Assembly (NCBI RefSeq): GCF_009795845.1
Contig: NZ_WTEX01000002.1
Location: 62,001 to 126,000 of the forward strand
Direction of reading: 5' to 3'
Source: Gilliamella sp. Lep-s35
GTDB lineage: Bacteria; Pseudomonadota; Gammaproteobacteria; Enterobacterales; Orbaceae
Length of the DNA: 64,000 nucleotides
Shown here piece by piece: positions 1 through 64,000 of the stretch. Below the pieces are notes generated by a model, which did no database searches, was not told where the DNA came from, and saw only the letters and a list, made by a program, of their open reading frames with translations. Within the stretch, counting starts at the first letter, position 1. Every line of letters begins with the position of its first letter. The translations under genes and the position numbers were made by a program.

Positions 1-1
1 A

Positions 2-1252
2 ATTGTTATTGGTCATGCTGCTGAAAACGTGCTTAACTCTAGTGTTGTTGTTATATCTTCGGCTATTTCACAAGATAACGTTGAAGTAATTGCAGCACGT
101 GAAGCGCGTATCCCTGTGATTCAACGTGCTGAAATGTTGGCTGAACTAATGCGTTTTCGTTATGGAATAGCTATTGCTGGTACACATGGAAAAACTACCA
201 CTACCGCAATGGTTACTGCTATTTATGCCGAAGCAAAACTTGATCCAACATTTGTCAATGGTGGCTTAGTTAAGGCGGCAGGAACACATGCTAGATTAGG
301 TAATAGTCGTTATTTTATTGCTGAAGCAGATGAAAGCGATGCATCATTTCTTCATTTGCAACCAATGGTCTCTATTGTAACAAATATCGAGCCAGACCAT
401 ATGGATACATATCAAGGAAGTGTTGATAATCTTAAACAAACATTTATTTCATTTTTACGTAATCTTCCATTTTATGGCTTAGCTATTATGTGTTACGACG
501 ATTCTATTAATCGTGAATTATTACCGATTGTAGGACGTAAAATAATTACTTATGGGTTTAGTGAAGATGCTGATGTTGTCATTAAAAATTATCGTCAGAA
601 ACAAGGAGTCAGTTATTACACCGTTTGTCGCCCAAACTGCCCAGATTTGCAGATTGAACTAAATGCACCCGGTAAACATAACGCCTTAAATTCGGTAGCT
701 GCAATTATTGCGGCAACTGAAGATGGCATTGATGATGAATCAATTATCAATGCATTGGCTAAATTTGCTGGTACTAGTCGACGTTTTGATTTATTAGGTG
801 TTTTTCCTCATGTTGATGGTGGTGATATTATGGTGGTTGATGATTATGGTCATCATCCTAGTGAGGTTAATGCAACAATTCAGGCTGCAAAAAATGGTTG
901 GCCAGATCGACGGCTTGTAATGTTATTTCAACCCCATCGATATACACGTACTCGCGATCTATTTGATGATTTCGCACAAGTACTTTCTCAAGTTGATGCA
1001 CTTGTAATGTTAGATGTTTATTCAGCAGGGGAACAACCTATTGCTGGTGCAGACAGCCGCTCTTTGTGCCGTTCAATACGTAATCGAGGCAAAGTTGATC
1101 CAATTTATGTTTCTGATTTAAATTTATTGCCAGAAATTATGCAAGAAATATTACAAGGTGGTGATTTGTTAATTACACAAGGAGCCGGTAGTGTTGGTCG
1201 TATTGCGCGCCAATTAGCCCAAACTCAATTATTTTCAAAAGAGGATTTATAA
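2..1252 (+). CDS. murC: UDP-N-acetylmuramate--L-alanine ligase, 5' end missing
   Basis: This cytoplasmic ligase adds L-alanine to UDP-MurNAc, the first amino acid of the peptidoglycan stem peptide. The reading frame is open from the first bases of the window, so the N-terminus and true start lie outside; roughly the last 417 residues are present. Visible motifs are the ATP-binding GTHGKTTTT, the EADESDASF segment, and the C-terminal DDYGHHPSE and FQPHRYTRT stretches, all characteristic of MurC. ddlB follows after two bases. The order murC-ddlB-ftsQ-ftsA-ftsZ-lpxC is the standard distal end of the dcw cluster. Identification is secure; only the start is unknown. Confidence 0.97.
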
Positions 1253-1254
1253 AA

Positions 1255-2163
1255 ATGGTTGATAAAGTTGCTGTATTGTACGGTGGTACTTCTGCTGAGC
1301 GAGAAGTATCACTTAAGTCAGGTAAAGCAGTGCATGCAGGATTGTTGGCAAATGGTATTGATGCTCATCTTATTGATACAAAAGAGCTTCTTGTTACCAA
1401 TTTGAAAGAACAAGGTTATACAAAAGCTTTTGTTATTTTGCATGGGCGAGGTGGCGAAGATGGTATTATTCAAGCAATTTTGACTTATCAAAATATCCCT
1501 TATACAGGTAGTGATGTTTTATCATCTGCGTTAACGATGGATAAGTTAAAAACTAAATTAGTTTGGAAATCACTTAATTTACCTGTTGCTGATTATGTTA
1601 TAATAGACAAATCACAATCAATTGATACAGATGCTATTGTTAAACAACTTGGTTTACCATTGTTTGTAAAACCAAGTCATGAAGGTTCAAGTGTTGGTAT
1701 GACCAGAGTTAATGAAGCATCTGAATTACAGTCTGCTATTAATGTAGCTTTCAAATATGATAGCATTGTAATGGTTGAGTCATTTTTAGCAGGTCCAGAA
1801 TTTACAGTTGCAATTGTAGGCGAAGAAGTTTTACCTACAATTCGCATTCAACCCACTACTGAATTTTATGATTATGATGCAAAGTATTTATCAAACTCAA
1901 CACAATACTTTTGCCCTAGTGGATTGTCAGATAATAAAGAGCAAGAGATTCGTAAATTAGCATTAGAGGCTTATAAAGCTGTGGGATGCAGAGGTTGGGG
2001 ACGGGTAGATATTATGTTTGATGCTAATCAAAATCCGTATTTGCTTGAAGTTAATACAGCGCCAGGTATGACAGATCATAGTTTAGTGCCAATGGCAGCC
2101 AAACAATATGGTTGGTCATTTAATGAACTTGTGGCCAAAATCTTAAATTTGGCAACACTATAG
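1255..2163 (+). CDS. ddlB: D-alanine--D-alanine ligase
   Basis: This ATP-grasp enzyme joins two D-alanines to make the dipeptide that ends the peptidoglycan stem. The 302-residue length is normal for DdlB. It has the N-terminal GGTSAEREVSL motif, LHGRGGEDG near residue 62, the ATP-binding KPSHEGSSVGM near residue 138, and the metal-binding EVNTAPGMTDHSLVP near the C-terminus. The ATG lies two bases after the murC stop, so the two are probably translationally coupled. Nothing unusual is seen. Confidence 0.96.
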   Translation: MVDKVAVLYGGTSAEREVSLKSGKAVHAGLLANGIDAHLIDTKELLVTNLKEQGYTKAFVILHGRGGEDGIIQAILTYQNIPYTGSDVLSSALTMDKLKTKLVWKSLNLPVADYVIIDKSQSIDTDAIVKQLGLPLFVKPSHEGSSVGMTRVNEASELQSAINVAFKYDSIVMVESFLAGPEFTVAIVGEEVLPTIRIQPTTEFYDYDAKYLSNSTQYFCPSGLSDNKEQEIRKLALEAYKAVGCRGWGRVDIMFDANQNPYLLEVNTAPGMTDHSLVPMAAKQYGWSFNELVAKILNLATL

Positions 2164-2176
2164 TTGACCTTATTTT

Positions 2177-3010
2177 ATGAAGCAAGTTAGGCAGGCAGCG
2201 CATAGACGAGAAGATAAAAATAGAAGGCGGTTGCTTATCTTTCGTAATACTGAACAATTAATAGGATTTTTGTTTTTTATTATGATTATTTTTATTTGTA
2301 TTTGGGTTGTACAAAGCTTCAAAAATTGGATGGATGATCCCGAACAAATGGTATTGTCACAATTAACGTTAAGTGGTGATTATACTTATACAACTGAGAA
2401 TGATCTTCGTGAGGCTATTCTTGGATTAGGGTTACCTAACACTTATATTGGACAAGATGTGAATGATATCCAACAAGAAGTGATGCGATTTCCATGGGTT
2501 AAGCAAACAAGTGTGCGTAAACAGTGGCCTAATAGGTTAATTGTTTATGTGGAAGAGTATAGACCAGCAATTTATTGGAATGATCTATTTTTACTTGATG
2601 AAAATGGCAATATTTTTAGTGTACCACTTGACCGTATTACTAAATTACAATTGCCAAGGCTATATGGACCTGAGGGAAAAGCAAAATCAGCGTTAGAGAC
2701 TTATTATAAATTAGAGGGTCTTTCCAAAAAACTAGCGAATAATCAGTTAGCATTACAAATTAAAGCGGCTATAACTGATGAGCGAAATGCATGGCAATTA
2801 ATGGTAGAGCGGTGCGTATCTGGTTTTTGTATTGAAAATCAGGAAATAAAGTTATTGTTAGGCAATGAAAATATTGAACAGCGATATCAACAATTTATTA
2901 AATTATTTCCTGAAATTCAATCAAGGTTGCCAGAAAACGAAAGAATAATGGTCGCTGATTTACGTTACGAAAATGGTATTTCAGTGCAAAAAGCAAAAAT
3001 GGTGCAGTAA
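2177..3010 (+). CDS. ftsQ: Cell division protein FtsQ
   Basis: FtsQ is a bitopic inner-membrane divisome protein that links early components to FtsB, FtsL and late synthases. The protein has 277 residues. A basic cytoplasmic tail (residues 1-30, rich in Arg and Lys) precedes one hydrophobic segment at about 31-49. A POTRA-like domain follows, starting near LTLSGDYTYTT, and then the FtsQ beta domain with the WPNRLIVYVEEYRPAIYW stretch. Sequence divergence is high, as is usual for FtsQ, but position between ddlB and ftsA makes the call firm. Confidence 0.94.
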   Translation: MKQVRQAAHRREDKNRRRLLIFRNTEQLIGFLFFIMIIFICIWVVQSFKNWMDDPEQMVLSQLTLSGDYTYTTENDLREAILGLGLPNTYIGQDVNDIQQEVMRFPWVKQTSVRKQWPNRLIVYVEEYRPAIYWNDLFLLDENGNIFSVPLDRITKLQLPRLYGPEGKAKSALETYYKLEGLSKKLANNQLALQIKAAITDERNAWQLMVERCVSGFCIENQEIKLLLGNENIEQRYQQFIKLFPEIQSRLPENERIMVADLRYENGISVQKAKMVQ

Positions 3011-3031
3011 GGAATAAATGAAGGCTGAAGT

Positions 3032-4285
3032 ATGAAAGCAACAGAAAAAAAATTGGTTGTTGGACTAGAAGTTGGTACCTCTAAAGTACTTGCTCTTGTT
3101 GGCGAGGTTCTTCCCGATGGTATTATTAATATTATTGGAGTAGGACACTGTCCATCAAAAGGGGTTGATAAAGGAGGGGTTAACGATCTAGAGGCTGTTG
3201 TAAAATCGATCCAACGAGCAATTGAACAAGCTGAACTAATGGCGGATTGTCAAATATCTTCAGTATATTTAAGTCTTTCAGGTAAACATATTCGTTGTCA
3301 AAATGAAATAGGTATGGTGCCAATAGCGGATGAAGAAGTAACAGCGGAAGACGTTGATAATGTTGTTCATACTGCAAAATCAGTCAGAATTTTAGATGAG
3401 CATCGTATTTTGCACGTTATTGCACAAGAATACTCTATTGATTTGCAAGAAGGAATTAAAAATCCTATCGGCTTATCTGGCGTAAGAATGAAAGCCAAAG
3501 TTCATTTAGTCACCTGTCATAATGATATGGCTAGGAATATTGTTAAAGCGGTTGAACGTTGTGGATTGAAAGTTGACCAACTTATTTTTTCAGGGTTAGC
3601 TTCTAGTTATGCTGTTTTAACCGATGATGAAAAAGAATTAGGTGTCTGCGTTATTGATATGGGCGGTGGCACAATGGATGTGACAGTTTATACTGGTGGT
3701 GCTTTACGTCATTCTGTTGTAATTCCATATGCAGGTAATGTGGTTACTAGTGATATTGCCTATGCATTTGGTGCACCACCGATGGATGCTGAAAATATTA
3801 AAATTCGTTATGGATGCGCTGTTGGTTCATTAATTGGTAAAGATGAAGTTATTGATGTACCAAGTGTTGGCGGTAGGCCTTCTCGTTCATTGCAACGGCA
3901 AACCCTTGTTGATGTAATTGAGCCTCGCTATTCGGAATTGCTTTTGTTGGTAAAAAAAGAGTTACTTACATTGCAAGAAGAGCTTAAAAAACAGAATGTC
4001 AAATATCAGTTAGCCGCAGGAATTGTGTTAACAGGCGGAGCTGCTCAAATCAAAGGAATGGTTGAGTGTGCTGAAAAAGTTTTTCAAAATCAAGTTCGTA
4101 TTGGGCAACCACTAAATATATCAGGGTTAACTGATTATGTACAAAAACCATATTGTTCAACAACCATAGGGTTATTACATTATGGAAAACAGAGTTTATT
4201 AAATGATGATACTAAAGATAGTAATAAATCATCATTAAAAGGGATAGCTAAACGATTGACCGGTTGGTTTAAAAAAGAATTTTAG
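3032..4285 (+). CDS. ftsA: Cell division protein FtsA (actin-like)
   Basis: FtsA is the actin-family protein that tethers FtsZ to the inner membrane. At 417 residues it has the usual length. It shows the actin-like phosphate loops (GLEVGTSKV at the N-terminus, VIDMGGGTMDVTVY near 210, LTGGAAQIKG near 330) and ends in the amphipathic membrane-targeting helix KGIAKRLTGWFKKEF. It sits 21 bases after ftsQ. An 81-base spacer with an inverted repeat separates it from ftsZ. Confidence 0.97.
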   Translation: MKATEKKLVVGLEVGTSKVLALVGEVLPDGIINIIGVGHCPSKGVDKGGVNDLEAVVKSIQRAIEQAELMADCQISSVYLSLSGKHIRCQNEIGMVPIADEEVTAEDVDNVVHTAKSVRILDEHRILHVIAQEYSIDLQEGIKNPIGLSGVRMKAKVHLVTCHNDMARNIVKAVERCGLKVDQLIFSGLASSYAVLTDDEKELGVCVIDMGGGTMDVTVYTGGALRHSVVIPYAGNVVTSDIAYAFGAPPMDAENIKIRYGCAVGSLIGKDEVIDVPSVGGRPSRSLQRQTLVDVIEPRYSELLLLVKKELLTLQEELKKQNVKYQLAAGIVLTGGAAQIKGMVECAEKVFQNQVRIGQPLNISGLTDYVQKPYCSTTIGLLHYGKQSLLNDDTKDSNKSSLKGIAKRLTGWFKKEF

Positions 4286-4310
4286 CTAATATATTTCAAG
4301 AACTTCGTGG

Positions 4311-4338
4311 ACATTGTAGATGATTATCTGTACAATGT
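4311..4338 (+). promoter_or_regulatory. Inverted repeat between ftsA and ftsZ
   Basis: Perfect 8-base arms, ACATTGTA and TACAATGT, flank a 12-base loop in the ftsA-ftsZ spacer, 28 bases before the ftsZ start. There is no T-run after it, so it is not a classic terminator. It could be an mRNA processing or stability hairpin, or an operator. Function is unproven. Confidence 0.45.
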
Positions 4339-4366
4339 TTCAAGATCGTAAATTTGGAGATAAGTT

Positions 4367-5509
4367 ATGTTTGAGCCTATGGTTGCAGATGATGAACCAG
4401 CAGCAGTCATTAAAGTTATTGGTGTCGGTGGTGGCGGTGGTAATGCCGTCGAGCATATGATTGCCGAGCATATTGAAGGTGTTGAATTTTTTGCGGCAAA
4501 TACAGATGCGCAGGCATTAAAAAGAATTAAGGTAGGTCAAACTATTCAAATTGGTACTAATGTAACTAAAGGGCTTGGCGCAGGTGCTAACCCAGAAGTT
4601 GGTAGGAACTCAGCTGAAGAAGATCGTGAGGTCATCCGTAGTGCTATTGAAGGTGCGGATATGGTCTTTATTGCCGCAGGAATGGGGGGGGGAACTGGAA
4701 CAGGTGCTGCCCCAGTCGTTGCTGAAATAGCAAAAGAGTTAGGTATTCTAACTGTTGCTGTTGTTACTAAGCCTTTTGGTTTTGAAGGTAAAAAGCGTAT
4801 GGCCTTTGCTGAACAAGGCATTGCTGAATTAGCAAAGCATGTTGATTCACTAATAACTATTCCAAATGACAAATTATTAAAAGTATTAGGTCGCGGTGTT
4901 AAATTACTTGATGCTTTTGCGGCAGCTAATGGTGTTTTAAAAGGTGCAGTACAAGGTATAGCTGAGCTTATTACTAAACCTGGTCATATCAATGTCGACT
5001 TTGCTGACGTAAGAACCGTGATGTCTGAAATGGGATATGCAATGATGGGGTCTGGACGAGCTAGTGGTGATAATCGTGCAGAAGAAGCCGCTGAAATGGC
5101 AATTTCCAGTCCTTTACTTGAAGATATCGATTTATCGGGCGCCCGAGGCGTATTGGTAAATGTAACAGCAGGATTAGATCTTGGCTTAGAAGAGTTTGAA
5201 ACTGTTGGTAGTACGGTTCGTGCGTTTGCTTCTGACAATGCGACAGTTGTTGTTGGTACAACTTTTGATCCTGATATGTCTGATGAAATACGAGTAACAG
5301 TGGTTGCGACCGGCATCGGTATAGATAAACGTCCAGAAGTTAAAATGCCTAAAACAATTCCACCAAACAATGCATTATTTGGCCAAAATAATGAGTTAGG
5401 ACAATCAGAAGAGAAATTAGCTAAAGTTGTTAATGAGCCAACGGTTTCTCCTCTTGATAATCGTGAGATTTTAGATATTCCTGCTTTCATTCGTAAGCAA
5501 GCAAATTAA
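4367..5509 (+). CDS. ftsZ: Cell division GTPase FtsZ
   Basis: FtsZ is the tubulin-like GTPase that forms the Z ring. The 380-residue protein contains the nucleotide-binding [13 protein letters not shown] (residues 18-30), the tubulin signature [16 protein letters not shown] (near 105) and the T7-loop region [15 protein letters not shown]. The C-terminal tail [12 protein letters not shown] is the conserved peptide that binds FtsA and ZipA. A Shine-Dalgarno-like GGAGAT precedes the ATG. Identification is certain. Confidence 0.98.
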
Positions 5510-5571
5510 AATGAACTTATTTGATTTTTTATTGTCAAAATCGATAGGTATATATAAAAATTAGGTGCAAA

Positions 5572-6486
5572 ATGAAACAAAGAACATTAAAAAAGACTAT
5601 TCAAGCAACTGGAGTTGGTTTACATACCGGCAAGAAAGTTACTTTGACATTACGCCCTGCGCCTGAAAATACAGGTATTATTTATCGTCGTACTGATCTA
5701 AATCCATGTGTTGATTTTCCTGTAGATGCAAAATCGGTACGTGATACGATGCTTTGTACTTGTTTAGTAAACGAAGATAATGTTCGAATTTCAACTGTCG
5801 AACATATTAATTCTGCCTTAGCAGGACTTGGCATTGACAATATTATCATTGAAGTTAATGCTCCTGAAATTCCAATTATGGATGGTAGTGCTAGCCCCTT
5901 TGTTTATTTATTACTTGATGCAGGCATTGCTGAACAAAATGCACTTAAAAAATTTTTACGCATAAAGGAAACAGTTCGAGTTGAAAATGGTGATAAATGG
6001 GCTGAAGTAAGGCCTTATAGTGGTTTTAGATTAGATTTTACTATTGATTTCCATCATCCTGCTATTGATAGTAGTTCACAGCGCTATCAATTGGATTTTT
6101 CATCTGAATCATTTATTCGTCAAATTAGTCGAGCTAGAACGTTTGGTTTTATGCGCGATATTGAAGCATTGCAATCTAAAGGTTTATGCTTAGGTGGTAG
6201 TTTAGATTGTGCCATTGTCGTTGATGATTATAAAGTACTTAATGAAGATGGACTGCGTTTTGAGGATGAATTTGTACGTCACAAAATGCTTGATACTATT
6301 GGTGATTTATATATGAGCGGCCATAATATGATTGGCGAAGTTGTTTGTTATAAATCGGGCCATGCATTAAATAATCAATTATTACAAGCATTGTTAGCTA
6401 AACAAAGTGCGTGGGAATATGTGACATTTACAGAAGAACAAACTGTACCACTTGCATTGGGTACTAAGCAGCTTATTTTAGCGTAA
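5572..6486 (+). CDS. lpxC: UDP-3-O-acyl-N-acetylglucosamine deacetylase
   Basis: LpxC is the zinc hydrolase that performs the committed step of lipid A synthesis. The 304-residue protein shows the N-terminal [17 protein letters not shown], the zinc ligand in [10 protein letters not shown], and the zinc and catalytic region [14 protein letters not shown] with downstream GHALNN. It is the last gene of the dcw block here; a hairpin terminator follows. In E. coli secM-secA come next, but here the neighbour is yfbR, so the local order has been rearranged. Confidence 0.97.
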
Positions 6487-6513
6487 CGCCATAAAAATAT
6501 CATTATATATTAT

Positions 6514-6545
6514 AAACGCTCCTATTTTTGGGGGCGTTTTTATTT
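6514..6545 (+). terminator. Rho-independent terminator after lpxC
   Basis: AACGCTCC and GGGGCGTT can pair (one G-U) around a short T-rich loop, and the stem is followed by a run of T. It closes the murC-lpxC block. Confidence 0.8.
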
Positions 6546-6565
6546 TATATTAAAGAGATAATAAC

Positions 6566-7153
6566 ATGAATAATAGTCATTTTTTTGCTCATTTATCGCG
6601 ATTAAAACTTATTAACCGTTGGCCTTTAATGCGTAATGTAAGAACAGAAAATGTATCAGAACATAGTTTACAAGTTGCTTTTGTTGCACATGCTTTGGCT
6701 ATAATTAAAAATAAAAAATTTAATGGCAATGTAAACCCCGAACGAATTGCATTATTAGCAATGTACCATGATGTTTCAGAGGTTATCACGGGCGATTTAC
6801 CAACACCGACAAAATACTACAACCCACAAATTACCGTTGAATATAAAAAAATTGAAAAAATAGCCCAACACAAGCTCATTAATATGCTTCCAAAAGATCT
6901 ACAGGAAGATTTTAGAACACTAATTGATGATGATTTTTATAACGAAGCAGAAAAAAGTATCGTAAAACAGGCTGATGCATTATGTGCCTATCTTAAAACG
7001 ATTGAAGAATTGAGTGCTGGTAATAATGAATTTAAATTAGCAGAACAACGTTTAAAGAAAACTTTATCTGAACGTAGTAGTCCTGAAATGGACTATTTTT
7101 TAGATGTTTTTCTTCCTAGCTTTAGTTTGTCATTAGATGAAATAACAATGTAA
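6566..7153 (+). CDS. yfbR: 5'-deoxynucleotidase YfbR (HD hydrolase)
   Basis: YfbR dephosphorylates deoxyribonucleoside 5'-monophosphates and helps set dNTP pools. The 195-residue protein shows the HD-domain ligands in [19 protein letters not shown] (N-terminal His) and [20 protein letters not shown] (His-Asp), followed by the conserved aspartate in [10 protein letters not shown]. The ATG is preceded by AAAGAGATAA. It appears to be a single-gene unit directly after the lpxC terminator. Confidence 0.93.
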
Positions 7154-7470
7154 AAATAATTTATCTAGTTAAGGTATTATCCATTACAGCTAATCCATTA
7201 TTTTCAGATCATAAAATATGATATTGCCGATAAGAAAGATATTTTAATAACGGTAATAGTTTTTAGTTGCAGCTAAACTTTAATTGATAGATACAAAATT
7301 TAGGGTAAGTTCTATTTTAATTTAATGCCGTATTTTATGTTCTTTGATTAAAAAACATAGCGTCTATTATTTCCTATTAAACTTATTTTTACTGATAAGA
7401 TCATTAACTTGCATCATTTTAGGCTTAGTTATATTATGAAATGAATATAATATTATTTAAGGAATAAATT
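7154..7470. other. Intergenic region upstream of pgi
   Basis: 317 bases of AT-rich DNA with no convincing gene. A TATAAT-like hexamer lies about 25 bases before the pgi ATG, but no good -35 can be assigned. No clear hairpin or RNA gene is seen. Confidence 0.5.
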
Positions 7471-9120
7471 ATGTTAAAGTCAATTGATCCAACTACCACC
7501 ACATCTTGGAAATCGCTTCAAGCTAGCTATGAAAAAAATCACACCAAAACCATTGCTCAGATCTTAAAAGAAGAGCCGCAACGTGTTGAAAAGCTCAGTA
7601 TTCCTTTTGAAGATGAGTTTTTGGTTGATTTATCAAAAAACCGTGTCACACAAGAAACGCTAACATTGCTTTATAAACTTGCTGAAGAATGTGATCTGAC
7701 TGGCGCAATACAGGCTATGTACAGTGGCGAAAAGATTAACCGCACTGAAGATCGATCAGTGTTGCATGTGGCGTTACGCAACATATCAAACACGCCAATT
7801 TATGTTGACGGTAAAAATGTGATGGATGATGTTAATGCGGTTTTAGCCAAGATGGAATCATTCAGTAAAAAAGTGATCAATGGTGAGTGGAAAGGCTATA
7901 CCGGTAAAAAAATTACTGATGTGGTGAACATCGGTATTGGTGGTTCAGATCTAGGACCGGTAATGATTACCGAAGCACTACGACCTTACAAAAACCACTT
8001 GAACATGCATTTCGTATCAAATGTAGATGGTACACATATTGTTGAAGCGCTTAAAGGTTTAAATCCTGAAACCACTTTATTTTTGGTTGCATCCAAAACT
8101 TTTACCACTCAAGAAACTATGACAAATGCACAAACAGCACGAGCATGGTTACTTGATGCTGCTAAGGATGATAAAGCGGTTGCGTTGCATTTTGTTGCAT
8201 TATCAACCAATGCCAAAGAGGTTGAAAAATTTGGTATTGATACTGCCAATATGTTTGAGTTTTGGGATTGGGTTGGTGGACGTTATTCGTCATGGTCTGC
8301 GATAGGATTATCGATTGTGTTATCTATCGGATTTGATAACTTTAAGCAATTTTTGGCTGGTGGCCATGCAATGGATAAGCACTTCCAAAATGCGCCGATC
8401 GATAAAAATATTCCAACTTTGCTTGCGTTAATTGGTATTTGGTATAACAATTTTTGCGGTGCTGAAACCGAGGCAATTTTGCCTTATGATCAGTATATGC
8501 ATCGTTTTGCAGCTTATTTCCAACAAGGAAATATGGAGTCGAACGGTAAGAGTGTTGATCGCAATGGAAATAAAACGCCTTATACTACAGGTCCAATTAT
8601 TTGGGGTGAGCCAGGAACAAATGGTCAACATGCGTTTTATCAATTAATTCATCAAGGAACTAAGCTCATTCCTTGTGACTTTATTGCCCCAGCAATTAGC
8701 CATAACCCTGTAGGAGACCATCATCCTAAGTTGCTTTCTAACTTTTTTGCTCAAACCGAGGCATTAGCATTTGGTAAAACAAAAGTGCAAGTCGAGCAAG
8801 AGTTTATTGCCGCAGGTAAGATACTTGACCAGGTCAAATCTATTGTGCCATTTAAAGTTTTTGAGGGTAATAAGCCAACTAATTCGATATTAGTAAAGAA
8901 GATCACTCCTTATACACTTGGCGCATTGGTTGCGATGTATGAGCATAAAATTTTTACTCAAGGGGTTATTTTAAATATCTTTAGTTTTGATCAATGGGGG
9001 GTGGAGCTTGGTAAGCAATTAGCTGGGCGAATTCTACCTGAATTAGCTGATGATAAGCCTGTGAGTTCTCATGATGAATCGACCAACAATTTGATCAACC
9101 AATATAAAAAGTGGCGTTAG
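7471..9120 (+). CDS. pgi: Glucose-6-phosphate isomerase
   Basis: Pgi interconverts glucose-6-phosphate and fructose-6-phosphate in glycolysis. At 549 residues it matches the enteric enzyme. Signatures include [18 protein letters not shown] (about 152-169), the phosphate-binding [31 protein letters not shown], and the active-site [16 protein letters not shown]-type stretch (here [18 protein letters not shown]). The start follows AAGGAATAAATT. It is monocistronic, with a strong shared terminator against the convergent crr gene. Confidence 0.98.
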
Positions 9121-9158
9121 ATTGTTTTAGTTAATCGGTTATTATAAGAGGATAAAAT

Positions 9159-9190
9159 AAAACCTTCAGCCTTGGCCGAAGGTTTTTTTA
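9159..9190 (+). terminator. Bidirectional terminator between pgi and crr
   Basis: AACCTTC-A-GCC and GGC-C-GAAGGTT form a strong stem with a two-base TT loop. The T-run on the plus strand serves pgi. On the minus strand the stem runs into a T-rich tract, so it may also end the ptsHI-crr transcript. Confidence 0.85.
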
Positions 9191-9201
9191 TATTTATGGA
9201 G

Positions 9202-9705
9202 TTACTTTTTAATTCGCATTATTGGAGTTTTACCAGCCTCAACTGTCCCCGATAGTTTGGTTAGTTCTACAACTGTTTCCATATTAGAAATAACCACTGG
9301 TGTTAATACTGATTTTGCTTTGCTTTCAAGTAGTGGCAGGTCAATCTCAATGATTGTATCGCCTACTTTTACTTGTTGGCCTTCTTCTGCAATTCGAGTA
9401 AAACCTTCACCTTTTAGTTCTACGGTATCAATACCAAAGTGAACAAAAAGTTCGATTCCTTCGTCTGATTCAATAGCAAAAGCGTGGTTCGTTTCAAAAA
9501 TTTTACCAATTTTACCATTTAATGGTGCAACAATTTTATTGCCAGATGGTTTAATTGCAACGCCATCACCAACAATTTTTTCAGCAAAAACTACATCTGG
9601 AACATCTTCGATTTTGACAATTTCGCCACTTAGGGGGGCAATAATCTCGATGCTGTTTTTATTATCATCAGATACAAATTGCTTAATTTTATCGAATAGA
9701 CCCAT
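9202..9705 (-). CDS. crr: PTS glucose-specific EIIA (EIIA-Glc)
   Basis: EIIA-Glc passes phosphate from HPr to EIIB-Glc and regulates adenylate cyclase and non-PTS permeases. The 167-residue protein starts [14 protein letters not shown], like the enteric protein. It has the paired histidines in [14 protein letters not shown] and the phospho-histidine in [19 protein letters not shown]. It is the last gene of ptsH-ptsI-crr, nine bases after ptsI, and ends at a bidirectional terminator. Confidence 0.97.
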
Positions 9706-9714
9706 TATTGTCTC

Positions 9715-11442
9715 CTAACAAACTTGCTTTTCAGCAGTATAATTTTCAATTAACTCGATGATTTCTTTGGATGTTGCTTTTTCAAGTACAGTATCTGCAA
9801 ATTTTTTCGCTTCTGCATAATTTGTATTACGAATTAATTTTTTAATTTTTGGAATAGATACTGCACTCATACTAAATTCATCAAGTCCCATACCAAGTAA
9901 TAAGATAGTAGCTCTTTCATCACCAGCAAGTTCACCACACATGCCAGTCCATTTACCTTCTTGGTGAGAAGCATCAATAACTTTTTTAATCAGTGCCAAC
10001 ACTGAAGGTGAAAACGGATTATAAAGGTGAGAAATTAGTTCATTGCCACGGTCAACAGCTAAAGTATATTGTGTTAAATCGTTAGTACCAATACTAAAGA
10101 AATCCACCTCTTTAGCTAAATGATGCGCAATTACAGCTGCTGCTGGTGTTTCGATCATAACGCCGATTTCAATATTTTTGTCAAATGCTTTACCTTCGGC
10201 ACTTAATTGTTCTTTAAGAATATTAATTTCAGATTTTAAGGTGCGAATTTCTTCAACAGAAATAATCATAGGGAACATGATGCGAAGTTTACCAAATGCT
10301 GATGCTCGTAATATTGCACGTAGTTGTGCGTGTAATATTTCTTTGCGATCTAAGCATATGCGAATAGCTCGCCAACCTAAGAATGGATTTTCTTCTTTTG
10401 GTAGGTGCATATAAGGTACATCTTTATCACCACCAATATCCATGGTTCGAACAATAATTGATAGGCCATTAGCTGCTTCAGCAACTTCTTTGTAGGCTTT
10501 GAATTGTTCTTCTTCATTTGGGTATGCTTCACGATCCATAAATAAAAATTCAGTACGATAAAGCCCAACCCCTTCGTAGCCATTACGCTCAGCTCCAGCA
10601 ATATCACGAACAGTACCGATGTTACTACAAATTTCTACTTGATGACCATCAAGTGTGACGGCAGGTAAATCTTTTAATTTTGCCAATTCTTCTTTATCGG
10701 CAATGTATTTTGTCTGAACTTGTTTTAGTTTTTCTTGAGTGCTGTGATCTGGATTAATATAAATGGCATTATTTATTGCATCTAAAATAATAAAATCACC
10801 ATGCTTGATCTTTTGAGTGGCATTAGATGTGCCGACAATAGCTGGGATTTCTAAAGAGCGAGCCATAATTGATGTGTGCGAAGTACGACCACCTGCATCA
10901 GTAATAAAACCTAATACCATCTCTAAGTTTAATTGCGCTGTTTCTGATGGTGTTAAGTCAGTGGCAACTAAAACACATGGTTGGCTTATTGCACTCAAAT
11001 CAACAATTTCGATACCTAAAATATTTTTAAGCAATCGTTTACCGATATCACGAATATCGGCAGCACGCTCTTTTAAATATTCATCATCTAAGTTTTCTAA
11101 TTCTTTAGCTTGAGTTTCAAAAACAGATTGAACCGCAGCGTCTGCACTTGAATGTTTGCTTTGAATACGAGAAATCACTTCTTGTTCAAGATCTTCATCT
11201 TCAAGAAGCATAATATGTCCTTCAAAAATGGCTGCTTTATCTTCGCCTAATGTTGATTTTGCACGCTCCATAATTGCGTGTAACTGTTCACTTGATTTTT
11301 CTCGAGCTGCCTTAAAACGTTCGATTTCAGAGTCAATTTTATTATCAACAACTTGTCTATTGTTAATAACAATTGGTTCTTCTTTTAGTAATAACGCTTT
11401 CGCAAACGCGATGCCGGGGGAAACAAGTATACCTGATACCAT
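9715..11442 (-). CDS. ptsI: Phosphoenolpyruvate-protein phosphotransferase (PTS enzyme I)
   Basis: Enzyme I takes phosphate from PEP and gives it to HPr, energising all PTS transporters. The 575-residue length is normal. The active-site histidine is in [22 protein letters not shown] (about residue 190). The PEP-binding C-domain shows [12 protein letters not shown], the MFPMI region and [18 protein letters not shown], and the conserved cysteine region [11 protein letters not shown]. It lies 52 bases after ptsH. It would also supply phosphate to the PTS locus at 43.5-45.7 kb. Confidence 0.98.
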
Positions 11443-11494
11443 AACATTTAATCCTTATTCAATTTTAAAACCTTTCATAGCTAATCGGGAGTTA

Positions 11495-11752
11495 TTATTC
11501 CAATTTAGGAATTAATTTTACTAAATGATCAACTGCTTCTTTTTCATCTTCACCTTCGGCTGCGATGGTAATGGTTGTACCTTGTGTTAAACCTAATGTT
11601 TGTAATTTAAATAGGCTTTTAGCACTAGCACTTTTACCATTAGATGTGACAGTAATTTCTGCATTAAAGTTTTTGGCTTCTTTCACAAATTGTGCTGCAG
11701 GGCGAGTATGAAGACCATTAGATGCAGTAATGGTTACATCTTGTTTGTACAT
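11495..11752 (-). CDS. ptsH: PTS phosphocarrier protein HPr
   Basis: HPr is the small cytosolic phosphocarrier between enzyme I and the EIIA domains. The 85-residue protein carries the phospho-histidine in [16 protein letters not shown] (His15) and the serine region [21 protein letters not shown], ending in [10 protein letters not shown]. It is first in the minus-strand ptsH-ptsI-crr operon. The upstream 150 bases are AT-rich and probably hold the promoter, though no site can be fixed with confidence. Confidence 0.97.
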
Positions 11753-11907
11753 ATTATTGTTACTCCCAAAAATATTTTCATTCTAGCGACCAATATAAAT
11801 AAAAACTGTCTGAAAGGCTAGTAAGATTTTTCATATATCTTTTATATTAACTCAATCTTATTAGCTTTAATTTATAAAGATAGCTATCTTTTATTAATAC
11901 CATTTTA

Positions 11908-12267
11908 TTAATATCGGTAGATGCGAGTGATTTTATCACTACATTTTTTAAATTCTACCTGTCCATGGATTCCATGTTTGATGTTTTCAAACACAATTTC
12001 TTCACTACCATCAAGTTGTGAGGCGTGAATTTCTTCTTTACAGAAAGTTTCAAATCGCTGTAATTCTTGTTCGCCATTACCTATTTTATATGATTTAGGT
12101 AAATCTTGACTGGTTACATTGGTCTGTATTTTATCCTGTACATCAAGGATAATGACACCTTTATTAGGTAAAAATGAACTACAGGATGCTAGCAAAAACA
12201 CTAATCCTGAAAAACATAATAGACTTAATTGTTGCAGAGGTAATTTGGCAATTAACCTAACAATGTT
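11908..12267 (-). CDS. Predicted lipoprotein of unknown function
   Basis: I do not recognise a family. The protein has a basic N-terminus, a hydrophobic stretch and a lipobox LLASC, so a mature lipoprotein of about 91 residues is predicted. The mature part contains FETFCKEEIHAS and EFKKCSDKITRIYRY, whose two cysteines could form a disulfide in the periplasm. A TTG start at 12267 is preferred because AAAGGA lies eight bases upstream; a GTG at 12291 would add eight residues. It is a stand-alone minus-strand gene between ptsH and the divergent ygfB. Confidence 0.6.
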   Translation of the reverse strand, partial: NIVRLIAKLPLQQLSLLCFSGLVFLLASCSSFLPNKGVIILDVQDKIQTNVTSQDLPKSYKIGNGEQELQRFETFCKEEIHASQLDGSEEIVFENIKHGIHGQVEFKKCSDKITRIYRY

Positions 12268-12394
12268 CAAAATAATTCCTTTATAAAGCACAGTAACCTG
12301 TTTATTATTTGCAATTGGATACGGATTATATACTAATAATCAAAGAAAGTGCAGAGTGCATTTTTAGTGATATGACAAAATTAAGGTGGAGTTT

Positions 12395-12937
12395 ATGTCT
12401 GATGCTATTAATTACGACGAATTTAATCGTCAACTAATTCAAAATAAATTCGGTATTACCGCTGCTGAGTTTCATGGTTTTCTTTCTGGAATTTTAGCCG
12501 GTGGTAATCATGACGAAAGTTGGCGTTCCTTAGTTAAAGATATGTTGAATAATGGACAAGAGATTGATGAGCGATTAGATGAGCAAATAAAAAAGCTTTA
12601 TCAATTAACAAAACAACAATTTTTTAATGAAAATTTTGAATTTGAGCTGTTGCTTAGTCATCATGACTTGTTTACGCAAATTGATGATTTGGTTGGCTGG
12701 GTGAATCACTTTTTGCTTGGTATTGGACTTGCACAGCCAAAAATAAATCACCTTAAAGGTGATGTTGGTGAAGCAATCTATGATCTACGCCAAATTGTTA
12801 AATTGGGTTATGATGAAAGTGAAGATCAACAAGAACTTGGTTTTGCATTTGAAGAAATTAAAGAGTATGTTCGTATAACTGCTATGCTCTGTTTTGATGA
12901 GTTTAACGAGCCCGATATAGCTACAACGATTCATTAA
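12395..12937 (+). CDS. ygfB: YgfB/YecA family protein (UPF0149)
   Basis: Members of this family are small acidic proteins often encoded just before pepP. The 180-residue protein has the family's all-helical pattern, with AAEFHGFLSGILAGG near the N-terminus, WVNHFLLGIGLAQ in the middle, and EIKEYVRITAMLCFDEF at the end. The ATG at 12395 is chosen over an upstream in-frame GTG because AAGGTGGAG sits at ribosome-binding distance. pepP follows 41 bases later, the usual ygfB-pepP pairing; ubiH is not next here. Confidence 0.88.
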   Translation: MSDAINYDEFNRQLIQNKFGITAAEFHGFLSGILAGGNHDESWRSLVKDMLNNGQEIDERLDEQIKKLYQLTKQQFFNENFEFELLLSHHDLFTQIDDLVGWVNHFLLGIGLAQPKINHLKGDVGEAIYDLRQIVKLGYDESEDQQELGFAFEEIKEYVRITAMLCFDEFNEPDIATTIH

Positions 12938-12978
12938 TTAATGTTAATAATTACATCCCATAAAATAAGGCCATAACT

Positions 12979-14292
12979 ATGATAAACAGCAATATCAAAA
13001 CAGAACTATTGACACGACGGGAAAAACTATTAGACCAAATGACGGCAAATAGCGTTGCACTTTTTTTTGCAGCCCCTGAAATGACACGCAGTAATGACAC
13101 AAATTACCCCTATCGACAAAATAGTGATTTTTGGTATTTTACGCTTTTTGCTGAGCCAGAAGCAGTTTTTATTATTGTTAAACAACAAGATAATTCAACT
13201 AAATTTGTGTTATTTAATCGCAAAAAAGATCCGTTAGCCGAAACTTGGACTGGTTACCGCTTAGGACAACAAGCAGCGCTAGATGCTATTTTTGTTGATG
13301 AAGCCTATGCATTTGATGAAATTGCTACCATATTGCCTGATATATTGAATGGTAAAACAGCAATCTATCATGCTGATCAACAATATGATTATGCTGATAA
13401 CATTGTTGATAATGCGATGGAAACGTTGCGAAAAGGTAATAAATTGAATCTTTCCGCACCCAATTGCATGATTGATTGGCGACCGCTAGTTCATGAAATG
13501 CGCATGTTTAAATCTGACTTTGAAATGGCTATTTTACGCCAAGCTTGTCAAATTAGTGCTAAAGCACATGTTCGCACTATGCAAAAATGTCAGCCAACTA
13601 TGTTTGAGTACCAGCTAGAAGCCGAAATTTTACACGAATTTGCTTGGCATGGGGCTCGATCTCCCTCTTATAACACGATTGTTGGCGGTGGAAATAATGG
13701 TTGTATATTGCATTATGAAAATAATAATAAACAGTTAAAAGCGGGCGATTTAGTCTTGATTGATGCAGGTTGTGAATATCAATACTATGCGGGAGATATT
13801 ACTCGCACATTTCCTGTTAATGGTCAATTTAGCCAAGCTCAACGTGAAATTTATGACATCGTTTTAGCCTCGCAATATCAAGCAATTAAATTATTTAAGC
13901 CGGGTACTTCTATTATGGAAGTCAATCAGCACGTTATTAGAACAATGGTCGAAGGCTTAGTTAAATTAGGCATTATGCAGGGCGATATTGATATGTTAAT
14001 TGCCAATAAAGCATACACTGAATTTTATATGCATGGTTTAGGGCATTGGTTAGGAATTGATGTGCATGATGTTGGTAGTAATCGAGCTAGAATATTAGAG
14101 CCAGGTATGGTTTTAACAGTAGAACCAGGGTTATATATTAATCAAGATGCCGATGTGCCAGAGCAATATAAAGGTATCGGTATTCGGATTGAAGATAATA
14201 TTTTAATTACACAATCAGGCAATGAAGTTCTAACCAGCGGTGTTCCTAAAGAACCGCACGAAATTGAAAAGCTAATGGGAAAAAATAAGTAA
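12979..14292 (+). CDS. pepP: Xaa-Pro aminopeptidase P
   Basis: PepP is a manganese aminopeptidase that removes N-terminal residues before proline. The 437-residue protein has the N-terminal aminopeptidase-P domain (SVALFFAAPEMTRSND...YPYRQNSDFWYFT) and the pita-bread catalytic domain. The metal ligands are visible in LVLIDAGCEYQYYAGDITRTFP (two Asp), HGLGHWLGIDVHD (His), VLTVEPGLY (Glu) and GIGIRIEDNILIT (Glu). It is likely co-transcribed with ygfB. Confidence 0.96.
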   Translation: MINSNIKTELLTRREKLLDQMTANSVALFFAAPEMTRSNDTNYPYRQNSDFWYFTLFAEPEAVFIIVKQQDNSTKFVLFNRKKDPLAETWTGYRLGQQAALDAIFVDEAYAFDEIATILPDILNGKTAIYHADQQYDYADNIVDNAMETLRKGNKLNLSAPNCMIDWRPLVHEMRMFKSDFEMAILRQACQISAKAHVRTMQKCQPTMFEYQLEAEILHEFAWHGARSPSYNTIVGGGNNGCILHYENNNKQLKAGDLVLIDAGCEYQYYAGDITRTFPVNGQFSQAQREIYDIVLASQYQAIKLFKPGTSIMEVNQHVIRTMVEGLVKLGIMQGDIDMLIANKAYTEFYMHGLGHWLGIDVHDVGSNRARILEPGMVLTVEPGLYINQDADVPEQYKGIGIRIEDNILITQSGNEVLTSGVPKEPHEIEKLMGKNK

Positions 14293-14306
14293 ATTATTAA
14301 TGGTTT

Positions 14307-14335
14307 GCCATAATCGCTTTGCTTAAGGTTATGGC
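14307..14335. terminator. Possible hairpin between convergent pepP and tonB
   Basis: GCCATAA and TTATGGC form a seven-pair stem in the space between convergent genes. No T-run follows, so termination activity is uncertain. Confidence 0.4.
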
Positions 14336-14390
14336 TTACTAGTTAGCTAACCATCAAACAGCTAATGCCTAACTATTTATCATTTAATTG

Positions 14391-15218
14391 TTATTCTAAA
14401 CGAATCGATTTATCACGATTGAAGATAATTTTTATTTTCATGTCTTTGGCGGCAATGGGTTGATATTTCCAAGTTTTCATAGCACTGATTACTGAGCGAT
14501 TAAATATGTTATTGGGGATTGCTTCAATAATACGAATATTTTCAACTCGTCCATTACTATTCACATCAAACTGTGCTACAACATAACCTTCTATGCGCAT
14601 ATCAAGTGCTCGGCGTGGATATTCAGGTTGATTTCGCTTTATCGGTGACGGATTTGCTGAATATTGACGATTGTCAGAAATCTTAGGAGCAACAGAACTA
14701 TTGGCTATATTTTGGCTATTTACTTCTTGCCTCATTTGTCTGTGCGAGGCTTTTTGAACAGGCCGGCGCTTTTTCTTTGGTTTTGGTTCTTTTTTGATTT
14801 CAATTTTCTTGTCAGAATCAAGAGTTGGTTTATCAATAACTTTTTCGATAATGGGATCGGGTGTTTCTTCTTTTACCACTTCTGGCTGGGTTGGGATTTC
14901 TTCTATTTGTTGATTATCAATAATTGAGCTGTCTTCTGCGCCTTGTATGCCTGGCGTATTTTCTACTAGGGATTGTTCAGGTGCCGCTAATAATGATAGA
15001 TCAACCATAACCGCTTTAATGGAATTATCACCCTCATCAACCGCGATATTTTGGGCAAGTAAAGCAGAACTAAATAGCATTACCAATAACACAAGATGTG
15101 ACAGCACAGAAGCCGATGTGCATAGATAGGTGTTTTCTTGTTTTTTTTTAGCCGGGCTTTGCGGAGCCTTGGTATGATCGATGTCTATATCAAAGTTAAT
15201 CTTCATAACAATTATCAT
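14391..15218 (-). CDS. tonB: Energy transducer TonB
   Basis: TonB transmits proton-motive force to outer-membrane receptors for iron complexes and vitamin B12. The protein has a short cytoplasmic tail, one hydrophobic anchor (VLSHLVLLVMLFSSALLA) and a central Pro/Glu/Lys-rich spacer (EEIPTQPEVVKEETPDPIIEK and KKEPKPKKKRRP-like). The C-terminal TonB domain has PRRALDMRIEGYVVAQFDV and AMKTWKYQPI. Start choice between ATGs at 15218 and 15206 is uncertain. No exbB/exbD adjoins it. A Fur-box-like site lies just upstream, so iron control is likely. Confidence 0.92.
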   Translation of the reverse strand: MIIVMKINFDIDIDHTKAPQSPAKKKQENTYLCTSASVLSHLVLLVMLFSSALLAQNIAVDEGDNSIKAVMVDLSLLAAPEQSLVENTPGIQGAEDSSIIDNQQIEEIPTQPEVVKEETPDPIIEKVIDKPTLDSDKKIEIKKEPKPKKKRRPVQKASHRQMRQEVNSQNIANSSVAPKISDNRQYSANPSPIKRNQPEYPRRALDMRIEGYVVAQFDVNSNGRVENIRIIEAIPNNIFNRSVISAMKTWKYQPIAAKDMKIKIIFNRDKSIRLE

Positions 15219-15244
15219 TTTCAACTTAGGGTATACATCTTAAA

Positions 15245-15259
15245 TGAAAATGAGTATCA
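15245..15259 (-). promoter_or_regulatory. Predicted Fur box upstream of tonB
   Basis: Read on the tonB strand the site is TGATACTCATTTTCA. It matches 12 of 14 positions of the 7-1-7 Fur consensus TGATAAT-N-ATTATCA. It lies 27 bases before the tonB start, where Fur would block transcription under iron repletion. A second partial match, AATGATAATTGTTAT, overlaps the start region itself. Confidence 0.7.
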
Positions 15260-15359
15260 TTTGTAGTGTTTTTTAAAATATGATAGATGACACCTTGTTG
15301 CATAAAGATATTTATCAGATAATAGAAACAAATATCTATTATTTGTAGTGGTTAGGCTG

Positions 15360-16346
15360 ATGAATACTCCATCAATGAATCAAATACTCGATCTTGTTAA
15401 AGAAGATCTAATCAAAGTCAATCAGACTATACAATCAGAACTCAATTCTGATGTGGCTTTAATTAATCAATTAGGCAATTACATTATTAGTAGTGGTGGA
15501 AAACGTATTCGTCCGGTTATTGCATTGTTAATTGCTAAAGCGCTAAATTATCAAGGTGATAAGCACATTATTACTGCTGCTTTCATCGAATTTATTCATA
15601 CAGCTACATTGTTACATGATGATGTTGTTGATGAATCTGATTTGCGTCGTGGCAAATCAACAGCAAATGCGCTTTTTGGTAATGCGGCAAGCGTACTGGT
15701 TGGTGATTATATTTATACACGTTCATTTCAAATGATGGTACGCACAGAATCGTTTAAAGTCTTAACTATCATGTCGGCAGCAACCAATGTTATTGCCGAA
15801 GGTGAAGTTCAACAACTCATCAATTGTAACGATCCCAACATTACCAAAGAACAATATTTAGAAGTCATTTATCGTAAAACAGCCCGTTTATTTGAAGCAA
15901 CTTCGCATTCGGCTGCAGTATTAGCTGGCGCTAATCAAGCACAAGAGTTAGCTTTACAAGAATATGGAAAATACTTAGGAACAGCCTTTCAAATTATTGA
16001 TGATCTGCTTGATTATAGCGCCGATAGCAATCAAAAACTGGGTAAAAATTTAGGTGATGATCTTAACGAAGGTAAACCAACCTTACCACTTTTACACGCC
16101 ATGCATCATACAAAAAATACTCAAGATGCAAAATTAATTCGTCAAGCAATAGAACAAGGTAATGGACGTAACTTGTTAGATCGTATTTTACAAATCATGG
16201 ACGAATGTGGATCGCTAGATTTTACATTGCAAACAGCTCAAAAAGAAGCACAAAAAGCGTTTGATTCTATTGCTATTTTACCTGATTCACCTTATAAAAA
16301 AGCATTACAAGATCTAGCCTTATTGTCAGTAAAAAGGGAAAACTAA
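15360..16346 (+). CDS. ispB: Octaprenyl diphosphate synthase
   Basis: IspB extends farnesyl diphosphate to the polyprenyl chain used for ubiquinone and menaquinone side chains. Starting at the ATG at 15360 (MNTPSMNQILDLV), the protein has 328 residues. It contains both aspartate-rich prenyltransferase motifs, LLHDDVVDESDLRRG and FQIIDDLLDYS, plus GGKRIRP near residue 51. An upstream GTG at 15348 is possible but less well placed. The gene is divergent from tonB; the usual rplU-rpmA neighbours are absent. Confidence 0.95.
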   Translation: MNTPSMNQILDLVKEDLIKVNQTIQSELNSDVALINQLGNYIISSGGKRIRPVIALLIAKALNYQGDKHIITAAFIEFIHTATLLHDDVVDESDLRRGKSTANALFGNAASVLVGDYIYTRSFQMMVRTESFKVLTIMSAATNVIAEGEVQQLINCNDPNITKEQYLEVIYRKTARLFEATSHSAAVLAGANQAQELALQEYGKYLGTAFQIIDDLLDYSADSNQKLGKNLGDDLNEGKPTLPLLHAMHHTKNTQDAKLIRQAIEQGNGRNLLDRILQIMDECGSLDFTLQTAQKEAQKAFDSIAILPDSPYKKALQDLALLSVKREN

Positions 16347-16463
16347 TTAATCAATTTATAAATAAATCAGTTGAACAGATATTTTTATGCTCAAATACAT
16401 AAGTTTCCTGAAACTTCTTGTCATTAGTTTTATATACAATCACTTCAAATAAGGTAATTATTT

Positions 16464-17354
16464 ATGCTTAAAAGGACTTTGCCTGTTTTATTAATTTTTA
16501 TTTCGATGATTTCAGTACAAGGCAGTGCATCAATTGCTAAATATCTGTTTCCTGTATTAGGGCCTGATGGAATGACGGCTTGGCGATTGTTTTTTTCATC
16601 CATTATATTGATTTTTATATTCAAACCATGGCGTAAAACAATGACAAAACAGGCATTGAAATACGTTTTTTTGTATGGTATTTCAATTGGTGGCATGAAT
16701 TTAGCATTTTATAACGCAATTGCACGAGTGCCATTGGGGGTTGCTGTTGCTATTGAACTTACAGGGCCTATTATGGTGGCAATGTGCTCATCACGAAAAC
16801 TCCTTGATTTTATTTGGCTAGGTATTGCGATTATTGGTTTGTCTATGCTTTTGCCGCTTTATCAAGTTTCAGATAATTTAGATCCTATTGGGATTTTATT
16901 TGCGTTGTTAGCGGGAAGTGGTTGGGCGTGTTACATTTTATTTGGACGCAAAGCTAGCACTATTTATGGGACATCAAGCGTAGCAGTTGGATCGGTTATT
17001 GCTGCCTGCTTTTTATTTCCCATTGGTATTTGGCAAAGTGGTAGCACAATGTTTTCGTTGGAACTACTTCCGCTTGTTTTTGTCGTTTCATTATTAGCAT
17101 CGGCAATCCCTTATGGCTTAGACATGATTGCACTACCAAGATTATCTGCACAAACATTCAGTACACTAATGAGTTTATCACCTGTTTGTGCCGCGCTTTT
17201 TGGATTAGTGGTTTTGCACGAACAGTTAACTTTTAATCAATGGTTAGCTATTATGTTTATTATCGTTTCATCGATAGGCACAGTACTTACGATGAGCTAT
17301 CCAGTAAAGATTAAACCGATTAAATCAGATAGTGAAACGCAGCAAAAAAATTAA
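16464..17354 (+). CDS. rhtA: Threonine/homoserine exporter RhtA (EamA family)
   Basis: RhtA is an inner-membrane exporter of threonine and homoserine. The 296-residue protein has ten predicted hydrophobic segments in two EamA repeats. It follows E. coli RhtA closely through SVQGSASIAKYLFPVLGPDGMTAWR, SIGGMNLAFYNAIARVPLGVAVAIELTGP and SLLASAIPYGLDMIALPRLSAQTFSTLMSLSP (shown here as landmarks). The specific symbol rests on that similarity, as EamA members can be hard to separate. Confidence 0.85.
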   Translation: MLKRTLPVLLIFISMISVQGSASIAKYLFPVLGPDGMTAWRLFFSSIILIFIFKPWRKTMTKQALKYVFLYGISIGGMNLAFYNAIARVPLGVAVAIELTGPIMVAMCSSRKLLDFIWLGIAIIGLSMLLPLYQVSDNLDPIGILFALLAGSGWACYILFGRKASTIYGTSSVAVGSVIAACFLFPIGIWQSGSTMFSLELLPLVFVVSLLASAIPYGLDMIALPRLSAQTFSTLMSLSPVCAALFGLVVLHEQLTFNQWLAIMFIIVSSIGTVLTMSYPVKIKPIKSDSETQQKN

Positions 17355-17365
17355 GCGATTAAAAG

Positions 17366-17400
17366 CAATATCGCACTGTTTATCAGTGCGATATTGTTTG
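17366..17400. terminator. Terminator between rhtA and ffh
   Basis: Perfect 12-base arms CAATATCGCACT and AGTGCGATATTG enclose a seven-base loop, followed by a short T-rich stretch. It lies between convergent genes and probably serves both. Confidence 0.75.
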
Positions 17401-17459
17401 AAAAGTTGATATAAAGATTGCAATAGTTATCGCTATTGAAAATTTAAATTTATGACACT

Positions 17460-18827
17460 TTAACGATGAGGGAATCCCATACCTCCCCCCATTATTCCTT
17501 TCATTTGGCGCATCATTTTCATCATGCCACCGCCTTTCATTTTTTTCATCATTTTTTGCATATCTTCAAACTGTTTTAATAGCTTATTAACATCTTGTAC
17601 TTGTGTGCCTGAACCGTTAGCAATACGGCGTTTACGTGATCCCTTAATGATTTCAGGGTTAGCACGTTCTTTTAATGTCATCGAACCAATGATAGCTTCC
17701 ATTTTGATGGTAATTTTATCATCCATCTGAGCTTTGATATGATCAGGAAGCTGACCAACGCCGGGTAATTTAGCTAGCAAAGCACCCATTCCGCCCATAT
17801 TACGCATCTGCTTGAGTTGGTCTTGAAAGTCATTAAAATCGAACTTATCGCCTTTTTTTAGTTTTTTGGCAATTTTCTCGGCTTTTTCGCGATCGACATT
17901 ATGCTGTAGATCCTCGATCAACGAAAGCACGTCTCCCATACCTAAAATACGTGAAGCAATGCGATCAGGAAAGAACGGTTCTAAAGCATCCGTTTTTTCG
18001 CCCATTCCAAGGAATTTAATTGGCTTGCCGGTAATATGACGAATAGATAATGCTGCTCCCCCACGAGCATCGCCATCAACTTTAGTTAAAATTACACCAG
18101 TAAGAGGTAATGCATCGTTAAACGCTTTAGCGGTATTGGCGGCATCTTGCCCTGTCATTGCATCAACCACAAATAGTGTTTCGATTGGATTAATGGCTTG
18201 ATGAAGCGTCTTGATCTCATCCATCATGTCGCTATCGACATGCAAACGACCTGCAGTATCGACAATAAGCACATCAAAAAACTGCAATTTTGCATGTGAA
18301 ATCGCTTTATTAACGATATTGATAGGCTTTTCGTTAATATCAGATGGAAAAAACTCAACATCAATCGCTTTAGCTAAGGTTTCAAGTTGTTTAATTGCAG
18401 CAGGGCGATAAACATCGGCAGAAACAACCAACACTTTCTTTTTTTGCTTTTCTTTTAAAAATTTGGCTAATTTAGCAACACTGGTTGTTTTACCTGCGCC
18501 TTGTAAGCCCGCCATTAACATAACTGCAGGTGGTTGAGTAGCAAGATTGAGCGAGCTATTAACTTCGCCCATTGCGGCAGTGAGTTCCGCTTGAACGATT
18601 TTGATAAACTCTTGCCCAGGTGTTAAGCTTTTGCTGACATCTAATCCAACAGATTTTTCTTTAACTTGATTAATAAATTCACGAACGACAGGCAAGGCAA
18701 CATCAGCTTCAAGTAAGGCCATACGCACATCGCGCAATGCGTCTTTAATATTATCTTCAGATAGTCGCCCACGACCACTGATATTACGAAATGTTTGTGA
18801 TAAACGGTCGGTTAAATTCTCGAACAT
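17460..18827 (-). CDS. ffh: Signal recognition particle protein Ffh
   Basis: Ffh is the SRP GTPase that binds signal sequences and 4.5S RNA and hands ribosomes to FtsY. Starting at ATG 18827 (MFENLTDRLSQTF) it has 455 residues. N-domain, then GTPase motifs: GLQGAGKTTSVAKLA, DVYRPAAIKQL, DTAGRLHVD, TKVDGDARGGAAL. The methionine-rich M domain ends with QKMMKKMKGGGMMKMMRQMK. A TTG four codons earlier is rejected because the known family start is the ATG. It is a single minus-strand gene. Confidence 0.97.
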   Translation of the reverse strand: MFENLTDRLSQTFRNISGRGRLSEDNIKDALRDVRMALLEADVALPVVREFINQVKEKSVGLDVSKSLTPGQEFIKIVQAELTAAMGEVNSSLNLATQPPAVMLMAGLQGAGKTTSVAKLAKFLKEKQKKKVLVVSADVYRPAAIKQLETLAKAIDVEFFPSDINEKPINIVNKAISHAKLQFFDVLIVDTAGRLHVDSDMMDEIKTLHQAINPIETLFVVDAMTGQDAANTAKAFNDALPLTGVILTKVDGDARGGAALSIRHITGKPIKFLGMGEKTDALEPFFPDRIASRILGMGDVLSLIEDLQHNVDREKAEKIAKKLKKGDKFDFNDFQDQLKQMRNMGGMGALLAKLPGVGQLPDHIKAQMDDKITIKMEAIIGSMTLKERANPEIIKGSRKRRIANGSGTQVQDVNKLLKQFEDMQKMMKKMKGGGMMKMMRQMKGIMGGGMGFPHR

Positions 18828-19019
18828 ATTAACTCTCAATGAATAAAAAAATTATGTTTATGATAGCAGAAAATTTCAATAAGTCCCACGATCATAATTT
18901 TGCGTTGGCTTGACACTAAATTGTGTTCCTGATGAAATGAGAACATAAAACAAAAACCAAATATATTCACCATATTGATAACTAAATAATGCAATAGATT
19001 AAAAAGGAGAAAATCGGAC

Positions 19020-19403
19020 ATGGCAAAAGTAATTAGTACTGATAAAGCGCCAGCAGCTATTGGGCCTTATGTTCAAGCAGTAGATTTAGGTAATATGTTA
19101 TTTGCCTCAGGACAAATTCCATTAGATCCAACAACTGGTGAAATGCCAACTTGTGTTAAAGAGCAAGCCAAACAGAGTTTAGCGAATGTTAAAGCGATCA
19201 TCACTGCGGCTGGCTATCAAGTAAGTAATATCGTTAAAACGACTATTTTCTTAGCTGATATCAATGACTTTGCTACGGTAAATGCAGTATACGAAGCCTT
19301 TTTTATTGAAAATAATGCATCTTTCCCTGCACGTTCTTGCGTACAAGTAGCTCGAATTCCCAAAGATGCCAAAGTCGAAATCGAAGTTATTGCCGCTAAA
19401 TAA
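19020..19403 (+). CDS. ridA: 2-iminobutanoate/2-iminopropanoate deaminase
   Basis: RidA hydrolyses reactive enamine and imine intermediates made by PLP enzymes. The 127-residue protein has the full family pattern: APAAIGPYVQAVDLGNMLFASGQIPLDP, VKTTIFLADINDFATVN, and the C-terminal FPARSCVQVARIPKDAKVEIEVIA with the active-site arginine. AAGGAG precedes the ATG. A hairpin follows the stop codon. Confidence 0.95.
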   Translation: MAKVISTDKAPAAIGPYVQAVDLGNMLFASGQIPLDPTTGEMPTCVKEQAKQSLANVKAIITAAGYQVSNIVKTTIFLADINDFATVNAVYEAFFIENNASFPARSCVQVARIPKDAKVEIEVIAAK

Positions 19404-19416
19404 ATTTGCTTATCAG

Positions 19417-19445
19417 ATTAGCACCAATGGGTGCTAATTTCTGTC
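19417..19445 (+). terminator. Hairpin after ridA
   Basis: ATTAGCACC and GGTGCTAAT pair perfectly over nine bases with a four-base loop. The following tract is only moderately T-rich, so this is a probable but imperfect terminator. Confidence 0.65.
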
Positions 19446-19671
19446 AAAAAGTTTCAGGTAACTATGTGTTTCAGTATAAAATTAATATAAAAACATGACT
19501 TTTTGGGTTATTTTGTTCTTTATTCCTCTTATTAAAAAACGGCAATTTTCCAACCAAAAATCAACTTAATTATTTGCTATTAAACTATTATTTAATGATT
19601 GATCGCCAATAGAGTTGGTGCAATAATCTACAATTATTTATTGTTATTCTTATATCAATTGGATTGTAAAT

Positions 19672-20874
19672 ATGTTTGAAAAAGTAGAGCCATATGCAGG
19701 CGACCCGATTTTATCGTTAGTCGCTGAATTTATTAATGATAATCGAGAAAATAAGACTAATTTAAGCATTGGTTATTATTATGATGAAAACAGCGTAGTT
19801 CCTCAATTAGAATGTATAAAAACGGCTCGCGATTATATTTATCATCACAATCAAGAGGCACAGCTCTATTTGCCTATGAATGGATTACCATCCTATTGCC
19901 AAGCGATCCAATCTTTATTATTTGGCGAACAGCACCCTGCTTATAAAGATAAACGTATCGCAACAATACAGACACTAGGCGGATCGGGCGCACTTAAAGT
20001 GGGCGCTGATTTTTTATTTCGCTATTTTCCACACTCTCAAGTATGGGTAAGTGATCCAACTTGGGATAATCATATCGCTATCTTTAGTGGTGCGGGTTTT
20101 AAAGTTAACCAATATCCTTATTTTGATGAACAAACATGTGGCGTAAAATTTGACGCAATGCTTGAAACATTAAATCAATTGCCTGCTAAAAGCATCATAT
20201 TACTTCACCCTTGTTGTCACAACCCAACTGGTGCTGATTTAACTCATGCTCAATGGGATAAAGTGATTGAAGTATTAAAAGAACGCAATCTAATTCCTTT
20301 TATGGATATTGCTTATCAAGGTTTTGGCGAAAGCATTGATGATGACGCTTATGCCATTCGAAAGGTAGCAAATGTGGGATTATGTGGCTTAATTAGTAAC
20401 TCGTTTTCGAAAACATTTTCACTTTATGGTGAACGTGTTGGTGGGTTATCGGTTTTGTGTGATAACAATAATACTGCCAACCGCGTATTAGGGCAATTGC
20501 AAGCAACAGTTCGCCGTAATTATTCTAGCCCATCGGCTTATGGCGCCCATTTAGTTAGTTATATACTAAATAATCCAGTCCTTAAAGAACAATGGTTTAA
20601 AGAGGTTGATGCGATGAAAAACCGTATTGTGACAATGCGAACAATACTTGTCGACCTACTAAAAACTGCTATACCTAATCGTAATTTTGATTACCTAGTT
20701 AAACAGCGAGGTATGTTTAGTTATACTGGTTTTAGTAAAGAGCAAGTCACACAATTAAAAGATAATTTTGCTGTTTATTTGGTGGGCAGTGGAAGGATGT
20801 GTGTGGCGGGTTTAAATCACCATAATATCGAACGTGTGGCAGAAGCATTTGCTGCACTAAAACAATCATGTTAA
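19672..20874 (+). CDS. tyrB: Aromatic amino acid aminotransferase
   Basis: This PLP enzyme transaminates tyrosine, phenylalanine and related keto acids. The 400-residue protein follows E. coli TyrB through its length: [47 protein letters not shown], the PLP lysine in [19 protein letters not shown], and [16 protein letters not shown]. It is closer to TyrB than AspC at the C-terminus ([11 protein letters not shown]). I see no clear TyrR box upstream. A small lipoprotein gene follows 17 bases later. Confidence 0.9.
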
Positions 20875-20891
20875 TAAAGGAGTGTATTTTT

Positions 20892-21041
20892 ATGTTCCAT
20901 AAAATGTTAATGTTAATATTAGGTATAGCAATGACGGCTCTAGTTGTTGGATGTAACACCGTTAAAGGTGTTGGTCAAGATGTCGAATCGGGCGGAAAAG
21001 CCATTTCACATACTGCCGAAAAAGTGAGTGATAAAATGTAA
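20892..21041 (+). CDS. Small entericidin-like lipoprotein (49 residues)
   Basis: This short gene encodes a hydrophobic signal (MFHKMLMLILGIAMTALVVG) ending at a lipobox cysteine (VVGC). The mature part is 29 residues and contains the entericidin pattern NTVKGVGQDVESGGKAI. Entericidins EcnA/EcnB are tiny enterobacterial outer-membrane lipoproteins linked to stress-induced lysis. AAGGAG lies upstream of the ATG. It may be co-transcribed with tyrB. Family membership rests on the lipobox and the GxDxxxGG spacing; function is inferred. Confidence 0.82.
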   Translation: MFHKMLMLILGIAMTALVVGCNTVKGVGQDVESGGKAISHTAEKVSDKM

Positions 21042-21127
21042 CTAAGGTTATCTATGTCTAGCAAAATATCCGTTTTTTAACTATTTTTAGAGTAAAAATG
21101 TTTTGTATTTTATATTTTTACTTGTTG

Positions 21128-21162
21128 GGTGCGGTTCGTTAAATTTACGAATTGCACCTTTA
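21128..21162 (+). terminator. Terminator after the entericidin-like gene
   Basis: GGTGCGGTTCGT pairs with ACGAATTGCACC, using two G-U pairs, around a seven-base loop. A short T stretch follows. It closes the tyrB/entericidin unit. Confidence 0.65.
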
Positions 21163-21391
21163 ATTATGGAAAATTGCCAATATTCAAACCTATCGAATTT
21201 TTATTAAATACATCACCTAGCATATACCTGAAATAATCCTTTTGATAAATCAGAAGGTTATTAGCAATCCTAAAAAAACGCAAAAACTAGCCAAGTATTT
21301 TTTTTATAGTTATAATCAAAACCAATTCAGTTCACTAGTGAACTAATAAAAAATCAAATAAAACAAATAATTAATTGACAGGCGGAATATT

Positions 21392-22530
21392 ATGTTGTAT
21401 AATTTTAAACACCAAACACCAAACACCAACACTGGCAAACCTATCTCTTAAATTTATCAAATAACGCCCTTAGGCAATTTTTTACGCTTTCCTCGTTTAT
21501 ATTCTCGAAGTTATCACTTAAATTATTATCGGCATTATTGCAGAAATTATCTCAAAAAGCCGTGCTAGTATTAGCATTATTATTGTCGTCTTCATGGAAT
21601 TTACAGGCATCAATAAGTAAAATTGAACGATCGGGTAATCGTAGTGATGCAATAATGATTCCGTCGCCAGTTATCAATTACGCAAGGCCGAGTCTACGAT
21701 TTGGTGGTGGGGTTCTTGACGATTTTCACGATGGCGACTATCTGGCCGGTCCAGCTGAAATATGGAATCCATATAAGGGATTCTTAGTTCAAATTAACCC
21801 GATGTTATACAGTCAAAATTTTCCGACAACGGGTGCTGATGGGTTATATTTTGATTTATTGATAGACGGATATGAGGGGGGATTAATATGGGAACCTGTC
21901 ACACATGAGGGAATAACAGCAACAGTGACGAGTGTCGTTGCTGATGAGTGGTGGATGACTACTCCTGCCGATAAAGGAAAAGTTGTAGCACGTGTTAAGT
22001 TAACCGGGCCAATAGCAAATAATAGTCAGAAACAGTCAACAGATCCAGGTAAAATTACTGTGCCAAATTTACCACAGACATTTGAGCTAGTGGGTAGGGA
22101 TAGTTCAGGTAGTGAAGTTGTAAAATATGGATTTGTTTTGCAGAAATGGTTTGTCAGTGGAGGGCCTAATAAACTCGAAACTCTTCCTAATCAAGTAAGT
22201 TGGTGCCGTAGTTTGGGTTATCGACTTATTAAAGTAAAAGATGCCACTAACGCAGTTTGTTTCAATTTTAACTCAGGACCTTGGTGTAAAGGCGCTGTTG
22301 GCGCTATGCCGTCCTCAAATGGTAATCATTATCAGCGTCGAATAGGCGCTGGGTTTATTGCAGAGTGGGGGGTACTCTCAGTTTATGGCGCAGGATTTAG
22401 AGAAGGGTTTCACTGGACGAGTGACGAAAGTGATGACCACAGGTACCAGCTCACTGTGTGGCCACGCTTTGGTGATATAGGCGGCTATGATTATCCTGCT
22501 TCTCTATATGTGATTTGTGTTACACCTTAG
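21392..22530 (+). pseudogene. Secreted lectin/adhesin-like gene, out of frame at a heptanucleotide repeat (candidate phase-OFF)
   Basis: An ATG at 21392 with GGCGGA five bases upstream opens a frame that ends after 19 codons. The long frame that encodes the protein has only a poor TTG start at 21538. Between them lies AAACACC repeated three times (21407-21427). Adding one heptamer puts the ATG in frame with all of the downstream protein, through an extended N-terminus and a signal peptide (AVLVLALLLSSSWNLQA). The mature part is about 305 residues. Its C-terminal third (WCRSLGYRLIKVKDATNAVCFNF, then GNHYQRRIGAGF, FHWTSDES, VICVTP) looks like a C-type-lectin-like domain at the end of enteric adhesins; this fold call is tentative. 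The gene is either phase variable and off, or frameshifted. Confidence 0.65.
21407..21427 (+). repeat. Three tandem copies of AAACACC
   Basis: Three perfect heptamers follow the 5th codon of the upstream start. The unit is not a multiple of three, so gain or loss of one unit by replication slippage changes the reading frame. Four copies (or one) would join the ATG at 21392 to the long reading frame; three copies, as here, do not. Confidence 0.9.
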
Positions 22531-22598
22531 TTTTTAGCCATTAATCCTAATAATAGAAAGCCACCCTAGCATAAGATGAGTGTTAAACCAATAAAGCT

Positions 22599-22633
22599 GC
22601 GCTTTTGTGATTAGATAGCAAAAGCGCTTTTTT
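22599..22633 (+). terminator. Rho-independent terminator
   Basis: GCGCTTTTG and CAAAAGCGC pair perfectly over nine bases with an 11-base loop, followed by TTTTTT. It lies 69 bases after the adhesin-like gene. The rest of the gap to 22989 is AT-rich and shows no gene. Confidence 0.85.
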
Positions 22634-22989
22634 GAAATAAAAAATCTTTTGAGTAAGCGCTGAATTGGCTAAAAATACTCAGATAGAATGCTTGTTTTCC
22701 TAAGTCTTTCTACATTTTTATGCTTTTATCCAGTCCTGTTGCCATTTTCTTAGTTTTTGTTTGTCTATTTTATATTTACCTTGTTTTTATTAATTAGAGT
22801 CGTTCAAAAAATAGGTAAATACACAAATTTAACAGGGGCTAAATTTATAGTAAAATAAGTTGTATTGTAAAGAGAGCAAGTTATCTATACTATTATTGAT
22901 TTATTCGTTAAGAATGTGGTATTTTGTTAAAGTTTTTAAAAATTATTAATACAATTTAATTGATTAAGAATAATAAGGGGATAAAACAA

Positions 22990-23499
22990 ATGGCAGAACA
23001 AAAAGAGCTAAAAGGGTTAGGTGGATGGCTAATTATTGTTGCTATAGGTCTCATTTTGACATTTGTATTACTTGCTGTTCACATTTTAGATGGTTTAAAT
23101 TCCATTGTTTTTAGTGGATTATGGTCACAACTTACTGATCCCAATTCAGAAGATTACACGCCTAATTTTGCTTGGATTTTTCTGTTTGAAATAATAGGCA
23201 ATAGTTTATTTTTTATAGTAAATGGCTATTTAACTTATCTGTTTTTTACTAAAAATTATAAATTTCCGACAATTTTTATTGCTTTTGAGATTATTAATAT
23301 TGCATTTGTTCTATTAAATTCATTTTTTTGCAATAGTATATTATCTTTCAATATGAATGGTGATACGATAGAAAACGTCGCGAAAGCAGTTATTCATGCA
23401 GGTATTTGGATCCCTTATATGCTAAAATCAGTTCGAGTTAAAAATACATTTGTTAATGGGCGTTGTAATGAAGTCCCCCATAGTGACACAATTAGTTAA
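22990..23499 (+). CDS. DUF2569 family membrane protein
   Basis: This inner-membrane protein of unknown function belongs to the DUF2569 group, recognised by the N-terminal [19 protein letters not shown], the four hydrophobic segments, the [13 protein letters not shown] stretch, and the C-terminal [16 protein letters not shown]. From the ATG at 22990 it has 169 residues; AAGGGG sits nine bases upstream, which favours this over a TTG ten codons earlier. galU starts 19 bases after its stop, so the two may share a transcript. Confidence 0.75.
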
Positions 23500-23518
23500 T
23501 TTATGTGAAGGAAAAAAA

Positions 23519-24433
23519 ATGACATCTATTTTTGAACCATCTTTAAACGGAAAAGTAAAAAAAGCGGTTATTCCCGTTGCTGGCTTAGGCACGCGTATGC
23601 TACCTGCAACTAAAGCCATTCCTAAAGAGATGCTTCCTGTTGTTGATAAACCACTAATTCAATATGTGGTTAAAGAATGTATTGCCGCCGGCATAACCGA
23701 AATTATTTTTGTCACTCACTCATCAAAAAACTCGATTGAAAACCACTTTGACACCAGTTTTGAATTAGAAGCAATGCTAGAAGCGCGTGTTAAACGTCAG
23801 TTATTGCAAGAAGTACAAGGTATTTTGCCTAAAAATGTCACAATAACAAGTGTTCGCCAAGGTTTAGCAAAAGGGCTTGGTCATGCAGTATTATGTGCTT
23901 ACCCTTTGGTTGGTAATGAACCTTTTGCTGTAGTTTTACCTGATGTGATTATTGACGAATACGATAGTGATTTGGCTAAAGATAACTTAGCTGCCATGAT
24001 CAATAATTATCATGAAACCAAACATAGCCAAATCATGGTAGAGCCAGTGCCAAAAGAGTTAGTTTCTTCTTATGGTATTGTTGACTGCCATGGTGAATCA
24101 TTATCTGCCGGGAATGTTACACAAATGTATAGCGTTGTTGAAAAACCACCGGTTGACGAAGCACCATCAAATCAATCTATTGTTGGGCGTTATGTGTTAT
24201 CTGAAAAAATTTGGCCTTTACTTGCTAAAACGCCATTAGGCGCAGGTGGTGAAATTCAGTTAACTGATGCCATTGCCATGTTACTTGAAGAAGATCCTGT
24301 TGATGCTTATTGCATAAAAGGCCGTAGTCATGACTGTGGTAATAAATTAGGTTATGTACAAACTTTTGTTCAATATGCAATGCGCCATAAAAGTTTGGGT
24401 AACGATGTTAAAGCTTGGTTAAAAACACTTTAG
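23519..24433 (+). CDS. galU: UTP--glucose-1-phosphate uridylyltransferase
   Basis: GalU makes UDP-glucose for LPS, trehalose and galactose metabolism. From ATG 23519 (MTSIFEPSL) it has 304 residues, as expected. Motifs: the nucleotidyltransferase loop [23 protein letters not shown], the [19 protein letters not shown] stretch, [13 protein letters not shown] and [18 protein letters not shown] precedes the chosen start; the open frame extends upstream but overlaps the DUF2569 gene and is not needed. Confidence 0.97.
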
Positions 24434-24457
24434 TTTTAACTAATATCAAACAATACT

Positions 24458-24487
24458 AAAAAGGACACGGTTTGTGTCCTTTTTTTA
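24458..24487 (+). terminator. Rho-independent terminator after galU
   Basis: AAAAGGACAC and GTGTCCTTTT pair around a short loop and are followed by seven T. It is a strong terminator. Confidence 0.9.
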
Positions 24488-24580
24488 TTCATATAATGAA
24501 CTTTGCCAACACCCGCTTTTTAACGTTTGGTACTCCTAACAAAATGTGATTTTAACAACTCGATATTTTCCTATACATAA

Positions 24581-27235
24581 TTAGCTCATTGCATCGATGG
24601 CATTTATTATTGATTCTCGTAATTGATTACAGGTCATATCATCTAATGCATTATTATATTTACTAGTTAGGATAAATAAATCTTCAATATGTTCACCAAT
24701 TGTGGCAATTTTAGCACTACGCAGTGATAAATCTAAATTAGCAAATATCTCACCGACACAAGCTAGTAATCCGGGTCTATCTAATGCAATAAGTTCCATA
24801 TACGTTTGTCTTTCATTAAAAGAAGATAAAAAATTAACTTGCGTTGGTACACAAAAAGATTGCAACTTTTTCTTTGGTGGTTTGATTGATACACCTTGAT
24901 AAATAGGGCGTTGCAGTGCCTTTTCAAGCGCTTTTATAATGTCTTGATGACGATCTTCTTGCACTGTTTGTCCATTTGGTTCAAGTACAATAAATGTATC
25001 AAGGGCAAATCCTTTTTTATTTGTAATGATAAGGGCATCGTGAATAGTTAAATTATGCATACTTAATATATTACAGACAGTTGCAAATAGATAGGGCCTG
25101 TCTGGTGAATAAATAAAAATTTCGCTACCACCATGATATGGGTTTGGATTAATTAACACTAAGGTTTGAGTTAAATCATGGTGTAATAAATTTTGGGCAT
25201 GTACAACAATTTGTTCGGTTGTATAACGCAGAAAGTAGTCAACGCGATAGTTTTGCCAAAAATTCTTGATTTGCCATTCATCATAATTTTGCTTTAGTAA
25301 CATGGCTAATGCTTCTTGTTTATGTTGTCTTGCGATATTTCGTTGCTCTGGAATTTGGTGAATACCTGAATCAAAAGATCGCATTGCGGTAAAATAAAGC
25401 TCACGCATTAGGCTTTGCTTCCAACTATTCCAAAGTGTTTCATTAGTTGCACAAACATCGGCAATAGTTAAACAAAGTAAATATTGTAAACGACGCTTAC
25501 TTTTTACTAGTTGAATGAATTCTCGAATTACGGCAGGATCTTGCAAATCGCGATTTTGCGCAGTTACAGACATAAGTAAGTGATAACGCACTAACCAAAT
25601 AATTAAATCGGTATCTTTGGCATCTAGCTGGTGTAATTGGCAAAATTTTTCAACTAGCTTTGCGCCTATTTCGGAATGATCACCATGTCGACCTTTACCA
25701 ATATCATGAAATAATCCGGTGATAATTAGAAGTTCTGGTTTGGATAATTTAGTAAATACGGTTGAACTATTAGGATGTTTTTGTTTACCATCATCTGTTT
25801 TTAGATTATCTAATTCAATTAGCAATCGAATAGTATGTTCATCAACCGTATAGGCATGAAAAAGATCAAATTGCATCATTCCTGCAATATGTTTCCATTC
25901 TGGAATATATACGGCCAATATGCCATATTGGTGCATTGGTAAAATAGCTTTCTTTATTGCATCTGGATGTTTGATGATCATCATAAAGATTTGTCGAGCT
26001 TTAGGATCTTCGCATAGCAAAGTATTCAATTTTTTTCTTGCAGAACGTAGCTGCCTAATAGTATTTGAATAAAGCCCCGTAATTTGCGGATTAAGCAACA
26101 TTGTATAAAAAAGCTGCATAATCATAACAGGATCTTTTTTAAAAATCTCATCATCTTTGACATCAATGAGTTTGTCACGAATTTGAAAATGTTCATCAAT
26201 ATCATAAGGTTTATTTTTTGAATTATGCTCAAGAATAGATTCATAAAATAGCTGTAATAACATTTGATTAAGTTCGGTAATATTGTGAGCAACGCGATAA
26301 TAGTCGTGCATCATCTTTTCAACAGGCGCATTACCTTCTCCTTGATAGCCTAACATATTGGCAATGCTTAACTGACGATCAAATAGTAGACGATTATCAT
26401 AACGTGTTATCACACAATGAAGCGCAAAACGCATTCGCCATAAAAATTTACGACACGTTTTGAAGTCTTCAATATCTTCAGGAGTTAAATAGTTGAAATC
26501 TGCTATTTTTTGTAAAAACTCGCCACCAAAATGGCGGATTGCTATCCATTGAATGATCTGCATGTCTCGCAACCCACCTGGGCTATTTTTTAAATCAGGC
26601 TCTAAATTATAAGAGGTGCTATGATATTGCTTGTGGCGTTCTTGTTGTTCTTGAATTTTAGCTTTATAAAATTCTCGAGATGGCCAGATTTTATCGCTAA
26701 AAATTTGCTTGTGTAGTTCATCTAATAGTAATTGATTGCCAGAAATAAGTCTTGATTCAATCAAATTGGTCATAATTGATATATCATTTTTTGCTTCTTG
26801 TAAGCAAAGTCTTAATGTTCTAACACTATGCCCTATATCTAAATGCAAGTCCCATAACAAACGAACCAAATTGCCAATCTGTTTTTCAATTTCTTTGGTT
26901 AATGGATAATCGCTAAGAATCAAAATATCGATATCTGATAATGGATGCAATTCAGCCCGACCATAACCACCAACCGCTACCAATGCAATGCGATTGCGTT
27001 TAAAAAAAGAGGAAACATGTTTAGGAATTTGGTAAAAGCGCCATAATCGCTCAAGTAGCTGATCAATAAATTGACTACGTAAATGCACTAGCACATCAAT
27101 ATCAACCTGTTGCTTAAATTGCACCATAGACCATTGTTGAAAGGCTTCAAGCTGCTGTTTTAGATAAGTAATATTTATTTGATCATCACTAAAATCAAGC
27201 GGAGATATAAGGTAAGATAAGCGTTTTTCATTCAT
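24581..27235 (-). CDS. glnD: Bifunctional uridylyltransferase/uridylyl-removing enzyme
   Basis: GlnD senses glutamine and modifies the PII protein, controlling nitrogen assimilation. From ATG 27235 (MNEKRLSYLISPL) it has 884 residues, close to E. coli's 890. The nucleotidyltransferase domain shows VGGYGRAELHPLSDIDILIL, the HD domain shows LFHDIGKGRHGDHSEIGA, and two C-terminal ACT domains follow (EIFIYSPDRPYLFATVC and MELIALDRPGLLACVGEI). A TTG at 27298 would add 21 residues not seen in the family. No strong ribosome site precedes either start. Confidence 0.95.
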   Translation of the reverse strand: MNEKRLSYLISPLDFSDDQINITYLKQQLEAFQQWSMVQFKQQVDIDVLVHLRSQFIDQLLERLWRFYQIPKHVSSFFKRNRIALVAVGGYGRAELHPLSDIDILILSDYPLTKEIEKQIGNLVRLLWDLHLDIGHSVRTLRLCLQEAKNDISIMTNLIESRLISGNQLLLDELHKQIFSDKIWPSREFYKAKIQEQQERHKQYHSTSYNLEPDLKNSPGGLRDMQIIQWIAIRHFGGEFLQKIADFNYLTPEDIEDFKTCRKFLWRMRFALHCVITRYDNRLLFDRQLSIANMLGYQGEGNAPVEKMMHDYYRVAHNITELNQMLLQLFYESILEHNSKNKPYDIDEHFQIRDKLIDVKDDEIFKKDPVMIMQLFYTMLLNPQITGLYSNTIRQLRSARKKLNTLLCEDPKARQIFMMIIKHPDAIKKAILPMHQYGILAVYIPEWKHIAGMMQFDLFHAYTVDEHTIRLLIELDNLKTDDGKQKHPNSSTVFTKLSKPELLIITGLFHDIGKGRHGDHSEIGAKLVEKFCQLHQLDAKDTDLIIWLVRYHLLMSVTAQNRDLQDPAVIREFIQLVKSKRRLQYLLCLTIADVCATNETLWNSWKQSLMRELYFTAMRSFDSGIHQIPEQRNIARQHKQEALAMLLKQNYDEWQIKNFWQNYRVDYFLRYTTEQIVVHAQNLLHHDLTQTLVLINPNPYHGGSEIFIYSPDRPYLFATVCNILSMHNLTIHDALIITNKKGFALDTFIVLEPNGQTVQEDRHQDIIKALEKALQRPIYQGVSIKPPKKKLQSFCVPTQVNFLSSFNERQTYMELIALDRPGLLACVGEIFANLDLSLRSAKIATIGEHIEDLFILTSKYNNALDDMTCNQLRESIINAIDAMS

Positions 27236-27734
27236 AATAACAACATTAAAATAAAGAAAATCTAACAATATCCTTACTCGATTTAGTGTTGCTGTCAAGC
27301 AACAGTTTATTATTGTAACTACCTATAAAATAGTACAACCCCAAAATAAAAAATAATTCGATCATAAAAAAGCGGTATTATCTATTTAAAGTACACCAAA
27401 CATGGTGTATAAAAATCACAAGCAACTTAATCTTAATTGCCATAAGTTAAGTTATTATTGACTTAAACTTCTGTACTAACTATTATCAATTAAAATTATC
27501 CGGTGTTTTAATGATTATTTGAGTATTAAACGCTATCATTGATAAGCATCTACACAAGTAGTTTTTTTAAATGCTTTAATCATATTGGAAAGCTCTATAA
27601 TATCAGTAGATATCACAAACATACATATTATCGTATTGCGATTTAAAACATAAATAACCCGTTTAATTCCAACCGATTAAGCAGCAACAAGCTTTGGTTA
27701 CCAAATAGTTAATAAGCTAGCAGAGAGAATTTTC
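27236..27734. other. Intergenic region between glnD and the EamA gene
   Basis: About 500 AT-rich bases between divergent genes with no convincing gene. One small palindrome, TACACC-AAACAT-GGTGTA (27392-27409), is visible and could be an operator. Promoters for both genes presumably lie here but cannot be fixed. Confidence 0.4.
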
Positions 27735-28631
27735 ATGTTATTTTCAAAAAGAACACAAGGGCATCTTATTGCACTGATGACAGTGTTTATTTGGGGAACA
27801 ACCTTTATTGCGACTAAAATTTTATTAACCGATTTTAAGCCAATTGAAATTTTATTTTTTCGATTTAGTTTGGGTTATATTGTTCTTTGGATCTTATCAC
27901 CACATTTTTTTTCTTGGCAGGGTATTAAGCAAGAATTTATGTTTTTATGTGCAGGGCTTTGTGGTGTCACTTGTTACTTTTTATGTGAGAATATTGCATT
28001 AACCTACACAACAGCGTCTAACGTTGGCATCATTACCACTTTAGCGCCAATATTTACTGCCATATTATCAATATTTTTTTTAAAAGTCGAAACACCACCT
28101 AAGCGTTTTTATATTGGTTGTTTATTTGCCGTTGTAGGTGTTGGCCTAATTAGTTTTAATGGGCAGTTTGTACTTTCGCTCAATCCTCTTGGCGATTTGC
28201 TCACTATGTTGGCTTGTTTGTTTTGGGCGTGCTATTCGATTTTAACAAAAAAAAGTAGTAATTATGGTTACAATACGATTTTGTTAACAAGACGATTCTT
28301 TTTTTATGGTTTGATATTGATGTTTCCTGTGTTGTCTTTCTTTGATTTTGAATGGAATTTATCTCGTTTTACTTCTCCTATCAATTTGCTCAACATGCTA
28401 TTTTTGGGTATTGGTGCTTCAGCAATTTGTTTTGCTTCTTGGAATTATGCTGTTAAATTAGTGGGTGCAGTTAAGATTAGTATTTATTTATATTTAGTGC
28501 CGATTCTTACCATTATTGCGGCTGTAGTTATTTTGAATGAGCCTTTTACTTGGATTGCAGCTATAGGCACATTCTTTACACTCTGCGGTGTATTATTGTC
28601 AGAAGGTAAAATTCGCATAAAAAGAAACTAA
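27735..28631 (+). CDS. EamA/DMT family inner-membrane transporter
   Basis: A ten-helix drug/metabolite transporter-type permease of 298 residues. Two EamA repeats are visible: IALMTVFIWGTTFIATKILL with ENIALTYTTASNVGIITTLAP, then LACLFWACYSILTKK with KLVGAVKISIYLYLVPILT. Substrate cannot be told from sequence. AGAGAGA precedes the ATG. It is a single gene closed by a hairpin shared with the convergent acvB/virJ-like gene. Confidence 0.85.
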   Translation: MLFSKRTQGHLIALMTVFIWGTTFIATKILLTDFKPIEILFFRFSLGYIVLWILSPHFFSWQGIKQEFMFLCAGLCGVTCYFLCENIALTYTTASNVGIITTLAPIFTAILSIFFLKVETPPKRFYIGCLFAVVGVGLISFNGQFVLSLNPLGDLLTMLACLFWACYSILTKKSSNYGYNTILLTRRFFFYGLILMFPVLSFFDFEWNLSRFTSPINLLNMLFLGIGASAICFASWNYAVKLVGAVKISIYLYLVPILTIIAAVVILNEPFTWIAAIGTFFTLCGVLLSEGKIRIKRN

Positions 28632-28641
28632 TACTTATAAA

Positions 28642-28672
28642 AAGCCCAAAGACACATGATAGCTTTGGGTTT
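28642..28672. terminator. Terminator between convergent genes
   Basis: CCCAAAG and CTTTGGG pair over seven bases, with A-rich and T-rich flanks on the two sides. The arrangement suits bidirectional termination of the EamA gene and the mprF/acvB operon. Confidence 0.7.
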
Positions 28673-28706
28673 GAAAACGGTTTTTATATTTGAGATGGTT
28701 AGTTAA

Positions 28707-29987
28707 TTATTGCGCCCTTTTATCGATTGCATTCATAATAATTTGCCCAAGGTGTTGGTAATTTTCATCAAAATGATGTCCCCCCGGTAATTTGAATGCT
28801 TCACCTTTCATTTCAGGTTGTAAACATCCGGTTTCGTCTTTTTCTTCTTCACCATAAATGCAAAATAGTTTGCTAGCTGGGATTTTGCTGATTTCTGGAC
28901 CTGTTTTCATTTCAGTACCTGATTGACCAAGCCAACCACTGATTTCGATTTCAAAATTAGCATCTTTTGAAAAGGCGATCATCACAATGGCTTGAATGCT
29001 ATTTTGATCTGTCATTGATAACCGGTTATAAAGTGACGGTAAAATGTCACCTCCAAATGAATAGCCTGTAAGTACAAAACGAGTTGTTCCCCACTTTTCA
29101 CGATATTGTTGCATCAAATAGCTGAGATCTTTGGCGCTACGCTCAACTGAACGATGTTGCCAAAATAATTTTAATGCATCAACACCCACAACAGAGTAAC
29201 CGTTTGAAGCCATGTATTCGGCTGATACTTTATCTAAATCGCGCCAACCACCATCACCTGAATAATAAAGCGTCACCGTATTTGGATGCACTTCTTTGGT
29301 GGTTGCAGGTAATTCAATAACAGGTAGCTGCTCATGTTTGCCAAATAGAACTGATGCAAGATGCAGGCTTAATAGTTCAACTGGTGATGCTTGATATTCG
29401 CCAATTGATGTGGTGACAGCGATCTTCTTTTGTTGCCGCGGAAAGACTGCAACTTCTTCTTCAGGTGGATTATTCCAAATTACTTGCCATATTCCATGGT
29501 TTGCTTGAGTTGGCAATGGATCATCACAATCTTTATGATCTAATATAAATTCTATTGATAACGCTTTTGCATCGTCACGTTGTTGCTCGGCCAACCATCG
29601 ATAAGCAAAAGTAGCGCCCTCGCGCATTCCTGCAACAGCAAAATCAGACTCACCTAATATTTTTACTGCTTGGTTAAATCGGTTTTGTTGTTCGGCACAA
29701 CTTGCTTGTGGTTTTAGTTCAAATTGAACTAGCTTTGCTCCCATTTTTTTAGATAACTCTAAAAGAGTTTGTTCGGTAAAATGATTTTCATTAGTAGCAA
29801 TAATTATCGCTGCGGCTTCAGCTGTTTGTTTAGGAGTTGCTGATATTAGTGAAAAATCATTGCTAATTGTTATCGTTTTTACTGATGCGCTGCTTTGATT
29901 TTTTACCCAATTCCAACCAATAAAGGCCAGTAATGTTATGAGTATTATGATTATTAGCAATAAAATATAGCGTAAAAGTTTTTTCAT
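28707..29987 (-). CDS. AcvB/VirJ-family protein, probable lysyl-phosphatidylglycerol hydrolase
   Basis: The 426-residue protein has an N-terminal hydrophobic anchor (about residues 5-26) and a periplasmic alpha/beta-hydrolase part. The family landmark YYSGDGGWRDLDKVSAEYMA is present, followed by VGVDALKLFWQHRS, the nucleophile motif GYSFGGD and a C-terminal GGHHFDE histidine. AcvB/VirJ proteins are reported to hydrolyse lysyl-phosphatidylglycerol in the periplasm and are often encoded next to mprF/lpiA. Here the gene starts one base after the mprF stop. Hydrolase function is inferred from family and context. Confidence 0.82.
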   Translation of the reverse strand: MKKLLRYILLLIIIILITLLAFIGWNWVKNQSSASVKTITISNDFSLISATPKQTAEAAAIIIATNENHFTEQTLLELSKKMGAKLVQFELKPQASCAEQQNRFNQAVKILGESDFAVAGMREGATFAYRWLAEQQRDDAKALSIEFILDHKDCDDPLPTQANHGIWQVIWNNPPEEEVAVFPRQQKKIAVTTSIGEYQASPVELLSLHLASVLFGKHEQLPVIELPATTKEVHPNTVTLYYSGDGGWRDLDKVSAEYMASNGYSVVGVDALKLFWQHRSVERSAKDLSYLMQQYREKWGTTRFVLTGYSFGGDILPSLYNRLSMTDQNSIQAIVMIAFSKDANFEIEISGWLGQSGTEMKTGPEISKIPASKLFCIYGEEEKDETGCLQPEMKGEAFKLPGGHHFDENYQHLGQIIMNAIDKRAQ

Positions 29988-29988
29988 A

Positions 29989-32592
29989 TTATGGTTTCTT
30001 ACTTTTTTTTAGTCCTGTTATTCCACCTGAAATGAGCATGGTTGTGTCAATGATCGCAACTAAAGGATCAAGCCCTGCTGGAACGGCCATATAACGGGGT
30101 TCCCAATGTGTTGCAAACTTCTCTTTAAAGCGCCGTAATCCTTGGAAATTATAAAAACGCCCACCTCGACGAAACACTAATGCTCCAAGTCTTTGAATCA
30201 TTGGTGCACCACGACGACGTTGCATTCCGGCAAGTGGTACCATTCCTAAACTAAAGTATTTAAAGCCTTTTTCTTGATAGTGTAAAATCAAACCGACCAT
30301 CAAAAATTCCATTGTTAATTTGGGTATATCTTGCACAACGCGCATTAAGTCGATACTGGCTGAATAATTTTGCTCTGTTTCTAACAAATTAACAAAAGCA
30401 ATAATTCGACCTTCATATTCAATAGCTGCGATTGTAAAATTATCTAAATATTGTTTAGAAAACGCCCCTAACGAAAAGCCTTTTTCGTTTGAATTTTTGT
30501 TTTTAAGCCAAGCATCAGATACCGCTTTTAACTCATCAAGTGGTGCGGTTTTTGGTGGGTAGAATTTTAAAGAAAGACCATCGCGTTGACCACGATTCCA
30601 TGTATAGCGAAGATCTTTATAAGTTTTTGATGTTAAATCAAATATTTTTAAGTTAACTAATGCTTCTTCACCAAGTTTAACTGTGCGCAAACCAATATCC
30701 ATATAAAAAGGCAGATTGGCTGCTTTGACTTGATAAAACACAGGGCGCAGGTGATGTTCGTCACATAAATCACGAAACGACCAAATCAAATCAGCTTTTT
30801 CGGCGTTATCGCCTATTGGATCATAAAGCGCTACCATGCTTCGTCTACGTCTTGCGTACATAATAAATGCGCTTTGGTTGGCATTGAAAAGTAATGATTT
30901 ATCACCACTCATAGCAAGCCCACCTTCAGGCTGTTTTGAACCTAAAATAATTTTGTAGGCTTTGTTAAGCTGTTCGTCGCTTGGTGTGTTTAAAATAGGT
31001 AATGCAGGGCGGAAAATCCAAAATAGCATCACGCAACTTAATAAAATAAAGCTCCCTAACGCTGCTCGTAGCGCACGAGGAACTTTGCTATCTAACTCAA
31101 ATTGCCACCATAATGAGTGGCTATAAGGAACATCTTGATAGATGAATAATATTACCCAGACAAAAAGGGCAATCATGCAAAAACAAATAGCAAAAAAATG
31201 AAAAGAAAACGGTATGATAATCAAGCGACTTTTTCGATAAAAAGCATGTCTAAAATGGATTAATAAGAGGGTAACCAATAATAATATGCCTGCTTCTATC
31301 CAGTGTAATCCTCGTAGTAATGAAAGCACACTACCGATCAGTAATAATATGACTGACACGCCCCAAGCTGAAAACAATCGACGGCGAAGCCCCATTGCAA
31401 GTAATAAACATAAAATACCAATTAAGCTAGCACTTAGGTGCGCAATATTAATCACTTTTTTGGGTATAAAAGTACTGACTAGTTGATGATTAAACTCAGG
31501 TAAGACACTTGAAAACATCATCACAACACCGGTAAAAAATACTGTCACAGCCATAAAAGTAGCGGCAATGCCTGTTTCGGTTTGTTTAGCTTGTGGCGCT
31601 ACTAAAAAGGTTTTTCCTTCGTTTGCGAGTAATAAAATAGTGGCAGGAATAAGAGGCAGTAAAATATAAATAATACGGTAAATAAGTAGGGCAACTGTTA
31701 ATGATGCGGTTCCAATTTCTGATGATAATGCCGCTAACATAATGGCTTCAAATACACCTACACCACCAGGCACATGACTTAATACTCCTGCAACTAATGC
31801 GAGGATATAAATCATAATAAAAGTGAAGAAATTAGGTTGTATAGGCAACAAAAAGTAGAGTATAGCGCCGGCTAAAATAGCATCAAATAATGTAATAACA
31901 AGTTGGCAGCTTGCTAAACGCATGTTAGGTAAACGAATAGTCCATCGAAATAATTTAAATAATCGGGTGTCTTTATTTGGCTCTTGTGGCAATCGGTGGC
32001 AATATAAAAAAGCGAGTAATAAAGCATAGATGCTAAATACGCTGCCTGCTGTTAACCATACCCCACTTTTTGTTATATGAAGCGCTAACATGGTTTGATG
32101 GGGGTGAATAAGAGCGGCGATTGCAGCAAATAATGGTAATGAAAAGCCTAATGATAATGTCACAAAAAACGACATTCTAGCCACGTCGATGGTGGTTAAA
32201 CCTTGTTTAAAGTAAAGACGACAACGTACCGCACCACCAGATAATGCCGATAGCCCGATTGCATTACCAATGGCCGAAGCACAAATTCCACCACTAATAA
32301 TTGTTGAAGGTTTTAATTTAACACCGGCATAACGGGCAGCCGACCATTCGTAACAAATTAACATTAAGTAGCTGCCTATCGCACATAGGCTTGAAAATAC
32401 AATTGCATGTGCTGGCAGGTGATTTATAGCATATTTTAACTCGTTAAGGTTGATTTCCTTAAGTAAGTGCCAACACACAACAAGTGCAATAAAAAAGATA
32501 GATAGGCCAAATAGTAAAGCTAAAAATTGACGATAGCGAGTGAAGTATTCTATGAACTGCCAAGGCAAAACTTTACGCGCTGATATTTTCAC
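29989..32592 (-). CDS. mprF: Lysyl-phosphatidylglycerol synthase/flippase
   Basis: MprF transfers lysine from Lys-tRNA to phosphatidylglycerol and flips the product, lowering membrane negative charge and resisting cationic peptides. The 867-residue protein has an N-terminal multi-helix flippase half, including ICASAIGNAIGLSALSGGAVRCRLYF and HVPGGVGVFEAIMLAALSSE, and a C-terminal cytosolic DUF2156 synthase half with RGQRDGLSLKFY, YSASIDLMR and the KYFSLGMVPLAG stretch. It forms a tight operon with the AcvB/VirJ-like gene. Whether lysine or another residue is used is not shown. Confidence 0.9.
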   Translation of the reverse strand: MKISARKVLPWQFIEYFTRYRQFLALLFGLSIFFIALVVCWHLLKEINLNELKYAINHLPAHAIVFSSLCAIGSYLMLICYEWSAARYAGVKLKPSTIISGGICASAIGNAIGLSALSGGAVRCRLYFKQGLTTIDVARMSFFVTLSLGFSLPLFAAIAALIHPHQTMLALHITKSGVWLTAGSVFSIYALLLAFLYCHRLPQEPNKDTRLFKLFRWTIRLPNMRLASCQLVITLFDAILAGAILYFLLPIQPNFFTFIMIYILALVAGVLSHVPGGVGVFEAIMLAALSSEIGTASLTVALLIYRIIYILLPLIPATILLLANEGKTFLVAPQAKQTETGIAATFMAVTVFFTGVVMMFSSVLPEFNHQLVSTFIPKKVINIAHLSASLIGILCLLLAMGLRRRLFSAWGVSVILLLIGSVLSLLRGLHWIEAGILLLVTLLLIHFRHAFYRKSRLIIIPFSFHFFAICFCMIALFVWVILFIYQDVPYSHSLWWQFELDSKVPRALRAALGSFILLSCVMLFWIFRPALPILNTPSDEQLNKAYKIILGSKQPEGGLAMSGDKSLLFNANQSAFIMYARRRRSMVALYDPIGDNAEKADLIWSFRDLCDEHHLRPVFYQVKAANLPFYMDIGLRTVKLGEEALVNLKIFDLTSKTYKDLRYTWNRGQRDGLSLKFYPPKTAPLDELKAVSDAWLKNKNSNEKGFSLGAFSKQYLDNFTIAAIEYEGRIIAFVNLLETEQNYSASIDLMRVVQDIPKLTMEFLMVGLILHYQEKGFKYFSLGMVPLAGMQRRRGAPMIQRLGALVFRRGGRFYNFQGLRRFKEKFATHWEPRYMAVPAGLDPLVAIIDTTMLISGGITGLKKSKKP

Positions 32593-32945
32593 TTAATCAA
32601 CTCCAATATTTGCTTTAATAATATTTTTATCTGCGCATTTTACCTGCCCAATCTCGTTAAAACAATCATGAATGTATAAAAAATAGCCTCATTAAATTTC
32701 TTTTGATTTATGTTTTCAGATTCTTGACATTTTTAATATAAATAGTTAACAGTTTGTTTATTTATATAATATAGAGATATCAGCCTAAAACGACAAGAAA
32801 GGAAACTATAAATAAATGCTATCAAAACGATAAAAACCCTATCACAATAATATGCAAATAGCTAAGATGAGTTATTCATCCTAAATGGGGATTGAGTTAC
32901 TATGTTTAGTAAAGTATTTACTAACTATTTTTGGACCGAAATAAG
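32593..32945. other. Intergenic region with a short upstream reading frame
   Basis: About 350 AT-rich bases between the divergent mprF operon and the HD-domain gene. A 15-codon frame starts at ATG 32902 behind GGGGATTGAG. Its TGA overlaps the ATG of the HD gene (ATGA). Inside it lies the palindrome TAGTAAA-GTA-TTTACTA (32907-32923). No other structure is seen. Confidence 0.4.
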
Positions 32946-33626
32946 ATGAATAAATTACCAAATACGCAATTAACTCAGCAACAGCAAAAAATGGTTTTGA
33001 ATATCCAATCTTTTGTAAAGCAAAAACTTGCCGATGATTTTACCGGTCATGATATGGCGCATATTGAACGAGTGGTGAGATTGGCTGAGCAAATTTTGCA
33101 ACATGAACCCAAGGCTAACTGTTTTATTGTGATTGTAAGTGCTTATTTACATGATATTATTGATGACAAAGTGGTTGACGATGTTAACCAAGCTATGATT
33201 GAACTACGTCAGTATCTAATATCGCTAGCTTTGACTGATAACGACATTGAGCTGATTTTTGCTATTATCGAAAACATGTCATACCGAAAAAATCTTACCA
33301 ATAAGAAAACGTTATCGCTTGAAGGCCAAATTGTGCAAGACGCCGACCGTTTAGATGCCTTAGGGGCAATTGGTATTGGGCGAACTTTCTATTATGGTGG
33401 AAATAAACATAATGTAATGCACGATCCATCAATCCCACCAAGAACGTCAATGACAGAACAGAGCTATAAACAACCTAATACTGTCATTAATCACTTTTAC
33501 GAAAAACTTTTTTTACTTAAAGATATGATAAATACACCGGCTGCTAAAAAAATGGCTGAACAGCGACATCACTTTTTAGTTCAATTTGTTGCCCAGTTTG
33601 AAAACGAGTGGTTGGGTAAAAGTTGA
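32946..33626 (+). CDS. HD-domain phosphohydrolase, YedJ-like
   Basis: This 226-residue protein is a metal-dependent HD hydrolase like E. coli YedJ. The metal ligands are visible as FTGHDMAHIERVVRLAE (first His), SAYLHDIIDD (His-Asp) and IVQDADRLDALGAIGIGRTF (Asp). Family members act on nucleotides or phosphorylated small molecules, but the substrate is unknown. The ATG at 32946 is favoured by overlap with the stop of a short upstream frame; an in-frame TTG at 32931 is possible. Confidence 0.8.
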   Translation: MNKLPNTQLTQQQQKMVLNIQSFVKQKLADDFTGHDMAHIERVVRLAEQILQHEPKANCFIVIVSAYLHDIIDDKVVDDVNQAMIELRQYLISLALTDNDIELIFAIIENMSYRKNLTNKKTLSLEGQIVQDADRLDALGAIGIGRTFYYGGNKHNVMHDPSIPPRTSMTEQSYKQPNTVINHFYEKLFLLKDMINTPAAKKMAEQRHHFLVQFVAQFENEWLGKS

Positions 33627-34178
33627 CTATTCGCTTTTTATCATTGAGTTAAGTAAGTAGGCATTAACTAACTTAGAAGCTAATTTTAATCAGTCTTTAA
33701 ATAGCTATTTCTTTGCACAATTAAAAATGTACTGGCGCACCAGCACACTACAGCAGAATTGAAACGTTCTTAATCATTCCATCAAAGGCATAATCAATTT
33801 AGCTTGAACAATAATGTTTAGTTTATGCTGATATCCATTGTGTTTTAACTTATGAAATAAGTTTTTAGCCACTGAATTTAAAATTGAAACGGTATAGAGT
33901 CCTGAATATTTTTTACAAAACTAGGCAACTAAAATAAAAACAAATAATAAAAGCAAAATAGTGAAACACGCATTACATCTGCTTTAACATCCAAAGATAG
34001 GCTTATATAAAATTCGTGTAATCGGTAAAACGGCTAGAGCTAAAAAATCATTTTAAAAAAAGAGAGAATTGTTTTAATGTTGGCAGTGATAAAATTTACT
34101 CGATAATTTTTGAAGATGCTATTATAGTTAGCTCAATAAATCTTATTAAATTGTCCAGTTTTTATTCAAGGGGGTGTT
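33627..34178. other. Intergenic region upstream of the ACT-domain gene
   Basis: 552 AT-rich bases without a gene I can support. A TATTAT-like -10 element near 34120 is followed by TTAGCTC and then GGGGGTG just before the next start. I see no strong hairpin or known riboswitch. Confidence 0.4.
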
Positions 34179-34448
34179 ATGAAAACCATTCTAACGGTTA
34201 TCGGTAAGGATCAAACCGGCATTATTGCAGGTATTAGCCAGAAATTATATGAATTAGACATTAATATTTTAGATGTCAGCCAAACTATCATGGATGAATA
34301 TTTCACAATGATTATGTTACTTGATTTATCCAAAGTTAATATTTCATTTGATGAAGCAAAAACAGCACTTATTCAAACAGGCGATAACCTTAAAGTAAAA
34401 GTGAATCTACAGCGAGAAGAAATTTTTGAAGCCATGCATCGTTTATAA
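34179..34448 (+). CDS. ACT domain protein (UPF0237)
   Basis: An 89-residue single ACT domain: MKTILTVIGKDQTGIIAGISQKLYELDINILDVSQ is split here as TVIGKDQTGIIAGIS and LDINILDVSQTIMDEYFTM. Such stand-alone ACT proteins are probable amino-acid sensors and are almost always encoded directly before a UPF0210 gene, as here (35-base gap). AAGGGGGTG precedes the ATG. No regulatory target can be named. Confidence 0.88.
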   Translation: MKTILTVIGKDQTGIIAGISQKLYELDINILDVSQTIMDEYFTMIMLLDLSKVNISFDEAKTALIQTGDNLKVKVNLQREEIFEAMHRL

Positions 34449-34483
34449 TCTAATTTTTATACTTTTTAATAAGGATAATACCA

Positions 34484-35839
34484 ATGGAAACTAAGCAAAT
34501 CCTCGAAACCATTACAATGATCGAGGAAGAAAAACTCGATATTCGCACAATAACTATGGGTATTTCATTGCTTGATTGCATTGACAGTGATGGAAAAAAA
34601 GCTCGTCAAAAAATTTATAACAAAATTACTCATCTTGCCAAAAACCTTGTTAAAATTGGTGATGAAATCGCAGCTGAATTTGGCATTCCAATTATTAACA
34701 AACGTATTTCAGTTACCCCTATTTCGTTAATCGCTGGTGCAAGTGATGACAAAGATTATGTTGAGTTTGCCAAAACACTTGATGAAGCTGCCAAAGCGGT
34801 TGGTGTCAACTTTATTGGTGGTTTTTCGGCATTAGTACAAAAGGGTTACCATAAAGGTGATGAGATTTTAATAAAATCAATTCCACAAGCACTTGCACAA
34901 ACAGAACGTGTTTGCTCATCGGTCAATGTTGGTTCTACACAAACTGGGATCAATATGGATGCAGTAAAACAGATGGGAAAAATCATCAAAGAAGCCGCAA
35001 AGTTAACGGCAGATAACAGCAGTATGGCGTGTGCTAAATTAGTGGTATTTGCCAACGCAGTTGAAGATAATCCTTTTATGGCTGGTGCTTTTCATGGAGT
35101 AGGCGAAGCCGATTGTGTGATTAATGTCGGCGTAAGTGGTCCTGGCGTTGTTAAACGTGCGCTTGAAAAAGTTAAAGGGGAACCATTTGATGTTGTTGCT
35201 GAAACGATCAAAAAAACAGCGTTTAAAATCACTCGTATGGGACAGTTGGTTGGTAAAGAAGCTTCTGAACGTTTAGGCGTTAAATTTGGTATCGTTGATT
35301 TATCATTAGCACCAACTCCTGCAATTGGTGATTCGGTTGCTCATATACTCGAAGAAATGGGATTACAAACCGTTGGTACCCATGGCACTACAGCTGCACT
35401 AGCGATGCTCAATGATGCCGTAAAAAAAGGTGGCGTAATGGCCTGCGGTCATGTTGGTGGATTAAGTGGTGCATTTATTCCTGTTTCTGAAGATGCAGGA
35501 ATGATTGATGCAGTAAATAATGGCGCACTTAATCTTGAAAAACTTGAGGCAATGACCTGTGTTTGCTCGGTTGGCCTTGATATGATAGCAATTCCAGGTG
35601 ACACACCTGCTGAAACTATTTCTGCGATTATCGCTGACGAAGCAGCAATAGGTGTAATTAATCATAAAACAACTGCTGTTCGCATAATTCCTGCTATAGG
35701 ATTAAACGTTGGCGACAATATTGAATTTGGAGGGCTACTTGGTCATGCACCAGTTATGCCAATAAATAAATTTAGTTCATGTGATTTTATTAATCGTGGT
35801 GGACGAATTCCTGCACCAATTCATTCATTTAAAAATTAA
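34484..35839 (+). CDS. UPF0210/DUF711 family protein
   Basis: A 451-residue cytosolic protein of the DUF711 (PFL-like) family. Landmarks are the N-terminal [20 protein letters not shown], the [15 protein letters not shown] stretch, [23 protein letters not shown], and the C-terminal [20 protein letters not shown]. Family structures resemble a glycyl-radical-type barrel but the biochemical role is not established. It forms a conserved pair with the preceding ACT gene. Confidence 0.88.
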
Positions 35840-36203
35840 TGTATCAGTTTTCAATAAAATAACTATTTTATTTATCACTTTGTTTATCACGCCTACAGTA
35901 ATAAAGTAGGCGAGATATCCAAAACTAAAATGCTGTATCGAATTTAAACAAATATTTCAAAATACAAAAATTAGAAAGCACAAATTTAAGCAATTTATTA
36001 ACGATTATCATACCGTTAAACCATATAAAACCCTTTCGAGTACAACACTTAGTCAGTGTTCAAAAAATTTTTTCAACACAAAAAGTGTCAACACTTTGGC
36101 ACTTCTTATACCTTATCTAAAAATAGAAAATACGAATCAATCTTGTTTAAATTAAAAATTTCAGCTATTGTAATCCTAATTATGTCATTATAAGGATATT
36201 GTT
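35840..36203. other. Intergenic region upstream of nrdR with two palindromes
   Basis: 364 AT-rich bases. Two palindromes built from the same half-site are seen: AACACT-TAGTC-AGTGTT (36044-36060) and AAGTGT-CA-ACACTT (36083-36096). They could be operators for the nrdR-ribD unit. No gene is visible. Confidence 0.45.
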
Positions 36204-36656
36204 ATGTACTGTCCGTTTTGTAATGCAGATGATACAAAGGTGATCGATTCACGTCTTGTCGGTGAAGGATATCAAGTCCGTCGTCGTCGCCAATGTGTTG
36301 AATGTAATGAAAGATTTACTACATTTGAAATTGCTGAATTAATTATGCCTAATGTCATTAAAAGCAATAAAGTTCGTGAACCATTTAATGAAGATAAATT
36401 ACGCAATGGTATGAAAAGGGCTCTTGAAAAACGCCCTGTAAGTTTTGATGCTATTGAAGATGCTATTACGCGTATAAAATCAAAACTTAGAGCAACTGGT
36501 GAACGAGAAGTCCCTGCAAAATTAATTGGCGACTATGTAATTGAAGAACTCAAAAACCTAGACAAAATTGCCTATATCCGTTTTGCTTCAGTCTATTTTA
36601 GTTTTGATGATATTGAACAATTTAGTAATGAAATTGCCAAGTTACAACAAAAATAA
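36204..36656 (+). CDS. nrdR: Transcriptional repressor NrdR
   Basis: NrdR is an ATP/dATP-sensing repressor of ribonucleotide reductase genes. The 150-residue protein has the N-terminal zinc ribbon [18 protein letters not shown]...[16 protein letters not shown] with four cysteines, and an ATP-cone domain with [29 protein letters not shown]. It ends 13 bases before ribD. The pairing nrdR-ribD is the usual one, though ribE/ribH and nusB do not follow here. Confidence 0.96.
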
Positions 36657-36669
36657 TCACCCAAATGAC

Positions 36670-37779
36670 ATGATACACAATAACGATCATTTTTACATGC
36701 AACAAGCGATTGAGCTAGCAAAGCTTGGTCGTTTTACCACATCTCCTAATCCTAACGTTGGTTGTGTGATTGTAAAAAACAATCAAATTATTGGTCAGGG
36801 ATACCACCAAAAAGCCGGTGAGCCTCATGCCGAAGTTCATGCACTACAAATGGCTGGTGATAATGCTAAAAATGCAACAGCTTATGTAACGCTAGAACCG
36901 TGTAGCCATTTTGGTCGAACGCCGCCATGTGCTGATGCGCTTATTAAAGCCGGTGTTACGCGCGTAGTTATTGCGATGCAAGATCCTAACCCTAATGTTG
37001 CAGGTAATGGTATTAAACGCTTAAAAGAAGCCGGAATAGATGTCACCATTGGCGTTTTAACTGAGCAAGCCGAAGCGATTAATAAAGGCTTTTTAAAACG
37101 TATGCGGACGGGTTTGCCATATGTACAACTTAAACTCGCTACGTCTCTTGATGGTAAAGTTGCCATGGCATCAGGTGAAAGCAAATGGATAACCTCAAGC
37201 GTGGCAAGGCAAGATGTACAACAATTTAGAGCACAAGCAAGTTGTATTTTAAGTACTCGTGCGACTGTGCAAGCTGATAATGCAAGTTTAACAGTTAGAT
37301 ATCATCAGTTACCTGATGAAATAAAAAAAATCTACCTACCAGAAAAAATCCGACAACCTATTCGTGTCATTATTGACAGTCAAGATCGGTTAATGGGTAG
37401 CGAAAATATTTTCAATCAGCCAGGTGATACATGGGTAGTACGAAAAAAAAATAGCTTTATTGCAAAGCAAAACACCAAATTAATTATAGAGCCATCTAGT
37501 TGTAAAAAAATAGATTTATCTAAATTGTTTGCACTATTAGCTGAAAAACAAATAAATTCGGTTTGGGTTGAAGCTGGTGCTCATCTTGCAGGAGCATTGA
37601 TAGAGCAAAATTTAGTAGATGAATTGATTGTTTATTATGCCCCAAAATTACTTGGTCATAATGCGTTAGATATGTGTATATTGCCAAATCTGCAAAAGCT
37701 TTCATTAGCACCACAATTTCAATTTGAATCGATTGCTATGGTGGGTGATGATTTGCGAGTTATCTTGAAAAGAAAGTAA
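36670..37779 (+). CDS. ribD: Riboflavin biosynthesis deaminase/reductase RibD
   Basis: RibD deaminates and then reduces the pyrimidine intermediate of riboflavin synthesis. From ATG 36670 (MIHNNDHFYMQQAI) it has 369 residues, matching E. coli. The zinc deaminase domain has HAEVHALQMAG and TLEPCSHFGRTPPC; the reductase domain has KLATSLDGKVAMASGESKWI and VWVEAGAHLAGALIEQ. The open frame extends further upstream but that part overlaps nrdR and is not homologous. No FMN riboswitch is seen. Confidence 0.95.
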   Translation: MIHNNDHFYMQQAIELAKLGRFTTSPNPNVGCVIVKNNQIIGQGYHQKAGEPHAEVHALQMAGDNAKNATAYVTLEPCSHFGRTPPCADALIKAGVTRVVIAMQDPNPNVAGNGIKRLKEAGIDVTIGVLTEQAEAINKGFLKRMRTGLPYVQLKLATSLDGKVAMASGESKWITSSVARQDVQQFRAQASCILSTRATVQADNASLTVRYHQLPDEIKKIYLPEKIRQPIRVIIDSQDRLMGSENIFNQPGDTWVVRKKNSFIAKQNTKLIIEPSSCKKIDLSKLFALLAEKQINSVWVEAGAHLAGALIEQNLVDELIVYYAPKLLGHNALDMCILPNLQKLSLAPQFQFESIAMVGDDLRVILKRK

Positions 37780-37804
37780 ATTCTATCTCAATTTAAAATT
37801 TTAA

Positions 37805-37836
37805 GGCAAAAAAAACCCAATAACAAAGTTATTGGG
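37805..37836 (-). terminator. Terminator for hemW (minus strand)
   Basis: CCCAATAAC and GTTATTGGG pair over nine bases with a three-base loop. On the minus strand it is followed by eight T, so it should end the hemW transcript about 180 bases after its stop. On the plus strand there is no T-run for ribD. Confidence 0.8.
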
Positions 37837-38016
37837 AAAACATAAGGAATAGGAAAACAATGAAATAATACATTGTCGAAACATAGTATGTACTTTTTTA
37901 TGAAGAAAGTCTGTAAAGATATCTGAATGATTAATTAAATAGTTTGTATTTATCATGTTAAATAAATGTAAATAATAATATCATTTGAATTAAGTTAAAA
38001 TATTTAAAATAATTAT

Positions 38017-39144
38017 CTATAGAAATACCTCTAATAACGAATTCAAAAATAGTTTACCATGATCTGTTATTTGCCAACTTTCTTTATTTTCAATTAAATA
38101 ATTTTTTTCAATAGCAGTTGCTAACTGTTTTTCAACTGAGTGTAAAGGTAAATAAGTCCGTTGTTCAAATTCATGTTTAGGTGTTGGTTCAAAAAGTCTA
38201 AAGCGATTCATAAAAAACTCAAAAGGTAACTCTTCTTTTGAGACATCATAACATTTATCTAAATAACGCCCTTCTAAATACCCTTTTGGGTGACGAGTTT
38301 TTATAGTTCGAATAATTTTTCCGTCAGGTTGCGTTAATTTACCATGAGCACCACATCCGATGCCTAAATAGTCGCCAAATCGCCAATAATTTAAATTATG
38401 TTGGCATTGCGAACCTTCTTTAGCATAAGCCGAGGTTTCATACTGCTGGTAACCATGCTGAGTTAATAATTGATGACCTTGTTGATAAATTTCCCAAAGT
38501 TTATCATCATCAGGTAAAACAGGTGGTTTTGAACCAAATAGCGTATTGGGCTCAATGGTTAATTGATACCAAGATAAATGCGGTGGTGCAATAGCAATGG
38601 CTTGTTTTAGGTCATATATGGCATCATCAATACTTTGATTCGGCAAACCATGCATTAAATCTAAATTAAAACTTCTTAAATTTAATGTTTTGGCTAGTTT
38701 TCCGGCTGTGATTGCTTCTTTGGGATCGTGTATCCGTCCCAATTTAACAAGTTTATCGGCTTGAAAACTTTGCACACCAATTGATATTCGGTTTATGCCA
38801 GCTTGTTGATAACCATTAAATCTTTCTATATCAACAGAGTTTGGATTAGCTTCAATCGTGATTTCAGCATCTTTATTTATCGGTATTATCTTATTTATAT
38901 TTGATAATAATTTATCAATCAACTCGGCAGAAAATAGACTAGGTGTACCACCACCAATAAAGATTGAATGAATTGAACGATTTGAACAGAAAATAGCATC
39001 TTGCTGTAGATCTTTAATTAAATTCGCTATATAAGCTTGATAATCTGGTGTTTTTTTTACAGTATGCGAATTAAAATCACAATAGGGACATTTTTGTACG
39101 CACCATGGCATATGAATATACAAACTCATTGGGATTTTATACAT
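38017..39144 (-). CDS. hemW: Heme chaperone HemW (radical SAM)
   Basis: HemW is a radical SAM-family protein related to HemN that binds heme and delivers it to respiratory enzymes. The 375-residue protein has the cluster-binding CVQKCPYCDFNSH near residue 15. It also has the family's FIGGGTPSLF, IEANPNSVD, GVQSFQ and FNLDLMHGLPNQ motifs, and the HemW-type C-terminal domain. It lacks HemN-specific features, which favours HemW. It is monocistronic on the minus strand. Confidence 0.9.
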   Translation of the reverse strand: MYKIPMSLYIHMPWCVQKCPYCDFNSHTVKKTPDYQAYIANLIKDLQQDAIFCSNRSIHSIFIGGGTPSLFSAELIDKLLSNINKIIPINKDAEITIEANPNSVDIERFNGYQQAGINRISIGVQSFQADKLVKLGRIHDPKEAITAGKLAKTLNLRSFNLDLMHGLPNQSIDDAIYDLKQAIAIAPPHLSWYQLTIEPNTLFGSKPPVLPDDDKLWEIYQQGHQLLTQHGYQQYETSAYAKEGSQCQHNLNYWRFGDYLGIGCGAHGKLTQPDGKIIRTIKTRHPKGYLEGRYLDKCYDVSKEELPFEFFMNRFRLFEPTPKHEFEQRTYLPLHSVEKQLATAIEKNYLIENKESWQITDHGKLFLNSLLEVFL

Positions 39145-39347
39145 AAACGAGGGTCTTTCCTGAAACTTTTTAACAAAAATAACCAGACAGTATGTTGATT
39201 TATTTTTTTATAATGTAGCATTTTACTCCAATTTATAAAAAAAAGCTCTTGGCATCTATTGTGTTTTTATTATTAACTTAAAAAGCGTACAATTCTTAAT
39301 AAATTTCTATATTAATTATCAATCAAATTTGCTATTTAGGAGTATGT

Positions 39348-40220
39348 ATGAGTATATATAAAGAGATTTTAGATAGTAGCTTATCAGGTGTATCCCTAAG
39401 CCCATCAGTTAAACAATCAATTTATGGTGAACTGCCAATTTTAGTTATTAATCATAGCACTTGTTGTGCTGCCGTTGCATTACAAGGTGCACACTTATTA
39501 TTTTGGCACCCCTCTACTGAACAAACACCAGTTGTTTGGCTGAGTAACAAAACTAATTTTAAAAAAACAGTAGCTATTCGAGGCGGAGTGCCCGTTTGTT
39601 GGCCTTGGTTTGGTCAGTTAGGTAATCCATCTCATGGTTTTGCGCGTCTTGTTGAATGGAAATTAGATTCTTGTGAAGAAGACGAAAATGGCGTTGATCT
39701 TGTTTTATCACTCACTAATAATCCGCAGACAGAGTCTTATTGTAACAAACCTTTCTCGGCATCATTAAATCTTCATCTAGGTAAAACTTGTGAAGTTTCT
39801 TTAAGCTGCTCAGCAGACTTTGATGTAACGAGTGCTCTACATACCTATTTTGGAGTTGATAATATTGATCGTGTTGTAGTCAAAGGTTTAGGTGAAGCTT
39901 ATCAAGAACGGCTTGCTGCTGAAAACAAACCAACGACTGTAGGTCAATTGATATTTAATCAAGAGGTCGATCGAATTTATACCAATGCAAGTAATCGAAT
40001 AACAATAACTGATGGCAACCGAACAATCCAATTAACCAATACTAATGTAAGTGATGTTGTTACTTGGAATCCATGGATAAATAAAGCTAAATCAATGGCA
40101 GATTTTGGTGATGATGAGTATAAATCTATGGTTTGTGTCGAAGCAGGTTGTATCACAAAACCATTAAAGTTATTACCGAATAAAAAATCAACTTATGGTT
40201 TTAAAATAGAGCTAATTTAA
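39348..40220 (+). CDS. yeaD: Glucose-6-phosphate 1-epimerase YeaD-like
   Basis: This 290-residue aldose-epimerase-fold enzyme probably interconverts alpha and beta anomers of hexose-6-phosphates. Visible features are QGAHLLFWHP, AIRGGVPVCWPWFG, SHGFARLVEWKL (catalytic His/Arg region), SALHTYFGVD (second His) and VCVEAGCI (catalytic Glu). GGAG precedes the ATG. Position upstream of zwf-pgl is consistent with hexose-phosphate metabolism, though rplY intervenes. Confidence 0.88.
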   Translation: MSIYKEILDSSLSGVSLSPSVKQSIYGELPILVINHSTCCAAVALQGAHLLFWHPSTEQTPVVWLSNKTNFKKTVAIRGGVPVCWPWFGQLGNPSHGFARLVEWKLDSCEEDENGVDLVLSLTNNPQTESYCNKPFSASLNLHLGKTCEVSLSCSADFDVTSALHTYFGVDNIDRVVVKGLGEAYQERLAAENKPTTVGQLIFNQEVDRIYTNASNRITITDGNRTIQLTNTNVSDVVTWNPWINKAKSMADFGDDEYKSMVCVEAGCITKPLKLLPNKKSTYGFKIELI

Positions 40221-40283
40221 ATATTCGGTTCGAATTATATTATGCAATCAATATTTACACAGGCTTGTAATACGATTAATTGA

Positions 40284-40312
40284 TTGCGTTTACGAGCATA
40301 ACACTTTATAAT
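40284..40312 (+). promoter_or_regulatory. Predicted sigma-70 promoter for rplY
   Basis: A consensus -10 TATAAT (40307-40312) lies 17 bases after TTGCGT (40284-40289). The spacing is ideal. Transcription would start near 40319, giving a leader of about 83 bases before rplY. Confidence 0.65.
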
Positions 40313-40318
40313 CTCCAA

Positions 40319-40401
40319 CGCTTTTTAAAGTACTAGTTTGATAGCCAATTACTGGGTCGCCTGTAATTGGTTTCTATTTTTAATAATTAAGAGAAATTAA
40401 T
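40319..40401 (+). promoter_or_regulatory. rplY 5' leader with hairpin (possible L25 autoregulatory leader)
   Basis: CCAATTAC (40345-40352) and GTAATTGG (40363-40370) form an eight-pair stem with a ten-base loop TGGGTCGCCT, close upstream of rplY. Gammaproteobacterial rplY genes are known to carry an L25-binding leader; whether this hairpin fits that family needs a covariance search. The stem is followed by a T-rich tract, so a terminator-like role is also possible. Confidence 0.5.
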
Positions 40402-40686
40402 ATGTTTACATTCAAAGCTGAAGTTAGAAAAGAGCATGGTAAGGGTGCGAGCCGCCGCCTGCGTCACGCTGGTAAATTCCCAGCCATTATTTATGGTGGA
40501 ACTGAACCTGCAGTCTCTGTTGTGCTTGATCACAACCAAGTTTTTAATATGCAAGAAAAACCAGAATTTTATTCTGAAGTGTTAACTATTGAAGTTGACG
40601 GCAAAGCAGTTAAAGTAAAAGTGCAAGCAGTACAACGTCATGCATTTAAACCAAAATTAGTTCATATGGATTTTGTACGAGCATAA
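40402..40686 (+). CDS. rplY: 50S ribosomal protein L25
   Basis: L25 binds 5S rRNA. The 94-residue protein is the short enteric form without the CTC extension. It starts [33 protein letters not shown] (given as [15 protein letters not shown] and [17 protein letters not shown]) and ends [26 protein letters not shown] precedes the ATG. A leader hairpin precedes it and a strong terminator follows, so it is a single-gene unit. Confidence 0.97.
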
Positions 40687-40727
40687 TTTATTTATTGGAA
40701 AATTATCCAATTATTTGTTTCAAACAA

Positions 40728-40757
40728 AAGGTCACCCTGAGGTGGCCTTTTTGTTTT
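40728..40757 (+). terminator. Rho-independent terminator after rplY
   Basis: AAGGTCACC and GGTGGCCTT pair (one G-U) around CTGA and run into TTTTTGTTTT. Confidence 0.9.
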
Positions 40758-40867
40758 AGAGTAAATAAAGGATAATGCCTATTACTATGATTTATCCTAT
40801 TAACAGGGTATACACCAACTATCGAACATAATAGAATAATTACATTATACCATCCTAGGAGAGAACC

Positions 40868-42328
40868 ATGTCTGACATCCCAGCTTGCAATTTAGTTATT
40901 TTTGGTGCTAAAGGGGATTTGACAAGACGTAAATTATTACCGTCTTTATATCAATTAGAAAAATATGGAAAACTGCCTGAAAAAACTAAGATTTTAGGTG
41001 TAGGACGCGCTGATTGGGATCATGCTGCTTATTGTGAGATAGCAAAAGATGCGTTAACTTCATTTATGCCAGAACCGCTAGACGATAATATTTGGCAACG
41101 ATTCTCTCAACGATTAGATTTTCATAAATTAGATGTCAATGATAGCGTAGGTTTTGAAGGATTAAAAAATAAACTTGATTCAAATCACCCTGCGATTTTT
41201 TACTTTGCAATGCATCCAGGAACTTTTGGGACTATTTGTCAAGGTTTAGCTGCTGCAGGATTAAATCAATCGCAAAACCGTATTGTGATGGAAAAACCAC
41301 TTGGAACAGATCTCAAGTCATCTCGTGAAATCAATGATTCAGTGGCTAAGTTCTTTAACGAATCACAAGTTTATCGTATTGATCATTACCTAGGTAAAGA
41401 ATCAGTATTAAACCTATTAGCCTTACGTTTTGCTAATACCGTGTTTGCGTCATTTTGGGATCGTAATTCTATTGATCATGTTGAAATTACGGTAGCCGAA
41501 CAAGTAGGTATTGAAGGTCGTTGGGGATATTTTGATAAAGCCGGTCAAATGCGTGACATGGTGCAAAATCATTTATTGCAAATCTTAACTATGATTGCCA
41601 TGTCACCACCAGCTAACCTTGAAGATGATAGCATACGTAGTGAAAAGATAGCCGTACTTAATGCCCTAAGGCCAATTGATAAAACTAATATTCGTGAAAA
41701 AGTAGTTCGAGGGCAATATACAGCAGGATTTGTTAATGGCATTAAAGTGCCGGGCTATTTAGAAGAAGATGGTGCGAATCAAAAAAGTAATACTGAAACA
41801 TTTATTGCGATTCGTGTTGACATTGATAACTGGCGTTGGGCAGGTGTTCCGTTTTACTTACGTACAGGTAAGCGCTTACCAAGTAAATGTTCTGAAGTCG
41901 TTGTTTATTTCAAACCATTACCGCTTAATTTATTTAGTGAATTTTATCCAGAACTACCACAAAACAAATTGACGATCCGGTTACAACCTGATGAAGGAAT
42001 GGATATTGAAATTTTAAATAAAGTACCAGGATTAGATAGCACTCATAATCTACAAACAACAAAACTTGATTTAAGTTTCAGCGAAACTTTTCACCAACAA
42101 AGTGCTGACGCCTATGAGCGTTTATTGCTTGAAGTTATGAAGGGACGCCAAGCATTATTTGTTCATCGTGATGAGGTCGAAGCTGCATGGAAATGGGTTG
42201 ATACAATTATTAGCGCTTGGGAAACAGAACACGAACCACCAAAAACTTATCAAGCCGGAACTTGGGGACCAGTTGCATCCGTTGCCTTAATCACTAAAGA
42301 TGGGCATTCATGGCACGAATTTGAATAA
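40868..42328 (+). CDS. zwf: Glucose-6-phosphate 1-dehydrogenase
   Basis: Zwf oxidises glucose-6-phosphate to 6-phosphogluconolactone and makes NADPH. The 486-residue protein has the N-terminal nucleotide loop IFGAKGDLTRRKLLPSLYQL, the VMEKPLGTDL region and the active-site RIDHYLGKESV. The C-terminal domain has FYLRTGKRLP. The stop is 13 bases before pgl, forming the usual oxidative pentose phosphate pair; gnd is not in the window. CTAGGAGAG precedes the ATG. Confidence 0.98.
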   Translation: MSDIPACNLVIFGAKGDLTRRKLLPSLYQLEKYGKLPEKTKILGVGRADWDHAAYCEIAKDALTSFMPEPLDDNIWQRFSQRLDFHKLDVNDSVGFEGLKNKLDSNHPAIFYFAMHPGTFGTICQGLAAAGLNQSQNRIVMEKPLGTDLKSSREINDSVAKFFNESQVYRIDHYLGKESVLNLLALRFANTVFASFWDRNSIDHVEITVAEQVGIEGRWGYFDKAGQMRDMVQNHLLQILTMIAMSPPANLEDDSIRSEKIAVLNALRPIDKTNIREKVVRGQYTAGFVNGIKVPGYLEEDGANQKSNTETFIAIRVDIDNWRWAGVPFYLRTGKRLPSKCSEVVVYFKPLPLNLFSEFYPELPQNKLTIRLQPDEGMDIEILNKVPGLDSTHNLQTTKLDLSFSETFHQQSADAYERLLLEVMKGRQALFVHRDEVEAAWKWVDTIISAWETEHEPPKTYQAGTWGPVASVALITKDGHSWHEFE

Positions 42329-42341
42329 AGGAAAAATAACT

Positions 42342-43040
42342 ATGTTTATGTTAAATAAATATCAAAATAGTCAATTATTGATCGAAGATTTAACCTCACA
42401 TATCGTCAATGAATTAAAACAAGCCATTGTACAAAAAGGACATGCTTCAATTGCGGTTTCTGGTGGTAGAACACCTATTCCACTGTTTGTTTCACTTAGT
42501 CAACAAAATATAGCATGGAGTAGAGTTTTTATTACGTTGGTGGATGATAGATGGGTTGATGATACTGATGATGCTAGTAACGAAAAGTTAGTGAACACTT
42601 ATCTATTACAAAATAATGCTAAATTGGCTAATTTTGTCGGTTTAAAAAACAGTTGTAATAATCCATTTGATGGTGCAGAAATAACTAATAAAATGTTGGA
42701 TAAAATTCCAATGCCATTTGATGTAGTCATTTTAGGCATGGGCGAAGATGGTCATACCGCCTCATTATTTCCTGGCGCTGCTAATTTGGCTGCGGGTTTA
42801 GATATGAAATCTGGTCAAAAAGTTATTGGCATGACACCATTAACAGCACCACTTGATCGTATTACATTAACACTACCAACAATTTTAAATAGTAAAAATA
42901 TCTATCTACATTTAGTTGGTGAAAGTAAATTGCATGTGTTAGAACAAGCCGAAAAAGATAACGATGTTAATCAAATGCCGATTCGTGCAGTGTTACAGCA
43001 GAACAAAGTTAATGTGACAGGATTTTGGACTGTATCTTGA
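42342..43040 (+). CDS. pgl: 6-phosphogluconolactonase (DevB type)
   Basis: Pgl hydrolyses 6-phosphogluconolactone made by Zwf. From ATG 42342 (MFMLNKYQNSQ) it has 232 residues and AAAGGA upstream. Family motifs are AIVQKGHASIAVSGGRTPIPLF (shortened: ASIAVSGGRTP), LVDDRWVDDTDDASNE, and VILGMGEDGHTASLFPG. An earlier in-frame codon overlapping zwf is rejected. Confidence 0.95.
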   Translation: MFMLNKYQNSQLLIEDLTSHIVNELKQAIVQKGHASIAVSGGRTPIPLFVSLSQQNIAWSRVFITLVDDRWVDDTDDASNEKLVNTYLLQNNAKLANFVGLKNSCNNPFDGAEITNKMLDKIPMPFDVVILGMGEDGHTASLFPGAANLAAGLDMKSGQKVIGMTPLTAPLDRITLTLPTILNSKNIYLHLVGESKLHVLEQAEKDNDVNQMPIRAVLQQNKVNVTGFWTVS

Positions 43041-43088
43041 GTTTTGTCTATTTACCTGTTAAAGGTGACAGCTATTTTCTATGATATA

Positions 43089-43126
43089 AGCGCCCTATTT
43101 TTTATCTGTGATAGGGCGTTAATTTT
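43089..43126 (+). terminator. Terminator after pgl
   Basis: CGCCCTAT (43091-43098) and ATAGGGCG (43111-43118) pair perfectly and are followed by a T-rich tract. The remaining gap to 43496 is AT-rich. It holds only a weak minus-strand frame of 70 codons (43162-43374) that I do not call. Confidence 0.8.
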
Positions 43127-43496
43127 TATGTATATTCTTACATCCAATCAACACAAAGCTTTTACCAAATTAAATTCTTATCAAGGATGATTTTCGAACT
43201 AACTAATAATAACACATAGCTATAATCAACCTTCATTACTTTCAAATTTAAATTATTTCTTCCATTCATCATAGCGAATTTTCCATTTTTTAGCTGTAAC
43301 GTTAAAAAAGAAGCTAAAACATTATTATCCCTATGATGAGCAATATCATGGATATTATTTGGTATCAAATCCATTCGTTTCTTTTACCTTAGTTTTCTAA
43401 AATTAACGCTATCGAATTAGCGCTGATTTAATTAAAGCAATAGCAAATGAGTATTATTTTTATAAATTTGCAAATCACATCATGATGGAGGACGAA

Positions 43497-43973
43497 ATGG
43501 GAAATGAATCTAACGACCAAATGTTTTTTGAAAATTTGATCCTTTTAGATAAAAACTTTCAAAATACGAATCAATTTTTTGATTTTACGTTTCCTATTTT
43601 AAAAAGTGGTGGTTATGTGAATCATTCCTTTTTAGATGCAATTAAACAAAGAGAATCATTATTCCCAACCGCACTACCAACAGAACCTTATGTAGTTGCA
43701 ATGCCCCATACTGATGTTGAGCATGTTATTAGACCCTTTATCTATTTTGCTCGAGCTAAAGGTACGATTCCATGGTGTGAAATGGCAAATAATGACAATG
43801 TATTAAGCGCTAATTTTGTCTTTTTACTCGGGTTTAATCAAAAAAATGGGCATATTGATTTATTGCAAAAGTTGATGACCTGTTTTGTGAATTCACATTT
43901 TTTAGAGGCACTTTATCACGCAGAAACCGAACATGAAATTTTTACACTATTGACATCCAATATCAATTTATAA
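43497..43973 (+). CDS. PTS EIIA protein, fructose/mannitol/galactitol-type
   Basis: A 158-residue single-domain EIIA. The phospho-histidine lies in VVAMPHTDVEHV (about residue 71), and NFVFLLGF with HIDLLQKLMTCF matches the PTS_EIIA_2 fold. The ATG at 43497 is preceded by GGAGGACGAA; an ATG five codons earlier is less well placed. First gene of a IIA-IIB-IIC-regulator-aldolase locus; HPr from ptsH would phosphorylate it. Confidence 0.88.
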   Translation: MGNESNDQMFFENLILLDKNFQNTNQFFDFTFPILKSGGYVNHSFLDAIKQRESLFPTALPTEPYVVAMPHTDVEHVIRPFIYFARAKGTIPWCEMANNDNVLSANFVFLLGFNQKNGHIDLLQKLMTCFVNSHFLEALYHAETEHEIFTLLTSNINL

Positions 43974-43982
43974 GGAGGCATT

Positions 43983-44261
43983 ATGAAAAAAGTTATTGTT
44001 GCATGTGGCAGTGGAGTGGCTACATCACAAACTGTGGCTAGTAAGGTTACTCGTTTACTAAAAGAACGCAATCTTGATGAGATAAAGGTGGAAGTTGTTG
44101 ATCTTAAATCTGTTGATACTCACATTAAAAATAGTGCTGCTTATATAGCGATAACTAAAATTGAAAAACAGTATCCTATTCCTGTTATCAATGGTATTGC
44201 ATTTTTAACAGGGATAAATATGGAAGCGGAACTACAAAAAATTATCGATGCCTGTAAATAG
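43983..44261 (+). CDS. PTS EIIB protein, galactitol-type
   Basis: A 92-residue EIIB with the phospho-cysteine loop ACGSGVATSQTVASKV (Cys8), typical of the galactitol/lactose-like IIB_GAT group. AAGGAGG is at ideal distance from the ATG. It sits nine bases after the IIA gene and ten bases before IIC, so the three subunits are made together. Substrate cannot be read from this protein alone. Confidence 0.9.
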   Translation: MKKVIVACGSGVATSQTVASKVTRLLKERNLDEIKVEVVDLKSVDTHIKNSAAYIAITKIEKQYPIPVINGIAFLTGINMEAELQKIIDACK

Positions 44262-44271
44262 GAGTACGAAT

Positions 44272-45660
44272 ATGGAATTTTTAGGAACAATTATAAATTA
44301 TATTTTGAATTTAGGTGCCCCTGTTTTTGTACCCTTCATTATGTTAATTGCTGGTTTAATTGTACGCATGAAATTTAGAGATGGGGCTTCCGCTGCCATT
44401 ACTTTAGGTGTTGCATTTGTCGGTATGAGCATGCTAATTGGATTTATGGTTGGCGCTATTGGTTCAGCAGCGCAGACTATGATGGAACGAACAGGTATTG
44501 AACTTAGCATTGTTGATGGTGGCTGGACTACTATGGCAAATGTATCTTGGGCATGGCCGTATGCTTTTCTTATGTTTCCTTTGCAAGTAGGAGTTAATAT
44601 TTTAATGCTAGTCTTAAAAAAGACCGATACTTTTAACGCTGACTTATGGAATGTGTGGGGGAAAATTTTTACAGCTTTTATTGTTGTTGCTGTAACTACT
44701 CCAATTTTAGGTTCTGTTATGGCTTTAGCTGTTGCTTTTATTATTGCTACTTTGCAGATCATACTAGAACTTAATTCCGGTGATATTAATCAACATCGAA
44801 TTGAAAAATTAACAGGTATTCCAGGTGTAACTTGTACTCATAGAATGCTATTTTTTAGTGCAATTTATTATCCTTTTGATCTATTACTACGCAAAATACC
44901 TATTTTAAATAAACCAATGGATGCAGCAACATTACGCTCAAAGATTGGCGTATTTGCTGAAAATCATGTTATTGGGTTTTTATTAGGTGTGACTTTTGGA
45001 ATTATTGCAGGTTATGATGTTGCCGCTATCTTAATGCTTGGTGTGCAAGCTGCTACTGCACTTATGTTATTTCCAATGATCTCTAAGTTATTTATGCAAG
45101 CACTATCGCCAATTTCTGAAGCGATTAGTGATTATATGAATAAACGATTTGCTGGGCGTAAATTATTTGTTGGTTTGGATTGGCCATTTATGGGTGGTTC
45201 AAGCGAGATTTGGTTTACAGTAATAGTTGCTATTCCTTTTACCTTAATTTGGGCTGTTATTTTACCTGGTAACAAAATTCTGCCTTTTGCTGGTATTATT
45301 AATGTTGCTCTTATTGTTCCTGCTTATATCCTAACTAAAGGAAACACATTGAGGATGGTAATTTTGGCCATTATTGGAGTGCCATTCTTTTTATTTGTTG
45401 GAACTCAATTTGCACCGATTATTACCGATTTGGGATTAGCTACTAAAGCTATTGACATTCCATCTAATCAGTTAATTTCAAATAGTTCTATCGATGCACC
45501 TGTTTTTACCTATGCTTTTTCATTTATTTGGCAATGTTTGCAAGGCTATTTTGTACCATTGATTTTTACTGTTTATTGGTGTGTGGGTTATTTCTTTTAT
45601 GCACGTGAACTACGCAAAGAAGTCATACAAGATGTAGTAGAAAAAATAATAAATAAATGA
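44272..45660 (+). CDS. PTS EIIC permease, galactitol family
   Basis: The membrane-spanning EIIC of 462 residues. From ATG 44272 (MEFLGTIINYIL, with AGGAG upstream) it shows ten or more hydrophobic segments, including VPFIMLIAGLIVRMKF, ASAAITLGVAFVGMSMLIGFM and FAENHVIGFLLGVTFGI. The GLDWPFMGGSSEIWF stretch fits EIIC-GAT proteins. It transports and phosphorylates an unknown polyol or sugar with the adjacent IIA and IIB. Confidence 0.9.
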   Translation: MEFLGTIINYILNLGAPVFVPFIMLIAGLIVRMKFRDGASAAITLGVAFVGMSMLIGFMVGAIGSAAQTMMERTGIELSIVDGGWTTMANVSWAWPYAFLMFPLQVGVNILMLVLKKTDTFNADLWNVWGKIFTAFIVVAVTTPILGSVMALAVAFIIATLQIILELNSGDINQHRIEKLTGIPGVTCTHRMLFFSAIYYPFDLLLRKIPILNKPMDAATLRSKIGVFAENHVIGFLLGVTFGIIAGYDVAAILMLGVQAATALMLFPMISKLFMQALSPISEAISDYMNKRFAGRKLFVGLDWPFMGGSSEIWFTVIVAIPFTLIWAVILPGNKILPFAGIINVALIVPAYILTKGNTLRMVILAIIGVPFFLFVGTQFAPIITDLGLATKAIDIPSNQLISNSSIDAPVFTYAFSFIWQCLQGYFVPLIFTVYWCVGYFFYARELRKEVIQDVVEKIINK

Positions 45661-45698
45661 AAGTTAAAGTATTCGTTGAACATAATTTGCAGTAAATC

Positions 45699-45724
45699 TG
45701 ATGGTAATGTTAATTACCATCAGA
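45699..45724 (+). promoter_or_regulatory. Perfect 11-base inverted repeat between IIC and regulator gene
   Basis: CTGATGGTAAT and ATTACCATCAG enclose a four-base loop GTTA, 25 bases before the regulator start. There is no T-run. It could be an operator, an mRNA-stabilising hairpin, or an attenuator that lowers regulator expression relative to the transporter. Confidence 0.6.
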
Positions 45725-45749
45725 CAACGAACAATAAGGTAATTGTTAT

Positions 45750-47813
45750 ATGGTTGTCGATAAGCGGGTTCATGCTGTATTAAAAGCATTAATTCATAAT
45801 CCAAACATTAGTGGAGTTGAACTTCAATCTGAATTTGGGCTAACCCGTAAACAGCTTAGTTACACCGTTAAGAAAATTAATGATTTCCTTGAATCATCTA
45901 ATCTTGGGTTAATTAGACGATTTAAGACTGGTAAATTTAGTGTTCCAAAATTAGTGATCGAAACATTTAGGGATGAACCTGTATCTCTTGCTATTGGACG
46001 TTATATTTATTCAGAAGATGAACGTATTCATTTGCTTCTGTTTTTCTTGTTAATTAGAACAGAAAGGTTGTCATTAATACATCTTTCTTCGTCTCTTACT
46101 GTCAGCCAAAATACAGTTATAAATGATATTAAAAAAGTACAAGCAATGATTGTTCAATATCATTTACAAATCAACTATGACCGTGAGAATGGATATCGTA
46201 TCATCGGTGATGAAATCGACAAACGTTATTTGTTACTAAAATTAATTCGTAAAATTATCAGTATGCCAATAGCTGATAAGATTTTTAGAGAAAATGAGAT
46301 TATTACCCAAGGGCATTTAGAACAAGTAGGACAGGTTTTTAGTGAAATAGAAAGAAAATTAAAAATTGTTTTTACTGATGAGCAGTTGCAAGAGTTGACT
46401 TATTTTATTTGTTTTATACTACAGCGAATAGAAACAGATAAAAAAATTAAACGGTTACCTGAAAATTATGCTGAAGCAGCCAATAGTCGTGATTTTCAAT
46501 TATTGAAAAAGTTGATCGAAAAATTCGGTATTACAGATCTGAATGAACAAATTTTTTTAATGGTATTAGTTCAAAGTTCCAATATACAAACAATATCTGA
46601 TAAATATTTTCATTTAGATGCGGTATTGTTAGAAAGTGTCGTTGAAGTTATTAATAATTTTGAACAGATTAGTTGTATCGCTTTTCAAGATAAAAGCGAA
46701 CTGATTGAACGTATATATCAGCATTGGAAACCCGCTTATTATCGTATTCGTTATCACATTACCAATATTAATAGTGTATATAGCATCGTATTACAGGAGT
46801 TTGGTCATTTACATGAAATGGTTCGAAAAGCAATTAATCCTTTTGAAAAAATTTTACATTGTAATATGCCTGATGAAGAAGTCGCTTTTATTACTGTATT
46901 ATTTGGTGGTTGGTTAACTCGAGAAGGTTTGATCAATCAAATTAAAACTAAAAAGATAGCTATTTTTGTTTGTGAGAATAGTGCAACTGTTTCAACTTAT
47001 CTTTACTTAACTTTACAAGTATTACTTCCTGAATTACATTTTTCTGATGCCATGTCTAAACGTGAATTTGAAAAATATAATCACTATTACGATATTGTTT
47101 TTTCTACTTCATATTTATCTACCGATAAATTGTTATTTATTGTCAATTCGTTACTTAATAATTCCCATAAAAATGCTTTTCGAAATCAAGTGATTGGTGC
47201 TTTACAAGGTATTGATCAGAGCATAATTCAAGTAGAAGAACTTATGTTAATTATTGAAAAATACACCAATATCAAAGATCAAAAAGCCTTACAAAAGGAA
47301 TTAACTGCATATCTTTATAACGATGAAGTAAATGATAACCCAGTGCGAATAACACAACAGGAAGTTCCCTCATTAGCTGACTTAATGCAAAAAGAACACA
47401 TCAATATTACAGAAAAGGTTGATATAGCATGGCAAGAAGCATTGGCATTAGCTGCTCAACCTCTGTTAAATAACCAAGCCATAGAAAGTTATTATCTTGA
47501 AAGAATGATTAATAAAATCCAATTCGAACAACCTTATATTATGTTGGTTAATGGCTTAATTATTGCTCATGCAGGTATTGATGATGGTGTGAATAAAGTT
47601 TCTATGTCTCTACTTAAGTTATCTGAAAAAATCAATATTTGTGGTTATATGAAGGCTGATTTAATTGTTGTTTTAGCAACAAATAATCCACAAAAACATC
47701 TTAAAGCACTTGCCCAATTAAATGAATTATTAGAATTAAATGACGGCGCAACTCGCATACGAAATGCCAAAAATAGCAATGAAATCTGGGAATTATTTGC
47801 CAATTATCAATGA
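45750..47813 (+). CDS. PRD-containing transcriptional activator (BglG/LicR-MtlR type)
   Basis: A 687-residue regulator of PTS operons. N-terminal helix-turn-helix parts (residues about 1-150; ALIHNPNISGVELQSEFGLTR and LSSSLTVSQNTVINDIKKVQ) come first. PTS regulation domains with conserved histidines follow (for example around QHWKPAYYRIRYH and EFGHLHEMV), then an EIIB-like part (IAIFVCENSATVSTYLY) and a C-terminal EIIA-like domain (MLVNGLIIAHAGIDDGV). It should respond to HPr and EIIB phosphorylation and control the surrounding locus. Confidence 0.88.
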   Translation: MVVDKRVHAVLKALIHNPNISGVELQSEFGLTRKQLSYTVKKINDFLESSNLGLIRRFKTGKFSVPKLVIETFRDEPVSLAIGRYIYSEDERIHLLLFFLLIRTERLSLIHLSSSLTVSQNTVINDIKKVQAMIVQYHLQINYDRENGYRIIGDEIDKRYLLLKLIRKIISMPIADKIFRENEIITQGHLEQVGQVFSEIERKLKIVFTDEQLQELTYFICFILQRIETDKKIKRLPENYAEAANSRDFQLLKKLIEKFGITDLNEQIFLMVLVQSSNIQTISDKYFHLDAVLLESVVEVINNFEQISCIAFQDKSELIERIYQHWKPAYYRIRYHITNINSVYSIVLQEFGHLHEMVRKAINPFEKILHCNMPDEEVAFITVLFGGWLTREGLINQIKTKKIAIFVCENSATVSTYLYLTLQVLLPELHFSDAMSKREFEKYNHYYDIVFSTSYLSTDKLLFIVNSLLNNSHKNAFRNQVIGALQGIDQSIIQVEELMLIIEKYTNIKDQKALQKELTAYLYNDEVNDNPVRITQQEVPSLADLMQKEHINITEKVDIAWQEALALAAQPLLNNQAIESYYLERMINKIQFEQPYIMLVNGLIIAHAGIDDGVNKVSMSLLKLSEKINICGYMKADLIVVLATNNPQKHLKALAQLNELLELNDGATRIRNAKNSNEIWELFANYQ

Positions 47814-47834
47814 AATATCTTGTGAAAATAGGAG

Positions 47835-48503
47835 TTGAAAATGTTAGAGATACAAAAACAATATGTTGTGGATATGGCTAAAAAATCGAGTGAGTGGGGG
47901 CTTTGTAAACATAAAGCCGGTAATTCTAGTGTTCGTGATAAAGAAACAGGGTATGTACTTGTTACGCCAACAACAATTGATAAAAAGTTGTTAACAATTC
48001 GGGATATTGTTGTGATGGATCTTGATGCAAATGTTATTGAAGCAGATTCTGGATTGAGACCAACGAGTGAATGTTTAATGCATCTTGAGATTTATAAAGC
48101 TCGCCCAGATATTTTTGCTATTTCGCATACTCATTCTATTTTTGCAACTTCATTTGCCGTATTAGCCAGACCTATTCCAGCGGTTGTTTATGAATGTGCA
48201 ATTCTTAATTTAAAAGATGGTGTGATTCCTGTTGCACCCTATGGACGACCAGGAACTCCAGATCTTTCAAATAGCGTTATAGAACCCATAAAACGAGCTG
48301 ATGCAATTTTGATGGAAAAACATGGTGCGATTGCTGTAGATAAAGACCCTTATGAAGCTGTATTAAAAGCCGCTTATATTGAAGAAATGGCTGAAATTTA
48401 CTATCACGCTCTACTTATTAATGGTGGCAAAGATCCCGGAGGATTTCCTTCACAGGAGTTACAAAGCTGGGCATATCCTTCGCAAATTAAATTTAAAAAA
48501 TAA
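47835..48503 (+). CDS. Class II aldolase (fuculose-phosphate aldolase-like)
   Basis: A 222-residue zinc aldolase/epimerase-family enzyme, like FucA, AraD and UlaF. Visible features are KHKAGNSSVRD, VTPTTIDKK, RPTSECLMHLEIYKA (with the catalytic Glu), the zinc histidines in ISHTHSIFATSF and a third in LMEKHGAIAV. It lies just after the PTS regulator and probably cleaves or epimerises the imported sugar phosphate. Its 3' 156 bases and downstream DNA are duplicated at 56773-57027. An IS3-family element sits 18 bases after its stop. Confidence 0.87.
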   Translation: MKMLEIQKQYVVDMAKKSSEWGLCKHKAGNSSVRDKETGYVLVTPTTIDKKLLTIRDIVVMDLDANVIEADSGLRPTSECLMHLEIYKARPDIFAISHTHSIFATSFAVLARPIPAVVYECAILNLKDGVIPVAPYGRPGTPDLSNSVIEPIKRADAILMEKHGAIAVDKDPYEAVLKAAYIEEMAEIYYHALLINGGKDPGGFPSQELQSWAYPSQIKFKK

Positions 48504-48521
48504 TTTTTAGTCTATTAATTT
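48348..48521 (+). repeat. 255-bp direct repeat, copy A, left part
   Basis: The last 156 bases of the aldolase gene and the next 18 bases are repeated without visible differences at 56773-56946. The rest of copy A continues at 49667-49747, after the IS3-family insertion and its duplicated ATTT target. Confidence 0.93.
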
Positions 48522-48595
48522 TGTAACTCCCCCCTAAAATAGCACAGCAAAAAAGTAGAAAATTCTCCATAATAAAAGTAAAAGAGGATTTAAAC

Positions 48596-48852
48596 ATGAA
48601 AAAATAACTGAACACCAAATTGTATCGATATTAAAAGAAGCTGAAGCGGGTATTCCGGTTAAAGAACTGTGCCGTAAATATGGCATGGGCAACTCGACTT
48701 TTTATAAGTGGCGAGAAAAATATGGCGGAATGGAAAGCTCAGATATCAAACGCTTAAAAGAGCTTGAGGCAGAAAATCGCAAACTTAAACAGATGTTTGC
48801 TGAGTTAAGTTTAAAATCCCAACTTCAGGAAGAAATTATAAAAAAGCTGTAA
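48596..48852 (+). pseudogene. IS3-family orfA, frame broken at a poly-A tract
   Basis: The DNA-binding subunit reads EHQIVSILKEAEAGIPVKEL, then KYGMGNSTFYKWREKYGG and a leucine-zipper-like tail to the stop. The only suitable ATG (48596) is out of frame: ATG is followed by six A and a TAA. One extra A would give MKKITEHQIV in frame. The gene is therefore disabled, or is expressed through slippage on the A tract. Confidence 0.75.
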
Positions 48853-49622
48853 TGCCCACGCAGGAACGTAAAACGTGGGCGGAAAAGCGACAAGCAACAC
48901 ATGCAATTACAATTGCAATGAGTTGCGCAATAATGGGATTAAGTCGCAGTGCTTATTATTATCAACCTAAGTTGCCGGATGACTCGATGATTATTGCGAT
49001 ATTGAGCAATATCGCAGAAAGACATTTACGTTGGGGTTTTCCTAAATGTTTTCATCGCATTAGAAAGCTCGGTTATCAATGGAATCGTAAACAGCGTATT
49101 CCACCCCGAACCCCTAAAAAGTTATCGGTTCCTAATAAACAAGGTGAATGTTGGTCAATGGATTTTATGAGTGATAGTAGCCAAAATCAACGCCGTTTTA
49201 GAACATTCAACGTCATTGATGACTTTAACCGAGAAGCATTAGGCATTGATATTGCGGTTAGTTTACCTGCAGGTAGAATCATTCGTTATCTGGATAAACT
49301 GGCTCAATACCATGGTTATCCGTTAAAAATACGGGTCGATAATGGGCCAGAATTTACTGGAAAAACGTTTACTAATTGGGCAAAATTACATGGTATTACT
49401 ATTGATTATATTGAGCCTGGTAGCCCATATCAAAACGGTTATATTGAACGATTTAACCGAACTTATCGAACCGAGGTGTTAGATTTATATCTTTTTAACA
49501 ACCTAGAGCAAGCAAGGAGAATGACTGAAGAATGGCTAACCATTTATAATACAGAAAGACCGCATGAGGCACTAAATAATATGACGCCGATTGAATTTAA
49601 AACACTAAAACAGGCAGCGTAA
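48852..49622 (+). CDS. IS3-family transposase orfB with a probable internal deletion
   Basis: The 256-residue integrase-fold transposase keeps all three catalytic residues: WSMDFMSDS, RVDNGPEFTG and YIERFNRTYR. Its ATG overlaps the orfA stop (TAATG). Between KLGYQWN and RKQRIPPRTPKKL the usual IS3-family segment NHKRVYR...LNLR appears to be missing without loss of frame, about 18-20 residues. Activity is therefore doubtful. Confidence 0.8.
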   Translation: MPTQERKTWAEKRQATHAITIAMSCAIMGLSRSAYYYQPKLPDDSMIIAILSNIAERHLRWGFPKCFHRIRKLGYQWNRKQRIPPRTPKKLSVPNKQGECWSMDFMSDSSQNQRRFRTFNVIDDFNREALGIDIAVSLPAGRIIRYLDKLAQYHGYPLKIRVDNGPEFTGKTFTNWAKLHGITIDYIEPGSPYQNGYIERFNRTYRTEVLDLYLFNNLEQARRMTEEWLTIYNTERPHEALNNMTPIEFKTLKQAA

Positions 49623-49666
49623 TTTTCTATGTGAGTTTTGTGCTAAAAATGGGGTATTTACAATTT

Positions 49667-49747
49667 TAATGCGTTAATTGTAGGAAAACGCCGATTTGTT
49701 TACAGTATTTTCTCAAATTACTGTAAACAAATCGAGGAATTTCTACA
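49667..49747 (+). repeat. 255-bp direct repeat, copy A, right part
   Basis: Identical to 56947-57027 as far as I can read. It contains the 69-bp MITE and ends exactly at the MITE's outer end. Beyond it copy A enters the RiPP cluster flank, whereas copy B continues into different DNA. Confidence 0.9.
49679..49747 (+). mobile_element. 69-bp MITE made of IS481-type ends, copy A
   Basis: The ends TGTAGGAAAACGCC and (reverse) TGTAGAAATTCCTCG match the right and left ends of the IS481-family fragments at 55953 and 56063. Internally TTTGTTTACAGTA and TACTGTAAACAAA form a long palindrome. It encodes nothing and is best read as a non-autonomous derivative of that IS. Confidence 0.8.
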
Positions 49748-49848
49748 GCTAAATATGTTTACTCTAATTTTTGGATGTTCATGAAACTATTTATTAGTAG
49801 GTATCAAATACGAAAATTCAATTAAATATGTTAAAGTTCGCTATAAAA

Positions 49849-50715
49849 TTATTTTTTTACTACTGTTTGAATCCAGAGTCTCTTATTTTTGAAATCAATT
49901 TTAACTATATTTTTACTAAGAAAATCAAACCCAATCAATCCATCAGACTGGAACTCAGCAGGAAGGGAGTCCAATATAACAGCTTTGATATTATCATTAG
50001 CAACATTATTTACTTTAAGTGAAACAAATTTATAATCACTTTCATCATCATTTATTTTAATCGTTTTAAAGGACAGGGATTGCTTTTTTATCACTGACAT
50101 GGAGGCCCCACTATCTAAAATCATTTTATAATCTTTTATGCCATCAGACATCTCAATGGCTAAACCTTCATCATTGAGATGAAAGGGAATTGGAATCCAT
50201 TTTTTATCTAAGTCAGCAGAAATATCCGTTTCATCCGATACTATTATTTTACTTTCAGGATAATTAATAGTTAACACATAACCATCAAACAAACCTAGTC
50301 CAATTACTGGGTTTTCTATATTTTCATTTTCGTTATTATTAGAATTATCACTAGAAAATCTTAATCCCCAACTGTTATATTCTACGACTCCCACACGTTT
50401 AAAAATAAAGGAATTTAATTTTAAATTATTGATAATAAATGATCTAACCTCTGAAACATTACCAGATAAATCAATACTTTTTATTTTTTGTAAATTTTCA
50501 GATTTATTTGGAATTTTATCAATTAAATTTATTGGTAGGTGTAAGGCTTCTTTGGTGCCAGTATCTAATGTTAATGCAATTTTTTCACCTTCGAGGTTTA
50601 TTATTACAATGGGTAAATTATATTTGTTATCAAAAGTCAGATCCCAAACGGTTTCATTACCCTGTGCAAAGTTACTTATTAATAATATGATTAAAGATAA
50701 TAGCCTTTTATTCAT
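49849..50715 (-). CDS. Exported aspartic protease-like protein in RiPP cluster
   Basis: Predicted signal peptide (MNKRLLSLIILLISNFAQG) then about 269 residues with two retropepsin-type motifs, LTLDTGTKEALHLP near the N-terminus and MILDSGASMSVIKK in the second half. Each is followed by a hydrophobic-Gly pattern (PVIGLGLFDGY, DGLIGFDFL). This fits a two-lobe clan AA aspartic protease working in the periplasm or at the membrane. The start at 50715 is chosen for the signal peptide; in-frame ATGs at 50730 and 50754 exist. Last gene of the precursor-rSAM-HlyD-ABC operon. Possible roles are final trimming of the peptide or self-protection; neither is shown. Confidence 0.72.
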   Translation of the reverse strand: MNKRLLSLIILLISNFAQGNETVWDLTFDNKYNLPIVIINLEGEKIALTLDTGTKEALHLPINLIDKIPNKSENLQKIKSIDLSGNVSEVRSFIINNLKLNSFIFKRVGVVEYNSWGLRFSSDNSNNNENENIENPVIGLGLFDGYVLTINYPESKIIVSDETDISADLDKKWIPIPFHLNDEGLAIEMSDGIKDYKMILDSGASMSVIKKQSLSFKTIKINDDESDYKFVSLKVNNVANDNIKAVILDSLPAEFQSDGLIGFDFLSKNIVKIDFKNKRLWIQTVVKK

Positions 50716-50768
50716 AATAAATTTTCTCATTGTATAAGTATCGCTCAAGTGCATTTTTTGATTTAATC

Positions 50769-52901
50769 TTATTTAACACAAGTGTTTAAGGAGTCTTCGA
50801 CGATCAAACCATTGTCTAATAATACCACTCTATCTGCCATATTAATAGTTTCTGCTCTATGTGCAACAACAAGTTTAGTAAAATGATAACCTATTATAGA
50901 AGTGTTTACTATTTTTTCATTTGCAATATCTAAATGGCTAGTTGCTTCATCTAACGCTAGAATTTTAGGTTCTCTATAAAGTGCTCTAGCGAATAAAACT
51001 CTTTGCTTCTGGCCACCTGATAATCCCGTGCCTATATCACCTATAATCGTGTTATATTTCATTGGCATTTTAACTATTTCCTCATGAATTGCGGCCTTTA
51101 AGGCGTAGTGTTCTATTTTTTCTTGTTCAGGTTCAGAATCAAAAAAACAAATATTATCTGCTATTGTTCCTGCAAATAAATGATCATCTTGCATTACTGT
51201 TCCTATTAAACCTCTATAATAGTTTATATCTAAATTAGAAAGAGGAGTTTCACCAATAAATATTTGCCCTTCGGTTGGCTTCAAAAGACCTAAAACTATC
51301 TTTAAGAGTGTTGTTTTTCCGCACCCAGATGGACCTGTTATAGCTAGACACTGCCCCATAGGTATAGTTAAATTTATATTTTTCAAAACAAAGGGGTCAT
51401 TGTCTGAATAACGAAAGGATATATTTTTTAGTTCAATGGTAAAATCAGAAATTAATCTTTTATCAACTGTTCGTGCGCCTGTTTCATTACGTTCCACAGG
51501 GCTAAAAACAATATCAGCTAAACGCTCAACATGTAGTTTTAACATTGAAATATCACAAATTTTATCTATTAAAGATACTATTTTATCGGACAGTTGTTCT
51601 TTATAGCTCATAAAAGCGAAAAGCATACCAATAGAAAATAAATTATCTAGAATTAATGAAGCGGCGATCCAGATAACTATGATTCGATCCAAACTAAAAA
51701 TTAAGGTGTTTGCAAATTGAAAAGAAATATTAAACTTCTCTAATCGTAGATGTGCATTAAATTCTTTAGCAGATAAATTCATCCAATTTATATAGCGTTC
51801 TTTATGATGATTATATAAGCGAATGCTTTGCATACCTCTAATGGATTCTAGAAAGTGACTTTCTTGATTAGCTCTACTTATTATATGTTGGGACGTTATA
51901 TTTCGTTGTTGACTAAATGTAAACCATCGTAAAATTACATAAAGAAAAATTGAAAAAACAGAAATCATAGCAAGTGTAAAATTATATGAACACATCATTG
52001 CAAAAGTCGTAATAACTAAAAGACCGTCAACTATACTAGCGACAACCTTAGTTGTTAATCCATCCTGTATTTCTTGAATTGAATGAAATCTAGATACAAT
52101 ATCAGCGAGATGTCTACGTTGAAACCATTCTAAAGGCAAATTTAGAATATGGCTAAAAACATTCCCTCTCCATTGATAGCTAAGTTGTGTAGAGAATACT
52201 GCAGTAAACCAAGATCTCACTGCTTCAACTGATATCCGCAGTAAAACAAGCAAAGTAAATCCTATACCCAATACAGTCAATAAACCTCTATTTGAAACGG
52301 CTATAACATCGTCAACAATCCACCGCAAATACAAAGGAGATATAAGTGTACAAACTTGAATCATTATCCCTAATACAAGCAACTGGAATAATCCTTTTTT
52401 TAAACCTATTACATTACCCATAACAGATTTAAAAGAAATTTTAGGTGACTTTTTCTCGGGTAAAAATTCTGTGGTAGGAGTAAATTCTATTGCCACACCT
52501 GTGAAATGGTGAGATACCTCATCAATTTTTAATTTAACTTTTCCTACTGCTGGGTCATGAATAAAAACTGAATGACCTCTGACCTTCTTTAAAACAACAA
52601 AATGATTAAGATCCCAATGAAGAATACAAGGACACTTCAAGTTTTTTAATTGATCCAATTCTAATCTAAGTGGGCGACTGCTAAATTTTAATTCATTTGC
52701 GATATGAATAATATTTTTTAGTGAAGCACCTCTCAAAGAAAAAGAGTGCTTATTTCTCATCTCCATTAAAGTTAAATTAAAACCCCAATAATTTACAATC
52801 ATTGTCAAACATGCTAATCCGCATTCAGAACCTTCATTTTGTAAATGCATTGGCAATCGATTTCTGTATTTAAACTGAAGATCTAATTTTTCTTTCATCA
52901 T
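50769..52901 (-). CDS. Peptidase-containing ABC exporter (C39 PCAT) of RiPP cluster
   Basis: A 710-residue transporter that should cut the leader after Gly-Gly and export the core. The N-terminal C39 peptidase has the full catalytic set: Gln21, Cys27 in NEGSECGLACL, His100 in LHWDLNHFVVL and Asp116 in IHDPAVG. A six-helix membrane domain follows. The nucleotide-binding domain has ITGPSGCGKTTLLK, the signature LSGGQKQRVLFARAL and ILALDEATSHLD. Its ATG overlaps the stop of the HlyD-type gene. The intact peptidase matches the GG leader of the small precursor at 55464-55628. Confidence 0.93.
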   Translation of the reverse strand: MMKEKLDLQFKYRNRLPMHLQNEGSECGLACLTMIVNYWGFNLTLMEMRNKHSFSLRGASLKNIIHIANELKFSSRPLRLELDQLKNLKCPCILHWDLNHFVVLKKVRGHSVFIHDPAVGKVKLKIDEVSHHFTGVAIEFTPTTEFLPEKKSPKISFKSVMGNVIGLKKGLFQLLVLGIMIQVCTLISPLYLRWIVDDVIAVSNRGLLTVLGIGFTLLVLLRISVEAVRSWFTAVFSTQLSYQWRGNVFSHILNLPLEWFQRRHLADIVSRFHSIQEIQDGLTTKVVASIVDGLLVITTFAMMCSYNFTLAMISVFSIFLYVILRWFTFSQQRNITSQHIISRANQESHFLESIRGMQSIRLYNHHKERYINWMNLSAKEFNAHLRLEKFNISFQFANTLIFSLDRIIVIWIAASLILDNLFSIGMLFAFMSYKEQLSDKIVSLIDKICDISMLKLHVERLADIVFSPVERNETGARTVDKRLISDFTIELKNISFRYSDNDPFVLKNINLTIPMGQCLAITGPSGCGKTTLLKIVLGLLKPTEGQIFIGETPLSNLDINYYRGLIGTVMQDDHLFAGTIADNICFFDSEPEQEKIEHYALKAAIHEEIVKMPMKYNTIIGDIGTGLSGGQKQRVLFARALYREPKILALDEATSHLDIANEKIVNTSIIGYHFTKLVVAHRAETINMADRVVLLDNGLIVEDSLNTCVK

Positions 52902-54163
52902 AAGTCGCCGTTGATGCTAAATAGTGATTCAAGTATCCACTCATAAATTTTTCTATCTTCTAACACTATATTTGCCTCAAGAGACATTCCAATTTTTAGC
53001 GGATAATATTGACCATAAACTAGTATATTTTGTTTTTCTAACTTAACTTTTACCCGATAATAAGCATCCTTTTCATTATTAAATTGTTGAGAATATATTC
53101 CTAACGATTTTAATTCATTTATTTGTACAGCATTACTACTTATTTCTGTAATGGTACCTTTATGTTGCCCAAATTTTTGATAAGGGTAGGCTTGATATCT
53201 AAGTAATACGGGCATTCCTAACTTAATAAATCCTAAAGAATTAGAGGGAATAAATAAATTTGCTTCAAGCGTATAATCTTTCGGTAAGATAGTTGCTATC
53301 AGACTATTTTCCTCAATACTTTGACCTTTTGAAACCATAATTGTACTGATTGTTCCATCTTTTGGAGCTGAAATTATAATAAATTTTTGTGCGTTATTTT
53401 CAGCAATTTCTTTTTCAATGGCATTTAGCTCTTGTGTATATCTTGCATAATCTCTTTTCTCTTGCAAAGGTAATTGCAATAACTCAATATCTGAATTATT
53501 TATATCTCGATTAATCGATGTTAACTTTCGTTGTAAATCAAAAAGTATTGATTGCTGATCCAATAAATCTGACTTACGTTGTTCATACTCCAGAAGTGAA
53601 ATACTTTTGGAATTGATTAGATTTCTATATTTTTGAACTAAATTAGTTGCAATACTTACCCGTTCCTTTTGTGCAACTATTTGAGATTCTAATAACTGTC
53701 TCTCTTCTTCAAGATTATTTTTTGATTGTATTGCTGATTGTGTTTTTACTGAATACTGTTTAAGTAAAATTTGATGATCGTCTATTAAGCTTGCCTTTCG
53801 TTGCAATAAAAATTTTTCTATATCAGCCTGAATCGGAAGAAATTTTGAGTTTTTTAAGATAAATAATGAATCTCCCTGTTTTATAGCTTGTGCTTCCTGC
53901 ACTAAAACCTCATCAATAATACCAGATTCTGATGGCAAGATTCTTATTATCCCATCAACTGGAAGCAAAGTACCATTAACATGAATTTTTCGACTATAAC
54001 TAAAAAAAATAAAAAATATAAAAAAAGAAATGAATAAGAGTGAAAATAAAAAAGTAAGTGCACGGATGCTATAAGGTCTAGTAAGTAAGATCTGTCCACA
54101 AAATCTTACCTGATTATTGTTAATTGCATCTTCTCGAAACAGAGATCTATTAGATTCACTCAT
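52898..54163 (-). CDS. HlyD-family periplasmic adaptor of RiPP cluster
   Basis: A 421-residue membrane-fusion protein with one N-terminal membrane segment (ALTFLFSLLFISFFIFFIFF). A lipoyl/biotinyl-like half follows (GIIDEVLVQEAQAIKQGDSLF), then a long coiled coil (about residues 120-240, many Gln/Leu/Lys) and the returning half (IISAPKDGTISTIMVSKGQSI). It links the ABC exporter to an outer-membrane channel such as TolC. It overlaps the exporter gene by four bases and starts 32 bases after the maturase gene. Confidence 0.92.
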   Translation of the reverse strand: MSESNRSLFREDAINNNQVRFCGQILLTRPYSIRALTFLFSLLFISFFIFFIFFSYSRKIHVNGTLLPVDGIIRILPSESGIIDEVLVQEAQAIKQGDSLFILKNSKFLPIQADIEKFLLQRKASLIDDHQILLKQYSVKTQSAIQSKNNLEEERQLLESQIVAQKERVSIATNLVQKYRNLINSKSISLLEYEQRKSDLLDQQSILFDLQRKLTSINRDINNSDIELLQLPLQEKRDYARYTQELNAIEKEIAENNAQKFIIISAPKDGTISTIMVSKGQSIEENSLIATILPKDYTLEANLFIPSNSLGFIKLGMPVLLRYQAYPYQKFGQHKGTITEISSNAVQINELKSLGIYSQQFNNEKDAYYRVKVKLEKQNILVYGQYYPLKIGMSLEANIVLEDRKIYEWILESLFSINGDL

Positions 54164-54195
54164 TCTGTAATTTTCAAAATAATAAAAAAAAGTTA

Positions 54196-55383
54196 TTAAA
54201 AGAGATTATGTTTAATTGAATCATAACTTTTACCTTGTTGAATTACTAAGTCGCATAGCCTCAGTGATATCTCATGATATACGCCACATAAAGCATTTAC
54301 ATTATTCATATCGTTTTCTTTGCTATATCGATGTGGTATCGAACCGAATCCCCACCCATTTCTACATATTTTTTTCACACCACATTCATTACATTTCTCG
54401 GGTAAGGTAAATAATTTTCTATAAAGATCTTTTAATTTTTCGTCAGAGAGATAATCAGATAATGTATTATTTTTAATATTATATTCATTAGTAAATAAAT
54501 ACGGATAAATATTGCGTAAAATATCATCTGGATTTAGAGAGCCATCTGAACGTATTGTTAAGGATACATATTTTCTTTTCTCTTTTTTATCTGCCTCAGT
54601 ACCACTTAAAACTAATTGTTTTAAAATATCGTTAAAATTTCGTACCGATATATCATGAACTATAGTAGGCGTATTAATTCTTTCCCATTCATTATAAACA
54701 GCAAGTAAATTATTACTTATTTTCTCTACTGTCTCTTGATTTAATTCATCAATTGTTAAGTCAAGCTCAACAAAAGAAATAAAGGGACTTTCTAAATCAT
54801 CAAGAAAATGTTTGAATGTTATCTTTGTATCACTGCTGTCATTAATGACACTAATTATGCCAGGAAACACAACTTTATTACTTCTTGCTGCACAAATAAG
54901 TTTTTTCAAACCTTCAGTAGCTCTGACGTAAGTTCCTCTTCCTTTTTTATCGATTCTATTTGCATCATGAATAGCTTGATCTCCATCTAAGCTAACTGAA
55001 GCTGCGACATTATATTTTGAAAAAATCTCTACCCATTCGTCATCAATAAGAGTTCCATTGCTTTGTAGTACATATTCTAAATCCACTAGTTGAGAGAGTT
55101 CAGTATCAAATAGTTCTACCATTTCTACAAAGCGTTTTTTCCCCATCATTAACGGCTCACCGCCGTGAAAATCTAATCTTAGTAATTTTATTTCATTTGC
55201 TAAAATTGCCTCTTTTAGGAAACTAGCTAAAGCATGAATAGTATCTTTTTTAATAACATTAGGTCTTTCATCGAAGTCTATATTTCCACCTCTAAAAAAA
55301 TAACAATAACGACACGCAATATTACAACATTCAGTTATTTTCAAAATAACTTCTAATATATCTACTTTAATAGAATTTGACAT
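54196..55383 (-). CDS. Radical SAM/SPASM peptide maturase (Xye/GrrM-like)
   Basis: A 395-residue radical SAM enzyme expected to install carbon-carbon cross-links in the precursor. The [4Fe-4S] SAM site is C20-x3-C24-x2-C27 within ECCNIACRYCYFF; DFHGGEPLM follows near residue 75. The C-terminal SPASM region has Cys at about 331, 334, 340 and 366 (KCNECGVKKICRNGWGFGSIPHRY split here as CNECGVKKIC and RNGWGFGSIPHRY). These are the auxiliary-cluster ligands of peptide-modifying enzymes. The precursor gene lies 80 bases upstream. Subfamily placement with Xye-type cyclophane synthases is inferred from the precursor and operon. Confidence 0.9.
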   Translation of the reverse strand: MSNSIKVDILEVILKITECCNIACRYCYFFRGGNIDFDERPNVIKKDTIHALASFLKEAILANEIKLLRLDFHGGEPLMMGKKRFVEMVELFDTELSQLVDLEYVLQSNGTLIDDEWVEIFSKYNVAASVSLDGDQAIHDANRIDKKGRGTYVRATEGLKKLICAARSNKVVFPGIISVINDSSDTKITFKHFLDDLESPFISFVELDLTIDELNQETVEKISNNLLAVYNEWERINTPTIVHDISVRNFNDILKQLVLSGTEADKKEKRKYVSLTIRSDGSLNPDDILRNIYPYLFTNEYNIKNNTLSDYLSDEKLKDLYRKLFTLPEKCNECGVKKICRNGWGFGSIPHRYSKENDMNNVNALCGVYHEISLRLCDLVIQQGKSYDSIKHNLF

Positions 55384-55406
55384 AATTGCTCCTCTTAAGT
55401 TCGATT

Positions 55407-55441
55407 TAATTCTAAGGCTGTTTAACGTAGCCTTAGAATTA
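55407..55441 (-). promoter_or_regulatory. Perfect 13-bp hairpin between precursor and maturase genes
   Basis: TAATTCTAAGGCT and AGCCTTAGAATTA pair perfectly around a nine-base loop. No T-run follows on the transcribed strand. It probably stabilises or partly terminates the transcript after the precursor gene, giving more peptide than enzyme. Confidence 0.75.
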
Positions 55442-55463
55442 CACTAAAAATAATATCTATATC

Positions 55464-55628
55464 TTAAAAAGAACGTCTCCAGCGAGCATATGCTCTCCAC
55501 CAACCGCCGTTAACTTCGTCAAGATATTGCGCAGCAAGTTCTTCCATTGCTTTCGCATTAGGAACATTTTTTCTTTTAGCTTCAGTATCACGCAAACGTT
55601 GTTCGATTGTTTTTTTTGAAAAAAACAT
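55464..55628 (-). CDS. RiPP precursor peptide, GG leader and aromatic/Arg core (XyeA-like)
   Basis: A 54-residue peptide too short for ordinary gene calling. The charged leader MFFSKKTIEQRLRDTEAKRK continues to MEELAAQYLDEVNGG, a typical C39-type double-glycine leader. The predicted core after GG is WWRAYARWRRSF. It contains three aromatic-X-Arg triplets, WWR, YAR and WRR, the pattern on which triceptide maturases build three-residue cyclophanes. GGAGG lies six bases before the ATG. It is first in a minus-strand operon with a radical SAM enzyme, adaptor, C39 exporter and aspartic protease. Core boundaries and modification are inferred. Confidence 0.88.
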   Translation of the reverse strand: MFFSKKTIEQRLRDTEAKRKNVPNAKAMEELAAQYLDEVNGGWWRAYARWRRSF

Positions 55629-55952
55629 ATAAACCTCCAATTAAATTTAAATTAAATTTTTGATCAAAAAACAGCCAATAAAGTTAAATATCGATCTACT
55701 TGGCCATTTGTTGATCAATTTGCATTCTACTGGTTATCGTTTCAGAATCAATAAATAAAAAATAAATTTGTGAACTAGATCATCGTTTTGATATTTCATT
55801 GAAAATAATTTGATGTATGTCAATTATTAAAATAACCATTACAAATATTTTTATAGCTTACTGCGGTACCATTCATGGTAACATCTGCCAGTAGTTTTGC
55901 TGCTGTGGGCTCAAAATTAAGCTCTTGGGCAACTACTCAAAAATACATCAGG
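55629..55952. other. Upstream region of the RiPP operon
   Basis: 324 bases presumably holding the operon promoter. Close to the precursor start lies a nearly pure A/T tract with self-complementary TTAAATTTAAATTAAATTT. From 55820 to 55936 the minus strand has a 38-codon frame without a start (VVAQELNFEPTAAKLLAD onwards) that may be a gene remnant. No promoter can be fixed. Confidence 0.4.
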
Positions 55953-56062
55953 TGTAGGAAAACGCCGAGTTGTTTACACTTCATGGTTAAAATAATCCTC
56001 TAAAAACTCATAAGGTGTTTTCCAAAAATCGCTTTATGTGGTTTAACGGTATTATAAAAAAG
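55953..56062 (-). mobile_element. IS481-family 3' end remnant
   Basis: The plus strand starts with the IS end TGTAGGAAAACGCCGAGTTG. On the minus strand a C-terminal transposase piece reads FYNTVKPHKAIFGK and, after a one-base frame change, TPYEFLEDYFNHEV and stop. The NTVKPHKA motif near the C-terminus is typical of IS481-type transposases. The rest of the element is missing; it abuts the left end of another IS481 copy in opposite orientation. Confidence 0.75.
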
Positions 56063-56109
56063 TGTAGAAATTCCTAGCGTTGTTTACAGTAATTTGAGAA
56101 AATACTGTA

Positions 56110-56769
56110 ATGAATATACACAAAAAAACAAAACTAACGCCTTATCACAGACAAGAAATATGGCGCTTATATCATAAAGAAAAAATAACGGTCACTGATT
56201 TGGCAAAACGCTTTATGGTCAGTCGGCCTACCATTTATAACGTACTAAAGAAAGCCCGATTAAAGCTGTTTGTGCCTTTGGCCAGTAAGAATGACCGTTA
56301 TAAAACCATCAGTTATGGAATTAAACGTCTGGTTAAAGTCGAAAAATCGATTGAAGATAAATTAAGACGGCAAGCTAAACGCTATAACAAAACCTATCCG
56401 GGTGAAATGCTACACGTTGATACCAAACGTTTACCTTTACTTAAAAATGAAACGAAACAACAAACTAGAGAATATTTATTTGTTGGCATTGATGATTTTT
56501 CACGTGAGCTTTATGCCGGTATTTACCCTGATAAATCCCAATTTAGCTCGGCACAATTTTTACAAAACGATGTGTTAGCCCAGTGTCCTTATACCATTAC
56601 ATGTATTTATTCCGATAACGGGCGTGAATTTCAAGGCACCAGCGAACACCTATTTGTTAATACGTGTCATAGCCATCGTATTAATCAAAAATTCACCAAA
56701 CCAGCCTGCCCGCAAACGAATGGGAAAGCCAAAAGCGTGATACGGACTTTGAATTGCGATGTGGCATAA
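56110..56769 (+). pseudogene. IS481-family transposase, C-terminally truncated
   Basis: 219 residues remain. An N-terminal helix-turn-helix (LTPYHRQEIWRLYHKEKITV, then DLAKRFMVSRPTIYNVL) precedes an integrase core with EMLHVDTKRLP, VGIDDFSRELYAGIYPD and IYSDNGREFQG. The expected third acidic residue in the TNGKAE motif is Lys here (QTNGKAKSVIRT), and the protein stops a few codons later, so it is inactive. Confidence 0.85.
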
Positions 56770-56772
56770 TCA
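56746..56772 (+). repeat. 27-bp imperfect repeat, copy 1
   Basis: Differs from 57111-57137 at only two positions. Weaker similarity, mostly transitions, extends about 26 bases to the left of both copies. It marks the junction between the truncated IS481 gene and the duplicated aldolase segment. Confidence 0.75.
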
Positions 56773-57027
56773 CCTTATGAAGCTGTATTAAAAGCCGCTT
56801 ATATTGAAGAAATGGCTGAAATTTACTATCACGCTCTACTTATTAATGGTGGCAAAGATCCCGGAGGATTTCCTTCACAGGAGTTACAAAGCTGGGCATA
56901 TCCTTCGCAAATTAAATTTAAAAAATAATTTTTAGTCTATTAATTTTAATGCGTTAATTGTAGGAAAACGCCGATTTGTTTACAGTATTTTCTCAAATTA
57001 CTGTAAACAAATCGAGGAATTTCTACA
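56773..57027 (+). repeat. 255-bp direct repeat, copy B (aldolase 3' end plus MITE, empty IS site)
   Basis: Copies 48348-48521 joined to 49667-49747, but without the IS3-family element and with a single ATTT. The coding part starts at codon 172 of the aldolase, so it is a gene fragment. Its outer boundary coincides with the MITE end on the right and with a truncated IS481 on the left. Confidence 0.93.
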
Positions 57028-57028
57028 A
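56958..57028 (+). mobile_element. IS481-type MITE, copy B, flanked by TTAA
   Basis: The same MITE as at 49679-49747. Here TTAA lies directly on both sides (56954-56957 and 57029-57032) when one extra base is counted at each end, suggesting an original target duplication. In copy A only the left TTAA is present, so copy B preserves the ancestral right junction. Confidence 0.7.
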
Positions 57029-57110
57029 TTAAGATAAACTGTGTGATAATCAGCGTATCAATTGAAAATCGACAAAACTCATCTACCCACAAGCTGAAAG
57101 TGTGGCATGA

Positions 57111-57137
57111 ACTTTGAGTTGAGATGTGGCATAATCA
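57111..57137 (+). repeat. 27-bp imperfect repeat, copy 2
   Basis: Partner of 56746-56772 with 25 of 27 bases equal. It lies in non-coding IS debris between the MITE and the IS3-family fragment. Confidence 0.75.
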
Positions 57138-57191
57138 GCAAATATTTAGCAACTCAAAAGAGAGAAAACAATAGTTTAAGAGAATATTTGC

Positions 57192-57608
57192 GTGTCACGC
57201 CGTTACATTGCTCGGGTGATGAAAGCTTTATTGCTGGTATCAAAATACACCGTTAAACGTTATCAATCTCACACTACGGAAGTGAATGAAACCGCCACAG
57301 AAAATCACCTGCAACGACAATTTGATGTTGGTGATAAAAAACAAATTGTTGTTGCGGATTTAACGTATATTCAAGTTAAGCAACGTTGGAACTATTTATG
57401 TGTTTTAGTGAACTTATCCGATAGGCAGATTGTCGGTTACCATGTTGGCCAACATAAAACAGCAGAGCTTGTTATGTCGGCATTAAGCCAAATTAAACTG
57501 CCATTATCGAATGCCTATTGGTATAATCATAAACGATTACATTCTTCGTTAGGCTACTTGCCTCCCGTTGAATTTAAAAAACACTTACCCCTTAATTTTT
57601 TTGTTTGA
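57192..57608 (+). pseudogene. IS3-family orfB fragment with internal deletion
   Basis: Starts inside the usual SRRYIARVMK helix region, continues to VVADLTYIQVKQRWNYLCVLVNLSDRQIVGY, given here as VVADLTYIQV and NYLCVLVNLSDRQIVGY, then jumps from SALSQIKLPLSN to the C-terminal WYNHKRLHSSLGYLPPVEF. The second catalytic Asp and the Glu are lost with the deleted middle. It is unrelated at sequence level to the intact IS3-family element at 48.5 kb. Confidence 0.85.
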
Positions 57609-57955
57609 AAATGTGTTGCCATTCCAATATCAAAAATGGCGAAATCATTCCCTCTATGGCTGGACTGGCTTTATATGCTAACTGTTCAAGGTCGAGTTTA
57701 TACAATTATGCGAGTTCAAGCGAAGAATTTAAGGATATGGTAGAACTTATTAAAGCACGCCAAGAAGTCGAGTTAATTAATAAAGGCTTAAAAGGCGAGT
57801 TTAACGCGAGTATTGCTAAATTGATGCTTGCTAATCATGGTTATTCTGAAAAGCAGATATTAGATCATCAATCTATGGGAAGTAGCATTACAGCCAAATC
57901 CAAATCAATGCGCATAGAACTAGTATCGCCACCATCAAAGGATTTAACCGCCTGA
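57605..57955 (+). pseudogene. Phage terminase small subunit-like gene, 5' end replaced by IS debris
   Basis: The part from IIPSMAGLALYANCSRSSLYNYA through LINKGLKGEFNASIAKLMLANHGYSEK looks like a phage DNA-packaging (terminase small subunit) protein of the type with GLTGEFNS and KLMLGNHGY motifs. The first 15 residues overlap the end of the IS3 fragment and are probably not original. It is a remnant of a prophage or satellite that now borders the IS cluster. Product identity is tentative. Confidence 0.55.
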
Positions 57956-58412
57956 CAAGCAAAGAGCATAAACTTGTTACCTGCTCAAGTTTTAGACGCT
58001 CAAATTGAGCCACTTCCTATAGAATTTAAATATCCGAAAATCCATTTAATATATAATCACTAGTAATTATATAGGTATCCACTCAGGTATCCAGTGAAAA
58101 GTATTTAATAAATGGATACCAATTTAATCATAAAAGCCAGTTAACAAGTTAGCGCACTCCAAGAACTTACTTAATAAATACGTACTAACTATAGTTATAT
58201 ATCTTTAGTTTCGTTAATATGCAATCTGATGAATTGGTACGCAGTAAGGTACGCACCGAAAACATACTTAACGAACAGCAACTAATAAAAGATAAAGATG
58301 ATCCAAATTTGGATGATAAAATAAGACAGGCGGTTATCTTTATTATGAAGACAGCTTATAATTATAGTCTTTTTTATGGGGGGTGAATTTAAAAAAGCCC
58401 GATAGGGTCTTA
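57956..58412. other. Intergenic region with short direct repeats
   Basis: No gene is called. Two pairs of 7-base direct repeats spaced 12 bases apart are seen: GGTATCC-ACTCA-GGTATCC near 58073 and GGTACGC-AGTAA-GGTACGC near 58236, with another GGATACC inverted near 58118. They could be protein-binding sites such as integrase or replication-protein sites. A 55-codon frame at 58219-58386 lacks a ribosome site and is not called. Confidence 0.45.
58388..58412 (-). terminator. Weak terminator after the 27-residue peptide gene
   Basis: On the minus strand AAGACCC and GGGCTT pair with one bulged base around TATC and are followed by six T. Confidence 0.5.
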
Positions 58413-58496
58413 TTATTTTGCTGATAAACGTGCTTTATGCTTTGAAGCAGCGCGACGGCTTAAATATTTATTGCTATTTTTTGCAAATGCTCTCAT
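58413..58496 (-). CDS. Small basic peptide of 27 residues
   Basis: The minus strand encodes MRAFAKNSNKYLSRRAASKH followed by KARLSAK. AGGG lies eight bases before the ATG and a hairpin with a T-run follows the stop, so it has the signals of an expressed gene despite its size. The peptide is strongly basic (10 Lys/Arg of 27) and could bind nucleic acid. I do not recognise a family with certainty. It is on the opposite strand from its island neighbours. Confidence 0.5.
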   Translation of the reverse strand: MRAFAKNSNKYLSRRAASKHKARLSAK

Positions 58497-58667
58497 TTAT
58501 TTACCCTAAAATGTTATTTTAATTCTGTAATTTTAACATAATTAAGTTGTATTCATATATATTCAGTTATATACTTTTAAATACAGGGTATTATTAGAAC
58601 CTGCATATCTATTAAATGGTCACCGTCAATTTATTTAAATGCGATTTTTATTTTAACGAGGCAATAA

Positions 58668-58880
58668 ATGCAAAATATCCAAGTAAATAGATATCCTGCG
58701 TTAAATAAAATTTTGTGGGACTATCAAGGGCAAACAATTCCAGAAGACGAAGCTTTCAAAATTTATGAAAGAAGATGGTGCTTTATTAAAGATGTAAAGC
58801 TTGCTGCCAACGAAAAGAAATTAATCCATAAACTTATTAAAGAGTATGGAAATGGCTATTTCCTACCTACGTGCGTTTAG
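58668..58880 (+). CDS. Small protein upstream of AbiEii-like gene
   Basis: A 70-residue protein of unknown family, starting MQNIQVNRYPALNKILWDYQ and containing ERRWCFIKDVKLAANEKKLI. ACGAGG lies before the ATG. Its stop is three bases before the nucleotidyltransferase gene, so they are certainly co-transcribed. By position it could be the antitoxin or a regulatory partner, but it is much shorter than AbiEi antitoxins and shows no DNA-binding motif I recognise. Confidence 0.65.
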   Translation: MQNIQVNRYPALNKILWDYQGQTIPEDEAFKIYERRWCFIKDVKLAANEKKLIHKLIKEYGNGYFLPTCV

Positions 58881-58883
58881 TTT

Positions 58884-59585
58884 ATGTCATATAAGTTAAC
58901 TCATCATCAAATAATAGACCATTTATTAAATAATTTTAATGTCGATTTTTTAGTTGACAACAATATTTATTTTGGTGGCGGAACTCGAATAGCATTAGAA
59001 TTAAATGAGTTTAGGGAATCAATTGATATAGATTTATTGTGCCCTACTATTGAATCCTACAGAGCAGTAAGAAATACAGTAACATCAGATAGTTTAGGAT
59101 TGTTGGTGAAAAGAGAATTTCAATATATTAGAGAGATATCTTTTGACCGTTATGCTGTACGTGCGTTTATTAAAGAAAATCCAAAGCCCATAAAACTTGA
59201 AATTGTTAGCTTTGAAAAATATCAGTTAACAGGAAAACAAGATAAATTATTTCCTATACCATATTTAGATAAAGAGAGCTGTTTCTACACTAAGCTTTTA
59301 GCTAATGCCGACAGAGCCACACAACCACCCTATAAAGATATCATTGATATTTTATTTATGCTCCATTGTTGGGGAAGTATACCTCAATCTGCCTTATTAA
59401 ATGCAAAGATGATTTATGGCAATAGCATTATAAATGGGTTAAAGATAGCGGCTAATGATATAGAAAAAAATAAAGATAAATATTCAACGAATTGTATTAA
59501 TTTAGGTATATCTGAACAAAATATAAACATCATACTAAATGATAGCTTAAATAAACTTTTATCCTATCTAGAAAACCAAAAGTAA
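58884..59585 (+). CDS. AbiEii/AbiGii toxin-family nucleotidyltransferase
   Basis: A 233-residue protein of the nucleotidyltransferase fold. The motif YFGGGTRIALELNEFRESIDIDLL combines the GG-T loop and the Asp-x-Asp metal site used by AbiEii-type toxins. Further landmarks are PIKLEIVSFEKY and YLDKESCFYTKLLANADR and the KDIIDILFML helix. AbiE systems are type IV toxin-antitoxin and phage-exclusion modules; this one lacks a recognisable AbiEi and is paired with a 70-residue protein. It lies in the mobile island. Confidence 0.8.
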   Translation: MSYKLTHHQIIDHLLNNFNVDFLVDNNIYFGGGTRIALELNEFRESIDIDLLCPTIESYRAVRNTVTSDSLGLLVKREFQYIREISFDRYAVRAFIKENPKPIKLEIVSFEKYQLTGKQDKLFPIPYLDKESCFYTKLLANADRATQPPYKDIIDILFMLHCWGSIPQSALLNAKMIYGNSIINGLKIAANDIEKNKDKYSTNCINLGISEQNINIILNDSLNKLLSYLENQK

Positions 59586-59730
59586 CCAATCACCCTATTC
59601 CATGTATATAAACACAGTGCTATAATGTACCTAACTGTATATTACTGTATTATTTGCGTCTAGGCTGATCCCCGAACATTCGCAACCCTAGCGAACTGGC
59701 GCAAATATCTATTAGGGGCGTGAGGGGCGT

Positions 59731-60681
59731 ATGAATCATTCTAAATTACTGACATTAAAAAGATATGTGACCTTATCAGAGGCTGCTGAACGATTAACTA
59801 GATTATTTGGGGAATCAGTTACAGTTATTGATATTTTAGAGTGGGTTTTAGATAAGAAAATAGTTTTATCGGTTAAATTTCCTTATGGAGTAAAAGTAAT
59901 TGCTTGTAAATACGGGGAGCATAGGCAGCTACAAAGTGATTTCGATAGAATGATATTTGGAATGTTTCATGCTCCCAAAGAGCTTAGAAATGAACATTCA
60001 AGAAATACAGAAGAATATAAAAAATTAGAGATGGAATATTTAAAGGATCGATATAAACATCTGCTTTCTAATCTACAAGAAAAATATGAAAATGAACAGC
60101 CAGATATATATCAAGAATATTTAAAATATAAAGACAAATTCACATTTGATTTTTATATGGAAGAGCTAGTTTTAGTTACAAAAGGAACTATTGGTAAATC
60201 ATTTTATTTAGATAAGGATATTTATGATTTTCCTTTGGTAGGAACAGAAAGAGCTTGGATTGAAAATCTTATTTCTTCATTAAAACAGCATACTGTAGTT
60301 GAACGATTTGGGATTGATGGTAGCTTTCTTCTCGATGAAGATGGAAATATTTTAAGTCTTAGAGAGCGGTTTGAGAATAGCCCAGAAGATTATCCTGCAG
60401 ATAATTTACCAGAGGATCATGAGTTGGTTATTACGACCAAGCATTTATTAGAGTTTGAACAGTCTTTAATGGGAAATGATGATAGTATTGACTATAAATA
60501 TTCACAATTATTACTTGCTTCAATATTGAAAATTTTGAAAGAATCTAGCCCTAAAAAATGGACTCAAGGGGAGTTATCTGATTTGATTTCAGAACAATCA
60601 CAATTCAAGGGATTAGGAAAAAGGAAAATTGATTCTTTCTTTTCTCAATGTAATAAATTATTAGATAATTCAATAAAATAG
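59731..60681 (+). CDS. Hypothetical island protein, 316 residues
   Basis: Not recognised. The N-terminus (LKRYVTLSEAAERLTRLFGE) looks like a helix-turn-helix or excisionase-type domain, common in proteins of satellites and islands. The middle is rich in Lys/Glu/Tyr and may be helical. The C-terminus (WTQGELSDLISEQSQFKGLG, then KRKIDSFFSQCNKLL) could be a second small helical domain. GGGGCGTGAGGGGCGT precedes the ATG. It is followed by a near-palindromic operator candidate and alpA. Confidence 0.65.
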   Translation: MNHSKLLTLKRYVTLSEAAERLTRLFGESVTVIDILEWVLDKKIVLSVKFPYGVKVIACKYGEHRQLQSDFDRMIFGMFHAPKELRNEHSRNTEEYKKLEMEYLKDRYKHLLSNLQEKYENEQPDIYQEYLKYKDKFTFDFYMEELVLVTKGTIGKSFYLDKDIYDFPLVGTERAWIENLISSLKQHTVVERFGIDGSFLLDEDGNILSLRERFENSPEDYPADNLPEDHELVITTKHLLEFEQSLMGNDDSIDYKYSQLLLASILKILKESSPKKWTQGELSDLISEQSQFKGLGKRKIDSFFSQCNKLLDNSIK

Positions 60682-60693
60682 GCTACTAATATT

Positions 60694-60723
60694 TTGCATG
60701 CAAAAATTTAATTTTGTGTGCAA
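60694..60723. promoter_or_regulatory. Near-palindromic operator candidate upstream of alpA
   Basis: TTGCATGCAAAA and TTTTGTGTGCAA, separated by six bases, form an almost perfect palindrome (two mismatches) 63 bases before the alpA start. A phage-type repressor site is plausible but unproven. Confidence 0.5.
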
Positions 60724-60785
60724 TGATATATTTTATTAACAGTTATATCCTTTACCTGTCTTTAAACATCAGGAGAATATAACTA

Positions 60786-60986
60786 ATGACCAGTCAAATC
60801 CTATCCAAAAAAGAAGTAAAAGCCTTACTTCACTTCAAAAGTGACACTAGCCTTTATACGCTAGAACGGAAAGATGAGACCTTTCCCCAAAGAATCAGAA
60901 TAGGTTTGCGCCGTGTTGGCTATCGAGCTGATGAGATTTACTCTTGGCTTGAATCTCGCAGAGTAGAACGTCGCGAGGTAACATAA
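60786..60986 (+). CDS. AlpA-family phage regulatory protein
   Basis: A 66-residue MerR-like winged helix protein: ILSKKEVKALLHFKSDTSLY, then ERKDETFPQRIRIGLRRVGY and RADEIYSWLESRR. AlpA proteins activate integrase or excision genes in P4-like satellites. AGGAG lies before the ATG. It begins a chain of small co-directional genes; its stop overlaps the next start. Confidence 0.88.
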   Translation: MTSQILSKKEVKALLHFKSDTSLYTLERKDETFPQRIRIGLRRVGYRADEIYSWLESRRVERREVT

Positions 60987-61399
60987 TGGTGATAAAACAA
61001 AACCCTCTATATCGTGAAATAATCGAGGGCTTAGATTGGAGCTTAGACGCTTCCAATCATAGCCAATCTGATTATAAAAAGCCACCTAAAAAGCCGAGAG
61101 CTTATCTATTAATTGCGTGTACTGGTGACAATGGTATTACCGAAAATGAGATATTGCGCACCTGTAGGCTTTCTAGCGGTAGAAATTACTGTTCAGAACT
61201 AGAAAGAAAGTTAGGCATCACATTAAAGCGCATGGATGAACCTAATACCGACGGAATAGGCTCACACTATCGCTATTACCTAGCCAATAAGGAAGATGCT
61301 CAAAAGGTGGTTAATCTGATTCTTAGTTATGAAAATAGCTTATTAACTGAATCGGATATCAGCCAAATTTTAGCACTTTATCCAAGTAAAGCAGCTTAA
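60986..61399 (+). CDS. Hypothetical satellite/prophage protein
   Basis: A 137-residue protein of unknown function, starting one base inside the alpA stop (TAATG). The stretch PRAYLLIACTGDNGITENEI then LRTCRLSSGRNYCSELERKLGI looks like a winged-helix domain that discriminates or binds DNA. The ATG has an AGGT-like ribosome site inside alpA. No catalytic motif is seen. Confidence 0.65.
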   Translation: MVIKQNPLYREIIEGLDWSLDASNHSQSDYKKPPKKPRAYLLIACTGDNGITENEILRTCRLSSGRNYCSELERKLGITLKRMDEPNTDGIGSHYRYYLANKEDAQKVVNLILSYENSLLTESDISQILALYPSKAA

Positions 61400-61498
61400 T
61401 TAATTGATTTTATAGCAAAGCTCATTTTTGAGCCGACGGAATCCCTTTGCCTAAATTTAGCCAAATGGGGAATAAATAGACAGATTAGGAATAAAACA

Positions 61499-62059
61499 AT
61501 GACAGATTTTAATAATTTAGTACCAGTAACAGAAACGCAATTAAACGGCAAATTACAGCAAACAGTTAGCGCAAAGGCTTTACATAATTACTTAAAAGTA
61601 GGAAATGATTTTTCAACATGGATAAAGGGAAGAATAAAAGAATATGGACTTATTAAAAATGATGATTTTTTAATCTTTGATTCATCAGAATTCAGGAATC
61701 AAAGTACAAATAATGAACAACAAATAAAATGGACAACTAAGCGAGGTGGAGATCGTAAAAGTACAGATTACATCCTTACAATCGGAACCGCTAAAGAATT
61801 AGCAATTTTAAATCTCTATCAAGCAGATATTCCAACACACCATTTACTACAAGCTGAGAACCATTTTGAAGAACTACAGCAATCTATTCTATATGGAATA
61901 GGTGCGATTGGTAACCTGATGTTTTGGGCTAGTGAAAATGAGAGTTATTCCGAGCAGAACCTTAAAAGTGATATGCGCGATATTGGCTATTTACTAGCAC
62001 AATTAAGGGATGTTGCCTGTTTCGCTTCAAATCAAATTAACCTACTTGATGCTACATAA
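61499..62059 (+). CDS. AntA/AntB antirepressor-family protein
   Basis: A 186-residue protein with the AntA/AntB antirepressor domain: TVSAKALHNYLKVGNDFSTW, then IKGRIKEYGLIKNDDF and GDRKSTDYILTIGTAKELAI. Such proteins in phage P1 and many prophages counter the lysogenic repressor. A polar C-terminal part follows. A small hairpin (AGCTCA-TTTT-TGAGC near 61420) lies in the 99-base spacer upstream. This supports a phage or satellite origin of the island. Confidence 0.88.
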   Translation: MTDFNNLVPVTETQLNGKLQQTVSAKALHNYLKVGNDFSTWIKGRIKEYGLIKNDDFLIFDSSEFRNQSTNNEQQIKWTTKRGGDRKSTDYILTIGTAKELAILNLYQADIPTHHLLQAENHFEELQQSILYGIGAIGNLMFWASENESYSEQNLKSDMRDIGYLLAQLRDVACFASNQINLLDAT

Positions 62060-62081
62060 AACCGTAAGGGAGGTAAATAGT

Positions 62082-62300
62082 ATGTTGAAAACGAATTATA
62101 AAGAAAAAAGTAATCGTGAAACCAAACTATTTAAATTCTATGACCTTACTACTGCTAAAGTATTTGAGGCTTTAGCTTTTACAGAACAACAAGCTAGAAA
62201 AAGTCTAGGCAAATCATCCCTTATCTTTATTGCCAGAATTCGCTTATATCCAGTTATTGAAGACACTAGAAGCTTTGGAGGTTATCACTATGGGCAATAA
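62082..62300 (+). CDS. Small Icd-like/Ash-like phage protein
   Basis: A 72-residue protein; the ATG at 62082 follows GGGAGG at good distance. The C-terminal pattern SLGKSSLIFIARIRLYPVIE resembles host cell division inhibitor Icd-like proteins and related Ash proteins of P1/P4-like elements. The match is from memory of that motif only, so the family call is tentative. It overlaps the next gene by 11 bases. Confidence 0.55.
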   Translation: MLKTNYKEKSNRETKLFKFYDLTTAKVFEALAFTEQQARKSLGKSSLIFIARIRLYPVIEDTRSFGGYHYGQ

Positions 62301-62523
62301 TAACTTTCAGATAATAAATAACATCGAAGCAAAACTTATTCAAGTTCGGAGCATGGCTAAAATTGCCTTAGATAATACTAACTATAAGTGCGCAGGATAT
62401 GACGAGCCTTTTATCGAACAAGCCGATATGAGTAATTTACTGTGGGTTATCGCTGATTTAGTAGAGCAAGCTTTTGATGAGTTACAAGGGTACGGGTTAA
62501 CAGAGGATAATAATAATGGCTAA
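62290..62523 (+). CDS. Hypothetical satellite protein, 77 residues
   Basis: Starts at ATG 62290 behind GGAGG. The protein reads MGNNNFQIINNIEAKLIQVR and later FIEQADMSNLLWVIADLVEQAFDEL in shorter pieces (ADMSNLLWVIADLVEQAFDE); it looks all-helical and acidic. No family is recognised. It overlaps both neighbours by a few bases, as in a compact phage operon. Confidence 0.65.
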   Translation: MGNNNFQIINNIEAKLIQVRSMAKIALDNTNYKCAGYDEPFIEQADMSNLLWVIADLVEQAFDELQGYGLTEDNNNG

Positions 62524-62737
62524 TATCTCACTGGACGCAATAAATACTATCAATACAAAACTAGGACAAGCCAACACTATCACCACGCTTTTAATGGTGG
62601 ATTGTGATTCGGATATGCCAATTAATGATGAGTTACGCGCCTACGCCCTTGATGCTGTATCAGATTTAATTAACGATTCTAAAAAGCTATTTAGAAGCGA
62701 AACCGAGCGCAAGGAGGCAAAGAATGAAAGAGTTTGA
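62516..62737 (+). CDS. Hypothetical satellite protein, 73 residues
   Basis: Helical, acidic small protein (MANISLDAINTINTKLGQAN, DELRAYALDAVSDLINDSKK) with a basic tail. It resembles the preceding gene in having a pattern of N-terminal helix, then central D/E patch, then helix, so the two may be diverged duplicates. Function unknown. Overlaps both neighbours. Confidence 0.65.
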   Translation: MANISLDAINTINTKLGQANTITTLLMVDCDSDMPINDELRAYALDAVSDLINDSKKLFRSETERKEAKNERV

Positions 62738-62915
62738 TTTTGTCCATAACGATGACGGCACTATTACCGCATTAAGGCTTAAAAATGGCAAATATGTAGC
62801 GCTACTTTCTTTTGGCAAGGATGAAATCCCTAACTTACTCGCCGATGTCACCAAGCGACTACCGCCCGAAGTTAGGCGATACATGACACAAATTAAGGGG
62901 GTAAATCATGGATAA
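62724..62915 (+). CDS. Hypothetical satellite protein, 63 residues
   Basis: A small protein starting MKEFDFVHNDDGTITALRLK and ending LPPEVRRYMTQIKGVNHG. AAGGAGG lies before the ATG. It has a beta-rich first half (DDGTITALRLKNGKYVALL). No family is recognised. Confidence 0.65.
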   Translation: MKEFDFVHNDDGTITALRLKNGKYVALLSFGKDEIPNLLADVTKRLPPEVRRYMTQIKGVNHG

Positions 62916-63282
62916 TCAGCAAGAAGTAACAGCAATTCATCATAGTATCGTTGATTCTACCATGGCGATTATCGCAGGCTTATTTTTAATTGAGCAAATT
63001 AATAAAAATGATGCCAAGGTGTTTATTCATGAGGATATCAAGATTGATATTGATAAAGATTTAATTGTTTTAGGGTTAAAAGTTAGTCTTGAAGAATGCT
63101 TGATTGAAGACTTTGGCGAAAGTGAGGGGTTAAATCGTACCTATGGACTATTAAAAAAGATGTACGCCGAAAGTGATGATAAACCTATGGCACTAACACA
63201 ATTCGGGCAAGAAATGCTTGCAACGTTATTTATTGATTTAGCCGAAGATATCAAAGCTGAATCTAACGCAATAATTCATTAA
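62908..63282 (+). CDS. Hypothetical satellite protein, 124 residues
   Basis: Acidic 124-residue protein (VDSTMAIIAGLFLIEQINKN, DIDKDLIVLGLKVSLEECLI) without membrane segments that look secure. GGGGG precedes the ATG, which overlaps the previous gene. It directly precedes the primase gene. Function unknown. Confidence 0.65.
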   Translation: MDNQQEVTAIHHSIVDSTMAIIAGLFLIEQINKNDAKVFIHEDIKIDIDKDLIVLGLKVSLEECLIEDFGESEGLNRTYGLLKKMYAESDDKPMALTQFGQEMLATLFIDLAEDIKAESNAIIH

Positions 63283-63293
63283 GAGGGGATGTA

Positions 63294-64000
63294 ATGAGAA
63301 TCAATGAAATTACAGCCCAAGCTGTAGGTAAATGGGATTATATCTTTCAATCATTAGGTATTGAGGTGGGTAATGGCAAACATTGCCCCTGCCCTGTCTG
63401 TGGGGGTAAAGATAGATTTAGATTTGATAATCAAAATGGTAGAGGTACTTACATCTGTAACCAGTGCGGTAGTGGTGACGGCTTAGAGCTTATCAAAAAC
63501 TATTATTACTGTGACGCTAAAGAAGCATCGAGTAAAGTAGCGGAGTGTTTAAATCTGTCTAATCCGAATAACAAAATACGGGAAAATCTCGCATTTAGGA
63601 ATATAGATTCCGAACAATTGCATAATAATAACATACCAGATAATCCCGTATGTAAAAAGGTTGAGTATTTGCTATCTAAAGCAACATTAGGGCAATCAGA
63701 TTACCTGACCAAGAAAGGGTTAACCTTTGATTTACCCTTGTTAGATAACGGGCGCATTTTTGCGCCTATGCTGAATCTTCATAATGAATACGCAGGCGGT
63801 CAATTTATTGAGCTAGACGGCAGCAAGCACTTAATGAAAAGCTCAAGCAAAAAAGGGGCTTTTATTTTAGCCACCTCAATTTTGAGTAGACCTGCCGAGG
63901 TGTGCGCAAATTTGCTCACACATAATGAAATTATTATCTGTGAGGGTTTGGCTACAGGGATATCGATAGCGGAATTCCGCCAACAGTCTACTGTTATATC
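63294..64000 (+). CDS. P4-type zinc-finger primase, 3' end missing
   Basis: The frame opens at ATG 63294 (MRINEITAQAVGKWDYIFQS) behind GAGGGG and runs off the window. The N-terminal zinc finger is HCPCPVCGGKDRFRFDNQNG with ICNQCGSGDGLELI, a CPxC...CxxC arrangement typical of phage P4 alpha-type and related primases. Further on, EIIICEGLATGISIAEF looks like the toprim-like glutamate motif of the primase core. In complete proteins a helicase domain usually follows. It is the replication gene of the satellite or prophage. Confidence 0.88.
   Translation, partial: MRINEITAQAVGKWDYIFQSLGIEVGNGKHCPCPVCGGKDRFRFDNQNGRGTYICNQCGSGDGLELIKNYYYCDAKEASSKVAECLNLSNPNNKIRENLAFRNIDSEQLHNNNIPDNPVCKKVEYLLSKATLGQSDYLTKKGLTFDLPLLDNGRIFAPMLNLHNEYAGGQFIELDGSKHLMKSSSKKGAFILATSILSRPAEVCANLLTHNEIIICEGLATGISIAEFRQQSTVI

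What the first reader, a model, noticed from the sequence alone, without database searches (positions are those of the whole stretch)
49849..55628. Compact RiPP operon of Xye/triceptide type: precursor, radical SAM, HlyD, C39 exporter, aspartic protease
Seen directly: five minus-strand genes with short gaps or overlaps, an intact C39 peptidase triad (Cys27/His100/Asp116), radical SAM CxxxCxxC and SPASM cysteines, and a 54-residue peptide ending in a GG leader plus 12-residue core. Established: Xye-type radical SAM/SPASM enzymes make strained three-residue cyclophanes, and products of related clusters are antibacterial. Inferred: this operon makes and secretes a cross-linked, Arg/Trp-rich peptide, plausibly used in competition in a gut community. 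I cannot tell whether this exact cluster has been described.
Basis: partly seen in the sequence, partly recalled or inferred. Interest (0 to 1): 0.93.

Follow-up and report, generated by a model that had tools for sequence, protein, structure and literature searches.

The report
Bee-gut Xye-type cyclophane peptide operon
A bee-gut bacterium (Gilliamella) carries a compact five-gene operon that very probably makes, cuts and exports a short, triple-ringed, arginine-rich peptide related to insect-symbiont antibiotics reported to block outer-membrane assembly; it is a distant new branch of a known kind, not a new kind.

Summary
Five minus-strand genes at 49849-55628 encode a 54-aa double-glycine precursor, a radical SAM enzyme, an HlyD adaptor, a C39-ABC exporter and an aspartyl protease. 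The genome is taken to be a Gilliamella. The precursor's only NCBIfam hit is XyeA (30.0 bits, cut-off 33; E 4e-7); the enzyme's best is XyeB (221 bits, cut-off 450). The core WWRAYARWRRSF keeps the Xye register (aromatics at 1, 5, 8; W-x-[K/R]-S-F end), with Tyr in ring 2 and Arg at all three partner positions. Predicted: three rings, 1739.891 to 1733.844 Da. Xenorceptides are reported BamA inhibitors and the C-terminus resembles darobactin's, so BamA is the best target guess, by inference only. Of 44 Orbaceae genomes, a close maturase is in two: this one, and one matching the G. intestini contig, where its frame is broken and no precursor is on the contig. The cluster is AT-rich, IS-flanked and lies between 175-bp perfect direct repeats. 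New variant of a known kind; chemistry and activity untested.

The parts
55464..55628 (-). RiPP precursor, 54 aa; leader ends GG (55503-55508), core WWRAYARWRRSF (55467-55502)
   Evidence: TIGR04495 XyeA 30.0 bits, cut-off 33, E 4.3e-7 on the 58-aa frame that holds it; alignment with XyeA relatives
55634..55638 (-). GGAGG, probable ribosome-binding site of the precursor gene
   Evidence: read
55407..55441 (-). hairpin between precursor and maturase genes; probably sets the precursor:enzyme ratio (inference)
   Evidence: 13-bp stem, -16 kcal/mol, z -4.71; G. intestini has a hairpin of different sequence before its maturase, z -4.58
54196..55383 (-). radical SAM/SPASM-type maturase, 395 aa, XyeB-like
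   Evidence: TIGR04496 XyeB 221.2 bits, cut-off 450; tree; cysteines
52898..54163 (-). HlyD-type periplasmic adaptor, 421 aa
   Evidence: PF13437 over cut-off; TIGR01843 127.1 bits, below its cut-off of 208.65
50769..52901 (-). C39 peptidase-ABC exporter, 710 aa
   Evidence: PF03412, PF00664, PF00005; triad C27/H100/D116
49849..50754 (-). aspartyl protease, 301 aa, read as two-lobed, hydrophobic N-terminus (probable start Met14, about 50715)
   Evidence: PF13650 E 2.1e-9 over the C-terminal lobe only; Asp64 and Asp214 kept in 12 of 12 aligned sequences
48348..48522 (.). left copy of 175-bp perfect direct repeat (3' end of class II aldolase gene)
56773..56947 (.). right copy of the 175-bp direct repeat
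48523..49661 (+). insertion with IS3-like transposase genes 48685-48852 and 48852-49622, inside the left repeat block
   Evidence: the IS3 label is inferred from the domains
56110..56769 (+). integrase-core transposase gene ending next to the right repeat
   Evidence: PF00665

Best explanation
This is a horizontally acquired triceptide (three-residue cyclophane) operon of a deep XyeB-like lineage in Gilliamella. The maturase joins each aromatic residue of the core to the beta-carbon of the residue two places on: W1-R3, Y5-R7, W8-R10, a loss of 2.016 Da per ring. The C39 domain of the exporter cuts after GG while the peptide is pumped out through HlyD and the chromosomal TolC. The aspartyl protease works in the periplasm, either trimming the product or removing peptide that leaks back. 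The stiff, cationic 12-residue product with a W-x-R-S-F end most likely acts on other Gram-negative gut bacteria at the BamA lateral gate, as reported for xenorceptides and darobactins. Shown by sequence: gene content, motifs, precursor register, phylogenetic place. Inferred: rings, export, cleavage, target, ecological use. The confidence given is for the triceptide operon; for the BamA target alone I would say about 0.4.
For: XyeA is the precursor's only NCBIfam family and XyeB the maturase's best. Tree: window inside the 15-row XyeB/XyeB-like clade, 98/96. The core keeps the register of the Xenorhabdus-type cores (WVNAFANWSKSF, WVNVFARWDKAI and others), 7 of 9 relatives fitting the pattern. 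HlyD and aspartyl protease are in 10 of 10 loci; the window's order B-HlyD-ABC-protease is that of 2 of these 10. XncB joins Trp to Arg or Asn and YhhB joins Tyr C3 to Arg (PMC11002830 passages). Xenorceptide A2 inserts into the BamA gate (review PMC12971899, passages). Darobactin-family precursors have WNWx(K/R)xF cores (PMC9055067 passage). TolC gene in the genome. GC 0.302 against 0.343 for the window.
Against: Both curated cut-offs are missed (XyeA 30.0 of 33, XyeB 221 of 450), and YhhB scores almost as well as XyeB (213.5 bits). The split that puts the window outside the other 13 rows of its clade is weak (83/72). Ring 1 has Arg where the seven fitting relatives have Asn. Three XyeB-like loci of the same clade (L047, L081, L082) have no match to the protease. 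No immunity gene is recognisable among the five genes, and the producer's own BamA gate segment is identical to that of 9 other Gilliamella genomes, so nothing there marks self-protection. In G. intestini the operon looks decayed.
Confidence: 0.82

Rival explanations
1. The maturase is functionally nearer YhhB/FxsB (Tyr- and His-ring formers) and makes a different ring set, for example only Y5-R7, with the Xye-like core kept for other reasons.
For: YhhB 213.5 bits against XyeB 221.2; YhhB is reported to join Tyr to Arg; Tyr at ring 2.
Against: Tree puts the window with XyeB rows at 98/96, the YhhB/FxsB rows in a neighbouring branch (itself 92/60). C39-ABC, HlyD and aspartyl protease are companions of the Xye loci and are not annotated in the 1-2.5 kb viewed beside three YhhB loci.
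Confidence: 0.1
2. The product is a signal or a metal- or host-interaction peptide and not an antibacterial.
For: No activity was tested; no immunity gene is recognisable among the five genes.
Against: Relatives are described as antibacterial BamA inhibitors; the W-x-[K/R]-x-F end matches the darobactin family pattern.
Confidence: 0.25
3. The operon is a decaying passenger on a mobile island and makes nothing.
For: Transposase genes on both sides and direct repeats; a close maturase in only 2 of 44 Orbaceae genomes; the G. intestini copy has the maturase in two frames and what I read as an IS where the precursor should be.
Against: In the window all five frames are open, the catalytic motifs checked are present and there is a good ribosome-binding site.
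Confidence: 0.1
4. A SPASM enzyme for a protein substrate (sulfatase maturase) beside an unrelated exporter.
For: Sulfatase maturase model scores 149.8 bits; sulfatase maturases 4k36/4k37 are among the structure hits.
Against: Below that model's cut-off of 349.45; the tree separates it (100/100); best PDB hit is the ChlB radical SAM domain 9gm3; XyeA-like precursor directly upstream.
Confidence: 0.02

Closest known systems
Xye triceptides / xenorceptides of Xenorhabdus (XyeA/XyeB, XncB)
   Same: GG precursor with 12-residue core in the same register; XyeB-clade radical SAM enzyme; HlyD, C39-ABC and aspartyl protease
   Different: Enzyme about 33% identical; both NCBIfam cut-offs missed; Tyr in ring 2, Arg at all three partner positions; order B-HlyD-ABC-protease instead of B-protease-HlyD-ABC
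   Same: Same gene order as the window, aspartyl protease last
   Different: Cores ASTAETWFKLDWKKSF and DAFLRFLRFRRVIIIIAQDM do not fit the register
YhhB and FxsB three-residue cyclophane enzymes
   Same: Same broad radical SAM group; YhhB joins Tyr to Arg
   Different: Separate branch; no C39-ABC, HlyD or aspartyl protease annotated in the 1-2.5 kb viewed beside the loci
Darobactin / dynobactin (bamabactins)
   Same: Short ringed peptide ending in Phe; darobactin family WNWx(K/R)xF against window ...W-R-R-S-F
   Different: Window lacks WNW; DarE 68.7 of 650 bits and DynA 107.7 of 450 bits
Gilliamella apis thiopeptide-like RiPP (PMC10673953)
   Same: RiPP from the same genus
   Different: Cyclodehydratase (YcaO)-based cluster with a 10-residue core of another sequence; different enzymes (passages seen)

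Membership tests
Xye triceptides | Precursor reaches NCBIfam TIGR04495 XyeA cut-off (33 bits) | tested here: not met
   30.0 bits, E 4.3e-7; 28.5 bits in the six-frame genome search
Xye triceptides | Maturase reaches NCBIfam TIGR04496 XyeB cut-off (450 bits) | tested here: not met
   221.2 bits; X. bovienii control 558.8
Xye triceptides | Maturase falls in the XyeB clade on a tree | tested here: met
   15-row clade 98/96 with XyeB and XyeB-like rows; outside the 9-row clade of the eight XyeB rows plus G211 (100/99)
Xye triceptides | GG leader and core with aromatic-x-x ring motifs in Xye register | tested here: met
Xye triceptides | HlyD, C39-ABC and aspartyl protease in the operon | tested here: met
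Three-residue cyclophane-forming enzymes (triceptides) | C-C bond between aromatic i and Cbeta of i+2 | not testable with these tools
   needs co-expression, mass spectrometry and NMR
Bamabactins (BamA inhibitors) | Binding to the BamA lateral gate | not testable with these tools
   only the W-x-[K/R]-x-F end resembles darobactins
Anaerobic sulfatase maturases | TIGR03942 cut-off and clade | tested here: not met
   149.8 of 349.45 bits; separate half of the tree
Darobactin/dynobactin maturases | NF038005 DarE or NF041298 DynA cut-off | tested here: not met
   68.7 of 650 and 107.7 of 450 bits

The most novel reading that the evidence does not exclude
Gilliamella makes a separate lineage of BamA-gate inhibitors: a fully ringed, all-arginine-partner, Tyr-containing 12-mer that a bee mutualist uses against Gram-negative rivals in a simple gut community, with a dedicated periplasmic aspartyl protease that finishes or disarms the peptide.
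Probability: 0.35. Interest if true: 0.65.

Novelty: new variant of a known kind. Interest (0 to 1): 0.47.

Why it matters
If true, BamA-directed ringed peptides are not only weapons of nematode symbionts but also occur in core gut bacteria of bees, a tractable community where producer and knockout could be compared in the animal. The divergent maturase with a Tyr-Arg ring and three Arg partners would widen the known substrate range of the XyeB branch. The aspartyl protease, found in 10 of the 10 loci and in none of the five other loci with related enzymes, has no role stated in the passages I read and becomes directly testable.

Tried and rejected
Sulfatase-maturase reading: rejected by scores and tree. 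DarE/DynA membership: rejected by scores. BamA change as self-protection: looked for in 35 of 35 Gilliamella genomes; the window genome's gate segment is identical to that of 9 others, of which only G021 has the operon, and its only private residue (position 360 of the aligned frame) lies outside that segment, which starts at 432. Structure of the aspartyl protease: the single-sequence model failed (mean pLDDT 36.3), so no fold search was made. PDB sequence search for the protease: one chance-level hit (E 0.61). Viral contigs: no relative. DNA-level search in plasmids: 30 records, none covering more than 9% of the query; 20 of 30 listed, those with a named feature in exporter genes. Promoter scan: no better than shuffles. 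Empty-site comparison: for 4 genomes fetched of the 18 others with an aldolase match, similarity ends shortly after the aldolase 3' end and none matches the window's right flank to 60000, so the original site could not be shown. Exceptions to the core pattern: G211 and G333 do not fit; G426, left out of the nine counted, keeps WINAFANW but has another C-terminus. The truncated XyeA-like frame of G211 (L049) was not counted as a core, although it, and not the precursor in the G211 cluster, is the G211 match over the XyeA cut-off.
Full report
WHERE IT IS. The window is part of a 2.47-Mb, 99.99% complete genome. The nearest match to the maturase in named genomes is Gilliamella intestini, 76% identical, of the family Orbaceae, so I take the genome to be a Gilliamella, a bee-gut genus (PMC10673953, passages). 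In 44 Orbaceae genomes a close copy of the maturase is in 2: this genome and G021, where it is split over two frames. G021:C87 has the length and match positions of the G. intestini contig, so I treat them as the same. A weak 28%-identity match in G035 is not counted. Only the maturase was searched across the family, not the other four genes.

THE OBSERVATION. All five genes, the C39 triad, the radical SAM motif and the GG precursor are as described. Gaps are short; exporter and adaptor overlap by 4 nt. The precursor has GGAGG at the right distance. Between precursor and maturase lies a 13-bp hairpin (-16 kcal/mol, z -4.71; 0 of 200 shuffles as good); G. intestini has a hairpin of different sequence just before its maturase (z -4.58; 0 of 200). 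I read it as a device that makes more precursor than enzyme; that is inference.

WHAT THE PARTS ARE. NCBIfam: precursor, XyeA, 30.0 bits against a cut-off of 33, E 4.3e-7; maturase, XyeB 221.2, YhhB 213.5, FxsB 176.1, sulfatase maturase 149.8, none reaching its cut-off. X. bovienii controls reach 69.3 (XyeA) and 558.8 (XyeB) bits. Because XyeB and YhhB scores are close, I built a tree (46 rows). The two Gilliamella sequences lie in a 15-row clade (98/96) with eight XyeB rows, G211, G333, Pseudoalteromonas and two genomes of one further genus. The YhhB and FxsB rows, with two more, form the neighbouring branch (92/60). The other half of the tree (24 rows, 100/100) holds two annotated sulfatase maturases and 22 rows of the order, of which the six I scanned are over the sulfatase-maturase cut-off. 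The Gilliamella stem is long (1.34), and the split that places it outside the other 13 rows is weak (83/72). PDB: best sequence match is the ChlB radical SAM domain, 9gm3.

THE CORE. Counted from the GG cut, the window core WWRAYARWRRSF is in register with WVNAFANWSKSF, WINAFGNWERAF, WVNAFGNWSKSL, WVNAFANWSKAL, WINVFARWNRAI and WVNVFARWDKAI; 7 of 9 relatives fit one pattern, G211 and G333 do not, and G426, not among the nine, departs at its C-terminus. The pattern was written after seeing these cores; 26 of 200000 shuffles of the window core keep it. By the chemistry described for XncB (Trp to Arg or Asn, Phe to Asn) and YhhB (Tyr C3 to Arg) (PMC11002830, passages) I predict rings W1-R3, Y5-R7 and W8-R10.

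COMPANIONS. In 10 of 10 loci chosen for an XyeB-type enzyme beside an XyeA-type or GG precursor there are an HlyD and an aspartyl protease gene; the exporter is in 9 of 10, the tenth being cut by its contig end. Order is maturase-protease-HlyD(-exporter) in 8 and maturase-HlyD-exporter-protease, as here, in 2 (G211, G333). I read the protease as two-lobed: both presumed catalytic Asp are kept in 12 of 12 sequences; the N-lobe triplet is DTG in 11 of 12 and the C-lobe triplet D[S/T]G in 9 of 12 (counted on the alignment). Pfam sees only the C-terminal lobe, and no fold model succeeded. The protease has no match in five other loci with related enzymes (L010, L047, L081, L082, L083), three of which (L047, L081, L082) sit in the same 15-row clade. 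A review of RiPP leader proteases (PMC10885120, term search of main text) has no occurrence of 'aspartic' or 'aspartyl'. The exporter needs an outer-membrane channel; one TolC gene is elsewhere in the genome.

TARGET. The review PMC12971899 (passages) says xenorceptides are a subclass of bamabactins and that xenorceptide A2 inserts as a strand in the BamA gate; I did not see the primary paper. PMC9484694 (passages) ties the name xenorceptide to Nguyen et al. 2020, which is not held. [quoted passage not shown] Two of the Xenorhabdus-type cores end in WSKSF, the last five letters of darobactin A, and the window core ends in WRRSF. That is a resemblance of a few residues and not a test. BamA in the window genome shows no gate residue tied to the cluster: its 32-residue gate segment is shared by 10 of 35 genomes.

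HOW RARE. XyeA over cut-off: 2 of 394 genomes of the order, 8 of 30 of the G309 genus, 0 of 369 of the class; the window genome itself is under the cut-off, and the G211 match is a truncated frame. XyeB over cut-off: 2 of 394. One search gave one weak extra, G751, with a GG peptide ending KWSRS followed by an enzyme 32% identical to the window's.

ORIGIN AND STATE. The cluster has GC 0.302, the window 0.343. It lies between 175-bp perfect copies of the 3' end of a class II aldolase gene, and the left copy is split from its following 91-bp element by an insertion with IS3-like transposase genes. In four other Gilliamella genomes the similarity ends shortly after the aldolase gene, so this site seems to take varied cargo. 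In G. intestini the maturase is in two frames, and the start of the contig carries sequence that I read, without a search, as an IS; no precursor is on the contig. In the window all five frames are open.

IN PRINT. Searches for triceptide/xenorceptide (19 of 19 listed), cyclophane with Orbaceae/Gilliamella/XyeB terms, XyeA/XncA/3-CyFE terms (20 of 51 listed), Gilliamella with RiPP and gene clusters, BamA with cyclophane and Xenorhabdus, Gilliamella with radical SAM and Gilliamella with bacteriocin terms listed no paper that by title, start of abstract or the passages opened describes such a cluster in Gilliamella. The main triceptide survey (Sugiyama et al. 2022) is not held, so it may be listed there.

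VERDICT. An open-framed, distant relative on the XyeB-like branch of triceptide operons in a bee-gut mutualist. The kind is known; the branch, the host and the Tyr/all-Arg ring set are what is new.

Noticed in passing
window 48348-48522 and 56773-56947; 49662-49752 and 56942-57032: A 175-bp perfect and a 91-bp 98% direct repeat flank the operon; the left pair is separated by an insertion with IS3-like transposase genes, with AATTTT at both joints. Looks like integration or duplication at an aldolase 3' end.
   Followed up: partly
window 49698-49728, 56082-56112, 56978-57008 and 10 other places in the genome: A palindromic element (GTTTACAGTATTTTCTCAAATTACTGTAAAC, up to 3 mismatches) occurs 13 times in the genome against 0 for the reversed control.
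   Followed up: partly
L009 / L084 (G. intestini contig): Sister operon with the maturase in two reading frames and no precursor on the contig, next to what looks like an IS.
   Followed up: partly
G021:C96:59620-59683: G021 has only the last stretch (query 622-688, 90%) of the aldolase segment that is repeated around the operon in the window.
   Followed up: no
window 58668-59585: AbiEii-type nucleotidyltransferase gene (PF08843) with a 70-aa frame just upstream: possible type IV toxin-antitoxin pair.
   Followed up: no
window 57192-57955: Fragment of an integrase-core transposase and a phage DNA-packaging gp3-like gene to the right of the operon.
   Followed up: no
L081, L082 (G135, G058): XyeB-like enzymes (about 310 bits) with a C39-ABC exporter and an unknown 393-394-aa protein, but no match to the aspartyl protease; a GG precursor was not evident at a quick look.
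   Followed up: no
L047 (Pseudoalteromonas sp. NC201 plasmid) 7680-10743: XyeB-like enzyme with a Gly/Tyr-rich GG precursor and a HEXXH-type peptidase-like neighbour, no match to the aspartyl protease.
   Followed up: no
L080 (G333) 8342-8521: Xye-like precursor with core DAFLRFLRFRRVIIIIAQDM: three F-x-R motifs and a hydrophobic tail.
   Followed up: no
L163 (G751): Weak XyeA match (23.4 bits) with a GG peptide ending KWSRS, followed by an enzyme 32% identical to the window's.
   Followed up: partly
window about 38620-39120: A second radical SAM domain in the window (E 2.3e-24), not examined.
   Followed up: no
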